Positions 1 through 44,569 of a stretch of DNA of 44,569 bases are shown one piece after another. The translations under genes and the position numbers were made by a program. Positions within the stretch are counted from its first letter, which is position 1. Each line of letters starts with the position of its first letter. The notes under the pieces are model-generated. The model worked only from the letters and a program-made list of their open reading frames with translations, made no database searches and was not told the origin of the DNA. Source of the stretch: Candidatus Aegiribacteria sp. (GTDB lineage Bacteria > Fermentibacterota > Fermentibacteria > Fermentibacterales > JCC-6); assembly GCA_021108435.1 (NCBI GenBank), contig JAIOQY010000190.1, forward strand, positions 1-44,569, given 5' to 3'.

Positions 1-210
1 GAATAGCGAACTGGTGTGTTTACCCTGAGCGAGCGTAGCGAGTCGAATAAAACGCTAAGTGTTCTGATCTTCGCTTCGCTGAAGTAAGCTTCCGCAGCAG
101 CAGTAATGATAGTTCTCCAGATCTTCATGAAATTGACATGTCTGAGCTGCTACCGCTATTGTCAGTTCAATAGGGAAGCAATGACCGGATGGGTTGGATG
201 GAGAATGAAA
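1..210. other. 5' edge, no gene assigned
   Basis: No gene recognised here. Positions 24-44 hold a short palindromic motif built on GAGCGAGCG...AGCGAGTCG, and 89-105 a small CTTCG/CGAAG-type hairpin. Both look like dispersed repeat debris. The frame of the following gene is open across part of this stretch, but the better start lies at 211. Confidence 0.4.
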
Positions 211-1329
211 ATGAGATACAGAGTCGCGGAGAACGGAAGATCTAATCCTGCGCTACGCCGAATCACGTTCATTCTGATACTTCTGATGACACTAACGGGA
301 CATGCTTCGAGTCAGGATATCTCTCAATCTCCATTCCTTCTTGCTGAGGATGTACAACTCTTCACACCAATCTCCGAGAAAGAGGTTCTCTTCGTGGATT
401 CCAGCGGTGAGATTCGTCTTGTTAATATTGATCATCCTCTGGAACCTATTGAGTGGTCGTCCGACTGGGATCCTCGCATATTGGAATGGAGCGAAACGGG
501 CAGAACACTGTATCTGAGTTCCAGCATAGATGGGGAGTGGGTCTGCTTCGCGATCTCCGTTGATACCCCCGGTTTGGAGGAAGTTGGTCCCGCGCCTTTA
601 GCGGTGGTCGTTTCAAGATCCGACGGTTCAGGATCGAAGACTGTTGCTCTCGCACAAAATGCTGGTGGAGGTCCTCAGTTCAGCTTCAGCTCAGACACCA
701 ATCTGCTTTATGGCTATCCCTTCATGCCCTGTGGCATTAATGCATCTGACTACATCGCATACATGTCAGGGGAAACAGCTGAGGAGCAATACGAGTTCTA
801 CACAATTATCGATCTACGGGACGGCTCGCGGTTTCATGAAGATCTTCCGCTCAGTTCAGGCTATATAGATTGTCCTTTCAGTGATCTCGCAGCAATAGCG
901 AACGAGGGATCGCTGCTCGCTTTTGCCCGCATTTCTGCCGAGGGATCATTCATTGATTTCTACGGTGGATCTTACTTGAAAGTCCTTAGCTGGGTTCTGC
1001 CGGATGGTCTGCTGGCTGAGCATGAGGGAAAGCAGTTCCTTGTTCTCTCTGACGGAACACTTCTGGAAAACACCACTGAGTGGTTGAATGTTCGATGCTG
1101 GGTATCGGACGCACTCTATCTCTGCTCTACAGGAGAATCATGCGAGGTTCTTCTGACCGGGATTGATTGGGAGAACTTCGAGCCTGTTCACGGACGAATC
1201 CTGGAGGACTTCCCCAGGGAAGGGCTTGTCATGTCTATGCCCGGCTCGGAGGGGTTGCTCATTGCCGACTATGATAAGCTCTTTTACTATCCACTTTTGC
1301 GTGGAACATCCAGCAGTATCACTGAATGA
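211..1329 (+). CDS. Exported hypothetical protein (372 aa)
   Basis: I do not recognise a family. The frame is open from 106, but ATG 211 is preferred because GGAG at 200-203 sits seven bases upstream; ATGs at 181 and 205 are alternatives. From 211 the protein has a basic N-terminus (NPALRR) followed by a hydrophobic run (ITFILILLMTLTG) and ASSQ, a signal peptide with a probable cleavage near residue 33. The mature part is acidic and rich in short beta-strand-like stretches with WxxDW and SDG patterns, which suggests a beta-propeller or TolB-like periplasmic fold; this is inference only. It lacks the C-terminal sorting domain of its downstream neighbours. No operon partner is on the same strand. 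Confidence 0.7.
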   Translation: MRYRVAENGRSNPALRRITFILILLMTLTGHASSQDISQSPFLLAEDVQLFTPISEKEVLFVDSSGEIRLVNIDHPLEPIEWSSDWDPRILEWSETGRTLYLSSSIDGEWVCFAISVDTPGLEEVGPAPLAVVVSRSDGSGSKTVALAQNAGGGPQFSFSSDTNLLYGYPFMPCGINASDYIAYMSGETAEEQYEFYTIIDLRDGSRFHEDLPLSSGYIDCPFSDLAAIANEGSLLAFARISAEGSFIDFYGGSYLKVLSWVLPDGLLAEHEGKQFLVLSDGTLLENTTEWLNVRCWVSDALYLCSTGESCEVLLTGIDWENFEPVHGRILEDFPREGLVMSMPGSEGLLIADYDKLFYYPLLRGTSSSITE

Positions 1330-1493
1330 TGAGAATACTGCTGCTAAAATCCATGAACTCAGCAACCTGTTTAATCACTTAATTCATTTATCGGGAGGAT
1401 CAACAGAGAAAGTTCGATAATGTGTCACGATGCCCCGCCAGTGCCCCAAACAGTGCCACCCACCAATAAAGCGACAGGGGGGCTTTAGAACTT
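1330..1493. other. Convergent intergenic region with repeat debris
   Basis: No gene. It contains a copy of a 25-bp repeat at 1452-1476 (see the repeat entry), a stretch at about 1366-1435 that resembles 2262-2340, and a 10-bp palindrome CTTCTAGAAG at 1491-1500 overlapping the end of the next minus-strand gene. No clear U-tract terminator. Confidence 0.4.
1452..1476. repeat. 25-bp dispersed repeat, copy 1
   Basis: This 25-mer, reading GTGCCACCCAC then AATAAAGCGACA, matches 17689-17713 with one difference (C versus T between the two halves). The copies are 16 kb apart in unrelated contexts, so chance identity is very unlikely. Confidence 0.75.
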
Positions 1494-2177
1494 CTAGAAG
1501 AGGATTTTTATGTTGCCCCAGGTTTCAGATTCCACAGCAGCAAACTGTCCGTCGAAATCGAAGAACATATCGGAGTCCTGTTCGAATACAACATCGGACC
1601 TCTCCCATATGCCGGAACCATCGTTGTACCAGCAATAGTCACCGATGTAATTGTGACTTACAAGAATGAAGCAGTTATCAGAGATATCAGCCTGGGTTTC
1701 AAAGTAGTAGTGAATACCAGGAAGAAGCTCAAGAGTATACGAGTCTTCATAGAGGATTATATGGTTCTCGTAGATGTCAAAACCCCAGCTACTGTCACCG
1801 GTGAATGTGTTAGTACAGGATGCGCTCTCGGCCCACACATCGGTATTTGTGTTTGGGTCGGAATCGCCGGTATCATCCTTGGAGACTACTAAGTTCATCG
1901 TTGAGGCATGCCCACCTGTCCAGATCATCCAGACGTAGATCTCATGAATCCAGGCTAAACCAATAACCTCAACGTCATCGCAGGCCCACCGATCACCAGC
2001 GCCGTAGATGCTGTAACCGTTAAGCAAGTTTTCAAAATTGTAAGTCTGTGAATAAACCAGGTTGTCTATCCCAGTCGGACCAGTTCCTGGAATGTGACGG
2101 GAGCCCAATTCATAAGGTTGATCAGCCAGTGAAGATGACAGGGATATGATCAGAATAGCGGAAAGGAATACTCTCAT
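1494..2177 (-). CDS. Secreted hypothetical protein (227 aa)
   Basis: I recognise no catalytic family. ATG at 2177 follows a full AGGAGGTGAG Shine-Dalgarno. The protein opens with a classical signal peptide (MRVFLSAILIISLSSSLA) and then a Trp/Tyr/Asp-rich mature region with many predicted beta strands, resembling carbohydrate- or protein-binding beta-sandwich domains found in secreted FCB proteins. It ends without the T9SS-like domain carried by the three plus-strand secreted proteins further on, so it may be periplasmic or released by another route. A near-consensus promoter lies just upstream (2214-2242), giving a leader of about 30 nt. Transcribed alone. Confidence 0.7.
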   Translation of the reverse strand: MRVFLSAILIISLSSSLADQPYELGSRHIPGTGPTGIDNLVYSQTYNFENLLNGYSIYGAGDRWACDDVEVIGLAWIHEIYVWMIWTGGHASTMNLVVSKDDTGDSDPNTNTDVWAESASCTNTFTGDSSWGFDIYENHIILYEDSYTLELLPGIHYYFETQADISDNCFILVSHNYIGDYCWYNDGSGIWERSDVVFEQDSDMFFDFDGQFAAVESETWGNIKILF

Positions 2178-2213
2178 AACTCACCTCCTTTCAATGGAGG
2201 TAGACCCAAATAG

Positions 2214-2242
2214 AGTGTAAAGTTTTACGTATGTGATGTCAA
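2214..2242 (-). promoter_or_regulatory. Sigma70-like promoter, TTGACA-N17-TACACT
   Basis: Read on the minus strand, the -35 box TTGACA (2237-2242) and -10 box TACACT (2214-2219) are separated by exactly 17 bases, upstream of the secreted protein starting at 2177. The promoter of the next minus-strand gene (3651-3679) has the same layout and a similar surrounding sequence. Confidence 0.75.
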
Positions 2243-2452
2243 GATGAGTTCAGGAACTCTGAAACCTGCTGAATCACTTAAATTCTGTTTTCGGGAGTAT
2301 CAGTAAAGAAAGTTAGATGATGTATCAAGATGCCTGCCTATGGTTAAATCTTTTCGAATACAGTTAAATTCATTTTTGCTATTATGCTGTCATTAACATG
2401 CATATAAGATTTCTATTTCTAAGTTATTGAGAACAAATAACCAGTACCCTGA

Positions 2453-3569
2453 TCAATAAATGCCCATCGTGTTGTCCGTTGTGAAAAGAGCAAGGCCATT
2501 AATGCATTGGTATTCGTAATGAAATGTTATTCCGTAACTGAGTGGCTGATCGGGATGCTGAGGAATATCAACAACATAGATTTTTACGAAATAACCGTCA
2601 TGCAGATGTGCGAATATCACATCATCCTGGATGATATACCCCATTACCCACCAGGCATATGTCCCTCCCGGAGCCGCCCCGTAGTTTATCCAACCCTGTT
2701 CACCCCATGCGAACATCATTGTCTCATAACCATTCCCAAAAGGTGGAGCAGCACCGCTGAAGAAACCTACTGGACTGATCGGCCAATTACCATCATAGCA
2801 ATAGATGTCCTGTATGAAAGAAGAGCTGGCTGCGAATCCGGCTATACCCGATATCGCGCCGAATATAAACGCGTTATACTCGTATTCTGGTGCATGATTA
2901 TCCCATATCGTATACAGTGTAGATATTTCATTTGGCATAGTACTGACAGTATTCGAATAGTTCTCGGAGAACTCGGATCCCAGGTAAGCCTTGACTGAGT
3001 AGAGTCCGGCACATGTAGCTTGATGGTTAAAGGTAGTAAGAGAAACATCACCGACTGAAACCCAACCTCCTTTAGCATTTGCCTTGAAGTATATCACATA
3101 ACCATCAGCATCTCCTGCAACAGGATTCCAGTTAAGCACAACGGACATTCCTTCAGACAATGCTTCATCAATTGTCAGCCCTGTAACAGTTGGCAATGTA
3201 CCCGTGCATGGAATTGTTACGCATACTTCGTTGCTCCACAATAAATCATCATCAGAGTTCAACACAGTTGCGAGGGCAACATAATAGGTTGTACCTCCGA
3301 CTACCGTTGTATCAACGAACGAGGTATCAGTGGATTCCAGAAATGCTCCAAGATTTTCTGCTGATGAAATATTCTGAACAGAATAACTGATAAGAAGTGA
3401 AGTCACCGGCTTCGCACACCTGCCAATTAATGTGTAATGAGCCGGTGTCTATCTCCGTAACAGTAAGTGTTCCGGCTGAAGGAGCGGAATCTGTCGCAGT
3501 TGGCTCCTCAATACACGCCAGAAGAAATATTGAACAGGTAAATACAGACAGGAGTATCCGTTTTTGCAA
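2453..3569 (-). pseudogene. Lipoprotein with fibronectin type III repeats, frameshifted
   Basis: Two overlapping minus-strand frames form one protein. The first (from TTG 3569, preceded by GAGGTG eight bases away) gives a lipoprotein signal with lipobox LLAC, then the first half of an Fn3 domain ending DFTSYQL. The second frame picks up YSVQNISSAE and completes that domain (VVGGTTYYVALATV), then a second Fn3 domain (VTGLTIDEA...VVLNWNP...DGYVIYF) and a C-terminal Trp/Tyr/Gly-rich region of about 150 residues that I do not recognise. The switch is a +1 shift around 3375-3400. A one-base insertion or two-base deletion, genuine or from assembly, explains it. It has its own promoter (3651-3679). 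If the shift is real, the product is a truncated 80-residue lipoprotein. Confidence 0.7.
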
Positions 3570-3650
3570 AATAGCATCACCTCATATCTCTAAATAAACA
3601 CTACTAATTCGACTGATTTCACTTCATCCAAAAGAGGATGATCAAAATAA

Positions 3651-3679
3651 ATTGTAGGGTTTTGCTTATGCAATGTCAA
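3651..3679 (-). promoter_or_regulatory. Sigma70-like promoter, TTGACA-N17-TACAAT
   Basis: On the minus strand the -35 box TTGACA (3674-3679) lies 17 bases from TACAAT (3651-3656), about 80 bases upstream of the Fn3 lipoprotein start. The spacer and flanks resemble the promoter at 2214-2242, suggesting shared origin or shared regulation. Confidence 0.75.
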
Positions 3680-3733
3680 GATGAGGCGTTTCTGCATGAA
3701 CATGATATTCAATCCGGAAATTTCACCTGTATT

Positions 3734-3822
3734 CTGTGGATTTCCCCAGGAACCGCAGGTTTCCGGACATGCTGGTTGCTGTGGATTTCCACAGGACCGC
3801 AGGTTTCCAGACATGATGGTTG
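3734..3822. repeat. Two-copy tandem repeat, 45 bp unit
   Basis: Copy one is 3734-3778 and copy two 3779-3822 (44 bp). They differ by about four substitutions and one missing base. Each unit contains GGATTTCC and CCGCAGGTTTCC, which can pair locally as a short hairpin. No further copies were seen, so this is not a CRISPR. Confidence 0.8.
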
Positions 3823-3921
3823 CTACTGAAACAACACATGAAGCCGGGTATGCTCTAAGTAAGTTTATTATTCGATTCGGATATTCGGTTGAATACTGAA
3901 ATAGTGATTCTCTATCTATTA

Positions 3922-3950
3922 TTGACTTGTTTACTGAATACTTGTATCTA
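3922..3950 (+). promoter_or_regulatory. Probable promoter of the C11 peptidase gene
   Basis: TTGACT (3922-3927), 17-base spacer, TATCTA (3945-3950), about 55 bases before the ATG at 4006. The -35 box matches consensus at 5 of 6 positions; the -10 box is weaker. Confidence 0.5.
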
Positions 3951-4005
3951 TAGTATTGATACAGTATTAAATTGCATCTGAGTATTGTGAAATGAGGAAT
4001 CGCTG

Positions 4006-5703
4006 ATGGGCAAACATATTGGCATATCAACACTTGCAGGAGCTGCAGTAATCTTTTTAAATACTATTCGGTGGAAGAGCATAGTTCGGAAACATTGCGC
4101 TGCGATTGTATTTCTATTTCTCATACCCTTCCTGGCACAGGTTGCCATTGCTGACAGAGAAGTTTTTTCTGATCCGGCAACGTACAAGACCACTTTCGAG
4201 GATATGGGAAGCGGATTCCTGCCTGAAGGAGATCATCTTGAACTCTTCAAACGGCTGATTGAGATGGAGACACCGCGGGAAGAGACGTTCATGGATCTCA
4301 CCTCACCACTGCCTGATCCTGGCAGCGATCTGGACATAGCGTGGACCTTCCTCTTCTACGACGATGCAGAATTTCCGGCCTTCAATCCATTTTTGGTTTT
4401 CTCCAGCGATGCTTACTCATCCGAAAGCCTTAAAGTGATTGTCCTGCAGGACACTGAAGACGAACCAACTACCCTGTGGTATGTCCATGAAGACAGTTAT
4501 CCGGTATTTCTGGAGGACTGGGGGGAAAGGAATATGGGGGATTGGTCAACACTCTACGACTTCATCGTATGGGGCAAGGCGAACTACCCGGCCGATAGAT
4601 ATATACTGACCATGTACGACCACGGGGGAGGATGGATGGGAGCATGTTGGGATTACACCTCTTATGGTGATTTTCTCCTTATGGACGAGATTGATTGCGC
4701 AATCAGAAAAGCCGGTGGGGTAGATATTTTAGCCTTCACCGCCCCTTGCTTAATGGGCGCGCTGGAATCAGCCTACGAACTCCGGGATTGTGTGGATGTC
4801 TACATTGGAAGCGAGGAGATAACCGGGTACATCTTCTGGTGGGACATAATTGATGATATCTGCGATATACTCAATGATTCCTCCTCTCTCTCCAATGCGG
4901 AGATCGGCAGCATGATAATAGATCTCGTTGAGGTAAACGCTCCTATTCAATACATTGAGTGGCTCACGATGAGCGCTGTTGACCAGGCCAGGATACAGGA
5001 TTTCACTGACCCTCTGGATGAACTGATAGTGTACATGATACAAAACATGGGCGAACTTGGCCCGAATATTCAGACAGCCCGTAATAATGCCTGGATTATG
5101 GGAAAGGGAGGGACTTATACCTGTTACGAAACTGACCTGTACGATTACCTGTTGCAGATCACGGAAGTAGAGACCGATCCCTTTGTTCTTGATAAGGCGC
5201 TGGAGATCAGGCAGGCCTTCACTCCTGCTATAATCAACGAGTGTCACGGAAGCTCTCAGTCCAGGACTCACGGTCTGACTATATATTTTCCGCCTGATGC
5301 AGAATCTTTCAATACTCAATACGGAAATGTTAATCTGGATTTCGCCGACAACACTCAATGGAATGAATTCCTTGAAGCCTACTACGACTGGCAGCAGACC
5401 GGTATCGCAGGGGGCCCTTCCGTCAGCAATCCAGACATTAACGTGAATCCCAATCCATTCACTAACACAACGCAGGTAACATATACATGCCATTCCTCTG
5501 AAATTGTTGATCTGACAGTTTTCGATATTTCAGGTCGTACTGTCCGTACACTCACTTATGGTATGGTAGAAAGCGGAACCCACAATATCAGCTGGGATGG
5601 TAGAAATCATCTGGGTAGTCTGGTTCCGGCAGGCGTGTACATCTGTGTTCTTAAGACAGAGAAAGGTTCCGTGAGTAGTGCTATGGTCATCCTGGTGAGA
5701 TAG
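4006..5703 (+). CDS. Secreted clostripain-family (C11) cysteine peptidase with T9SS-like C-terminal domain
   Basis: Clan CD cysteine endopeptidase, probably cleaving after basic residues as clostripain does. A long N-terminus (about 50 residues) contains a hydrophobic core (AAIVFLFLIPFLAQVAIA) acting as signal peptide. The catalytic pair is visible: His206 in MYDHGGGW and Cys248 in FTAPCLMGALESA, at the spacing and sequence context of the C11 family. From about residue 475 a FlgD-like/T9SS sorting domain follows (NPNPFTNTTQVTY, VFDISGRTVRTL, LVPAGVYICVLK) and the chain ends VILVR. ATG 4006 follows GAGGA. Expected outside the cell or on its surface. The C25 peptidase and FG-GAP protein follow on the same strand with gaps of 150-320 bp, so they look like separate units sharing an export route. 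Confidence 0.88.
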   Translation: MGKHIGISTLAGAAVIFLNTIRWKSIVRKHCAAIVFLFLIPFLAQVAIADREVFSDPATYKTTFEDMGSGFLPEGDHLELFKRLIEMETPREETFMDLTSPLPDPGSDLDIAWTFLFYDDAEFPAFNPFLVFSSDAYSSESLKVIVLQDTEDEPTTLWYVHEDSYPVFLEDWGERNMGDWSTLYDFIVWGKANYPADRYILTMYDHGGGWMGACWDYTSYGDFLLMDEIDCAIRKAGGVDILAFTAPCLMGALESAYELRDCVDVYIGSEEITGYIFWWDIIDDICDILNDSSSLSNAEIGSMIIDLVEVNAPIQYIEWLTMSAVDQARIQDFTDPLDELIVYMIQNMGELGPNIQTARNNAWIMGKGGTYTCYETDLYDYLLQITEVETDPFVLDKALEIRQAFTPAIINECHGSSQSRTHGLTIYFPPDAESFNTQYGNVNLDFADNTQWNEFLEAYYDWQQTGIAGGPSVSNPDINVNPNPFTNTTQVTYTCHSSEIVDLTVFDISGRTVRTLTYGMVESGTHNISWDGRNHLGSLVPAGVYICVLKTEKGSVSSAMVILVR

Positions 5704-5857
5704 AAAACCGATAATCGATTAAATACCATGATCTTCCTGTTCAGTTGTAGATGGTCTGCGAATCTGAAGCAGATTATGTTCCCTGAGTGCATTATGTTTT
5801 TGTTATATAATGTTTGAACGGCAAAGAGACTAAGATATCTCTGTACAGGAGGATGAT

Positions 5858-7348
5858 ATGATTCTGATGATTATAGCTGTGGCTCTTCTGGGTGATGTTT
5901 ACGACGATATTACCGTGACCAGAAACCCTGATCCAAATTATGTGGCGGGAACGTACGAAGAGTGGCTAGAGGATCAGCCCGATTTCCAGCCGTTCTTCGC
6001 AAGAACCATTATGGGAAGCGATGGAGCGGAGTTTCTGCTGGTATTCGAGAATGGACTTACCGACAGTCTTGAGGCTGGAGTCCTCGAACAGTGGACCGCT
6101 GATATCGCGTCCCAGGGGCTTTCATGGGAGGTAGTGGAGGTTACCTACAGTACACCGGAGGATCTCAAGAGTTACCTTACGGATAAGTACAACGATGGAC
6201 TGGAGGGCGCGGTTCTGGTGGGGATTCTCCCCACTGCCTGGGTCATGCTTGAGAACTCATTCGGAGGTAATGAGCACTTCCCTTGTGATTATTTCCTGAT
6301 GGATCTTGATGGAACATGGGAAGATCTTTGGGTGGGTTATCCCTCAAGCGGTGTTCCCGGATCGGATGGAAAATACGATACTTTCAGCGGAAGTCTGGAT
6401 CCGGAGATATATACCGGACGGATCAAGGTGGACAATCTCAATGCGCTTGGTGATCCCATCGAGATGCTTAATGACTACATCGAGCGGAACCATGTCTGGC
6501 GGATGAACGGAGGTCCCGACCCTCTGACTGCTCTATTGTATGTGGATGATGACTGGGCAGGCTGGTCTGGTCTGCAGGCTTCAATGCAGCACCTCTATCC
6601 CAACACGATACTGGTAAACGATATTTACGGAACCAACGGAACTGATTATCTGGAGACCAGGCTTCCGGATGCCTACGTTTGGATAAGCCCCTTTGTACAT
6701 TCGAGTCCGAATACTCATTACTGGGCACAGGGTCCCTCCACCAACTGGGACGAGATCGTACCTGCCAACCCACAGGCGCATTTCTATAACCTGTTCGCAT
6801 GTTCAAATGCCCGTTTTACAACTACTCGCTGCATGGGAGCGGTTTACGCATTCTGTACGTCCGCAGGACTTGCTTCCGTTGGCAGCACCAAGACGGGTTC
6901 CATGATGCAGTTCACCCAGTTCTACTATCCTATGGGACAAGGAGCATCGATAGGTGAAGCATACAAAGACTGGTGGGACTACATCGCTACCAACGGTCTG
7001 TCCCAGGATGAGAGATCATGGCATCTGGGTATGGTCCTTCTGGGTGATCCATCATTGATGCCTGCAATGCACATGCTGGGCATTGAGGATCAGAGTACTG
7101 AGACCAATACGTCATCAGGATTGATAATTGCGGAAAACCCCTGTCAGTCGGAACTGGTTCTGACATATGCTGAAGCACAGCAGGGTACAGTGGAACTGTA
7201 TGATACTTCCGGAAGGCTTGTGGCATCCGGTACACTTGAAGATTCATCCTGCACGCTGTCTTTATCATCAATCCAGACGGGATTTTACATTGTGAAAGTT
7301 ACAGCAGCAGGCATATCAGCACAGACATCGGTAGTTATCCTCAGATAG
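5858..7348 (+). CDS. Secreted gingipain-type (C25) peptidase with T9SS-like C-terminal domain
   Basis: Clan CD peptidase of the gingipain (C25) type. ATG 5858 has AGGAGG seven bases upstream. The signal peptide is very short (MILMIIAVALLG) with no basic residue. The catalytic domain shows ALVGILPTAW-like strand packing, the EIYTGRI motif typical of C25 proteins, His281 in PFVHSSPNTHYW and Cys315 in NLFACSNARF as the likely dyad, and WHLGMVLLGDPSLMP near its end. The last 80 residues form a short sorting domain (NPCQSELVLTY, ELYDTSGRLVASG, TGFYIVKV) ending VVILR. Gingipain pro-region and adhesin domains are absent, so it is a minimal form. Probably extracellular and supplying peptides to a fermenting cell; specificity cannot be read from the sequence. 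A TATAAT at about 5803 lacks a convincing -35 box. Confidence 0.85.
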   Translation: MILMIIAVALLGDVYDDITVTRNPDPNYVAGTYEEWLEDQPDFQPFFARTIMGSDGAEFLLVFENGLTDSLEAGVLEQWTADIASQGLSWEVVEVTYSTPEDLKSYLTDKYNDGLEGAVLVGILPTAWVMLENSFGGNEHFPCDYFLMDLDGTWEDLWVGYPSSGVPGSDGKYDTFSGSLDPEIYTGRIKVDNLNALGDPIEMLNDYIERNHVWRMNGGPDPLTALLYVDDDWAGWSGLQASMQHLYPNTILVNDIYGTNGTDYLETRLPDAYVWISPFVHSSPNTHYWAQGPSTNWDEIVPANPQAHFYNLFACSNARFTTTRCMGAVYAFCTSAGLASVGSTKTGSMMQFTQFYYPMGQGASIGEAYKDWWDYIATNGLSQDERSWHLGMVLLGDPSLMPAMHMLGIEDQSTETNTSSGLIIAENPCQSELVLTYAEAQQGTVELYDTSGRLVASGTLEDSSCTLSLSSIQTGFYIVKVTAAGISAQTSVVILR

Positions 7349-7665
7349 GGTCATCAATGTGCAGTGTGTGAATACGCGCTTCTGACAGAAGCACTGAATA
7401 TGGATATGAAGTAAGTCCTCCTGCTTAAGGTAGAATCCGTCCGCGGTCAGGTTTACCCTGGCCCGCCATCCAAGCAAATAACCAAAGCGTAAAAGAATTT
7501 TACAAAACAGGACAGCACCGGTTCTGTCAATTCAATGCGAAATACGTGGATTAACCCATTTATCTCTATTTGTATAATTAAACTGACTAATGTTTGACAA
7601 TCAGAACTCTATTAGTATACTTTGCAACAATCAATTATTATTTTCTTATTGATAAGGAGGGCGCT
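7349..7665. other. Intergenic region (317 bp) with hairpins and promoter
   Basis: No gene recognised. A hairpin GCTTC-TGACA-GAAGC sits at 7378-7392, and a second stem GGTCAGG/CCCTGGCC at about 7457-7475. Neither has a U-tract. A strong promoter at 7594-7621 serves the next gene. Confidence 0.5.
7594..7621 (+). promoter_or_regulatory. Strong sigma70-like promoter, TTGACA-N16-TATACT
   Basis: TTGACA at 7594-7599 and TATACT at 7616-7621 with a 16-base spacer, 44 bases before the ATG at 7666. A TTG inside this -35 box opens the longer frame, so that upstream start is almost certainly wrong. Confidence 0.8.
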
Positions 7666-9483
7666 ATGAAAATATCGATTGTTCTTTCTATGATTCTGAC
7701 AGTAGTTTGCATTGCTGCTCAGGCCGTTCAGAGTGACTGGACTCAGGGTTCGGGCACAACTGGACCAACAGGGGACTGGGGCTCCTGCTTCGACAGCTGC
7801 CAGGACATTTCCTGGCTCGCTGTTCCCGGCCAGCTGGCCCTGGCTTCGGTGCAGCTTGAGGAGACGGTGTTTCATGCTGTTGATAACTCGTTTGCGGGAG
7901 CGTATACCGTTGACGTCGGCGATCTCAACGGAGATGGTCTCAACGACATCATCGGAGGAGGATCCCAGTCGCCTCAATTCTGCGCCTGGTACGCAGATGG
8001 CTCCGGCGGATGGGTGGAGGGTATAATTTCCTCAACAGCAGACAGCCCGACCGGCTGTGATATAGTCGACATCGATGACGATGGAGACCCTGATATCCTA
8101 TGCGCTACCTACTACGGCGGGCGAGTACTGCTTTTCCTTAATGACGGCAGTCCCACTCCCATGTGGACTGAGGTGGTGATCTCCCCGTCCTTCGCGGGTG
8201 GACATGATGTAGAAAGTTTCGACATGGATAATGACGATGATCCTGATATTCTCGCCGCAGCTGCGGAGGGCGACAGGGTAACCTGGTGGAGGAATGATGG
8301 TGGTACCCCAATAGTGTGGCACGAGCAGGATATTTCAACATCAGTCAACTATCCCTGCAGGATACAGGCTTGCGATCTCAACGGAGATGGTCTTATGGAT
8401 GTTGTTGCAAGTATGTGGCTTGGCGACAACATAGTTGCATGGTACGGATCCGGTGGGGGAGACCCTACATGGACAGAACAGCTTATCTATTACCCGGTTT
8501 ACGGAGCCCATTCGGTGAGAGCGTCGGATGTTGATCTGGATGGCGACCCGGATCTTATAGCATCGTCCCTCGACGAAGGCAGAGTCCTTCTGTTCAGGAA
8601 CGGAGGCGGCATACCTGTCCAATGGACAAGGGAAGTGATCAGCTCTCAGTCGGGCTGCGGCTACGCAAGACCCGGGGATATTGATGGTGACGGAGACTAC
8701 GATGTTATTGCTTCTTCATTTGGTTCCGGTGGCGCCTTCTGGTATGAAAATACGGCGGGAGGTACTTCCTGGATGAGGCATCCGATAGCCACTGACCTTG
8801 GAAGCATAGCCTGCTCGCTACCCGCCGATGTGGACGGTGACGGTGACCTTGATGCAGTACTGACCTGCAGGGGCTCAGGCAGAATCCTGTGGTACGAAAT
8901 GGCGGAGTTCAAGCCTTCTGGATGGCTTATCAGTTCAATTCTGGATACGGGAGAAAATCCACAGTGGGCAAGTATTGACTGGAGCTGTTTGCTTCCTCCA
9001 AGTACCGGTTTTTCTGTAAGCTACCGAACTTCTGATGACCCGGGTGCGATGGGTGACTGGTCACTCCCTTTCGAGAATCCCATGGAACTCAGTGGTCTTC
9101 TTGAAAGGTATTTTCAGTACCGGATAGATATAGATACTTCTGATCCCTCGATGTCTCCGGTTCTTGAATCGCTGCAGCTTAACTGGGATCCGACAGGGGT
9201 GCATGGCCAGGCTGAATCATCAGGCCTGACACTAACTCTGATCGGCGGTAATCCTGTCAGGGGATCGGTGATTATCCGATTAGAAGGGAACCGGAACTGC
9301 TGTGTAGAATTAGGGATCTATGACTGCTCCGGAAGACTGGTATGGTCAGACAGCCGGGATCTGGAAGAAAACTCCGAGGAATTCCTGCAGATATCCAACC
9401 TCCCGGATGGATCCTACAGGATGTACATGAGGGAAGCCTCAGGAACAGTTATCGCTCTTCCTGTGATCGTGCTTGATCGATGA
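7666..9483 (+). CDS. Secreted FG-GAP/VCBS-repeat beta-propeller protein with T9SS-like tail
   Basis: ATG 7666 follows AAGGAGGGCGCT and opens a clear signal peptide (MKISIVLSMILTVVCIAAQA), giving 605 residues. Seven repeats carry Asp-rich calcium-binding loops of the form DxxDDGDxD: DLNGDGLND, DIDDDGDPD, DMDNDDDPD, DLNGDGLMD, DVDLDGDPD, DIDGDGDYD and DVDGDGDLD, each followed by I/V-rich strands and a Trp-containing segment. This is the integrin-alpha-like FG-GAP/VCBS propeller, usually a binding rather than enzymatic fold. The C-terminal ~90 residues (GGNPVRGSVIIRL, IYDCSGRLVWSD, LPDGSYRMYM) form a sorting domain ending VLDR. Likely surface-located, binding carbohydrate or protein; the ligand is not evident. 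Its own strong promoter indicates independent transcription. Confidence 0.85.
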   Translation: MKISIVLSMILTVVCIAAQAVQSDWTQGSGTTGPTGDWGSCFDSCQDISWLAVPGQLALASVQLEETVFHAVDNSFAGAYTVDVGDLNGDGLNDIIGGGSQSPQFCAWYADGSGGWVEGIISSTADSPTGCDIVDIDDDGDPDILCATYYGGRVLLFLNDGSPTPMWTEVVISPSFAGGHDVESFDMDNDDDPDILAAAAEGDRVTWWRNDGGTPIVWHEQDISTSVNYPCRIQACDLNGDGLMDVVASMWLGDNIVAWYGSGGGDPTWTEQLIYYPVYGAHSVRASDVDLDGDPDLIASSLDEGRVLLFRNGGGIPVQWTREVISSQSGCGYARPGDIDGDGDYDVIASSFGSGGAFWYENTAGGTSWMRHPIATDLGSIACSLPADVDGDGDLDAVLTCRGSGRILWYEMAEFKPSGWLISSILDTGENPQWASIDWSCLLPPSTGFSVSYRTSDDPGAMGDWSLPFENPMELSGLLERYFQYRIDIDTSDPSMSPVLESLQLNWDPTGVHGQAESSGLTLTLIGGNPVRGSVIIRLEGNRNCCVELGIYDCSGRLVWSDSRDLEENSEEFLQISNLPDGSYRMYMREASGTVIALPVIVLDR

Positions 9484-9727
9484 ACAGGTTGCAGTAAGGG
9501 CATATGATGAAGATATTAGTCCGCACATTTCACCAGGTTGCGTAACGAAACGGTGTAGAAGCGCACGCAGACAAGGCATGCGAATGAGATCGACGGAGAT
9601 GTATTATACATACTTCAAGGAAGGACGATTGAGCATAACGCAGTATGCGAGTGTCTTATGCGCCGTTGCAGTAGTAACTCTGGTGAGATATACGGATTAG
9701 TATTTCACTGAACGAAAGGAGTCCCTT
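9484..9727 (+). other. Intergenic region before the TrmB-like regulator
   Basis: No convincing gene. A frame at 9473-9700 has erratic composition. Its last 23 codons would encode a small hydrophobic peptide with TTG start at 9628 behind AAGGAAGG, which I regard as unproven. Confidence 0.3.
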
Positions 9728-10576
9728 CTGCCCTTAAGCAGAACAGCAGAACATCTGCAGAACCTCGGTTTCAGCGGATTTGAATCGGATGTTTATCTTG
9801 CCCTTTTAATCGAGCCGGGTATAACCGGTTACAGAGTTGCCCAGATAACAGGCAAACCGGTACCGAATACATATAAAACCCTTGAGAACCTGCAGAAGAT
9901 GGGGGCGGTTGTTGTTGATAACAGCGGTAAAAGCCGTCTATATTCACCAATTCCAATCGGTGAATATGTGGATATCGTTGTAAGAGGGCTTGAGAAATCC
10001 AGAAAAATCCTGGAGAAGGATATTGAATCAATTAGTAAACCTCCTCCCGAGGAGGGGGTTTACAGGCTCACAACCGTGCATCAGGTCTATCACCGGGCAG
10101 AGAAAATAATCCGTTCAGCGGAGAGTTCTCTTCTCGTTGATATTGATCCGACTCCACTCAATCATCTGAAGGACTCCATAATGGAAACAGCAGCAGGGGG
10201 CGTTAAAACACTTTTGCACATTCACAGCGACAGCATGGATAAGAATATTCCAGGCTGCGAGGTTGTGAACAGCTGCAAGCTGGACTGGCCCGGAGAATGG
10301 CTGATTGTCCAGGCTGACGCGAAAGAATACCTGATAGCGATCATTACATCTGACGATCGGAGGGTATATCAGGCAGTATGGAGCAAAAATCCCTTTATTG
10401 CCCCATGTATTTACCAGGGTTATATGAACAAAGCCATTCTCTACAGGATCCTTCTCATGATCGGAAGTGGGAAATCCTATGAAAATCTTAAGGAAGAACT
10501 TCATCGATTGTGGATGAAGTTCGGTGTTGATGATCCCGGCACCCTCGCTCTGCAGGATCTTCTTAAGAATCTTTAG
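9728..10576 (+). CDS. TrmB-family transcriptional regulator, apparent CTG start
   Basis: DNA-binding regulator of the TrmB family. The first ATG in frame (9899) would cut off most of the winged helix-turn-helix, yet the frame stays open back to 9701 and encodes the expected TrmB N-terminus: HLQNLGFSGFESDVYLALL, then ITGYRVAQITGKPVPNTYKTL. No ATG, GTG or TTG exists there. A perfect AAAGGAG (9715-9721) lies six bases before CTG 9728, so I place the start there, giving 282 residues. After the HTH (about 10-75) comes a helical linker and a C-terminal effector domain (VYHRAEKIIRSAESSLLVDI) of the kind that binds sugars or other small ligands in TrmB proteins. Downstream on the same strand after 280 bp is a flavin enzyme that may be its target; this is inference. 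Confidence 0.75.
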   Translation: MPLSRTAEHLQNLGFSGFESDVYLALLIEPGITGYRVAQITGKPVPNTYKTLENLQKMGAVVVDNSGKSRLYSPIPIGEYVDIVVRGLEKSRKILEKDIESISKPPPEEGVYRLTTVHQVYHRAEKIIRSAESSLLVDIDPTPLNHLKDSIMETAAGGVKTLLHIHSDSMDKNIPGCEVVNSCKLDWPGEWLIVQADAKEYLIAIITSDDRRVYQAVWSKNPFIAPCIYQGYMNKAILYRILLMIGSGKSYENLKEELHRLWMKFGVDDPGTLALQDLLKNL

Positions 10577-10856
10577 TTCGGACAGCATACAGGCATAATG
10601 AAGAAACTCAATTAATAGATCATTAATATTGCTACTCTGCGTCATATCCAATTTCTGACTGATAATTTTCTTCTTGACGCACTTGTATGGACGACATTGT
10701 TTGTGGTATTTTCGGGCGATCAGGGCGAAGTAGCCACTGCTGACCATTGCGCAGTACAGACTTATTCCCACCGAATACATGTGCCGTTCGGGGCACTTCG
10801 ATGACATTATGTATCTTTGAACGGTTCGAGTGCGCACTATTTATAGAAAGGTCCAG
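10577..10856. other. Intergenic region (280 bp)
   Basis: No gene supported on the plus strand. The minus strand has an open frame (10115-10837) whose first 60 codons lie here and whose remainder runs antisense through the regulator gene. The N-terminal part (ISLYCAMVSSGYFALIARKYH) is not recognisable. Confidence 0.3.
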
Positions 10857-11924
10857 ATGAAAATACCGGGTCTTACAATCGGTGATCTGACTATTCGCGT
10901 TCCTATTATTCAGGGCGGCATGGGTGTGTCCGTATCAAAGGCTTCACTTGCATCCGCAGTTTCTTTAATGGGCGGCCTCGGTGTCATTGCCAGCGTTGGT
11001 CTGGGAGAGGACATGGCTTCTACTATCCGCTTCGAGGAAAGGTCCCGCCAGGCTCTGGCAACCGAGATCAGGGAAGTGAAGCAGAAGGGGCTGGCCGTAG
11101 GCGTGAACGTGATGGTGGCGCTCACGAATTACAGTGATCTGGTGGAGGTTTGTGCGGAGGAAGGTGTTGATGTCCTCTTATCCGGTGCCGGTCTTCCCTT
11201 GCGTTTACCTGAATATGTTGGCAATTCTCCAATGAAACTTGTACCGATCATTTCGTCAGGACGTGCTGCGGATATCGTATGCAGAACATGGTCCAAAAGA
11301 TATTCACGATTTCCTGACGCTCTGGTGGTGGAAGGACCGATGGCTGGCGGTCATCTTGGTTTCAAGTTCGAAGAACTGGTGGATGGTTCTGCTGCTGACC
11401 TCGAGACGCTGGTGCATGAGACCCTTGTAGTCGCTGATCGATATGAACAACAAGCTGGGCGAAGAATTCCCGTTATAGCAGCGGGTGGCATTTATTCTGG
11501 GGCTGATATCGCCAGGTTCCTGAATCTGGGTGCAAGCGGTGTTCAAATGGGCACACGCTTTGTGGCTACACACGAATGTGATGTCTCAGATGCCTACAAG
11601 CAGTCGTATATTGACGCAACCGTGGACGACATAGCTTTGATTCGGTCTCCTGTAGGAATGCCCGCACGTGTGATAAAGACATCATTCGTTCAGAAGAGTC
11701 TGGGTGAAAAACAGAAATTCGCCTGCTTTTACAAATGCTTACTGACATGCGACGCAGATACGGCAAACTACTGCATCGCGCTTGCGTTGTTAAACTCGGC
11801 TCGGGGGAAGCTCGACAAAGGATTTCCTATGTGCGGTCAGAATGTATATAGAATCAACAAGATAGTAAGTGTCAGGGAACTGATGGAGGAATTGGTACAG
11901 GAAGCGGAATCTTTTCTTTCCTGA
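10857..11924 (+). CDS. Nitronate monooxygenase / enoyl-ACP reductase FabK-family flavoprotein
   Basis: FMN-dependent TIM-barrel enzyme of the 2-nitropropane dioxygenase superfamily (nitronate monooxygenase or FabK). Start ATG 10857 has AGAAAGG upstream; a GTG at 10830 in frame lacks one. Family signatures: PIIQGGMGVSVS at the N-terminus, the following AVSLMGGLGVIASVG, GHLGF in mid-protein, VIAAGGIYSGADIARFLNLGASGVQMGTRF for FMN phosphate binding, and a C-terminal helix ending ELMEELVQEAESFL. At 355 residues it is within the family range. The long insert after VIKTSF, containing CFYKCLLTCDADTANYCIA, resembles the clostridial-type nitronate monooxygenase clade more than classical FabK. Substrate cannot be fixed; lipid biosynthesis or nitronate detoxification are both possible. 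A TrmB-type regulator precedes it. Confidence 0.82.
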   Translation: MKIPGLTIGDLTIRVPIIQGGMGVSVSKASLASAVSLMGGLGVIASVGLGEDMASTIRFEERSRQALATEIREVKQKGLAVGVNVMVALTNYSDLVEVCAEEGVDVLLSGAGLPLRLPEYVGNSPMKLVPIISSGRAADIVCRTWSKRYSRFPDALVVEGPMAGGHLGFKFEELVDGSAADLETLVHETLVVADRYEQQAGRRIPVIAAGGIYSGADIARFLNLGASGVQMGTRFVATHECDVSDAYKQSYIDATVDDIALIRSPVGMPARVIKTSFVQKSLGEKQKFACFYKCLLTCDADTANYCIALALLNSARGKLDKGFPMCGQNVYRINKIVSVRELMEELVQEAESFLS

Positions 11925-11936
11925 GTGTGTTGAAAA

Positions 11937-12743
11937 CTATCTGAGAAGGTAGACATCCTGCGCGGTATCCGGTGAACCTGATAGTTCGAAATAGAGGATT
12001 TCCATATCACCTGCAAGAATATTTCGAAAATAGCTGTCAGGATGGTATGCAAGGCAGTAATTCGCCCCGGACATCTCTGGTTCAATCACAACGAGTTTTC
12101 CTGACCTGAATCTTGCAGCCTCTTTTTCAGTGAGTTCTCCTATCCGATTTTTTCCCTTGACAGTTATAAGGAGAAACCCTCCCGGTTTGAGTACACGTCG
12201 CAGTTCGTTCATCCAGTGTTTCTGAAGTTCTTCTCGAAAATGTCCGAATACCGCTACTGCGTATACAAAGTCGAAGCTGTTGTCCGCATATTCCAGTGCT
12301 GATTCAAGCCCGTTTGTGCTGAACTGACCGAAGGCCAGGTTCTGTCGGGACCAGTCTATCAGCTTCGGGTTAATATCAGTACCGTATATCTTCGGCCCCT
12401 TAAGGTTTTGCCAGTGTCTTGCAATACGCCCGCAGCCACATCCAAAATCGAGTATTCTCTCAAAATCTTCGATATTTTTTCCATTCTTTTGAAGAATGTT
12501 CAGGATTGCTGCGGCTCCTTTCTTCCCTGAGGAGAAAAAATGAACCGGACCGTAATTAGCAGCTACGGGAAAACAAAGGTGTGGAGGAGGGTATGGGATA
12601 CCGTCCGGTGCGGGTTCAGTACCATTCAGAATTCGCCAATGGAAGGTTTTCCAATGTCCGATCAATTTTCTGTATGTATATCGCCCCGCATGTAGAAGGT
12701 GAACTGATTTCAATAAATTGCCGGCTGCCTTTCTCATTTTCAT
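11937..12743 (-). CDS. Class I SAM-dependent methyltransferase
   Basis: Soluble Rossmann-fold methyltransferase of the Methyltransf_11/25 type. SAM-binding motif I is ILDFGCGCGRIARHW (GxGxG at residues 101-105), motif II is the acidic YGTDINPKLI, and motifs IV-VI follow in NSFDFVYAVAVFGHF and LRRVLKPGGFLLITVKG. The N-terminal ~90 residues (lysine-rich, then YPPPHLCFPVAANYGPVHFFSSG) form an extension typical of methyltransferases in glycan or secondary-metabolite clusters. Start ATG 12743, with ATG 12737 as alternative, sits one base after the stop of the radical SAM gene, implying translational coupling and a joint function. Probably modifies the product of the radical SAM enzyme, or a surface glycan; the substrate is unknown. 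Confidence 0.8.
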   Translation of the reverse strand: MKMRKAAGNLLKSVHLLHAGRYTYRKLIGHWKTFHWRILNGTEPAPDGIPYPPPHLCFPVAANYGPVHFFSSGKKGAAAILNILQKNGKNIEDFERILDFGCGCGRIARHWQNLKGPKIYGTDINPKLIDWSRQNLAFGQFSTNGLESALEYADNSFDFVYAVAVFGHFREELQKHWMNELRRVLKPGGFLLITVKGKNRIGELTEKEAARFRSGKLVVIEPEMSGANYCLAYHPDSYFRNILAGDMEILYFELSGSPDTAQDVYLLR

Positions 12744-12744
12744 T

Positions 12745-14028
12745 CTATATCGCTGTTCCAGTCGGGTAATTACTCAGTGCGGTTTTCAGTCGTTTGTATG
12801 AGTGCCCCAAATGTCTGTAAATTATCTCTGGATCATAGGCTGCGTTGTGAGTTACCGGTAATTGTACCATTTTATTGACATGTAAGAACAGTGCCCTCGC
12901 ATCCCTCAACCTCCCCTTCCGGAGCAATTTACTTCCAAGGTCGAGGGTTTGCTGAAGTTCCGGTTCGTACAGTTGATAGAAGTCAGATGTTACTATCGTA
13001 CTGAGAGAAGGCTTTCTTTTCGCTTTCCTCCATAGTTTCCGTGCTATGCTGTACAGGTTCTGATTACGATTCAGTAAGTGGCTCAGTCTCTGTCTTTTGC
13101 GGAGAGATTTGAAAGAGTCCATATGAATACTGCATGATGGCACACCCAGACTGATAAGACTTCTTCGCAGTTCCTCAGCGGAAGTAAGATCGGTGGACCA
13201 CATTCCTTTATGAGTGAACACGAAGCGAAGTTCGTGAACTCTGAATTCAGAAGCCATTTCATAGGCCTCTCTGAGCTGGTCAGTACTGTCATTGTGGTTG
13301 AAAAGGATATATCGCCAGATCATGCGAACGGATGATCCGGATGATCTGGCAGCTCCTGTGAAGGATTTCATGTAACTGGATGCTTTCGTAAAGTTTCCAC
13401 CAACTCTGTATTTTTCGTAGCTCTTCTGGTCCACACCGTCTATGGAAAACTGGATCTGATCCAGACCGGAAACGGCATGATTTTCCTCGAAATCTCCATG
13501 AGCGTTTGTGATTAAAGAGAGAAACGCTCTGGGATAGTGTTTTCGGGCCATGCTTACTATCTGCCAGAGGTCAGGATTCATCATAGGCTCTCCATGACCT
13601 GAAAAATCGAATGTTCGGATGTCTATCCCGCTCCTGGAGAAATCCTGTAGCACTTTCTGGAATACAGCTGACGAGAGGGTGTGGGGCAGTTGCAGCCTTG
13701 CTCTTTCTTCAGGCGTTGCACAGGCCTTGCATTCCAGTGTGCACCTGGAAGAGGGTTCAACCTGCATAACATTGAGTACATGGCTGTTGAAACAAGGCGA
13801 GCCGCGGGAGGACAGGCAATAGCATCCCGGACAGGTATCGGAAAATGGTAAAATGTTTCCGGCAAGTTTCTTTGAAATCAATGCACATGGACCGCTGTCT
13901 GATAGAATACGTGACATATCCATATCGGAATCGTATTGCTGCAGGATTTTATCACTTCCCGCATCGTCCCAGCAGACGAAATTACCGTTTGCCCGGAGAA
14001 AGAGACTGTCCGCGCCAGGGCATTGCAT
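12745..14028 (-). CDS. Radical SAM protein with N-terminal cysteine-rich domain
   Basis: Radical SAM enzyme, cluster motif C96-x3-C100-x2-C103 (SSRCTLECKAC), followed by FDFSGHGEPMMNPDLW (the GEP motif) and ITNAHGDF, QIQFSIDGV, all core-barrel signatures of the MoaA/SPASM branch. Unusual is that the auxiliary cysteines lie before the barrel: C3, C19, C48, C66, C69, C71 and C79, in a sequence that reads like a SPASM domain (LFLRANGNFVCWDD; DTCPGCYCLSSRG) moved to the N-terminus. The C-terminal part after the barrel is lysine/arginine-rich with few cysteines and ends in a TPR-like helical segment. ATG 14028 follows AAGGATACAGGA. It is the first gene of a two-gene operon with a methyltransferase. 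Known relatives modify peptides, tRNA or glycans; the substrate here is open. Confidence 0.82.
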   Translation of the reverse strand: MQCPGADSLFLRANGNFVCWDDAGSDKILQQYDSDMDMSRILSDSGPCALISKKLAGNILPFSDTCPGCYCLSSRGSPCFNSHVLNVMQVEPSSRCTLECKACATPEERARLQLPHTLSSAVFQKVLQDFSRSGIDIRTFDFSGHGEPMMNPDLWQIVSMARKHYPRAFLSLITNAHGDFEENHAVSGLDQIQFSIDGVDQKSYEKYRVGGNFTKASSYMKSFTGAARSSGSSVRMIWRYILFNHNDSTDQLREAYEMASEFRVHELRFVFTHKGMWSTDLTSAEELRRSLISLGVPSCSIHMDSFKSLRKRQRLSHLLNRNQNLYSIARKLWRKAKRKPSLSTIVTSDFYQLYEPELQQTLDLGSKLLRKGRLRDARALFLHVNKMVQLPVTHNAAYDPEIIYRHLGHSYKRLKTALSNYPTGTAI

Positions 14029-14212
14029 TCCTGTATCCTTACTGTTGGTTCATGGTGATTCACTGTACAGGTAATATAGAGTCATGAAAGCTTATAAAAA
14101 AATCGTACCGACTTACAGGATCAGAAGAAATCCTTGCGGTACCCATGAATCTTTATGTATAAACGATAGATATTCCTGAATGAATGAGCTTCAACGAAAA
14201 GGAGGGTTTATC
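14029..14212. other. Divergent intergenic region with 16-bp duplicated segment
   Basis: The 16-mer at 14119-14134 (GATCAGAAGAAATCCT) recurs exactly at 14215-14230, where it forms codons 1-6 of the slipin gene. The first copy lies in a nested inverted repeat (GTACC/GGTAC at 14105-14109 and 14138-14142; AGGAT/ATCCT at 14117-14121 and 14130-14134), so the leader RNA may fold. No clear promoter boxes. Confidence 0.55.
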
Positions 14213-15160
14213 ATGATCAGAAGAAATCCTGTACAGAATTTCATGCGATCCCTGATACGCCTTGTAATATTCGCACCACTTTGGCTGTTGCTGGTATGGC
14301 CTGATTTTGATGTTGTCAATTTCGAGTTCGATCTCACGATACTCTGGATCATTCTCAAAACCATAGCTATCTTCTGGTTTGCCAATACCTTCGCGAAGAT
14401 GGTTCATGTTCTGCCCCAGTGGCAGAGGATGGTTCTTTTGCGTCTTGGGAGATCTGTGGGAGCCAGGGGTCCCGGATTCTTTCTTGTTCCACCATTTATC
14501 TATTCCGTTGCGCGTATCCTTGATATCAGAATAACCACCTATGAAGTGAAAGCTACAAAGACTCTCACAAAGGACAATATTCCCATCGATGTTACCGCAG
14601 CCGTCGAACTGGAAATCGAAAACCCTGAAAAGGCCGCCATCGATGTTCAGAACTACTGGAAGACGACCGAATGGGCATCAATGGAAGCACTGAAAAGCAC
14701 AATAGGAAGCAACGACCTGAGACCTCTTCTGAGCGAAACGGACAGAATAGCGGAAGACCTGAAGAGGGGTATCGACTCCGCTGCTTCGGACTTCGGTGTT
14801 AATGTTCGAGCTGTAAGAATAACCGATGTAGGTACGCCTCCCTCTCTTGTGGAAGAGCTCGCTGTTATCGCCAGAGCTGAGAGGTCGGCAAAGGCCAAGA
14901 AAATACAGGCGGAAGCCGAGAAATTTGTGGCGACTTCCCTCGCGGAAGCTTCACGAACCCTTGCTTCAGCACCGAATTCCATGGATCTAAGGCAGATACA
15001 GGCACTGCTGGATATCTCCAAGGAAGAGAGTTCAATGGTGATTGTCTATCCGATGTCCAGCATGATGGGACAGCAGATAGCCGCGGCAACTGCCGGGAAC
15101 AAGGTGAAAAATCGTGAAGCTACCAATATTCCCCTGCAGGATCTGACCGGCCAGCAGTAA
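14213..15160 (+). CDS. Slipin / stomatin-like SPFH (band 7) membrane protein
   Basis: Start ATG 14213 is preceded by AAAAGGAGGG; an upstream in-frame ATG (14180) has no such signal. The 315-residue protein begins with two hydrophobic stretches (about residues 17-33, LVIFAPLWLLLVWP, and 44-56, LWIILKTIAIFWF) and then a band 7 domain: VLLRLGRSVGARGPGFFLVPPF, TKDNIPIDVTAAVELEI, then the helical coiled-coil ARAERSAKAKKIQAEAEKF and the C-terminal segment with MVIVYPM. This matches prokaryotic slipins, oligomeric scaffolds of membrane microdomains. Slipin genes are usually paired with an NfeD-type partner; none is present here, and the next gene encodes a lipoprotein instead. Membrane anchored with the SPFH domain in the cytoplasm, by family precedent. 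Confidence 0.88.
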   Translation: MIRRNPVQNFMRSLIRLVIFAPLWLLLVWPDFDVVNFEFDLTILWIILKTIAIFWFANTFAKMVHVLPQWQRMVLLRLGRSVGARGPGFFLVPPFIYSVARILDIRITTYEVKATKTLTKDNIPIDVTAAVELEIENPEKAAIDVQNYWKTTEWASMEALKSTIGSNDLRPLLSETDRIAEDLKRGIDSAASDFGVNVRAVRITDVGTPPSLVEELAVIARAERSAKAKKIQAEAEKFVATSLAEASRTLASAPNSMDLRQIQALLDISKEESSMVIVYPMSSMMGQQIAAATAGNKVKNREATNIPLQDLTGQQ

Positions 15161-15210
15161 AACGAACCGTGAGGAAGGGATGCGGCTAAAAGAGAGGAAC
15201 TCTGATATTC

Positions 15211-15921
15211 ATGAAATACACTGTTGCAGTATTGATCACCCTGCTTATGCTTCCTTCCCTGTCATGCGGCGCTGGCAATTCAGATCCCGAACAGGAATCT
15301 GATGTTGTGGCTGTATCCGACCCGGGCGCCGTCCTGGCTGATAACGAAATTGAATCGGTAAACGCGACCGATGATCCGGGAAAGCTTGCTTCCCAGGGGG
15401 GTACAGATAACTACAAAGCAGACTCTCTGCCGGCTGAACCAGCAGCAGTCGACGAAGATCTCTTCCTTCTCGGAAACGGTCGCGCCGGACTCTTTGAAGT
15501 GGGGATGCACCGCGAAGTTATCGAGGAGATCGCTCAAGCCTATGGAGATGTCGAATTCGAAGAAACTGAACTGATGCTTGAAGGCATGCCTGCGCCGATA
15601 ATCAGGATTACATTTGCCAGGGAGGCTACGGAAGCTCTGGTTCTGGAACTCGGCGGCGAGGATACAACTGTTTTCAGAATAAGGGTATACTCCGATCGCT
15701 TCGTAACCGACAGGGGAATAGGAACCGCTTCAACATTGGGCAATCTTCAGGCTAATTACGAGTATGAAGGTGTATTCTGGGGCAATGACGGTAACCCGCT
15801 CATTCTAATCGAGGAACTGAACGCTTCGGTAATTCTTGTACCTGGTGAATGGTGGAATATAGGAGTACTGGAAGAGAATATCCCGTTAGATACGAAGATA
15901 TCATCGTTTCTGATCCTTTAA
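15211..15921 (+). CDS. Putative lipoprotein (236 aa)
   Basis: Unrecognised lipoprotein. A type II signal peptide (MKYTVAVLITLLMLPSLSCG) has lipobox LSCG, so Cys19 should be lipidated. A low-complexity Asp/Glu/Ala linker of about 60 residues follows, then a folded domain of about 150 residues beginning ADLFLLGNGRAG-like sequence, with several beta strands (IIRITFAREATEAL, TVFRIRVYSDRF, VFWGNDGNPLILIEEL). It follows the slipin gene by 50 bp on the same strand, suggesting one transcript and a membrane-associated role. The ribosome site is weak: GAGAGGA lies 13 bases upstream. The hydrophobic C-terminus ISSFLIL is odd for a soluble domain. Confidence 0.7.
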   Translation: MKYTVAVLITLLMLPSLSCGAGNSDPEQESDVVAVSDPGAVLADNEIESVNATDDPGKLASQGGTDNYKADSLPAEPAAVDEDLFLLGNGRAGLFEVGMHREVIEEIAQAYGDVEFEETELMLEGMPAPIIRITFAREATEALVLELGGEDTTVFRIRVYSDRFVTDRGIGTASTLGNLQANYEYEGVFWGNDGNPLILIEELNASVILVPGEWWNIGVLEENIPLDTKISSFLIL

Positions 15922-15937
15922 CCCTTATCTGATCCTG

Positions 15938-16378
15938 CTAATTCAACATACGGGCAAGTTCGACATAATCTGCTGACTCAACGTATTCGATCAATTGCCT
16001 TACAAGATGAGCGAGAGCTGCATTTGGACTCTCGTCTATCTTCGACATGTACTCCTTGATATCATCCCCTATGATAACGCCGGGATTCAAGTCTAATTTT
16101 TCTTCAGCTCTATCACTTTTCAGATTAGCTTTACCCAGACGGGCTTGCCTCAGGGCTGCAAGAATCTGACTCTCCATCGACGATCTAACGGGGATGAGAA
16201 TTTTATCGAAGTACAGACGACCCGGTATTTTGTCCGGATCAATGGGCTCCGTGAACATGTGCTGCCAGAGCACTATGTCATGTTTGTCACCTTCCGGATC
16301 TTTCAACTCAAGGGCTATTGAACCTCCATCCATAGCATAAGCCCCACCCTTTATAACGAATCCGTCAGGAATTTTCAT
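15938..16378 (-). CDS. Hypothetical protein (146 aa)
   Basis: No family recognised. ATG 16378 has AGGAGGGAG about eight bases upstream. No signal peptide or membrane segment: a cytosolic protein with an N-terminal beta-rich part (GFVIKGGAYAMDGGSIALEL, DIVLWQHMF) and a mostly helical, charged C-terminal half (AALRQARLGKANLKSDRAEEK, LAHLVRQLIEYVESADYVEL). Codon use resembles its neighbours. It converges on the upstream lipoprotein gene with 16 bp between stops and is divergent from the propeller lipoprotein; no partner can be inferred. Confidence 0.65.
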   Translation of the reverse strand: MKIPDGFVIKGGAYAMDGGSIALELKDPEGDKHDIVLWQHMFTEPIDPDKIPGRLYFDKILIPVRSSMESQILAALRQARLGKANLKSDRAEEKLDLNPGVIIGDDIKEYMSKIDESPNAALAHLVRQLIEYVESADYVELARMLN

Positions 16379-16587
16379 GTCTCAGCTCCCTCCTGATAAA
16401 CGACTGCCCTGTCTGAAGCGACAATACTTCGGACACGGCAACCTCGCAAATGGATGGAGCCATAATCAGGAGGGAGAACCAGTCGCTTTCAATTCGTATT
16501 GCAGGTATTTACAGCGGATATACCGCGGATTATTAATAGTTAAGGCACGTTTGCGAAAGAATCAGAATAACATTGGATTGGTAAGAG
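16379..16587. other. Divergent intergenic region with 12-bp inverted repeat
   Basis: CTCCCTCCTGAT at 16386-16397 and its exact complement at 16465-16476 flank about 67 bp. The left arm includes the Shine-Dalgarno of the minus-strand gene, so the similarity may partly reflect purine-rich ribosome sites. No promoter was clear. Confidence 0.4.
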
Positions 16588-17703
16588 ATGAAATTATGTC
16601 GGTATTCAGGACTATTTATGATATCAATTCTATTCTGTCTTTCATGCGGCGATGAATGTGATGATCAGGATGTAAGCATTATGCCCATTGATACGCTGTA
16701 CATTGCGGATTCCATAGGTGTCGAAATGGGCGACAGCAACTACGTTTTCGGCTCCATAAGCGACTTCGATTATGCGCCGGACGGAAGAATTCTGATTCTG
16801 GACGGTATTCAGTGCTGCATATTTGTTTATTCCCGATCGGGTGAATTCATCAAGCGGATCGGCAGAACGGGTTCCGGTCCCGGAGAAATGCAGTTTCCGT
16901 CTATGCTTGAAGTCCTTGGAAACGGCACCCTCTGCGTAAAAGATCAGCCTTTCTGGTATATCTACGATCCCGAAGGGATTTTCATCAGTTCAATTCATCT
17001 GGGACGAAGCGTTCCTATGAGCATGATTTCAGTGGGTACTGAAGGTGTTGTCGGAATCCGGAACAGGATGGACTTTCTGGAAACAGGAGAACTGCAAGTG
17101 ACTAAACGTATAGCTCTTTGGAATGGAATAATCCCTGACAGCATTGAAACAGTCTATTTTGAGCAGGAATTTCTGCTTAATCTGGAGGACACTCCAAATA
17201 ATGTTTATAGAATGGATCTCTTTTCAGCAATATCCACCGCCGGAGAGGATAGGGTATACGTGGCGCCCTCTCCCACTGATACGCCTGTTATCTACTGCTA
17301 TCGGTTCGATGGTTCAATAGCAGATACTCTATACCTTCCTTATGATGAAGTCCCGAAATCTCTTTCTGAAATCGAGGAAGAGAAATTTCTTATCGAACTG
17401 GTTTACAGTCAGGGCACTGATATGACAATGGTCTGGGAACCGCTGCCGAACCGCCCAATGATACGCTGCATGGGAGTTGACAGTCTGGACTATTTATGGG
17501 TTCAGAGGGGAACGGAGCTTTCGCCAACTTTCGATATTTTCGATAACCGGGGCAATCTTCTGTATACTGCAGGTCTGCCTGACAGAGAAGATGCTTACAA
17601 CTGGAGATTTGATATATCACCGGGCGGGATCATAGCTGTTCCTGAGGATCCTGAATTTTACCCTTTGCTTTACACCATTGATCAAAAGAGTGCCACCCAC
17701 TAA
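16588..17703 (+). CDS. 6-bladed beta-propeller (NHL-like) lipoprotein
   Basis: Lipoprotein with signal MKLCRYSGLFMISILFCLSCG (lipobox LSCG) and about 350 residues of beta-propeller. Repeats typical of the BF1497/6-bladed type are visible: DFDYAPDGRILILDG, IFVYSRSGEFIKRIG, GSGPGEMQFPSMLEVLGNG, and later YLWVQRGTE, FDIFDNRGNLLYTAGLPD. Such proteins are common, often multi-copy, surface lipoproteins in FCB bacteria, with unknown ligands. ATG 16588 has GGTAAGAG directly upstream. The stop codon and last three codons (AGT GCC ACC CAC TAA) lie within a 25-bp dispersed repeat also found at 1452-1476, so the natural C-terminus may have been altered by that sequence. Confidence 0.82.
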   Translation: MKLCRYSGLFMISILFCLSCGDECDDQDVSIMPIDTLYIADSIGVEMGDSNYVFGSISDFDYAPDGRILILDGIQCCIFVYSRSGEFIKRIGRTGSGPGEMQFPSMLEVLGNGTLCVKDQPFWYIYDPEGIFISSIHLGRSVPMSMISVGTEGVVGIRNRMDFLETGELQVTKRIALWNGIIPDSIETVYFEQEFLLNLEDTPNNVYRMDLFSAISTAGEDRVYVAPSPTDTPVIYCYRFDGSIADTLYLPYDEVPKSLSEIEEEKFLIELVYSQGTDMTMVWEPLPNRPMIRCMGVDSLDYLWVQRGTELSPTFDIFDNRGNLLYTAGLPDREDAYNWRFDISPGGIIAVPEDPEFYPLLYTIDQKSATH

Positions 17704-17713
17704 TAAAGCGACA
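17689..17713. repeat. 25-bp dispersed repeat, copy 2
   Basis: Identical to 1452-1476 at 24 of 25 positions. It supplies the last codons and stop of the propeller lipoprotein, the single C-to-T change making the TAA stop in this reading. Confidence 0.75.
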
Positions 17714-17718
17714 AGTGA

Positions 17719-18495
17719 TTATTGACTTCCCGCAACATATAACAGGATTGATGCGGAAACCGCCGCGTTAAGGGATTCCACTCCTTCTTTCATAGGTATG
17801 CTGACAGTGAAATCCAGACGATCACGAACTTCTTCTGAGATTCCGTGAGCTTCAGAACCTATAACTATGCCTGTGTTACCAGCTGAGCCTTTAATTTGTT
17901 CTATGGGGCCGCCGGAAGCTTCAGCTCCTATAAATGTACTGTTATCGGAGTGCTGCAGCATGAATGAGGGAAGATCAATGTCATACAGAAGAGATTCCTT
18001 CACATTGGCTCCAGCTGATGCACGTGTAACCTTGGGCGTGAAGGGAAAGCAGCAGCCTTCGCCCAGAATCACACTGCTGCAGCCGAATGCCGCAGCGGAT
18101 CGAATGATTGTACCTGTATTCCCTGGGTCGGATATCCTGTCCAGCAGGAGAAAAGTCCCTTGTGGCTTCAATTCGCTCTCTATAATTTCAGGTAGTTTGC
18201 AGACAGCGATGATTCCCTGGGAGTGAGCTGTATCTGATATTTCAGAAAAAAATTTCGGAGGTATTTCCAGAACATCAATGCCTGCTTCAGATGCATCATT
18301 CGCGACAGCTCTGGAAGCAGAAGTGGCTTCCTCCGAGAGGATGATCCACTTCGGTTCATTACTCCTGAGATAATCGGCAACGAAGCGTGATCCTTCCATA
18401 AGAAAAGCTCCTTGTTTCATTATGTATGATCTGGAATGCAGACTTCTTGATATTTTCAGCCGATTGTTCGAACTGCTGGATATTTTTAAATACAT
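17719..18495 (-). CDS. TrmH/SpoU-family RNA 2'-O-methyltransferase
   Basis: SPOUT-fold RNA ribose methyltransferase related to RlmB/TrmH. The N-terminal substrate-binding part starts ISSSSNNRLKISRSLHSRSYIMKQGAFLMEGSRFVADYL, close to the usual SpoU_sub_bind opening, which supports the start at 18495. The three SPOUT motifs follow: motif 1 NTGTIIRSAAAFG (preceded by DRISDPG), motif 2 GIVIGSEAHGIS and motif 3 VSIPMKEGVESLNAAVSASILLY, which form the knot and SAM site. At 258 residues it is of normal length. It closes the minus-strand operon 32 bp after the SDR gene, with a perfect hairpin between them, and may be transcribed with it. Target RNA position is not determinable. Confidence 0.87.
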   Translation of the reverse strand: MYLKISSSSNNRLKISRSLHSRSYIMKQGAFLMEGSRFVADYLRSNEPKWIILSEEATSASRAVANDASEAGIDVLEIPPKFFSEISDTAHSQGIIAVCKLPEIIESELKPQGTFLLLDRISDPGNTGTIIRSAAAFGCSSVILGEGCCFPFTPKVTRASAGANVKESLLYDIDLPSFMLQHSDNSTFIGAEASGGPIEQIKGSAGNTGIVIGSEAHGISEEVRDRLDFTVSIPMKEGVESLNAAVSASILLYVAGSQ

Positions 18496-18510
18496 ATTGC
18501 TTTGTTTCTG

Positions 18511-18535
18511 TTAAATAGTGCCTGTCACTATTTAA
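18511..18535. repeat. Short palindromic REP-like hairpin
   Basis: Perfect 10-bp stem (TTAAATAGTG / CACTATTTAA) with a 5-base loop CCTGT. The TAG stop of the SDR gene lies inside it. The loop-adjacent GTGCCTGTCAC resembles the core of the larger palindrome at 33352-33459. Confidence 0.65.
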
Positions 18536-19493
18536 GGATGTTTCTGATGATTGCTTCTATGTCTGCCTTTGGATAAGATCCTGTTAAAGACTTCAGGAGG
18601 TTAACATCCGGTGCTCTTCTCCTCATGTCTTCAAAGTCATCAGGATATGCTTCCTCGTATGAGATAAACCTGATCTCCGAATTTGAGCCTGATACTTCCC
18701 TTACTTTTTTCGCAAGATCACCAATCGATATCTCCTGCGTTGAACCAATATTGATCACTTTACCGATAGCCTCAGGATTTTCAACAAGGGCGACTATCGC
18801 ATCGACAACTTCATAAACCAGGCTGAAGCTTCTAGTCTGTTCTCCATCACCAAAAACTGTAATAGGCTTCCCGGAAAGAGCCTGCTCAATAAATCTCGGA
18901 AGTACCATTCCATACCTTCCGGACTGCCTGGGACCAACCGTATTGAAAAGCCTTCCGATGATCACGGGAAGCCCCTTGTCCTTCCAGTAGGCCAGGGCAA
19001 GGAATTCATCTATCGCTTTTGAACAGGCGTAGCTCCACCGGCTTCTGCTGGTTGCGCCGAGGACTATATCCCCATCTTCACGAAAAGGTATGCTTTCACT
19101 CTTCCCATACACTTCGGAAGTGGACGCGATGAAAACTGGCGTAATGTCTCCACTTGCGGCCAATAAGATATTCTCTGTGCCCTTTACATTTGTTTCTATT
19201 GTCTCAACCGGCCTTTGTATGATGTTTTCCACACCTACAGCGGCTGCCAGATGTATGACTTTATTGCACTGGTGTACCATTCCGCGGGTGAGAGATTCAT
19301 CAAGAACAGACCCGATAACGAATCTGAATGATGAATTGTCTGAGCATTCATCAAGATTTGAAAGGCTTCCTGTTGACAGGTCGTCCAGAACCAGAACACT
19401 GTTTCCCTTCGACAACAGGAACTCACAAAGATGTGATCCTATGAATCCGGCTCCACCTGTTACAAGGTAATCGTATCTTCGAGGTCCTGGCAT
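18528..19493 (-). CDS. NAD-dependent nucleotide-sugar epimerase/dehydratase (extended SDR)
   Basis: Extended short-chain dehydrogenase acting on nucleotide sugars, closest by eye to UDP-glucuronate decarboxylase / UDP-glucose 4-epimerase types. NAD-binding TGGAGFIGSHL (TGxxGxxG at residues 12-19), acidic LVLDDLSTG, catalytic triad with ASTSEVYG and Y155-x3-K159 (WSYACSKA), then GRLFNTVGPRQ and FGDGEQTRSFSLVYEVVDAI. ATG 19493 follows AGAGGAACAAGT; a frame extending to 19535 lacks a ribosome site and overlaps the pump gene. It is the seventh gene after MeaB in the operon, 13 bp after the Na+ pump stop, an unexpected neighbour for energy metabolism. Length 321 aa is normal. Likely feeds cell-envelope glycan synthesis. 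Confidence 0.85.
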   Translation of the reverse strand: MPGPRRYDYLVTGGAGFIGSHLCEFLLSKGNSVLVLDDLSTGSLSNLDECSDNSSFRFVIGSVLDESLTRGMVHQCNKVIHLAAAVGVENIIQRPVETIETNVKGTENILLAASGDITPVFIASTSEVYGKSESIPFREDGDIVLGATSRSRWSYACSKAIDEFLALAYWKDKGLPVIIGRLFNTVGPRQSGRYGMVLPRFIEQALSGKPITVFGDGEQTRSFSLVYEVVDAIVALVENPEAIGKVINIGSTQEISIGDLAKKVREVSGSNSEIRFISYEEAYPDDFEDMRRRAPDVNLLKSLTGSYPKADIEAIIRNILK

Positions 19494-19506
19494 ACTTGTT
19501 CCTCTC

Positions 19507-20715
19507 TTAATGCGGCACAATGCTGAGAAGCACACCGGCAGCTATCGCGCTTCCGATAACTCCGGCAACGTTTGGTGCCATTGCATGCATCAGAAGATGG
19601 TTTTTAGGGTCATACTTCCGACCCTCTATCTCGACAACCCTTGCGGAATCCGGAACAGCGGACACTCCAGCCGCACCTATAAGGGGGTTGATCTTATTGT
19701 CACCTCTCAGGAAAAGGTTCATGAACTTCGCAAACAGCACGCCTCCTGCAGTCGCGATAGCGAAACTGACAGCACCAAGTACAAATATCTTCAAAGAATC
19801 GAATGTAAGGAAGTACATCGCCTGTGTGCTGGTTCCGACGGCAAACCCCAGTAGAATGACTACAATGTTGTTAAGTGAACCCTGAGCGCTTTTCGCAAGT
19901 CTGTCTGTGACTCCGCTCTCTTTTAACAGATTCCCGAAGAACAGCATTCCCAGAAGAGTAATAGCACCCGGCGCGATAAAAGAAGTTATCAGGAAAGCTA
20001 TTATCGGGAACAGCATTTTTTCCGTCTTTGAAACATGTCTTACCGGTTTCATTTTACGCCTGCGTTCTTCATCAGTTGTCAGCAAGCGCATTATGGGGGG
20101 TTGTATTACAGGCACCAGCCCCATATAGGAATACGCGGCAATTGCTATTGCTCCGAGTAAAGTGGGCGACATCTGACTCGCGACGAAAATCGCGGTCGGG
20201 CCGTCTGCTCCTCCGATTATTCCAATCGATGCCGCCTCCTGCAGATTAAAGCCAAGCAGGAGAGACCCGAGCAGAGTTATGAATATTCCTATCTGCGCAG
20301 CCGCTCCAAGGAGGAGCAGTTTAGGATTGGAAAGAAGGGCGCTGAAATCAGTCATCGCGCCGATTCCCAGAAAGATCAATGGAGGAAAGAGACCGCTTTT
20401 CACGCCCAGATAGAAAAGACTGAATACCGAGTGCTGGCCTCCAAGAACATCCTGATACCCGATTGGCATGAGTTCAGGATTGTAGGGAATGTTACCCGCG
20501 ATGATTCCGAATCCAATGGGAACCAGCAGGAGCGGCTCGTAGTCTTTCTTGATAGCCAGATAGATCATCACCAGACCTATAGCTATCATCACGATGTTCC
20601 CTATCTCCGCTCTTCCAAAACCTGTATCATCGAGATATGAAAGCAGATCCAGTCGCTGTCCGTTACCCTGAAGACATCCTGTAATCCACATGACCAGACT
20701 CGAAGAAAATGACAT
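19507..20715 (-). CDS. mmdB: Na+-translocating decarboxylase, beta subunit (membrane pump)
   Basis: Integral membrane subunit of the biotin-dependent, sodium-pumping decarboxylase family (OadB/MmdB/GcdB). It performs decarboxylation of carboxybiotin and exports Na+. Hallmarks: SVFSLFYLGVKSGLFPPLIFLGIGAMTDF, then the conserved GIIGGADGPTAIFVAS around the Asp essential for Na+ transport, and the C-terminal GAAGVSAVPDSARVV and HAMAPNVAGVIGSAIAAG. About nine hydrophobic segments follow a shorter N-terminus than Klebsiella OadB. The 402 residues fit the family range. It starts three bases after the biotin carrier stop. With neighbouring carboxyltransferase and mutase genes, methylmalonyl-CoA rather than oxaloacetate is the probable substrate. 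Confidence 0.92.
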   Translation of the reverse strand: MSFSSSLVMWITGCLQGNGQRLDLLSYLDDTGFGRAEIGNIVMIAIGLVMIYLAIKKDYEPLLLVPIGFGIIAGNIPYNPELMPIGYQDVLGGQHSVFSLFYLGVKSGLFPPLIFLGIGAMTDFSALLSNPKLLLLGAAAQIGIFITLLGSLLLGFNLQEAASIGIIGGADGPTAIFVASQMSPTLLGAIAIAAYSYMGLVPVIQPPIMRLLTTDEERRRKMKPVRHVSKTEKMLFPIIAFLITSFIAPGAITLLGMLFFGNLLKESGVTDRLAKSAQGSLNNIVVILLGFAVGTSTQAMYFLTFDSLKIFVLGAVSFAIATAGGVLFAKFMNLFLRGDNKINPLIGAAGVSAVPDSARVVEIEGRKYDPKNHLLMHAMAPNVAGVIGSAIAAGVLLSIVPH

Positions 20716-20718
20716 TCG

Positions 20719-21159
20719 TCAGCTCTCGATTTTCATTATGATGGCGTTTTCCAGAATAGTATCCCCTTCAGAGACAACTATTTCCTGTACAGTCCCTGTT
20801 ATGGGAGATTCAATCTCATTCTCCATTTTCATGGCTTCCATGATGGCAACAGGCTGCCCTTCGGAAACATTATCTCCTTCTTTGACATGAATTTTCAGTA
20901 TCAATCCCGGCAATGGCGCTATGACATCTCCCCCGGACAGAACTGATCCGGGTGCTGAGGTTCTGTCCGGAACTTCAGCAGCATTCATGACTTCATGTCT
21001 TCTCCTGATGACAGGTGTTTGGGATACTCTTCGCATCGGGGTTTCTACGCTGACCTGATAAGTTTTTCCATCAAGAACAATATCAACTTTATCATCGACA
21101 ATTCTGCCGATGTCTACTGAATACGTTGTTCCGTCAATTGTTACCTTGTATTCACGCAT
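20719..21159 (-). CDS. mmdC: Biotin carboxyl carrier subunit of methylmalonyl-CoA decarboxylase
   Basis: Carries biotin between the carboxyltransferase and the membrane pump. The N-terminal 40 residues ([18 protein letters not shown]) match the gamma-subunit type; a Pro/Ala-containing linker of about 40 residues follows; the C-terminal biotinyl domain has the canonical VAIMEAMKMENEI with Lys111 as the biotinylation site and two flanking glycines (PLPGLILKI, SPITGTVQEI). At 146 residues it is slightly long. Its ATG overlaps the end of the OadG-like gene by 8 bases behind AGGAG, indicating translational coupling in the operon. Confidence 0.93.
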   Translation of the reverse strand: MREYKVTIDGTTYSVDIGRIVDDKVDIVLDGKTYQVSVETPMRRVSQTPVIRRRHEVMNAAEVPDRTSAPGSVLSGGDVIAPLPGLILKIHVKEGDNVSEGQPVAIMEAMKMENEIESPITGTVQEIVVSEGDTILENAIIMKIES

Positions 21160-21571
21160 TTTCTCGGCTCCTGTTCCACACCGATTCGGTTTTCTGGAGC
21201 TGTTCTGCTTTTCCAGCCAATCTCCAGGGAGAGTAAGGCTTTTCGTGAGTCTCCCATGTAAGTTTCATATTCTCAATCTGATCAAGGAAACAGAAGTGAG
21301 CATGAATCGCCGCGGATACCGCGGTAACCTCATGAGGGGAAAGGCGCCTGATATTTTTTCCTACGGAATTCTCTGACTTTCCTGTATTCTTTCTTAATCC
21401 AAAACCATCTCTGACCCACTTCTCCAGAGCAGGTAGAAAAAAGGACAGGCAGACAAGTCCGGAAAACACCGTAATCATGCCTACAAGGGCAATTCCAAAC
21501 CCTCCATGAATATTTTCTGAGTTCGATTGAGCCTGTACTATAATCTGTATTATCGTTGCTGTAATTATCAT
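21152..21571 (-). CDS. mmdD: OadG/MmdD-like small membrane subunit of the decarboxylase
   Basis: One membrane segment at about residues 22-46 ([23 protein letters not shown]), followed by a charged cytosolic part, as in OadG/MmdD, which hold the complex together. The C-terminal segment has the conserved [16 protein letters not shown] and [17 protein letters not shown], characteristic of the OadG-type assembly subunit in the Na+ pump family. The ATG overlaps the carboxyltransferase stop as ATGA (21568-21571), a tight operon junction. The long N-terminus before the membrane segment and the extra C-terminal extension to 139 residues are mild departures from the usual 80-110 residues. Confidence 0.85.
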
Positions 21572-23118
21572 AACGGGATATTCCCATGCTTTTTCGGTGG
21601 CAGGGTCTGCCTTTTGCCAGCAAGCATTTCCAGAGCTTTGATCAGTCGGAATCTTGTGTTAGAAGGCATTATCACATCATCAATGTAACCTCTAGAAGCA
21701 GCATCGTATGGATTGGCGAACTTGGACCTGTATTGGTCAACCAGTTCTTTCTTCCTTTGAACAGGATCATCCGCCTCTTTTATGTCATGATGGAAGATGA
21801 TCTCAACAGCTCCGTCAGGACCCATTACAGCAATTTCCGCCGTTGGCCAGGCATAATTGATATCCGCGCGGATATGCTTGGAACTCATGACATCGTATGC
21901 TCCTCCGTATGCCTTCCTGGTAATAAGCGTGATTTTTGGTACTGTTGCTTCCGCATAAGCGAAGAGAAGTTTTGCGCCGTTTCTGATTATCCCGCCGTAT
22001 TCCTGTGCAGTACCAGGCATGAAACCGGGCACATCCACAAAAGTCAGCAGCGGTATATTGAACGCGTCACAGAATCTTACAAATCGTGCAGCTTTGATGG
22101 AGGCGTCGTTATCGAGAACCCCTGCAAGGTAGGAAGGCTGATTCGCTATTATACCAACAGAGTGACCGTTCATCCTTGCGAATCCTATAATGATATTCGG
22201 AGCAAACATTCTCTGTATTTCAAAGAATTCTCCGTTATCTGTAACGGCTTCAATCAGTGTTCGCATCTCATATGGCTTATTCGGGCTGGCTGGAATGTAT
22301 TCGTCCAGCCACATCTCCTGCCTGTCAACAGGATCAGTGCATATCACTCTGATAGGATCTTCCATGTTGTTCTGAGGCAGGTAACTGATCAGCTTTCGAA
22401 TAAGAAGAAGAGCTTCTTCCTCATCCTCACATGCAAGACTGCAGACCCCGCTGCGCTTGCTGTGTATTGATGGTCCCCCAAGTTGTTCCTTTGTAACATT
22501 TTCTCCAGTTACTGTCTTCACAACGTTGGGACCGGTTACAAACATGTAGCTTATGCCCTTCACCATAATGGTGAAATCCGTAATAGCAGGACTGTATACA
22601 GCTCCTCCTGCGCAGGGGCCAAGTATAGCGGATATCTGAGGTATAACTCCGGAATAGAGAACATTCTTCAGAAATATCTTCCCGTAACCGGCAAGGCTTT
22701 CAATACCTTCCTGGATGCGGGCTCCTCCTGAATCGTTCAATCCTATCAGTGGAGCGCCATTCATAGCGGCCATATCCATTATTTTAAGAATCTTCTCGGC
22801 GAAAGTTTCTGAAAGACTTCCTCCAAAAACCGTGAAGTCATGGGAAAAAACATAAACCTGTCTGCCGTCGATGGTTCCGTAACCGGTAACCACTCCGTCT
22901 CCTGGAATCTTTTTCTTGTCCAGTCCGAAAGCTGTGGACCGATGTGTAACAAGCATGTCAAATTCCTCAAAACTGTCATGGTCAAGCAACAGATCGATTC
23001 TTTCTCTTGCAGTCATCTTTCCCTGAGCATGCTGCTTCTCTATCCTTTTCTCACCGCCGCCTTCAAAGGCTTGTTCGCGAAGAGCGCGGAGTTTGTCCGC
23101 TTTCTCAAGAGAACTCAT
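21568..23118 (-). CDS. mmdA: Methylmalonyl-CoA decarboxylase carboxyltransferase subunit (alpha)
   Basis: Carboxyltransferase of the acetyl/propionyl-CoA carboxylase beta superfamily. It transfers the carboxyl group of methylmalonyl-CoA to biotin. Diagnostic segments: [81 protein letters not shown], and in the second half [32 protein letters not shown] and [20 protein letters not shown] 23118 is two bases after the epimerase stop and has GAGGAAAA upstream, giving 516 residues, the usual length. A longer frame to 23154 overlaps the epimerase and is unlikely. The presence of the membrane pump gene in the same operon favours decarboxylation with Na+ export over ATP-dependent carboxylation, as no biotin carboxylase is in the window. 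Confidence 0.92.
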
Positions 23119-23120
23119 TA

Positions 23121-23543
23121 TCAGTTTTCCTCTTCCGCTTGTGCATGTTCGCATAATTCTGTGAGTACTTTTCCGCTGTCGGAAGGATGTACAAATGCTA
23201 TTTTCGAACCTCCGGCTCCATCCCTGGGAGCCGCATCAATCATTCTGATTCCTTTTTCGATGAATGATTCTATTTCAGCCGCAGTACTGTCAACCGCATA
23301 TGCGATGTGATGAACTCCCTGCCCTCTCTTCTCGATCGCCTTTGCAATAGGGCTTTCAGGCGATGTAGGTTCGAGAAGTTCTATCCGGGAATCGCCTATC
23401 GCAAACATCGCTACCCGCACTTTTTGCGTAGGAACTTCTTCAACACAAAGTAATTCCAGTTCGAGAACATCTCTGTAGAACGGAATCATCTTTTCAAGAC
23501 TCTCAACAGCAATTCCGATATGATCAATCCTGCTTACTGCCAT
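23121..23543 (-). CDS. mce: Methylmalonyl-CoA epimerase
   Basis: Interconverts (R)- and (S)-methylmalonyl-CoA, a vicinal oxygen chelate metalloenzyme. The 140-residue chain starts [18 protein letters not shown] with metal ligand His8, has [19 protein letters not shown], and [13 protein letters not shown] and KVLTELCEH, where the further His and Glu ligands lie. Start ATG 23543 has AGGAGAAGG upstream; a frame to 23567 is longer but has no ribosome site. It overlaps the MeaB gene by 20 bases, and lies between it and the carboxyltransferase. Both metabolic neighbours confirm the assignment. Confidence 0.93.
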
Positions 23544-24531
23544 TATCCTTCTCCTGTATCCCCTCAAGGAATCCGCTGAACATCTCCCCTATCATGTAAG
23601 GTGTTGTTTTTCCAGAGAGTACTGATTCAATCGCTTTATTAATGCTGCCATATTCGCCCGAAATAAGCTTTTTCGCAAGTTCAGATCCTCTTTCCCTGAT
23701 AATCCCATTCAGAATGAGGGTTGTTCGCCGTTTCGCATTATCCCGGCCTGCGACTTCAGACGAAAGCAGACTGTCTACGGTGCTGGCAAGATAATCGATT
23801 CCTTCCCCCGTCTGTGCGGAACACTTGATAACAGGAGGTCGTTTGGTTTGATCATCCATAAATTCAAGGCTGGCATTAACAGCTGTTTCAAGCTGTTCTA
23901 TACCGGGTCTGTCCGCCTTGTTCAGAACGATTACATCAGCGATTTCCATAATACCGGCTTTCATGGTCTGGACTTCATCACCAAAACCGGGCACAAGCAC
24001 AAGCAGAGTAATATCCGCGAGAGAGGCAACTTCCACTTCCGCCTGTCCTACCCCAACCGTCTCCACCAGTACAGGGTCATAGGAAGCAGCAGTCATCACT
24101 TCAAGAGCGTCCCGTGTTGCCCCGGAAAGACCCCCAAGGTGTCCCCTGCTACCCATACTCCTGATAAATACTCCCGGATCTGAAGCATGTTTCTGCATCC
24201 GCACTCTATCCCCCAGCAGCGCACCGCCGGAAAAAGGTGACGACGGATCAACGGCTATAACTCCAACATTCCGGTTGAGCTTTCTCCAGTATTCAATGAG
24301 CAGGTTCACAAGAGTACTCTTTCCCGCTCCTGGAGGACCGGTTACTCCGATGGTTTTTCCCTGCCTGTCCGGATTGTAAAGAGAGTGGAGTATCATGGAA
24401 CTGGATGGGTGCCCGTTTTCCACCATAGAGAGAACTCGCGCCAGACCTCTGGTTCTGCTTTCCCTCACGTCTGTAATAAAACCTTCGATTTCCGCTGGAA
24501 GCGAATTTGCATCATAACGGATTTGCGCCAT
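23524..24531 (-). CDS. meaB: MeaB/ArgK-type GTPase, methylmalonyl-CoA mutase chaperone
   Basis: G3E-type GTPase that loads and protects the cobalamin of methylmalonyl-CoA mutase. P-loop GPPGAGKST at residues 65-73; the conserved VIAVDPSSPFSGGALLGDRVRM; RSMGSRGHLGGLSGAT; switch II-like ETVGVGQAEVEV; and the base motif LNKAD. All are hallmarks of MeaB rather than the urease UreG or hydrogenase HypB GTPases. The N-terminal and C-terminal helical arms (DVRESRTRGLARVLSMVENG; ESVLSGKTTPYMIGEMF) mediate dimer and mutase contact in known structures. Gene lies 7 bp after the B12-binding subunit, as expected. Confidence 0.94.
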   Translation of the reverse strand: MAQIRYDANSLPAEIEGFITDVRESRTRGLARVLSMVENGHPSSSMILHSLYNPDRQGKTIGVTGPPGAGKSTLVNLLIEYWRKLNRNVGVIAVDPSSPFSGGALLGDRVRMQKHASDPGVFIRSMGSRGHLGGLSGATRDALEVMTAASYDPVLVETVGVGQAEVEVASLADITLLVLVPGFGDEVQTMKAGIMEIADVIVLNKADRPGIEQLETAVNASLEFMDDQTKRPPVIKCSAQTGEGIDYLASTVDSLLSSEVAGRDNAKRRTTLILNGIIRERGSELAKKLISGEYGSINKAIESVLSGKTTPYMIGEMFSGFLEGIQEKDNGSKQD

Positions 24532-24538
24532 TGCGGGA

Positions 24539-24937
24539 TTATCCTGACTGAAATTCGTTCTGAATAAATTCGATAACTTCAGTCGCGGCAGTTCCCGGAG
24601 TGAAGATAGCCTTGAATCCAGCCTTCTTCAGAGCAGGAATATCCTCCTCCGGAATAACTCCTCCTCCAAAAAGGATGATATCAGCAGCACCCTTTTCTTC
24701 AAGAAGCCTGGCTACTTCAGGGAACAGATAGTTGTGAGCACCGGACAGCAGAGACAAACCGATGAAATCGACATCCTCCTGGATGGCCGCGTTAGCTATT
24801 GCTTCCGGTGTCTGCCGAATTCCGGTGTAGATAACTTCCATGCCTGCATCGCGCAGAGCTCTCGCTATGTATTTGGCACCTCTGTCATGTCCATCAAGAC
24901 CCGGTTTTCCTATCAGTATACGTATTCTGCGATCCAT
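24539..24937 (-). CDS. Methylmalonyl-CoA mutase, free-standing B12-binding subunit
   Basis: Small cobalamin-binding domain of methylmalonyl-CoA mutase. The base-off/His-on motif is DGHDRG at residues 15-20 with His17 as the lower cobalt ligand, followed by [10 protein letters not shown] and the GGGVIPEED loop. ATG 24937 follows GGAGG five bases away; an ATG at 24952 is in frame but poorer. In split-type mutases this subunit pairs with a separate catalytic subunit of about 550 residues; that gene is not upstream here (the 5' side runs directly to the divergent PRPP synthetase), so it must be elsewhere. First gene of the operon, with 224 bp of divergent intergenic DNA before it. Confidence 0.92.
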
Positions 24938-25161
24938 AATCGCCTCCGGCATTTAGTATTAATGCAATCCTGAATATTCAATATCAGAAAACTTCAACTG
25001 AGCACTTCCCTAAAGCTTTCTCAACCCGCATAATATAAGCATCTCTATTTCCTGTGCATAATCCCGACCTGGAGGTTGAATTATAACCTGCCGCATGATG
25101 CTGTTGATGAGAGATTGTATCTATTTGTAGCTCTCTATTATCTTTGAATGGAGGGGTTTGA
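24938..25161. other. Divergent intergenic region between the mutase operon and prs
   Basis: Must contain the promoter of the large minus-strand operon and that of prs. I see no strong TTGACA-type box on either strand. A weak inverted repeat AGGTT/AACCT brackets AT-rich sequence near 25074-25090 and could be an operator. Confidence 0.4.
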
Positions 25162-26202
25162 ATGTTCGGAAACATAGCTATCTGCTGCGGTAGATCAAGC
25201 CAGACCCTTGGAAACAGGATCTGTGAAATACTGGGACTTGATCCCGAGCCTGTTGAATTCATCCAGTTCTCCAATGGTAATCTTATGGTTAATTTCACAG
25301 GTGAATCCGTTCGGGAAAAGGATGTTTTCATCATCCAGTCCGGTGAAAGGTCGATCTTTCAGGACCGGGATCGGTCTTTCGGCAAAATATCGGGTGATAT
25401 CATCGAACTGCTCCAGATGATCTATGCACTGAAAGACAGTGCCGGCAGGATAACTGCTGTTACTCCCTACTTTCCTTACGCAAGAAGCGATAAAAAAGAT
25501 AAACCGAGGATACCTATATCCGCGAAGATGTTATTCGACCTGCTTGAATCCGTTCAGGCTGACAGGGTGCTAACCATGACCCTTCACTGCCCTCAGAGTC
25601 AGGGATTCAGCAATATCCCGGTGGACCAGCTTCATGCAGATGATGTATTTATGGAGAAGATATTGTCATTTGGCACAGAGAAACTGGCTTTTGTTGCTCC
25701 TGATTCCGGAAGTATCATGAACAACGATTTTCTTGCGATGCACACGGCGAGATCAATTAGAGAAAAGGGCGGTACTCCTGATATAGTAACAGGATACGTC
25801 AAGAAGATGAGGATTGATGATAGCGAAACACCACATGTAAGAACTGTTGAGGGAGTTGATGATCTCACCGGCAGAACAGTCATTATAAACGATGATGAAA
25901 CGCTTTCAGGAAAAAGCCTTGTCATGTGCGCCGATATAGTGACTGAACGCGGGGCGGAGGATGTATATGCATTTGTCACCCACGGTATTCTTTCAGGGAA
26001 TTCCGTAAAGCGAATAGAGAACAGCTGCCTTACAAAACTCTTCGTAACAGATACAGTTGAATTTGACACCGATGCTGCCGAGAAAGTTGTGACCGGCCCT
26101 CTGAAGAAGATCGAGACTCTCTCCGTTGCCAGAGTCTTTGCTGAGGCCATCAAGCGAATACATGAAGGCCGAAGCCTGAGTTCACTCTTCCTCGGAAAAT
26201 AA
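25162..26202 (+). CDS. prs: Ribose-phosphate pyrophosphokinase (PRPP synthetase), divergent form
   Basis: Makes 5-phosphoribosyl-1-diphosphate from ribose 5-phosphate and ATP. Two phosphoribosyltransferase-fold domains: the first with VEFIQFSNGNLMVNF, the ATP-site YFPYARSDKKDKPR and LTMTLHCPQSQGF; the second with YVKKMR in the flexible loop, then NDDETLSGKS in place of the usual DD(I/M)(I/V)DTGGT PRPP-binding loop, and YAFVTHGILSG. At 346 residues it is longer than typical bacterial Prs (about 315). ATG 25162 follows TGGAGGGG. The altered loop loses the consecutive Thr-Gly-Gly/Ala-Thr, so phosphate contacts must differ. Function is inferred; a non-catalytic PRPP-synthetase-associated role is possible. 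Confidence 0.8.
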   Translation: MFGNIAICCGRSSQTLGNRICEILGLDPEPVEFIQFSNGNLMVNFTGESVREKDVFIIQSGERSIFQDRDRSFGKISGDIIELLQMIYALKDSAGRITAVTPYFPYARSDKKDKPRIPISAKMLFDLLESVQADRVLTMTLHCPQSQGFSNIPVDQLHADDVFMEKILSFGTEKLAFVAPDSGSIMNNDFLAMHTARSIREKGGTPDIVTGYVKKMRIDDSETPHVRTVEGVDDLTGRTVIINDDETLSGKSLVMCADIVTERGAEDVYAFVTHGILSGNSVKRIENSCLTKLFVTDTVEFDTDAAEKVVTGPLKKIETLSVARVFAEAIKRIHEGRSLSSLFLGK

Positions 26203-26304
26203 GGATTCGGAACACGTCAACAATAATGCGAGTGCGGTAAGGTTACTAGCCGGATATCTAATTACATAGCTAAACATTCACTGTTTTTCTGAAAGAGAAC
26301 TGTT
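26203..26304. other. Short intergenic region
   Basis: 102 bp with no recognisable terminator or promoter. Confidence 0.4.
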
Positions 26305-29283
26305 ATGAAAAGAAATATAATTCTCAAAATTTATGAGAAGCACCACGCAAAGGGTGTGGCAACCATGTGGTCTGAGAGTCGGGAGGGTTGGCCTCCCGGT
26401 TTTCTGGGCGCTTCCGAGTTCACTGCTGAAAGCGTTGAGATGGAAGAGCAATCATCCGGCAAGCTCTTTACTGTACTGGCTCTGGACGGAGACCGTGTGG
26501 TGGGTTTCTGCCGCACAACACCGTACGGAGGTGAGCCGGACGCCGCATATGTGGCTCTTGTAAATGTAGTTCCGGATCTGCACGGAAAGAAGATTGGCAA
26601 ACGACTTCTTCTGGACGCTGTGGAAAGAACCGCATTAAAGGGCTTTTACAGAATTGACCTTCATACATGGCCTGCAAATCTCAAGGCTATGCCTCTTTAC
26701 AAAAAGACAGGCTTCTTCTGGGTCCCTGATACTATGGTTTACATGCAGAACTACATGCCTTTTCTGATAGGAAGGCCGGAATTTAAAGAATTCCTGGATG
26801 GTGAATCATGGTACGACATTTTCGAGCGGGAACTGACAGTTGAACCGGATGAACAGAAAACCGATTCGGGCAGGGAAGTGTTCAAATATCGATTTGCGAT
26901 CAAAGATAGATCCTTTGAGGCTGTGTTCGACAGAAGGGGAAGAATACTTTGCGCGATAAATGCCCCCGGCGTGACTGCTTCCATCGAGCGTGAAGTGGGG
27001 AAGATTTTCTTCGGCAGAGAAGTCAGCATAAACCTTGCAGGGGATTCACTGCCCGATAGAATTGATATGAAATCTCATGAATATCTTTCAGCTCCATCAT
27101 CGGTCACGCTGGATGAAGCGACTTCGGGCTTTAAAATCGTTCATGAACCGGTAGAGGTTCCTGTACCTGAGAGGGATAGATCTCCCAGAGTATCAGCACT
27201 GATTCCAGGGAGAATTCCTGTGGAATTAGGGCTCGGGATAAGAGCTGAAGAGCCTGTATCGCTGCTTTCGCCTCCTGTCAGGAGGATACGGCAGGGACAG
27301 AGTGTGCTCGAGCTCGACCTCAAGAAACTTGCTGACGCCGATTCCGTGACTGTGCTTACTTCATTGAACGGTGAAAAGCTTCAGGAACAGAAATTCGGAC
27401 TTGATGAATCCGTCTTTCAACGGATCAGAATTCCTCTCCCGGAATTGTCGAATGGAATTCACGAACTGGCGCTCAGGTTCAAGTTGTTCGATCAATGCGG
27501 AGCCGAGGAAAAACTCATCCTTGTATCCGGACCCTTTACAGGCATTCCTGAATCGAGAATCACAAGGAAATCAGCAGTGATTATCGGCAGGGATATTTCT
27601 ATTGAGGTTGCCAGCACCGGAGCATGGACGTCCGTCTGGGGGCACGGTATGGACGATAAACCATCCAGACTCGGAGGGCTCAGACTTTACGCCGGTCCGC
27701 CTTACTGGAATTCTGACTTACCTCATCAGCTGTACAATTTCAAACTCGACGGGAATGTTATCAATGCAGGCACTGCCTGGTCTGCCAGACCAGGAATGGT
27801 TCATGAATGCAGTTTTTCACTTGATCCGGCAGGTTTCATCAGGGCTAGCAGTATTGTTCGGAATGGATCGGATTCAGTACAGAAAATCAGGTTTTCAGCT
27901 GTATGGGGCGGGGGTCAATCATTTACGCCCGGAACCGACGCTATCCCTCTGAAGGAAGGTGTCTACACCGGCAACAGGATATACAACCAGATCCCTGACT
28001 GGACCGAAGATCTCCCAAAAATAGTAGACGAACTCGGTGCACCATGGCTGGCTTTGTCCGGCCCCGACAGATCATTGATAGCTTACTTCCCTGACTGGTC
28101 CAGTCTTCGGTATGATCGACCCGAAACTGAGGAAATACTTATCAAACCCGGCGAATATGCTGAATCACCAGTATTGAAGCTGCTCTTCTCTGACGGCAAT
28201 TTCGACTGTCTTTTCAGGAGAGCTACATCCCTTGGCTGGGAACTGGGAGAAACAGAGAAGCAATTCGGTTTTCTCAACCATAATATTACTCCTGTCATGC
28301 GGAATGGAGCAGAAGTAAAGCTTTCTCACCGCCTTCTTGGAAAGCGTAAAGCCGCCATTATTCTCGATGGTGAAGTGCTCTCTGAAGGATCTGTATCCAA
28401 AGAAACTTCCATCTCCGCTGCGATGTCCGGCTCCGGTTTCAGTGAGATCGACCTTGTGATGGCGGAAAGAAAGACCGTATATCCGGTTCTAATGCTACCC
28501 GAAACCGTTGAATCCACAGAACTTATCGAGGAAGACAAGATCCTTGTTCTTCAGAATGCGAGGATAAAGGCTCTGATAGACCCGGCAGAGTTCGGTCATG
28601 TATTCAGCCTGAAACTGGACGATGTGGAGTTTCTAATGTCCTCTCATCCGGGACCTTCGGACTTCGCCTGGGAGAAGCCATGGTTCGGGGGAATAATACC
28701 CAGGGTAAATACTTCTGGAGAGAAACCCTTCAGACTCGACACGCTAAAGCCTGAATGGAGCAGATTCGAGCTTGAAACAAACGGTCTGGCGGAGAAAGGC
28801 TGGGAACTCAGGTGGAAGATAGACCATAAGAAATACGGCTCATTGAATCTGACCTGGCGAGTCTCAATGTTCCCCGGTATTCCTGTTATCCGAACCAGTT
28901 TCTGTCCCGAGGCTCTTCACGAAACTTATTTAGGAGGTGAATTCGATGTCCGCGGTTTCCTCTCCCCTGGAGGAGAACATGAGAATGCTGTGTTCTCATC
29001 TCAAACCGAACCGCTCCTCAGGCAGGGAAGAAAGCATGCGGGATCGTGGTCTTTTGTCGGTGACTGGGCCAGGGTCGAGACGCCCGGAAAGGGTTTTGTC
29101 GAGGCATATTCTCTTGAAAAGGGTATTTTCTTCTCTGAAGACTACGCTGAACATGGTTGTCATCTTTCCGTTTTTTCAACACATGATAAAAAGAACATCG
29201 TGGAGATGCTCTGGCTGTTCGGCTCATGTGAAGATGATGACAGGCTCTCGAAAATCTTCAGAAAACATGGGGGCCGGGCCTAA
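26305..29283 (+). CDS. Giant GNAT acetyltransferase fused to beta-rich domains (992 aa)
   Basis: The N-terminal 150 residues are a GNAT acyltransferase: VVGFCRTTPYG, VALVNVVPDLHGKKIGKRLLLDAVERT (acetyl-CoA pyrophosphate loop in the slightly altered form HGKKIG) and FYRIDLHTWPANLKAMPLYKKTGF. The remaining 840 residues hold no family I can name; they are dominated by beta strands with aromatic-glycine patterns (GLRLYAGPPYWNS, YFPDWSSLRYD, PSDFAWEKPWFGGIIPR) that resemble the galactose-mutarotase/beta-sandwich folds of glycoside-active proteins. No signal peptide or membrane segment, so cytosolic. Such a fusion suggests acetylation of a glycan or glycoconjugate. The last residues KHGGRA and the stop are encoded inside a palindromic repeat (29269-29296), so the C-terminus may not be original. 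Confidence 0.75.
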   Translation: MKRNIILKIYEKHHAKGVATMWSESREGWPPGFLGASEFTAESVEMEEQSSGKLFTVLALDGDRVVGFCRTTPYGGEPDAAYVALVNVVPDLHGKKIGKRLLLDAVERTALKGFYRIDLHTWPANLKAMPLYKKTGFFWVPDTMVYMQNYMPFLIGRPEFKEFLDGESWYDIFERELTVEPDEQKTDSGREVFKYRFAIKDRSFEAVFDRRGRILCAINAPGVTASIEREVGKIFFGREVSINLAGDSLPDRIDMKSHEYLSAPSSVTLDEATSGFKIVHEPVEVPVPERDRSPRVSALIPGRIPVELGLGIRAEEPVSLLSPPVRRIRQGQSVLELDLKKLADADSVTVLTSLNGEKLQEQKFGLDESVFQRIRIPLPELSNGIHELALRFKLFDQCGAEEKLILVSGPFTGIPESRITRKSAVIIGRDISIEVASTGAWTSVWGHGMDDKPSRLGGLRLYAGPPYWNSDLPHQLYNFKLDGNVINAGTAWSARPGMVHECSFSLDPAGFIRASSIVRNGSDSVQKIRFSAVWGGGQSFTPGTDAIPLKEGVYTGNRIYNQIPDWTEDLPKIVDELGAPWLALSGPDRSLIAYFPDWSSLRYDRPETEEILIKPGEYAESPVLKLLFSDGNFDCLFRRATSLGWELGETEKQFGFLNHNITPVMRNGAEVKLSHRLLGKRKAAIILDGEVLSEGSVSKETSISAAMSGSGFSEIDLVMAERKTVYPVLMLPETVESTELIEEDKILVLQNARIKALIDPAEFGHVFSLKLDDVEFLMSSHPGPSDFAWEKPWFGGIIPRVNTSGEKPFRLDTLKPEWSRFELETNGLAEKGWELRWKIDHKKYGSLNLTWRVSMFPGIPVIRTSFCPEALHETYLGGEFDVRGFLSPGGEHENAVFSSQTEPLLRQGRKHAGSWSFVGDWARVETPGKGFVEAYSLEKGIFFSEDYAEHGCHLSVFSTHDKKNIVEMLWLFGSCEDDDRLSKIFRKHGGRA

Positions 29284-29400
29284 CATTTAAACATTTCCAT
29301 CAAATTATCTCACTGGGATATGCACCAGAGCCAAGCTTATGGGGGACACGCAGCAGAGCCAGGTTTATGGGGGACACGCAGCAGAGCCTGCATGTCCCCT
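29269..29400. repeat. REP-like element, degenerate copy with internal tandem unit
   Basis: Positions 29269-29296 match the 5' arm of the palindrome at 33353-33380 at 27 of 28 positions. Downstream, a 28-bp unit (AGAGCC..TTATGGGGGACACGCAGC) occurs twice with two changes and then a third partial AGAGCC. Its end can fold as GGGGACA-C-GCAG / CTGC-A-TGTCCCC, the same architecture as the core hairpin at 33384-33419. The matching opposite arm is missing. The element overlaps the stop codon of the GNAT fusion gene. Confidence 0.75.
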
Positions 29401-29403
29401 ACT

Positions 29404-30990
29404 CTATTCGAGCCAGATTCTGCCCATTGTTGAAGCATCGAACTCTATTGGATAGATCCATGTCGCGTAGTCATCGTCAATTACTCTGTACAGATGCATA
29501 AACACGAAATCATCTTCGGGATCAAGCAGCGGTATGTTAAAGGCAGCTTCTATACACCAGTAGGTATCGTCTGTCATGACTACAATGGAATAGCCCTCTT
29601 CCCAATCCTCCCACTCTCCCTCAGGGGGAATGATAAGAGCTTCTGTTGTACCGTCACGCCAGACCTTGAGCCAGTAGAAGGTCTCACCGGAACTGAAAAT
29701 AAATCCTGCGTAATCATCGCTTATGGATGAACTCCCCTGCATTTCCATGCAGAGAAACAGATTCTTTTCATCAGTTGCCGCTCTGAATCCCGTTCCGGGA
29801 AGATCTGATGGTTGCCCCTCCGGGTTGGCGAAATCCTTTTGAAAAACCCCTCTGTATTCACCTATAGATACTCTTCCATCAAGAACGGGTTCCATAACAA
29901 ACGCATTTGCCCTGCGAAGAACAGGCCAGAAATACTCAAATGACATTTCCCTGTTTCGCGAACCATACTCCATTTCGATTGTTATAACCGGTGAGGGGTA
30001 TGGACTGCCTTCGGGGGATTGAGTGAAATGGAGCTCAACAGGATCTTCCATTAGTTCTATCTCAAGAGTGTCAGGATGCAGGTTCCAGTTCCCCGAATTT
30101 ACGCTCAATCGAATGGTTCTTGTTCGGTCTTCTACCGGACGTAATGTGAGAACTGTGGATTCCATTTCCATCTCCAGTTGTCGTCCTGCAATCATTTCAT
30201 TCCTGTAGAGGTAGAACAGACTCATTTCTTCACCGGTATTGATACTCTCAGAGTAAACCCCTCTTGCATCAACTATGGCATAGGCTACAGAATCAGGCCA
30301 GATTGTCATCCAGCCGAACTGAGTGAAATTACCATGCTCCGGGTCAGGTTCCGGCACAGCGCTGCCGGAAGGTCCTGCTGATATGTAGAGAACGCCATCC
30401 TCGCGATCGGCGGCAAAGCGATGTATATGTCCACCCACTACTGCCAGCGGCCCTGATTCCGTCATGAGCTTCTTGAAATCACTCACCACATCCGGATCCT
30501 CATAAGACATGAACCAGAAAGGTTTGTGAGTTACAAGTATCCATGGTTTGTCCTTGTCAATCTCCTCTATAAAACTTTCTATAAGATCCAGATCATCCAT
30601 CGACAGGCAGTCATCTCTTGATGTGTCCCATATGACAAATGTAATTCCGGATATTTCTTCGATCCGGGAGGGTTCGGTGCCGGTGTATTCCTTCCAGTAA
30701 TTCTCTGTCTGATCGTTCCAGATGTCATTGTTTCCGGGAGTGAACACAAATGGAAAACGGGAGGTAAGTCTTTCCAGAACGGGAAGGATACTGTCCCAGT
30801 CCTCACATGCGGTCGCAACATCTCCGTTTCCTTCAACGAAATCACCAACTGAAAGCACTATGTCCGGAGACATCTCCACGATAGCATCGATGGCTATTTC
30901 AAATTCGTTATCATCGGGAGAACCAGTTCTGTCTCCAAAAACAGCTACCCTCACCGGAAAAGAAGCCAGAAGAATCAGTATTAATGTCAC
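29404..30990 (-). CDS. Secreted metallophosphoesterase with CBM9-like C-terminal domain
   Basis: Calcineurin-type metallophosphoesterase. Motifs: VAVFGDRTG (Asp20; the usual His after it replaced by Arg), VLSVGDFVEG (Asp50), FTPGNND, ILVTHKPF and VVGGHIHRF, in the right order. The start is GTG 30990, behind AGAAGGGAATA. The signal peptide is minimal (MTLILILLASFPVRVA) without a basic n-region. After the phosphatase domain (to about residue 240) comes a beta-sandwich stretch and, from about 380, a domain with GRVSIGEYRGVF and ATDEKNLFLCMEM resembling CBM9/DOMON carbohydrate-binding modules; it lacks the T9SS tail. Last gene of the minus-strand run after tadA. Substrate unknown; phosphoesters of sugars or nucleotides are plausible. 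Confidence 0.82.
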   Translation of the reverse strand: MTLILILLASFPVRVAVFGDRTGSPDDNEFEIAIDAIVEMSPDIVLSVGDFVEGNGDVATACEDWDSILPVLERLTSRFPFVFTPGNNDIWNDQTENYWKEYTGTEPSRIEEISGITFVIWDTSRDDCLSMDDLDLIESFIEEIDKDKPWILVTHKPFWFMSYEDPDVVSDFKKLMTESGPLAVVGGHIHRFAADREDGVLYISAGPSGSAVPEPDPEHGNFTQFGWMTIWPDSVAYAIVDARGVYSESINTGEEMSLFYLYRNEMIAGRQLEMEMESTVLTLRPVEDRTRTIRLSVNSGNWNLHPDTLEIELMEDPVELHFTQSPEGSPYPSPVITIEMEYGSRNREMSFEYFWPVLRRANAFVMEPVLDGRVSIGEYRGVFQKDFANPEGQPSDLPGTGFRAATDEKNLFLCMEMQGSSSISDDYAGFIFSSGETFYWLKVWRDGTTEALIIPPEGEWEDWEEGYSIVVMTDDTYWCIEAAFNIPLLDPEDDFVFMHLYRVIDDDYATWIYPIEFDASTMGRIWLE

Positions 30991-31008
30991 TATTCCCTTC
31001 TTTCGTTT

Positions 31009-31461
31009 TCAGGCAGATGGAGGCCCCTGATTGTTGCGACCCTGGCGGAAGAACTCTTTCAGAAGCTGAGATGACCTGTCCGCAAGGCATCCGCCCTTAA
31101 CATCAGGATAGTGATTAAGGTTCGGCATCTCAAGGATATTCGTGACAGATCCAAACGCTCCAAACCTTTTATCCCAGGCACCATAGATAATTCTCGGTAT
31201 GCGAGAGATCACAGCGAGTCCCGCGCACATAAGACAGGGTTCAAGGGTGGAGTACAGACTGCAATCATCGAGTCTCCAGTCTCCCCTTGCGGAAGCAGCA
31301 GCTGTTATCACAAGATGCTCTGCATGAGAAGCTGGAAGACCTGTTTCTCTTGTTCGATTCCGATCAGTAAAAATCCTTCCGGAAGATTCCACGAGTACTG
31401 CGCCTACAGGAACTTCTCCCTCCTTGAATGCCTCTTCTGCCTGTTCGAGTGCCAGTTCCAT
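31009..31461 (-). CDS. tadA: tRNA adenosine-34 deaminase
   Basis: Zinc enzyme converting A34 to inosine in tRNA(Arg). Conserved EVPVGAVLV, HAE (His46, Glu48) and PCLMCAGL (Cys76, Cys79) give the zinc site and proton shuttle; LNHYPDVKGGCLADRSSQLLKEFF is the typical C-terminal region. I use ATG 31461 (MELALEQAEEAF), the usual family N-terminus, giving 150 residues. This start lacks a Shine-Dalgarno. The strong GGAGG lies upstream at the end of the M24 peptidase gene, followed within 10 bases only by ATT and ATA codons in this frame, so translation may begin there with a non-standard codon, or at ATG 31527 or 31587 inside the peptidase gene. Otherwise the gene is intact. Confidence 0.88.
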   Translation of the reverse strand: MELALEQAEEAFKEGEVPVGAVLVESSGRIFTDRNRTRETGLPASHAEHLVITAAASARGDWRLDDCSLYSTLEPCLMCAGLAVISRIPRIIYGAWDKRFGAFGSVTNILEMPNLNHYPDVKGGCLADRSSQLLKEFFRQGRNNQGPPSA

Positions 31462-31492
31462 CCATTTAAGTTCATCAAGGATATATTCTATA

Positions 31493-32746
31493 TCAATTTC
31501 CTCCAGCCATAATCGCTTCGATCTCATCAGGATACTTCGGAATGCTCTCTGAAAGCACTGTGTTTCCATTTTCTCCAATAAGAACATCGTCTTCTATTCT
31601 TATGCCGATACCTTCTTCTTCCGAGTAAAATCCTGGTTCCACTGTGAGTACCATGCCCGCCTTAAGCTCATCGCTGATAACGTTTTCATCATGTGTATCC
31701 AGCCCCAGATGGTGCCCGACAGGGTGGTAGTAAAAAGTCTTAATGTCCTCTTTCGTTTCAATGAAACCTTTTTTCATCAGAATCCCGGCGTAAAATTCTT
31801 CAACTTCAGAGTTCCACTTCGAATGCAGCTTCCCTGGTCGAAGCAGCCGTATTGCTTCCTCCTGAACCTCTATGACCATCAAAATATGTTCTCGCTGCCT
31901 GTCTGTGTACTTGCCATTCACAGGAACGGTTCTTGAAATGTCCGCATTGTACAGCTGTTTCCTGGCTCCGAAATCAAGGAGAAGCAAAGTTCCATCCTCA
32001 AGAGGTTTGTCATTATCTTCATAATGAAGGCAGGTTGCGCGGCTTCCACCGGCAATTATCGCTGGAAACGCGGGTGTTTTCTCCCCGTTTCGCATGAATT
32101 CGTACAGCAGCTCTGCTTCGAATTCATACTCGAGCATCCCCGGTTTCAGAGCTTTGATAGCGCGTATAAAACCCTTTCGCGAGAGCTCTATTGCCTGCCG
32201 CATCAGATCCAGCTCAACGGAGTCCTTGATCATTCTCATGCGAAAGACGGCTTTGGACAGCCTGCCAAAATTAAGATGCGGGTATGCTGCAAGCAGTTCA
32301 TCTGCAAACCTTAACCTGCTGCCTTTTTCACCCGTAACACCGGCAATCGGATAATCAACAAGAACATTCTCTATACCCCAGCGCTGTATGATTCGGTCTA
32401 TCCACTTCTTCACGCCTGTATTGAATGAGATGTTCTCTATTCCACTTCTTTCCTGAGCTTCTTCCTTTGTCAGAACAGATCCAATCCATTTTGCGTAAGT
32501 TTCGTCGTAGGCGTCAATGAACAGGTCTTCCCTGACTTCCATGTTCTTTCTCCTGTGTATGACAAGCCAGGTTCTTGGCTGTGTTATACCTGTCAGATAG
32601 ACAAGATTCAGATTCGGTGTGTAGGGATAGTGCCCATCCGCACTGGAAGGTTTTGATCCGGAAGGGGGGAGGATCAAGGCGAACTCATCAGGCATTTCCT
32701 TTATCAGTCGTTGTCTGCGATCCGAGTATATCTCCGAACTGAACAT
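31493..32746 (-). CDS. pepP: Xaa-Pro aminopeptidase (M24B family)
   Basis: Cytosolic metallopeptidase that removes N-terminal residues before proline. Five metal ligands are visible in the pita-bread fold: Asp258 (LLLDFGAR), Asp269 (NADISR), His345 (VGHHLGLDTHD), Glu370 (VEPGFYSEEEG) and Glu385 (IRIEDD). The N-terminal 175 residues form the creatinase-N-like domain beginning MFSSEIYSDRRQRLIKEMPD, with LVYLTGITQPRTWLVI. Length 417 aa is standard. ATG 32746 follows TTGGAGGATCAGA. It would finish digestion of proline-containing peptides released by the extracellular peptidases encoded elsewhere in the window. Confidence 0.92.
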   Translation of the reverse strand: MFSSEIYSDRRQRLIKEMPDEFALILPPSGSKPSSADGHYPYTPNLNLVYLTGITQPRTWLVIHRRKNMEVREDLFIDAYDETYAKWIGSVLTKEEAQERSGIENISFNTGVKKWIDRIIQRWGIENVLVDYPIAGVTGEKGSRLRFADELLAAYPHLNFGRLSKAVFRMRMIKDSVELDLMRQAIELSRKGFIRAIKALKPGMLEYEFEAELLYEFMRNGEKTPAFPAIIAGGSRATCLHYEDNDKPLEDGTLLLLDFGARKQLYNADISRTVPVNGKYTDRQREHILMVIEVQEEAIRLLRPGKLHSKWNSEVEEFYAGILMKKGFIETKEDIKTFYYHPVGHHLGLDTHDENVISDELKAGMVLTVEPGFYSEEEGIGIRIEDDVLIGENGNTVLSESIPKYPDEIEAIMAGGN

Positions 32747-32771
32747 TCTGATCCTCCAATATATGTTACTG

Positions 32772-33335
32772 TTACGTTAATATATCTGACAGTTTCCGTT
32801 TTGGAACATGGTGTCTGCCAAGTTCATCTCTCCAGTATTTTATATTCTCAAGTACAGTCTCCAGAATAACTTCTTCCCCGGAAACGCCAAGGGCTATCAC
32901 AAGCTGAGGTCTGTAATTTTCGGGAGTATCTACTGCTTCTGCAACAGTTTTGCATTCAAAACTCATTATGATACATGAACCATAACCCGCTTCTCGCGCA
33001 GAGAGAACTATATAGGCCGCTGCAATTCCTACATCCATTCCTGTATAGGGCTTCTCCTCGTTTGGAGCATGAATCACTATATATGCTGCCGGTTTCTCTC
33101 CCTCTTCCGGGCCTGTCCAATCCTCAAGATAACCGGCCCACTTAAGTGCCGGAAAAATCTTTTCGCAATTATTTTCTGACGTTACAACACTGAATCGCAA
33201 CACCTGAAGATTGGCCGCATTGGGAGCGAGTCTGGCTGAATCGACAAAATTGAAGACGTTTTCTCTTGAAAGTCTGACATTCTGTTTGAATCGTCGAAAT
33301 GACCTGGTTTCCAGCGCAAGTTCCGAAAAACGCAT
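32772..33335 (-). CDS. Nitroreductase-family flavoprotein
   Basis: FMN-dependent nitroreductase-fold oxidoreductase of 187 residues. The N-terminal ELALETRSFRRFKQN matches the opening 'R-S-x-R-x-F' of the family, followed by VDSARLAPNAANLQVLRFSVV where FMN phosphate contacts occur, then MDVGIAAAYIVLSAREAGYGSCII and the C-terminal QLVIALGVSGEE with YWRDELGRHHVPKR. ATG 33335 has GGGAGG five bases upstream. Substrate is not determinable; family members reduce nitro compounds, flavins or quinones. The gene lies directly downstream of the REP-like palindrome at 33352-33459, and may share a transcript with the M24 peptidase 25 bp on. Confidence 0.85.
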   Translation of the reverse strand: MRFSELALETRSFRRFKQNVRLSRENVFNFVDSARLAPNAANLQVLRFSVVTSENNCEKIFPALKWAGYLEDWTGPEEGEKPAAYIVIHAPNEEKPYTGMDVGIAAAYIVLSAREAGYGSCIIMSFECKTVAEAVDTPENYRPQLVIALGVSGEEVILETVLENIKYWRDELGRHHVPKRKLSDILT

Positions 33336-33351
33336 TTAATCCTCCCGAAGA

Positions 33352-33459
33352 TGGGGGCCGGGGCTAACATTTAAACATTTTTATGCGGGGACACGCACCA
33401 TAGAGTGCCTGTCCCCGCAGGCCGAAGATAAAATGTTTAAATGTTAGCCCCGGCCCCCA
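33352..33459. repeat. REP-like nested palindrome with 29-bp perfect arms
   Basis: Outer inverted arms 33353-33381 and 33430-33458 are perfectly complementary over 29 bases (30 with the flanking T/A). Nested inside is a second perfect hairpin: TGCGGGGACA-c-GCAC (33384-33398) and GTGC-c-TGTCCCCGCA (33405-33419) around a 6-base loop. The element separates pmbA from the nitroreductase gene and may act as a bidirectional terminator or processing site. A degenerate half-copy is at 29269-29400. Confidence 0.85.
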
Positions 33460-33465
33460 ATTGTG

Positions 33466-34779
33466 CTAATCCTTCGCGGCAACACTGACGTTATCAATCA
33501 GTATTGCCGGATATTTACCTCCCGTTATGGAATCATGAATGGTATTCTCGACATGCTCGATATTCTTCAGTATCTCGTAGACATTGCCCGCTACCATTCC
33601 ATCCTTGACCCTTCCCCTGATCTCGCCATTTTCAACGTAAAATCCGGGGTTGAGTCCAACAGAAAAATCACCATTAAGAATGTTGCCTGAATGGGCGCCA
33701 AGAACTCCGTGAATGATGACTCCTCTGTCGATACTTGCGATCATCTCTTCAAAAGAGGTTTTCCCCGGCGATAATCTACTGCATTGAAGTGAAGGAGCCG
33801 GAAGTATCGCGATTGTCTCGCCTCCCCACATTCCGCTTCTGAATCCATTTCCTGCAGGTTTCTCGTTCAATTTTTCAGCGTAATCAAGATTGAGAATGAT
33901 ATCTTTGAAAACCCCTCTATCTATTATTGTGTGTTTCCTGGTTGGCACGCCTTCATCATCGAAATACTGCTGGGAAACGTCTTCCGGGTCGGTCGGGTCA
34001 CCGTATAGCGTAAACTTTTCTGAAACGATCTGCTCGCCCAGCTTATTCTGAAGAGGTGATATTTTGTTGTAAAAAGACTTTCCAGACGAAGCTGCTGATA
34101 ATCTCCAGATAAGTGTATACATCGCGTCAGACATGAACATGACCTTCATTCTGCCGGTGGGTATCTCAACTTCAGGCAAGCCTGCCAGATACATATTCAC
34201 CAGTTTATCAAGTTCCCCCGTCGGAAAATCAGCTGTCTTCCTGCTCAGGAAGATCTTCTGAACTGAGGTCTCCGTGTTCGGAAAAAGCAGTGAAGTGAAC
34301 GTGTACATAAATGAAGTTCTGCTTGAGACATCGAGTCCGCTCGTATTGACAATCGCGGTATCAGTGATACCTCGCCCTGTTCGAACATCAATCTGTCCCT
34401 CAATCTTTCCTTTAAGATGATCAAGCACTCTCTCCGATAGCGAATGAAGATCATGAAAACCCATCTCAGCAATAGATCCATCGGGAACCACAGGGCTGGG
34501 AATATTCGAGGGGGAGGGAAAAGAGAATCCAGCCTTAACATTTCCTTTGAGCGAACCAAGGGCATTCTCAACAAGTTCTTCTCTGTCAAGAAGATTCTTC
34601 GTGTAAGCTGTTCCTATTCTGCCATCCTTCAGCAGCCTGATCGCATATCCCGATTGAATTGATGCGGACAGATCCGTCGGAGTACCGTTTCTCATCTCGA
34701 GACCGCTGGAATCAGTGCGTATACTGTATACCTCTGCCTGATCCGACACTCTTGATGCTGTTTCCAGAAGTTTTTTCAT
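33466..34779 (-). CDS. pmbA: PmbA (TldE) subunit of the TldD/TldE protease
   Basis: Partner of TldD in the cytosolic TldD-TldE (PmbA) metallopeptidase that processes peptide substrates such as microcin precursors. It lacks the HExxxH motif, as expected, and has the family segments GYAIRLLKDGRIGTAYTKNL, SGKSFYNKISPLQNKLGEQI, and the C-terminal VHGVLGAHSGNILNGDFSVGLNPGFYVENGEIRG in this protein's form. Start ATG 34779 (437 aa) lies just after the TldD stop with GGGGG of the TldD end as ribosome site; the GTG at 34788 is poorer. Gene order tldD-pmbA and tight spacing support a functional complex. Downstream the REP-like palindrome follows within 10 bp. Confidence 0.9.
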   Translation of the reverse strand: MKKLLETASRVSDQAEVYSIRTDSSGLEMRNGTPTDLSASIQSGYAIRLLKDGRIGTAYTKNLLDREELVENALGSLKGNVKAGFSFPSPSNIPSPVVPDGSIAEMGFHDLHSLSERVLDHLKGKIEGQIDVRTGRGITDTAIVNTSGLDVSSRTSFMYTFTSLLFPNTETSVQKIFLSRKTADFPTGELDKLVNMYLAGLPEVEIPTGRMKVMFMSDAMYTLIWRLSAASSGKSFYNKISPLQNKLGEQIVSEKFTLYGDPTDPEDVSQQYFDDEGVPTRKHTIIDRGVFKDIILNLDYAEKLNEKPAGNGFRSGMWGGETIAILPAPSLQCSRLSPGKTSFEEMIASIDRGVIIHGVLGAHSGNILNGDFSVGLNPGFYVENGEIRGRVKDGMVAGNVYEILKNIEHVENTIHDSITGGKYPAILIDNVSVAAKD

Positions 34780-34780
34780 G

Positions 34781-36145
34781 TCATACACCCCCTACTACCA
34801 TATCACGAATGAGGACATGAGGCCCTCCAAGAGCAGATTTGATATTCAGCTGCCCTTTTCCGCAGCCTCCCCTTTCCGAAAGCGTCAGGTCATTTCCGAC
34901 AGCTACAATATTCTGCAGTGTGGTGAACAGGTTGCCCATGATATTAATATCACGAATCATCGGACCGAGTTTTCCATTTTTCACGATGAAACCGTACTGT
35001 GCTCCAAATGTGAAATTCTCTCCACTTGTCTGACCGCCTTTACCATCAACGAGATAGAGTCCTTCATCGAGTTCTTCGAGCAGGTTGTCAAAGCTTTTCT
35101 CTCCGGGCTCAATATAGATGGTCCCCATTCTGATTATGGGTTCAAACCGCATATCTTCGGCTACCGAATGACCTGTTACCGGTTCTCCGTAAGCTTTTGC
35201 GGTACGACGGGAGTGAAGTCTTCCGGTCAGTACACCCCTGTCCATAAGGGTGACCGGTTTCACTTCGACACCTTCATCGTCGTATTTGTAGTAACCGATC
35301 TGATTCGGGATTGTTGAATCCGCAATTATTGTAACTTGTTCCGTACCTAGCCTTTCCCCAAGAGACATCTTCTTTCTGAGAGAGGGATTATCTTCAATGA
35401 TATCCGCCTCACTGAAATGGCCAAAAGCCTCATGAGTAAATACGCCGGTTAGAAGAGGGCTGAGTATCACATTGTATGTGCCGCCTTTAACCGGTTCTGC
35501 ATCAAGCAGCTTTCCTGCTATCCGCGCCCTTTTGACAAAATCTTCATTTCTGCCAAGAAGACGATTATATCCGTCAGCTCCGCCAATCGAGATTCTTATG
35601 TTCTGAAGCAGGCTGTCACGCTTTGCAATAACCTCACCTGCGATATTTGTTGTCAGTATCTCTTCCGAAACAGCAGATCCCTCCGAGTTGACGTAATACT
35701 TCTCCCTGCCGATTTCACTGTACGAAATATTAGTTGTTTCAATAGAAGGCTGCTCCAGCATAAGATCATTGTACATGCTGGTCAGAACTAGTTTCTCATC
35801 AATGGGGATCTCTCTGGGATCTCCATTCAGATTAATCTTGACTCTGTCCCGTACAACCGGCACCTGTTCCAGCGAAGATTTCCTGCCTCCTGTCTCAACT
35901 ATTGTCTCAGCCCCTTCAACAGCGAGTTCCAGCGCCCGGCTGACATCTTCCTCCTTTGTTACCGTGGCGGTTGAGAATCCTCCACCTTTCAATACTCTTA
36001 CGACATACCCATCAGTGTTGTTGGAGCCGATCTGCCTGATTTCCCTGCCGGTGAAACCTATGAGGGTGTGCCTTTTGATCTCGTACCGGATATCAACGAA
36101 ATCCGCTTTAACTCCTTTGATCATATTTCTGAGTTTTTCGAGCAT
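34781..36145 (-). CDS. tldD: TldD zinc metallopeptidase
   Basis: Catalytic half of the TldD/TldE complex. The characteristic zinc site HEAFGH (His238, Glu239, His243) lies in VFTHEAFGHFSEADII, followed by the conserved third-ligand region and FGAQYGFIVKNGKLG, RDINIMGNLFTTLQNIVAVGNDL and RGGCGKGQL near the C-terminus. The N-terminal half has FVDIRYEIKRHTLIGFTGREIRQIG. At 454 residues it is normal. ATG 36145 follows AGGAGC. First gene of the minus-strand run with pmbA; divergent from the C1 peptidase across 280 bp. Confidence 0.93.
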   Translation of the reverse strand: MLEKLRNMIKGVKADFVDIRYEIKRHTLIGFTGREIRQIGSNNTDGYVVRVLKGGGFSTATVTKEEDVSRALELAVEGAETIVETGGRKSSLEQVPVVRDRVKINLNGDPREIPIDEKLVLTSMYNDLMLEQPSIETTNISYSEIGREKYYVNSEGSAVSEEILTTNIAGEVIAKRDSLLQNIRISIGGADGYNRLLGRNEDFVKRARIAGKLLDAEPVKGGTYNVILSPLLTGVFTHEAFGHFSEADIIEDNPSLRKKMSLGERLGTEQVTIIADSTIPNQIGYYKYDDEGVEVKPVTLMDRGVLTGRLHSRRTAKAYGEPVTGHSVAEDMRFEPIIRMGTIYIEPGEKSFDNLLEELDEGLYLVDGKGGQTSGENFTFGAQYGFIVKNGKLGPMIRDINIMGNLFTTLQNIVAVGNDLTLSERGGCGKGQLNIKSALGGPHVLIRDMVVGGV

Positions 36146-36425
36146 GAAATGCTCCTTCCAGATTGAACAGGATTAATAACAGTTGAATGAAAATTTTCCT
36201 GGTCAGCTATTTTTTCGGAAAATTCTTTGCATTCAGATTTCTAATCAGCAATGTATAATATATATAAGTCTTTTTTTTTCTGCGCGAGCGATTCAGAATA
36301 TACAACCAGCTTCAAACTTGACCTGTTCAAGATATACAGGCATTATAACTGGAACTGTCCTGCCAAATTCATGTTACAGTAGAATGACGTACTTTTAATA
36401 GATTTTTTTCTTTGGAGGTTCATTT
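36146..36425. other. Divergent intergenic region (280 bp)
   Basis: No gene. Contains a plausible promoter for the C1 peptidase at 36318-36346 and a T-rich stretch at 36268-36278. Confidence 0.5.
36318..36346 (+). promoter_or_regulatory. Possible promoter of the C1 peptidase gene
   Basis: TTGACC (36318-36323), 17-base spacer, CATTAT (36341-36346), giving a leader of about 75 nt. The -10 box has only 4 of 6 consensus bases. Confidence 0.45.
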
Positions 36426-38033
36426 ATGAAAAACCTGATAGTGATTTTTCTGCTTTTATGTTTCGTTTCCTTTTCAACCGCTGATCCGCCTTCTAGTTTT
36501 GACTTGCGCAATGTCTTTGGCGAGAACTATGTAACTTCTGTAAAAAGCCAGCAGGGTGGCACATGCTGGACCTTCGGAGCAATGTCAGCCATTGAGGGAA
36601 ATCTGTTAATGACGGGTGTCTGGGCAGCATCGGGAGAGACCGGTGAGCCTGATCTTGCTGAATACCATCTTGACTGGTGGAACGGTTTCAACCAGTTCAA
36701 CAATGATGATACAGACCCTCCCACAGGGGGCGGACTTGAGGTGCATCAGGGAGGTGACTACCTTGTGACTTCAGCATATCTCACCAGGGGTGAGGGAGCC
36801 GTAAGAAACATTGATGGTCAGTCCTTTGATACTGCTCCCGATAGATACCAACCAAGTTATCATTACTACTATCCAAGGACTATTGCATGGTACACTGCGG
36901 GAGCAAATCTTGAGAATATCAATGAAATCAAGCAGGTCATTATGGACCACGGTGTCATAGGAACATGCATGTGTTACGATGGCAGCTTCATGTCAGGCTA
37001 TATTCACTATCAGCCGCCATCCAGCACACTTGATCCTAACCATGCCATTTCGATCATAGGCTGGGATGACGCGAAGGCAACACAGGCTCCGCAGCCAGGC
37101 GCCTGGCTCTGCAAGAACAGCTGGGGCACCGGCTGGGGGAATAGCGGATACTTCTGGATATCCTTTTACGACAAGCACTGCTGCCAGAATCCCACGATGG
37201 GTGCTATTTCTCTTCGCGATGTAGAGCCTCTTGAATATTCGAATATTTACTACCACGACTACCACGGATGGAGAGATACTCTTCTGACAGCAACTGAGGC
37301 ATTTAACGCTTTCGTGGCTGATAATTATGAAACGGTGGAAGGTGTCAGTTTTTTCACTGCTGTGGATAACGTTGATTATACAGTGAAGATCTTCAATACT
37401 TTCTCTGGAGGAGAACTCCTTGATGAACTAACTAGTGAAAGCGGTACAGCTTCATATACCGGTTTCCATACCATTGAACTTTCAACTTCGGTAAATATTG
37501 ATACAGGATGCGATTTCTATGTCTACCTGGAACTTCTGGATGGAGGCCAGCCCTTCGGCTGTACTTCAGATGTTCCTGTACTGCTCGGAGCAAGTTACAG
37601 AACCATTGTAGAATCATCTGCAAGTCCGGGTGAGAGTTTCTATCTTAGCGGCGCATCCTGGACAGACCTTACAACAGTGGATACCACTGCAAATTTCTGC
37701 ATAAAGGCTCTGAGCAATCTTTCAGTTGGTATTGAGGGAGAGGATGATGTTCCCTCTGTTCTTTCGTTAGATCCTTTATATCCCAATCCCTTCTCCGCAC
37801 AGGTTGTTATACCTTTCAATCTTGCTTCTGCTGGATTTGCGGAGATCTCTGTTTACGACCTCTCCGGAAGACAGATTAAGACCATTGCCGGACAGGAATT
37901 CATGGCCGGAGAATATACGGTCATATGGCAGGGCAGAGACACCAATGAGAACCCCGCAGCTTCCGGGGTTTACTTCGTACGTATATGGACAGAAGCCGGT
38001 TCTGTAACCAGGCAGGTAATGCTTATCAGATAA
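36426..38033 (+). CDS. Secreted papain-type (C1) cysteine peptidase with T9SS-like C-terminal domain
   Basis: Papain-fold endopeptidase. ATG 36426 follows TTGGAGG at eight bases; signal peptide [19 protein letters not shown]. The mature enzyme begins at once with PPSSFDLRN, without a pro-region: [17 protein letters not shown] carries catalytic Cys47, [12 protein letters not shown] has His206 and [20 protein letters not shown] has Asn231. The usual Gln oxyanion residue is Gln42 with one residue fewer before the Cys than in papain. A beta-sandwich insert-like region follows (250-435), then the FlgD/T9SS domain ([36 protein letters not shown]) ending VMLIR. Third unrelated secreted cysteine peptidase in the window with this tail. 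Convergent with the phosphohexomutase gene across a hairpin. Confidence 0.9.
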
Positions 38034-38040
38034 AATCACA

Positions 38041-38079
38041 GGAAACCGTGGGACACTATTAGCAGGGTCCCACGGTTCC
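38041..38079. terminator. Hairpin between convergent genes
   Basis: Arms 38041-38054 (GGAAACCGTGGGAC) and 38067-38079 (GTCCCACGGTTCC) pair along 13 bases with one bulged A and a 12-base loop. No U-tract on either side, so intrinsic termination is uncertain. The hairpin overlaps the last codons and stop (38059) of the phosphohexomutase. Confidence 0.6.
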
Positions 38080-39405
38080 CAGCAGTTGTCTGATTTTGTT
38101 CAACTTCGATTCCAGGAGATTCTCGTCAACCGCTTCAGCGACAAGGCGCAGATACGGTTCGGTATTGGAAGGTCTTATACTGAACCACCAGTCAGGAAAT
38201 TCAATTCTATATCCATCGAAGTCATAAATTGCTTCCGGTTTCTCTTTTGAAGTGAAGTAGTCCTTCAGAATCTCCATTGCAGCCTCTTTATCATCAATCC
38301 TGAAGTTGACTTCTCCGGAGTTCGCGTAAGTCGAAATTGAATCGATCAGAGAGGAGAATGTTATTCCATTCATTTTTAACTGTACCGCAATATTCAGAAC
38401 AATAAGCGCTGCAATCATACCGGAATCACAGTTGAAGAATTCGCTGAAATAGTAATGACCTGCCAGTTCTCCTCCATAAATAGCGTTCAGTTCCCTCATC
38501 TTCATCTTGGCATGAGAATGACCGACTTTCCACATGAAAGATCGGCCTCCAAGTTTTTCAATGTATTCGATGACACCACGGGAAGTTCTAATATCACACA
38601 GAACGTATCCCTTCCGTTCAAGAAGATAATGGAGTCCGATAACAGCAGTGATCAGATCAGGACGAACAAATCTCCCTCTGTCATCAACAAACATGACTCT
38701 GTCCGCGTCACCATCAAAAATAATTCCTATATCCAGTTCGTTTTCTATTACCAGGTCTTTCAGATCACTGGTGTTCCTTTCATCCAGAGGATTTGGAGGG
38801 TGGTTTGGAAAAGTGCCATCCAGAATATCGTAAATTACTGAAGGGGTGGATCCGAAAAGATCACGAACAAGTATTGAAGCCATTCCGTTTGAGCAGTCAA
38901 TTCCGAAATTCAGATCTGAATAATCTCCGCTGAATTTTCTCAGAAACGATAGATATTCAACCTTGATATTCGCTAGTTCAAATACTTCACCTTTGAGTTC
39001 AGACGGTTCTACTATTTCATTTTCAACCATTGCTTCCAGTTCTCTAAGACCCGAATCGTATCCGACGGGAAGAGCTCCCCCGCGGGAAATTTTCAAACCA
39101 TTGTACTCTCCGGGATTATGCGAGGCGGTAATCTGAACCGAGGCTTTAAATCCATGTTTAGCTGTCGCGAAGTAGACCATTGGAGTTGTTGCGAGTCCCA
39201 TGTTGAAGACAAGGGCTCCTGCATCTGTGATGCCCTTGATGAGATTCTGAAATACCTCGGGTGTTGATTCCCTGCAATCGTAACCGACCAGAATTTCCTC
39301 TGCTGAAAGTAGTCCGGGAAGGAAATATCCTATCCTGTAAACTGTCGATCCGTCGAAATCTCTACCGTATACTCCCCTGATATCGTATGCTTTGAATACT
39401 CTCAA
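38059..39405 (-). CDS. manB: Phosphomannomutase/phosphoglucomutase
   Basis: Alpha-D-phosphohexomutase interconverting hexose 6- and 1-phosphates, supplying GDP-mannose or UDP-sugar synthesis. Active-site phosphoserine is in QITASHNPGEYNG (Ser95 from the start used here), the metal-binding loop is FDGDADRVMFVD, the sugar-specificity loop GGELAGHYYF (GELSGH-type, favouring mannose/glucose) and the phosphate loop RPSNTEPYLRLVAEA. The frame has an ATG at 39426, but TTG 39405 lies six bases after AGGAGAGG and immediately after the stop of the flippase gene, and opens directly into the family start LRVFKAYDIRG. The protein is 448 residues, a normal length. Third gene of the kinase-flippase-mutase operon; the end of the gene is formed by the hairpin at 38041-38079. 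Confidence 0.92.
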   Translation of the reverse strand: MRVFKAYDIRGVYGRDFDGSTVYRIGYFLPGLLSAEEILVGYDCRESTPEVFQNLIKGITDAGALVFNMGLATTPMVYFATAKHGFKASVQITASHNPGEYNGLKISRGGALPVGYDSGLRELEAMVENEIVEPSELKGEVFELANIKVEYLSFLRKFSGDYSDLNFGIDCSNGMASILVRDLFGSTPSVIYDILDGTFPNHPPNPLDERNTSDLKDLVIENELDIGIIFDGDADRVMFVDDRGRFVRPDLITAVIGLHYLLERKGYVLCDIRTSRGVIEYIEKLGGRSFMWKVGHSHAKMKMRELNAIYGGELAGHYYFSEFFNCDSGMIAALIVLNIAVQLKMNGITFSSLIDSISTYANSGEVNFRIDDKEAAMEILKDYFTSKEKPEAIYDFDGYRIEFPDWWFSIRPSNTEPYLRLVAEAVDENLLESKLNKIRQLLGTVGPC

Positions 39406-39406
39406 T

Positions 39407-40509
39407 TCAAACCTCTCCTGGATCATCTGTGCTGTCTCCGGCGGTTTTTACATTTTCTGTCCTGCGAACCGCACCCAGCACCGTAAACACTCCCAGGATC
39501 ACTGGGATATAGAGCAGGAAAAATCTCTGCAGAAGCGTAAATATAGGAAGCAGATTCCTTGATATAACAGAACTCATCAATGCAGCGGTTGTCAGTTCCG
39601 CTACTCCACTGGCACCCGGACTCGGGGCAAAGTAGGAGATAAAGAAAATGATCATATGTATTGCGATCACATCCATATATCCTCCTGTTCCGCCTATACC
39701 CCTCATAATGAAGTATGCAAGTGTAAACTTATTCAGGTACAGCACTCCTGTGAGTACGAAACTTTGTAAGACAACCATCAATTCCTTGTTAAAAAAGAAT
39801 TTGCAGGCATCTCCATACTGTTCTACGAATCGACCGAACCATTCTCGCAGAGCCTCTGTCCTTTTTGCGATTCTGGGTATCCTGCTGAAGAAGCCTGTCA
39901 GAAAATGGAAGAACCTTTCAAAGATCGACGGTTTCAGCAATGCGGTCAGGACAACTATGAACTGAAGACAGAATACCACGAAACCCGCTATTATCAAATG
40001 ATTCACAACATTCGATGAAAAACTTCCTCCAAGAAAAAGAAGTGCTCCGCCCGAGGCAATAATAAAGAAAACTATCGTCGATAGAAAATTAATAACACCA
40101 ATTGACATTCCCCTTGCAACAGATATCCCCCCATTATACAGAATGAAAAGCTGTGCTGGACCACCGCCCGTCTGTGACGGAGTAACCGCACCCATGAAGA
40201 TATTGGCAAGATTTGCCCTGAAGCTAAGCCTTGTGCTTGTACCCGGTTTCAGCTTACGGGTGAAAACATGAATCCTCAGCCCCCCGAGCCAGAGGTCAAG
40301 AAAGGAAAGGGGTATTATCAAAAGAAGATAAACAGGTTGCAGGTTTGAAAGAGCTTCAAAAGAATTTTCTGTATTCGAGTAAAGATAAATGAAGGCTAGT
40401 GCTGCTACTGAGATGAAGAGAAAAAGGATAATACCTTTTCTAATTGTCTTCCTGTTGAATATCCTGCTTGTATCCTCCAGGTCGAATAACGGTTTCTGCC
40501 TGCTTTCAT
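39407..40509 (-). CDS. Flippase-like/UPF0104 membrane protein, apparent frameshift near its start
   Basis: Multi-spanning protein of the lysylphosphatidylglycerol-synthase-TM / UPF0104 family of putative lipid or glycolipid flippases: FRANLANIFMGAVTPSQTGGGPAQLFILY is the family signature, and SYFAPSPGASGVAELTTAALM the second. The annotated TTG start (40321) truncates membrane segment one; the frame remains open upstream and encodes DTSRIFNRKTIRKG then GIILFLFISVAALAFIYLY, clearly the missing segment, with no standard start codon. An ATG (40507-40509), overlapping the kinase stop as ATGA, leads into MKAGR and would join this frame if one extra A were present in the run at about 40493-40495. 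I therefore infer a one-base deletion there, real or artefactual. Confidence 0.75.
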
Positions 40510-43238
40510 TTACTGAGGACAGCGTGAATCTCTCGTTTCAGTGTTGATACTTTAAATGGTTTTGCGAGTCTTCCGGAAAAACCATAATCGGAGAAGTTAG
40601 ATATTACAGGATTGTTCGAGTATCCACTGGATACTATAGCTTTTATTTCAGGATCTATTTCCCTGAGATATTTGATAGCTTCTTCCCCGCCCATCCCTCC
40701 GGGTATAGTTAGGTCCATAATCACAATGTCGAATGGTTTCCCAGAAGACATTTCTTTTTTATAAAGAGATATTGCATCTGCACCGTTGTTACATTCTGCA
40801 ACTCTGTGTCCGAGAATCTCAAGCATACCAGTCAGAACATCTCTTATACCCGGATCATCATCCATAACCAGAACATACATCGAGCCATCAACCGGTTCAT
40901 GATTCTCAAGGTCTTCAGTTAAAGCTTCTTCAACGAAAACACCAGTTGCAATCGGCAGATATACTGCAATTTCAGTTCCCTCTCCCTGTTCGGAGGATAC
41001 CCGGATAGTGCCTGAGTGTTGGGAAATAATGGAATAGCACATAGAAAGACCCAGTCCTGTGCCGCCTGGTTTTGTTGTGAAATATGGATTGAAGATTTTT
41101 GCAAGATTCTCGGAGGAAATTCCTTCTCCAAAATCCTTTATTGAAGTAAGAACATAACTGCCTTTCTTCAGATTATTATCATCTTCTAGAATCTCCATAT
41201 TTCTGCAGGTTATCTTGATTATTCCACCATCCGGCATGGCTTGAACTGAATTCAGAACTATGTTCTTGATAACTTGAGATATCTGTTCAATATCAACTTC
41301 AACAAAATCAAGATCGTCGTTAATGTCGAATTCCGCCAATATGCTGGACCCTCTTAACGCAAACTGCGCTGCCGTGCGAACGATATCCTTCAGATCAACT
41401 TTCTTCTTAACGGGAACTCCGCCTCTTGAGAATGTAAGAAGCTGTCTAGCCAGGTCAGCAGCAGCATCTGTAGCTGCTTCCGCCATAAGCAGCCGATTGC
41501 GGCTTTCTTTTTCATCAGTTCCGGATATGGCAAGCGAGATGTTTCCCTGAATGCTCATCAGGAGATTGTTGAAATCGTGCGCAATACCACCGGCCAGGGT
41601 TCCTATTGATTCCAGATTCTCAACTTTCTGCTGGTCTTCCTCTACTCTGCGCTGATTCGTGATGTCTCTGATTATACCTTCATTGTACTCGATCTCTCCA
41701 CTGCTTCCTACTATTCCTTTTGCTGAAATGGAAGCAAGAAACGTGGTTCCATCCATTCTCTTCAGTTCCGCTTCGAAATTCTCAATCACTTTTTCACGAT
41801 GTATCTTTTCTATTAAGTCCCGTCTTCTGTCAGCGTCAACATAAAGTTCCTGAACACAGATGTTTCCGAGATCCTCAACATTCGCGATCCTGAACATGTT
41901 GAACATCTCAGGGTTAGCGGAGAGAATGCGTCCACCTGGCTCCGATGTGGATCGGTAAATGGCAACCGGAATATTTCTGGAAAGCTCTCTATATTTGTCT
42001 CGTGTTACTTCGAGTTCTTCTCTTGTTTTAAACGATTCGGTGAGATCTACCGTCAGTGTAATGACTTTATCAACATCTCCATCTTCATCCTTGAGCGCAT
42101 AGAAGTGGTGAGATATCCATTCAGTTCCTTCAAGGTAAGGATTAAGAAGCCTGAGCTGCGGTATGTAGAGCTCTCCACCTTTGCGATATATTTCCTCTAC
42201 CGCCCTGATATAGTCCCCGAGATAGGAGTCTTTTTCATCCATTCTGAGTTCAGATCTTGGAATCATTTTTTTCAGCTGGTCTTCCTTTGTCTTCTTCCAG
42301 ATTCTTCTCCAGGATTCATTTGCAATCAGAAGTGTTCCATTTCTGTCGTGAACAGAAATACCAATCGGTGAATTCTCTATCAGTGCTTCCAGGAACCCCT
42401 GTTTTTTTTGCAGCTCCTTCTCAATCTTTTTTCGATCCGGAAGTTCTCTGATCGAAATGAACACCGCATGACTGTTACGGTACTTGATTCCGGCCACGGA
42501 CAGTTCTCCCTGAAAATATCCCTGGTTCTTACATACTCTGGCCTCAAGAATAAGAGCTTTCTTTAAAGCTTTCCCCTCTGCGCTGATTATTGAGAGCAGC
42601 TTACTTCTGTCATCCTGATGAAACAGCGTAACAGGATTGACGGAATAGATATATTCGCGGGTCTTTCCGATCATATTGCAGAAACTTGTATTTGTGAAAA
42701 GAATTCTGTCTTTACTGCAGATAAGAATTCCATCTCTCGTGTTCTCAATTGCAGCGCGATATCTTTCTTCGCTTTCTGCTGCCTTACTTTGTGCCTGAAT
42801 CACTTCAGAGAGATCTTTCAGCACTACTATTCTATCATCAGTTCCTGGAATGAACGCGACATTTGCCTGCATCAGTCGAGATTCTTTCCCTGGAAGGATA
42901 ACATGAAGGCTGTATGTTGATGGAGAATCACCGGATCCCGTTGCTCTGTTCAAGAAATATCCTCTTGCACGTTCGATATCCTCTTCTGCAACAAATCGGG
43001 ACCAGTTTACTTTACCGACCAATTCATTTGTGCTGAATCCAACAATTTTTTCAAACTGCATATTTACGAACTGGATAATTCCATCTTCATCGATTATAAC
43101 AATAAGACTATCAATGAGATCAAGAATTGTCTCGAGAACTTTTTTTCGTGAATTCAATTCTTCTTCAAGCTTTGACATCCTTGCTGTAACAGATTCAAGG
43201 TGTTTCAGTATCTGATCGTTATCTTCTTTTTGCTTCAT
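40506..43238 (-). CDS. Hybrid sensor histidine kinase with four PAS domains and receiver
   Basis: Soluble sensory kinase of 910 residues, no membrane segments. Coiled coil at 1-40, PAS domains at about 35-150, 160-275, 283-405 and 420-535, then a HisKA domain with GGIAHDFNNLLMSI (phosphorylated His554), an HATPase_c domain with NIVLNSVQAM (N box), DFGEGISSENLAKIF (G1) and GGTGLGLSMCYSII (G2), and a C-terminal receiver with YVLVMDDDPGIRDVL, phosphoacceptor Asp842 in IVIMDLTIPGG and Lys in RLAKPF. There is no DNA-binding output domain, so signal leaves by phosphotransfer or protein contact. The stop overlaps the start of the flippase-like gene. Signals for the PAS domains cannot be read; aromatic/acidic residues do not show a clear haem or FAD set. 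Confidence 0.92.
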   Translation of the reverse strand: MKQKEDNDQILKHLESVTARMSKLEEELNSRKKVLETILDLIDSLIVIIDEDGIIQFVNMQFEKIVGFSTNELVGKVNWSRFVAEEDIERARGYFLNRATGSGDSPSTYSLHVILPGKESRLMQANVAFIPGTDDRIVVLKDLSEVIQAQSKAAESEERYRAAIENTRDGILICSKDRILFTNTSFCNMIGKTREYIYSVNPVTLFHQDDRSKLLSIISAEGKALKKALILEARVCKNQGYFQGELSVAGIKYRNSHAVFISIRELPDRKKIEKELQKKQGFLEALIENSPIGISVHDRNGTLLIANESWRRIWKKTKEDQLKKMIPRSELRMDEKDSYLGDYIRAVEEIYRKGGELYIPQLRLLNPYLEGTEWISHHFYALKDEDGDVDKVITLTVDLTESFKTREELEVTRDKYRELSRNIPVAIYRSTSEPGGRILSANPEMFNMFRIANVEDLGNICVQELYVDADRRRDLIEKIHREKVIENFEAELKRMDGTTFLASISAKGIVGSSGEIEYNEGIIRDITNQRRVEEDQQKVENLESIGTLAGGIAHDFNNLLMSIQGNISLAISGTDEKESRNRLLMAEAATDAAADLARQLLTFSRGGVPVKKKVDLKDIVRTAAQFALRGSSILAEFDINDDLDFVEVDIEQISQVIKNIVLNSVQAMPDGGIIKITCRNMEILEDDNNLKKGSYVLTSIKDFGEGISSENLAKIFNPYFTTKPGGTGLGLSMCYSIISQHSGTIRVSSEQGEGTEIAVYLPIATGVFVEEALTEDLENHEPVDGSMYVLVMDDDPGIRDVLTGMLEILGHRVAECNNGADAISLYKKEMSSGKPFDIVIMDLTIPGGMGGEEAIKYLREIDPEIKAIVSSGYSNNPVISNFSDYGFSGRLAKPFKVSTLKREIHAVLSK

Positions 43239-43406
43239 TTTTTCACCAGGTTTCTTCCAGTCGTCTCAGCTGATAACAGTATTGTATTACTCCTGGTTCC
43301 AGAGAAGTTCACCTGCGAGTGAATCTAATGGTTTTAATAGTACAACCAATTAGTAATAATGTACTATTTTTGAACAGGTTAAATATATTGGTAACAGGCT
43401 TCTCCG
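43239..43406. other. Upstream region of the kinase operon with inverted repeat
   Basis: AATAGTAC at 43336-43343 and GTACTATT at 43361-43368 form an 8-bp perfect inverted repeat 17 bases apart, flanked by T and A runs. It could be an operator for the kinase operon or the terminator of the DMT remnant read on either strand. Confidence 0.45.
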
Positions 43407-43640
43407 TCATATGGGGATCTCTCTGTCTCTTGAATTTTCAATGCCTGACAGGATAATGGCTGTGAACATCAACAGACAACTGAATATTCCCTGTGGAGTT
43501 ACGGTTTCTCCGAGCATAAGCCGACCGCCAATGAGAACGAATACCGTCTTCAGACTCATTACTATTGCAGCATGAGAGGGGTGAGTTCTCTTATGAGCAA
43601 CAATCTGTAGAGTATATGCTATTCCTACACGGGTACGGGT
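43407..43640 (-). pseudogene. C-terminal remnant of an EamA/DMT-family transporter
   Basis: The minus strand reads an open frame without start codon to a TGA at 43407-43409. It encodes VGIAYTLQIVAHKRTHPSHA, AIVMSLKTVFVLIGGRLMLG and TPQGIFSCLLMFTAIILSGI, an excellent match to the last two to three membrane helices of drug/metabolite transporters (EamA domain: 'GIAYTLQxxA...TxxxxAAIxxSLExVFxxxxGxLxLGE'). About 220 N-terminal residues are missing. The open frame loses similarity at about 43635, in the promoter region of the PadR gene, so the breakpoint lies there. No ribosome site or promoter precedes it. I conclude a decayed gene fragment; it was not visible as a start-to-stop frame. Confidence 0.8.
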
Positions 43641-43689
43641 ATAATGATAGAAGTGTATTCTGAATCAACTGTATAATTCAGAAAAGGAC

Positions 43690-43717
43690 TTGACATAAAA
43701 TTATATGTTATTATCAT
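43690..43717 (+). promoter_or_regulatory. Promoter of the PadR operon, TTGACA-N16-TATCAT
   Basis: TTGACA at 43690-43695 and TATCAT at 43712-43717 with a 16-base spacer, about 35 bases before the PadR start codon. The -10 region also overlaps the two ATGs (43705 and 43729) that would otherwise give longer PadR frames. PadR regulators often bind their own promoter, so autoregulation here is plausible. Confidence 0.7.
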
Positions 43718-43752
43718 CTAGATGCTATATGCACATAGATGAAAGGAACAGT

Positions 43753-44172
43753 ATGTTGCGAAGAGGTCGAAGGGGATATGGAGCTCAGGATGGATGCAGA
43801 CGGAGAATCAGAAGGTTTCTAGAACCATGCCTTCTTCTACTGCTTCATGCCGGAGAATCGCACGGTTACGAGCTTCTTGAAAACCTTGATCGCTTTGGCT
43901 TCGGCGGAAATCCGGCTGATTCCAGTACTATTTACCGAATTCTCAGAAGTTTCGAGGAGAGAGGGTTCGTTACATCAAAGTGGTCCGAGGGTGACTCGGG
44001 TCCTGCCAGAAGAGTCTACACTCTTACAGAAGAAGGTCATTTCTACCTTAATACATGGGTTATGGATCTTGAGGATACTGACAGAATTCTGCACAGTTTC
44101 TTTCATGAATATCACAATCATATGAAAGTCCATCATGCAAGCGATGGACAAGCAGAAAAGAGAAAGGAGTAA
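43753..44172 (+). CDS. PadR-family transcriptional regulator
   Basis: Winged helix-turn-helix regulator of the PadR type. ATG 43753 follows GAAAGGAACAGT; ATGs at 43705 and 43729 sit within the promoter. After a basic Arg/Gly tail (MLRRGRRGYGAQDGCRRRIR) comes the PadR core: FLEPCLLLLLHAGESHGYELLENLDRFG, SSTIYRILRSFEERGFVTSKW and the wing with GPARRVYTLTEEGHFYL. The C-terminal ~35 residues form a helix (VMDLEDTDRILHSFFHEYHNH). The basic leader, with two Cys, is an unusual addition. Two bases separate its stop from the DUF5320 gene, whose ribosome site lies in its end. Confidence 0.9.
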   Translation: MLRRGRRGYGAQDGCRRRIRRFLEPCLLLLLHAGESHGYELLENLDRFGFGGNPADSSTIYRILRSFEERGFVTSKWSEGDSGPARRVYTLTEEGHFYLNTWVMDLEDTDRILHSFFHEYHNHMKVHHASDGQAEKRKE

Positions 44173-44174
44173 TC

Positions 44175-44519
44175 ATGCCAGCAGGAGATGGATCTGGACC
44201 TCGTGGAGAGGGGCCATTGACAGGGAGAGCTATGGGAAGGTGTGCTGGTTTTCCGGCAGGCGGATATGATTCGGCACCCGGTAGGGGAGCGGGAAGAGGG
44301 TTTATCAGATATGGTCGGGGAGGTGGAAGAGGTTATAGAAATCGTTTCTATGAAACGGGTCTGCCGCTCTGGCGTAGATATCCGCAGTACGATCCTCCCC
44401 GGGATCCTGAATTCGTTGAAACGGATTCCCTGAAGATACAGGTACAGAATGTCGCGGATACGCTTGAGTATATTGCCAGCCGCGTCAAGCAGTTGATAGA
44501 ACGAAGAAAGGGAAAATAA
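44175..44519 (+). CDS. DUF5320-type glycine-rich protein
   Basis: The N-terminus MPAGDGSGPRGEGPLTGRAMGRCAG is the signature of DUF5320, proteins of unknown function encoded beside dinitrogenase-cofactor (NifX/NifB-like) proteins. A Gly/Arg/Tyr-rich middle (about residues 30-75) follows and a C-terminal coiled coil (ETDSLKIQVQNVADTLEYIA). ATG 44175 has GAAAGGAGTAATC upstream. 114 residues. The next gene starts four bases after the stop, confirming the usual operon. Confidence 0.85.
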   Translation: MPAGDGSGPRGEGPLTGRAMGRCAGFPAGGYDSAPGRGAGRGFIRYGRGGGRGYRNRFYETGLPLWRRYPQYDPPRDPEFVETDSLKIQVQNVADTLEYIASRVKQLIERRKGK

Positions 44520-44523
44520 TTAG

Positions 44524-44569
44524 ATGAAAGTAATAGTCAGTTCACTTGGGAAGGATCTTGACTCAAAGA
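44524..44569 (+). CDS. Dinitrogenase iron-molybdenum cofactor biosynthesis-like protein, partial
   Basis: The gene leaves the window after 15 codons. The visible MKVIVSSLGKDLDSK matches the start of the NifX/NifB-C/MTH1175 family (MKIAVSSxGxDLDSxVxxRFGRCxYF). It follows DUF5320 by four bases, the usual arrangement. These small proteins bind Fe-S/Fe-Mo type clusters and also occur in non-diazotrophs. Confidence 0.75.
   Translation, partial: MKVIVSSLGKDLDSK

Follow-up and report, generated by a model that had tools for sequence, protein, structure and literature searches.

The gene at positions 26305..29283 on the + strand of the window (the whole stretch of 44,569 nucleotides that was analysed, from Candidatus Aegiribacteria sp.) encodes a 992-residue protein in which a GNAT acetyltransferase domain is predicted to be followed by beta modules, a first supersandwich domain, a beta linker and a second supersandwich domain. 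On sequence comparison, this layout is that of one conserved family across distant bacterial lineages, a family that is dark but assembled from known parts. We tentatively favour the reading that the protein acts in the cytosol as an acetyltransferase on an (amino)sugar-bearing small molecule, which would be held by the supersandwiches. We consider this reading plausible, somewhat short of probable, with the acceptor as its inferred part. A description of the family was not found in the literature, which was searched largely outside subscription journals.

The open frame of 992 codons starts with an ATG at 26305 and its stop codon ends at 29283. Judged by its sequence, it is a genuine gene and not a chance ORF, because it has relatives throughout the phylum and its N-terminus scores above the cut-offs of the GNAT models. 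A chance or chimeric ORF is ruled out by the full-length relatives and by the co-linear beta region. The fusion gene is present as a single copy in the source genome, and no signal peptide was evident at the N-terminus of the protein on reading by eye. The Rfam search of the window returned nothing at gathering score. A catalogued anti-phage defence protein was also considered and rejected, since PADLOC gave nothing at 0.01 for the four proteins submitted.

The GNAT domain covers residues 1-172 (26305..26820, + strand), with the Pfam match to PF00583 at residues 45-137 (E 4.3e-14, 53.2 bits vs a curated cut-off of 20.7). This match and the phylum-wide relatives bear out the 992-residue ORF with an N-terminal GNAT that the preliminary description had proposed. 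In an alignment of 21 hand-chosen sequences (A4), from which the conservation figures for the fusion are taken, N125, A128, Y132, G136 and F137 are invariant in 21 of 21 relatives. They form the pattern N..A...Y...GF, which we take to be motif B, the GNAT catalytic motif with its catalytic-type tyrosine. W29, W122, W139 and W169-Y170 are invariant in all 21 as well, and from GNAT anatomy we presume that the invariant tryptophans lie near the acceptor side. The strict acetyl-CoA P-loop pattern of GNATs is (Q/R)xxGx(G/A). It is not literally matched by the window protein, where this region reads H93-G-K-K-I-G98, a point against the proposed reading; relatives such as that at locus L034 have HGKGVG, and G98 is kept in 21/21 relatives. 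Motif conservation supports GNAT chemistry. The mean pairwise identity over the 21 relatives is 46% for the GNAT vs 15-24% for the beta modules. Because of the invariant residues, and because the GNAT is far more conserved than any beta module, the function under constraint appears to be acetyl transfer to a single, conserved kind of acceptor. The protein is thus like the GNAT superfamily in its PF00583 match above cut-off, its motif-B residues and its catalytic-type tyrosine, and it differs by about 820 residues of beta modules and by the named equivalog models (NCBIfam), which score far under their cut-offs.

The residues beyond the GNAT have no Pfam or NCBIfam match. A PDB sequence search with the beta part found nothing at E 1, and the PDB profile search gave 24 matches, nearly all of which are weak and confined to the GNAT part. 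We describe this part of the protein from predicted models. The full-length model has a mean pLDDT of 75.1, with values below 50 at residues 28-37, 121-146, 175-190 and 779-806, among others, and consists of an alpha/beta N-terminal domain followed almost entirely by strands. In the models residues 175-992 are almost all beta, and neither a barrel-type nor a GH38 N-terminal catalytic domain was recognised in them. Where the preliminary description had seen one unknown region of 840 residues, structure prediction and VIA-align point instead to several modules, with a known fold for most of the region.

The first of these modules is a beta-rich region at residues 185-407 (26857..27525, + strand), defined by secondary structure and by a match across lineages. 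Relatives show weak, sub-threshold Ig-like Pfam matches here, and it is probably made of one or two Ig-like modules, as far as the models tell. At the other end of the protein lies a galactose-mutarotase-like supersandwich at residues 736-992 (28510..29280, + strand), which in VIA-align matches 3ty1 from about residue 732 on (Z 18.7, rmsd 4.1, 255 aligned) and 3imh (Z 18.5, rmsd 3.0, 227 aligned). Residues 633-990 match the C-terminal half of the GH38 mannosidase 7ufs (Z 18.4, rmsd 3.4, 231 aligned). When residues 408-735 were folded alone (pLDDT 88.8), another supersandwich, the first of the two along the chain, was seen. It is also galactose-mutarotase-like, has approximate limits of 408-645 (27526..28239, + strand) and matches 9ayu (Z 17.2, rmsd 3.0, 216 aligned), the mutarotase GalM 4bze (Z 17.0, rmsd 2.9, 206 aligned) and the GH174 fucanase 9k1g (Z 15.1, rmsd 3.3, 218 aligned). 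The VIA-align rows mainly span residues 413-651 for the first supersandwich and 635-991 for the second. Between the two lies a small beta module at residues 646-735 (28240..28509, + strand), assigned from secondary structure in the models and possibly Ig-like. The top Foldseek match of the beta modules is 6sd0, and the identity to the matched mutarotase-fold chains is about 6-13%.

Both supersandwiches are thus predicted to have the fold found in mutarotases and in accessory domains of GH38, GH36 and GH2 enzymes, in line with the earlier suggestion of a beta-rich region similar to carbohydrate-active folds. The mean pairwise identity in the 21 relatives is 23% for residues 185-407, 21% for the first supersandwich and 24% for the second, and the linker between the supersandwiches is the least conserved part with 15%. 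A P-W-x-G-G motif at 792-796 is found family-wide in the second supersandwich, with P792, G795 and G796 in 21/21 and W793 in 20/21 relatives. A recent duplication of the supersandwiches is unsupported, as the profile-profile comparison of the two gave only E 0.5, which leaves room for an ancient one.

The phyletic profile proposed earlier shows a widespread family. A match to the fusion was found in 28 of 42 genomes of the source phylum, the window's genome included, where one genome (G031) counts with a 70-residue fragment only and several other copies are cut by contig ends. The relatives across the phylum have 94%, 83%, about 58% and about 45% protein identity. The 21 named loci of the species collection belong to MAGs of Candidatus Aegiribacteria, Fermentibacteria or Fermentibacteraceae, and Sabulitectum, with the closest at 94% identity. 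Most of the phylum copies belong to one group about 57-94% identical to the window protein or to a second at about 44-49%, and deeper branches lie at 35-42%. We searched 385 genomes with a phylum profile (A2), whose alignment omits both halves of the split L041 gene and the partial copies L031, L033, L037, L039 and L042. Seven of the 343 genomes outside the phylum had matches in ORFs of 1,045-1,086 residues (E ≤1.3e-38), and seven more had GNAT-sized matches only, at E 1.9e-6 or worse. In L041 (2622-5548), and also in the G029 and G035 copies, the second paralogue appears split over two frames, through a frameshift or an error in the MAG.

Long relatives were found in several distant lineages, to which we refer as the G093 family and the G181, G152 and G075 phyla; some of these relatives are cut by contig ends. 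In the G093 family 84 of the 197 genomes carry a relative of nearly full length, in a search that scored at most four candidates per genome, so that copies may be missed; at a threshold of 0.001 the tally is 116, which takes in ordinary GNATs. In the G181 phylum 35 of the 117 genomes gave matches at ≤1e-100, in the G152 phylum 14 of 16 gave matches at ≤1e-80, and two of the four G075-phylum genomes had long matches. A plasmid search with a relative gave one record, from Cytobacillus spongiae, whose homologue WP_233811912.1 is annotated only as GNAT family N-acetyltransferase.

The kinship extends beyond the GNAT. With the GNAT removed, the beta region of the phylum is co-linear, across 746 columns, with its counterpart in 16 proteins from other lineages (hhalign E 4.4e-32, in a comparison of one profile against one). 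Three beta sub-regions each match across lineages and in order, with hhalign E-values of 2e-10 (residues 185-407), 3e-7 and 2e-16. In a 62-row tree a single branch sets off each of four groups from the rest, namely the source phylum, the G093 family and the G152 and G075 phyla; for the G181 phylum two changes are needed. The tree was built by a quick method, contains some long rows and leaves out L063 (on the same contig as L034) and rows below 900 aa. From this clade-by-clade arrangement, the descent of the fusion family looks mainly vertical.

Directly upstream of the fusion gene in the window is prs, encoding ribose-phosphate diphosphokinase (25162..26202, + strand; TIGR01251, 2e-73). By tblastn of 25 phylum loci, the gene just before the fusion, in the same orientation, is prs in 14 loci of the window's group (L022-L033, L036 and L038), some of which share a MAG. 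In L061, which belongs to another family of the order, prs is one gene removed, and it was not found beside the fusion in the other ten. Of these, L037 and L039 start inside the fusion gene, and L042 has a partial copy (59% identity, residues 1-246) with about 6.6 kb upstream. The remaining ones, L034/L063 (the same place), L035, L040, L041, L060 and L062, belong to the second group or to deeper branches. A sulfatase-family gene (PF00884, 1.9e-54, one scanned) immediately precedes the fusion in 5 of the 8 loci from the G152 phylum. No neighbour kept beside the fusion across phyla was seen among the clustered loci.

Other genes of the window were noted in passing. A metallophosphoesterase gene (29404-30990, - strand; PF00149, 6.4e-12), whose product has a C-terminal tail that looks DOMON/CBM9-type by eye, lies next to the fusion and convergent to it, here and in several relatives. 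On the - strand at 19507-24952 there is, by eye, an apparent methylmalonyl-CoA/oxaloacetate-type sodium-pump decarboxylase cluster with genes for a carboxyltransferase, a biotin carrier, a membrane beta subunit, methylmalonyl-CoA epimerase, a MeaB-like GTPase and a B12-binding small subunit. The + strand carries clostripain-family, C25-peptidase and FG-GAP proteins at 4006-9483 and, at 36426-38033, a protease of the papain family that bears a Lectin_like domain and a Por_Secre_tail sorting signal.

A gene pair was found in the G093 family, where an Amidohydro_2 gene (PF04909, 8.8e-27, one scanned) directly follows the fusion. Counting Amidohydro_2 only at E ≤1e-40, with weaker ones excluded, the same 84 of 197 genomes have both genes, and neither was found at the counted level in the other 113. 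In all 84 genomes the two genes are neighbours with the same orientation, their matched ranges lying -11 to 155 bases apart (Fisher 7e-58 for the co-occurrence, with the relatedness of the genomes ignored). In the ORF-based view the partner is beside the fusion in 19 of 20 loci and the twentieth appears in the genome search; in these loci (L054, L059 and L084-L101) it overlaps or closely follows the fusion. H7, H9, H147, H182 and D247 of the partner are invariant in 19/19 and presumably form its metal site. No match to the partner came from the window's genome at E 1 (in a search that had no positive control), from 97 loci outside the G093 family (tblastn) or from the surroundings of the Cytobacillus homologue, so a reading based on the pair may not carry over to these.

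In the mechanism that we propose, the N-terminal GNAT would bind acetyl-CoA and acetylate an amine (or a hydroxyl) on the acceptor, and Y132 would probably serve as the general acid. Most likely this acceptor would be sugar-bearing, for instance an amino sugar, a glycoside or a glyco-metabolite, and the two supersandwiches may hold and position it, serving for binding and scaffolding and not for hydrolysis. The sugar-bearing acceptor is suggested by the mutarotase fold, the invariant tryptophans and the precedent of RmNag. RmNag is a fungal GH3 beta-N-acetylglucosaminidase with a glucosamine N-acetyltransferase region; this GNAT region acetylates glucosamine (PMC4680927). RmNag is like the fusion in that a GNAT is joined to a carbohydrate-active protein, and differs from it by tandem C-terminal GNATs and an active GH3, where the fusion has one N-terminal GNAT and no recognised GH catalytic domain (PMC4680927). 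That the fusion may acetylate glycans or glycoconjugates, as was first suggested, is a reasonable inference. The neighbouring genes are not clearly glycan genes, and this counts against the sugar-acceptor reading. In the G093 family the metal-dependent amidohydrolase of the adjacent gene may also handle the product or the substrate. A bolder form of the proposal is possible and rather doubtful: tandem sugar receptors of the mutarotase fold would be built into a GNAT enzyme that acts in a glyco-metabolite pathway and, in the G093 family, forms an obligate two-enzyme unit with the amidohydrolase, in which acetylation is followed by hydrolysis or deacetylation.

Alternatively, the beta modules might be a scaffold only, for oligomerisation or for protein docking of the kind seen in the periplasmic domain of YidC, and the acceptor of the GNAT would be a protein or a small molecule other than a sugar. 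The periplasmic domain of YidC, not a sugar enzyme, is among the fold matches of both supersandwiches, and since it shares the fold, the fold is no proof of sugar binding. The fast divergence of the beta modules and the weak GNAT profile matches of the fusion, which include RimI, PaiA and NAA30-type enzymes, also speak for such a scaffold. Against it, two complete supersandwiches and the family-wide P-W-x-G-G motif in the second look like kept pockets, and sugars are the usual ligands for enzymes of this fold. On balance we regard a mere scaffold as rather unlikely.

Detoxification, in which a sugar-bearing toxin or antibiotic (e.g. aminoglycoside-like) would be acetylated and then degraded further by the partner hydrolase where this is present, appears improbable to us. 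It would fit the patchy distribution in the G093 family and the neighbours in the G181 phylum, where ABC exporters, further GNATs and HflX-like genes recur by eye in some loci. There the fusion adjoins ABC-type genes in L117, L119-L122 and L134, with exporter pairs in several, and an ABC-F-like gene is close by in some loci, among them L122. HflX-like genes were noted in L120 and L134, and extra GNATs in L117 and L121. The Cytobacillus plasmid homologue, whose next gene is guaC, similarly has four GNAT genes and a phosphotransferase nearby. However, the exporter and HflX-like neighbours are not kept across phyla, there is no resistance-family match above cut-off, and the mainly clade-by-clade distribution and the prs synteny look like housekeeping.

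We also compared the beta modules with the enzymes that share their fold. GalM has the supersandwich that is predicted for both C-terminal domains of the fusion; the fusion differs in having two tandem copies behind a GNAT and no acid or histidine kept in 19/21, and aldose 1-epimerase profiles (Pfam, NCBIfam) do not match it. The C-terminal halves of GH38 alpha-mannosidase and GH2 beta-galactosidase combine beta modules with a supersandwich as the fusion does, whereas their own catalytic domain was not recognised in the fusion, which has the GNAT in its place. The fusion as a glycoside hydrolase (GH2, GH36, GH38) was rejected: no GH profile of Pfam or NCBIfam matched, no GH catalytic domain was recognised in the models, and the beta region did not turn out to be the known hydrolase that was weighed at the outset. 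A bifunctional enzyme with the GNAT and a catalytic supersandwich, either epimerase or hydrolase, is the most improbable alternative, for although GalM (an active example of the fold) and the fucanase 9k1g are among the matches, no GH or epimerase profile (Pfam, NCBIfam) matches and no D, E or H column in residues 408-992 reaches 19 of 21 relatives (the best acid is E775 with 18/21, in an alignment that is weak over the beta modules and could hide conserved acids), which argues against a common catalytic site there.

The acetyltransferase with an (amino)sugar-bearing acceptor is thus the reading that we tentatively keep. The family comprises proteins of about 1,000 residues of which the searched profile libraries cover only the N-terminal GNAT. 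Its resolved domain layout leads to a concrete hypothesis on the acceptor, and the gene pair found in 84 of 84 genomes is a tractable genetic handle.
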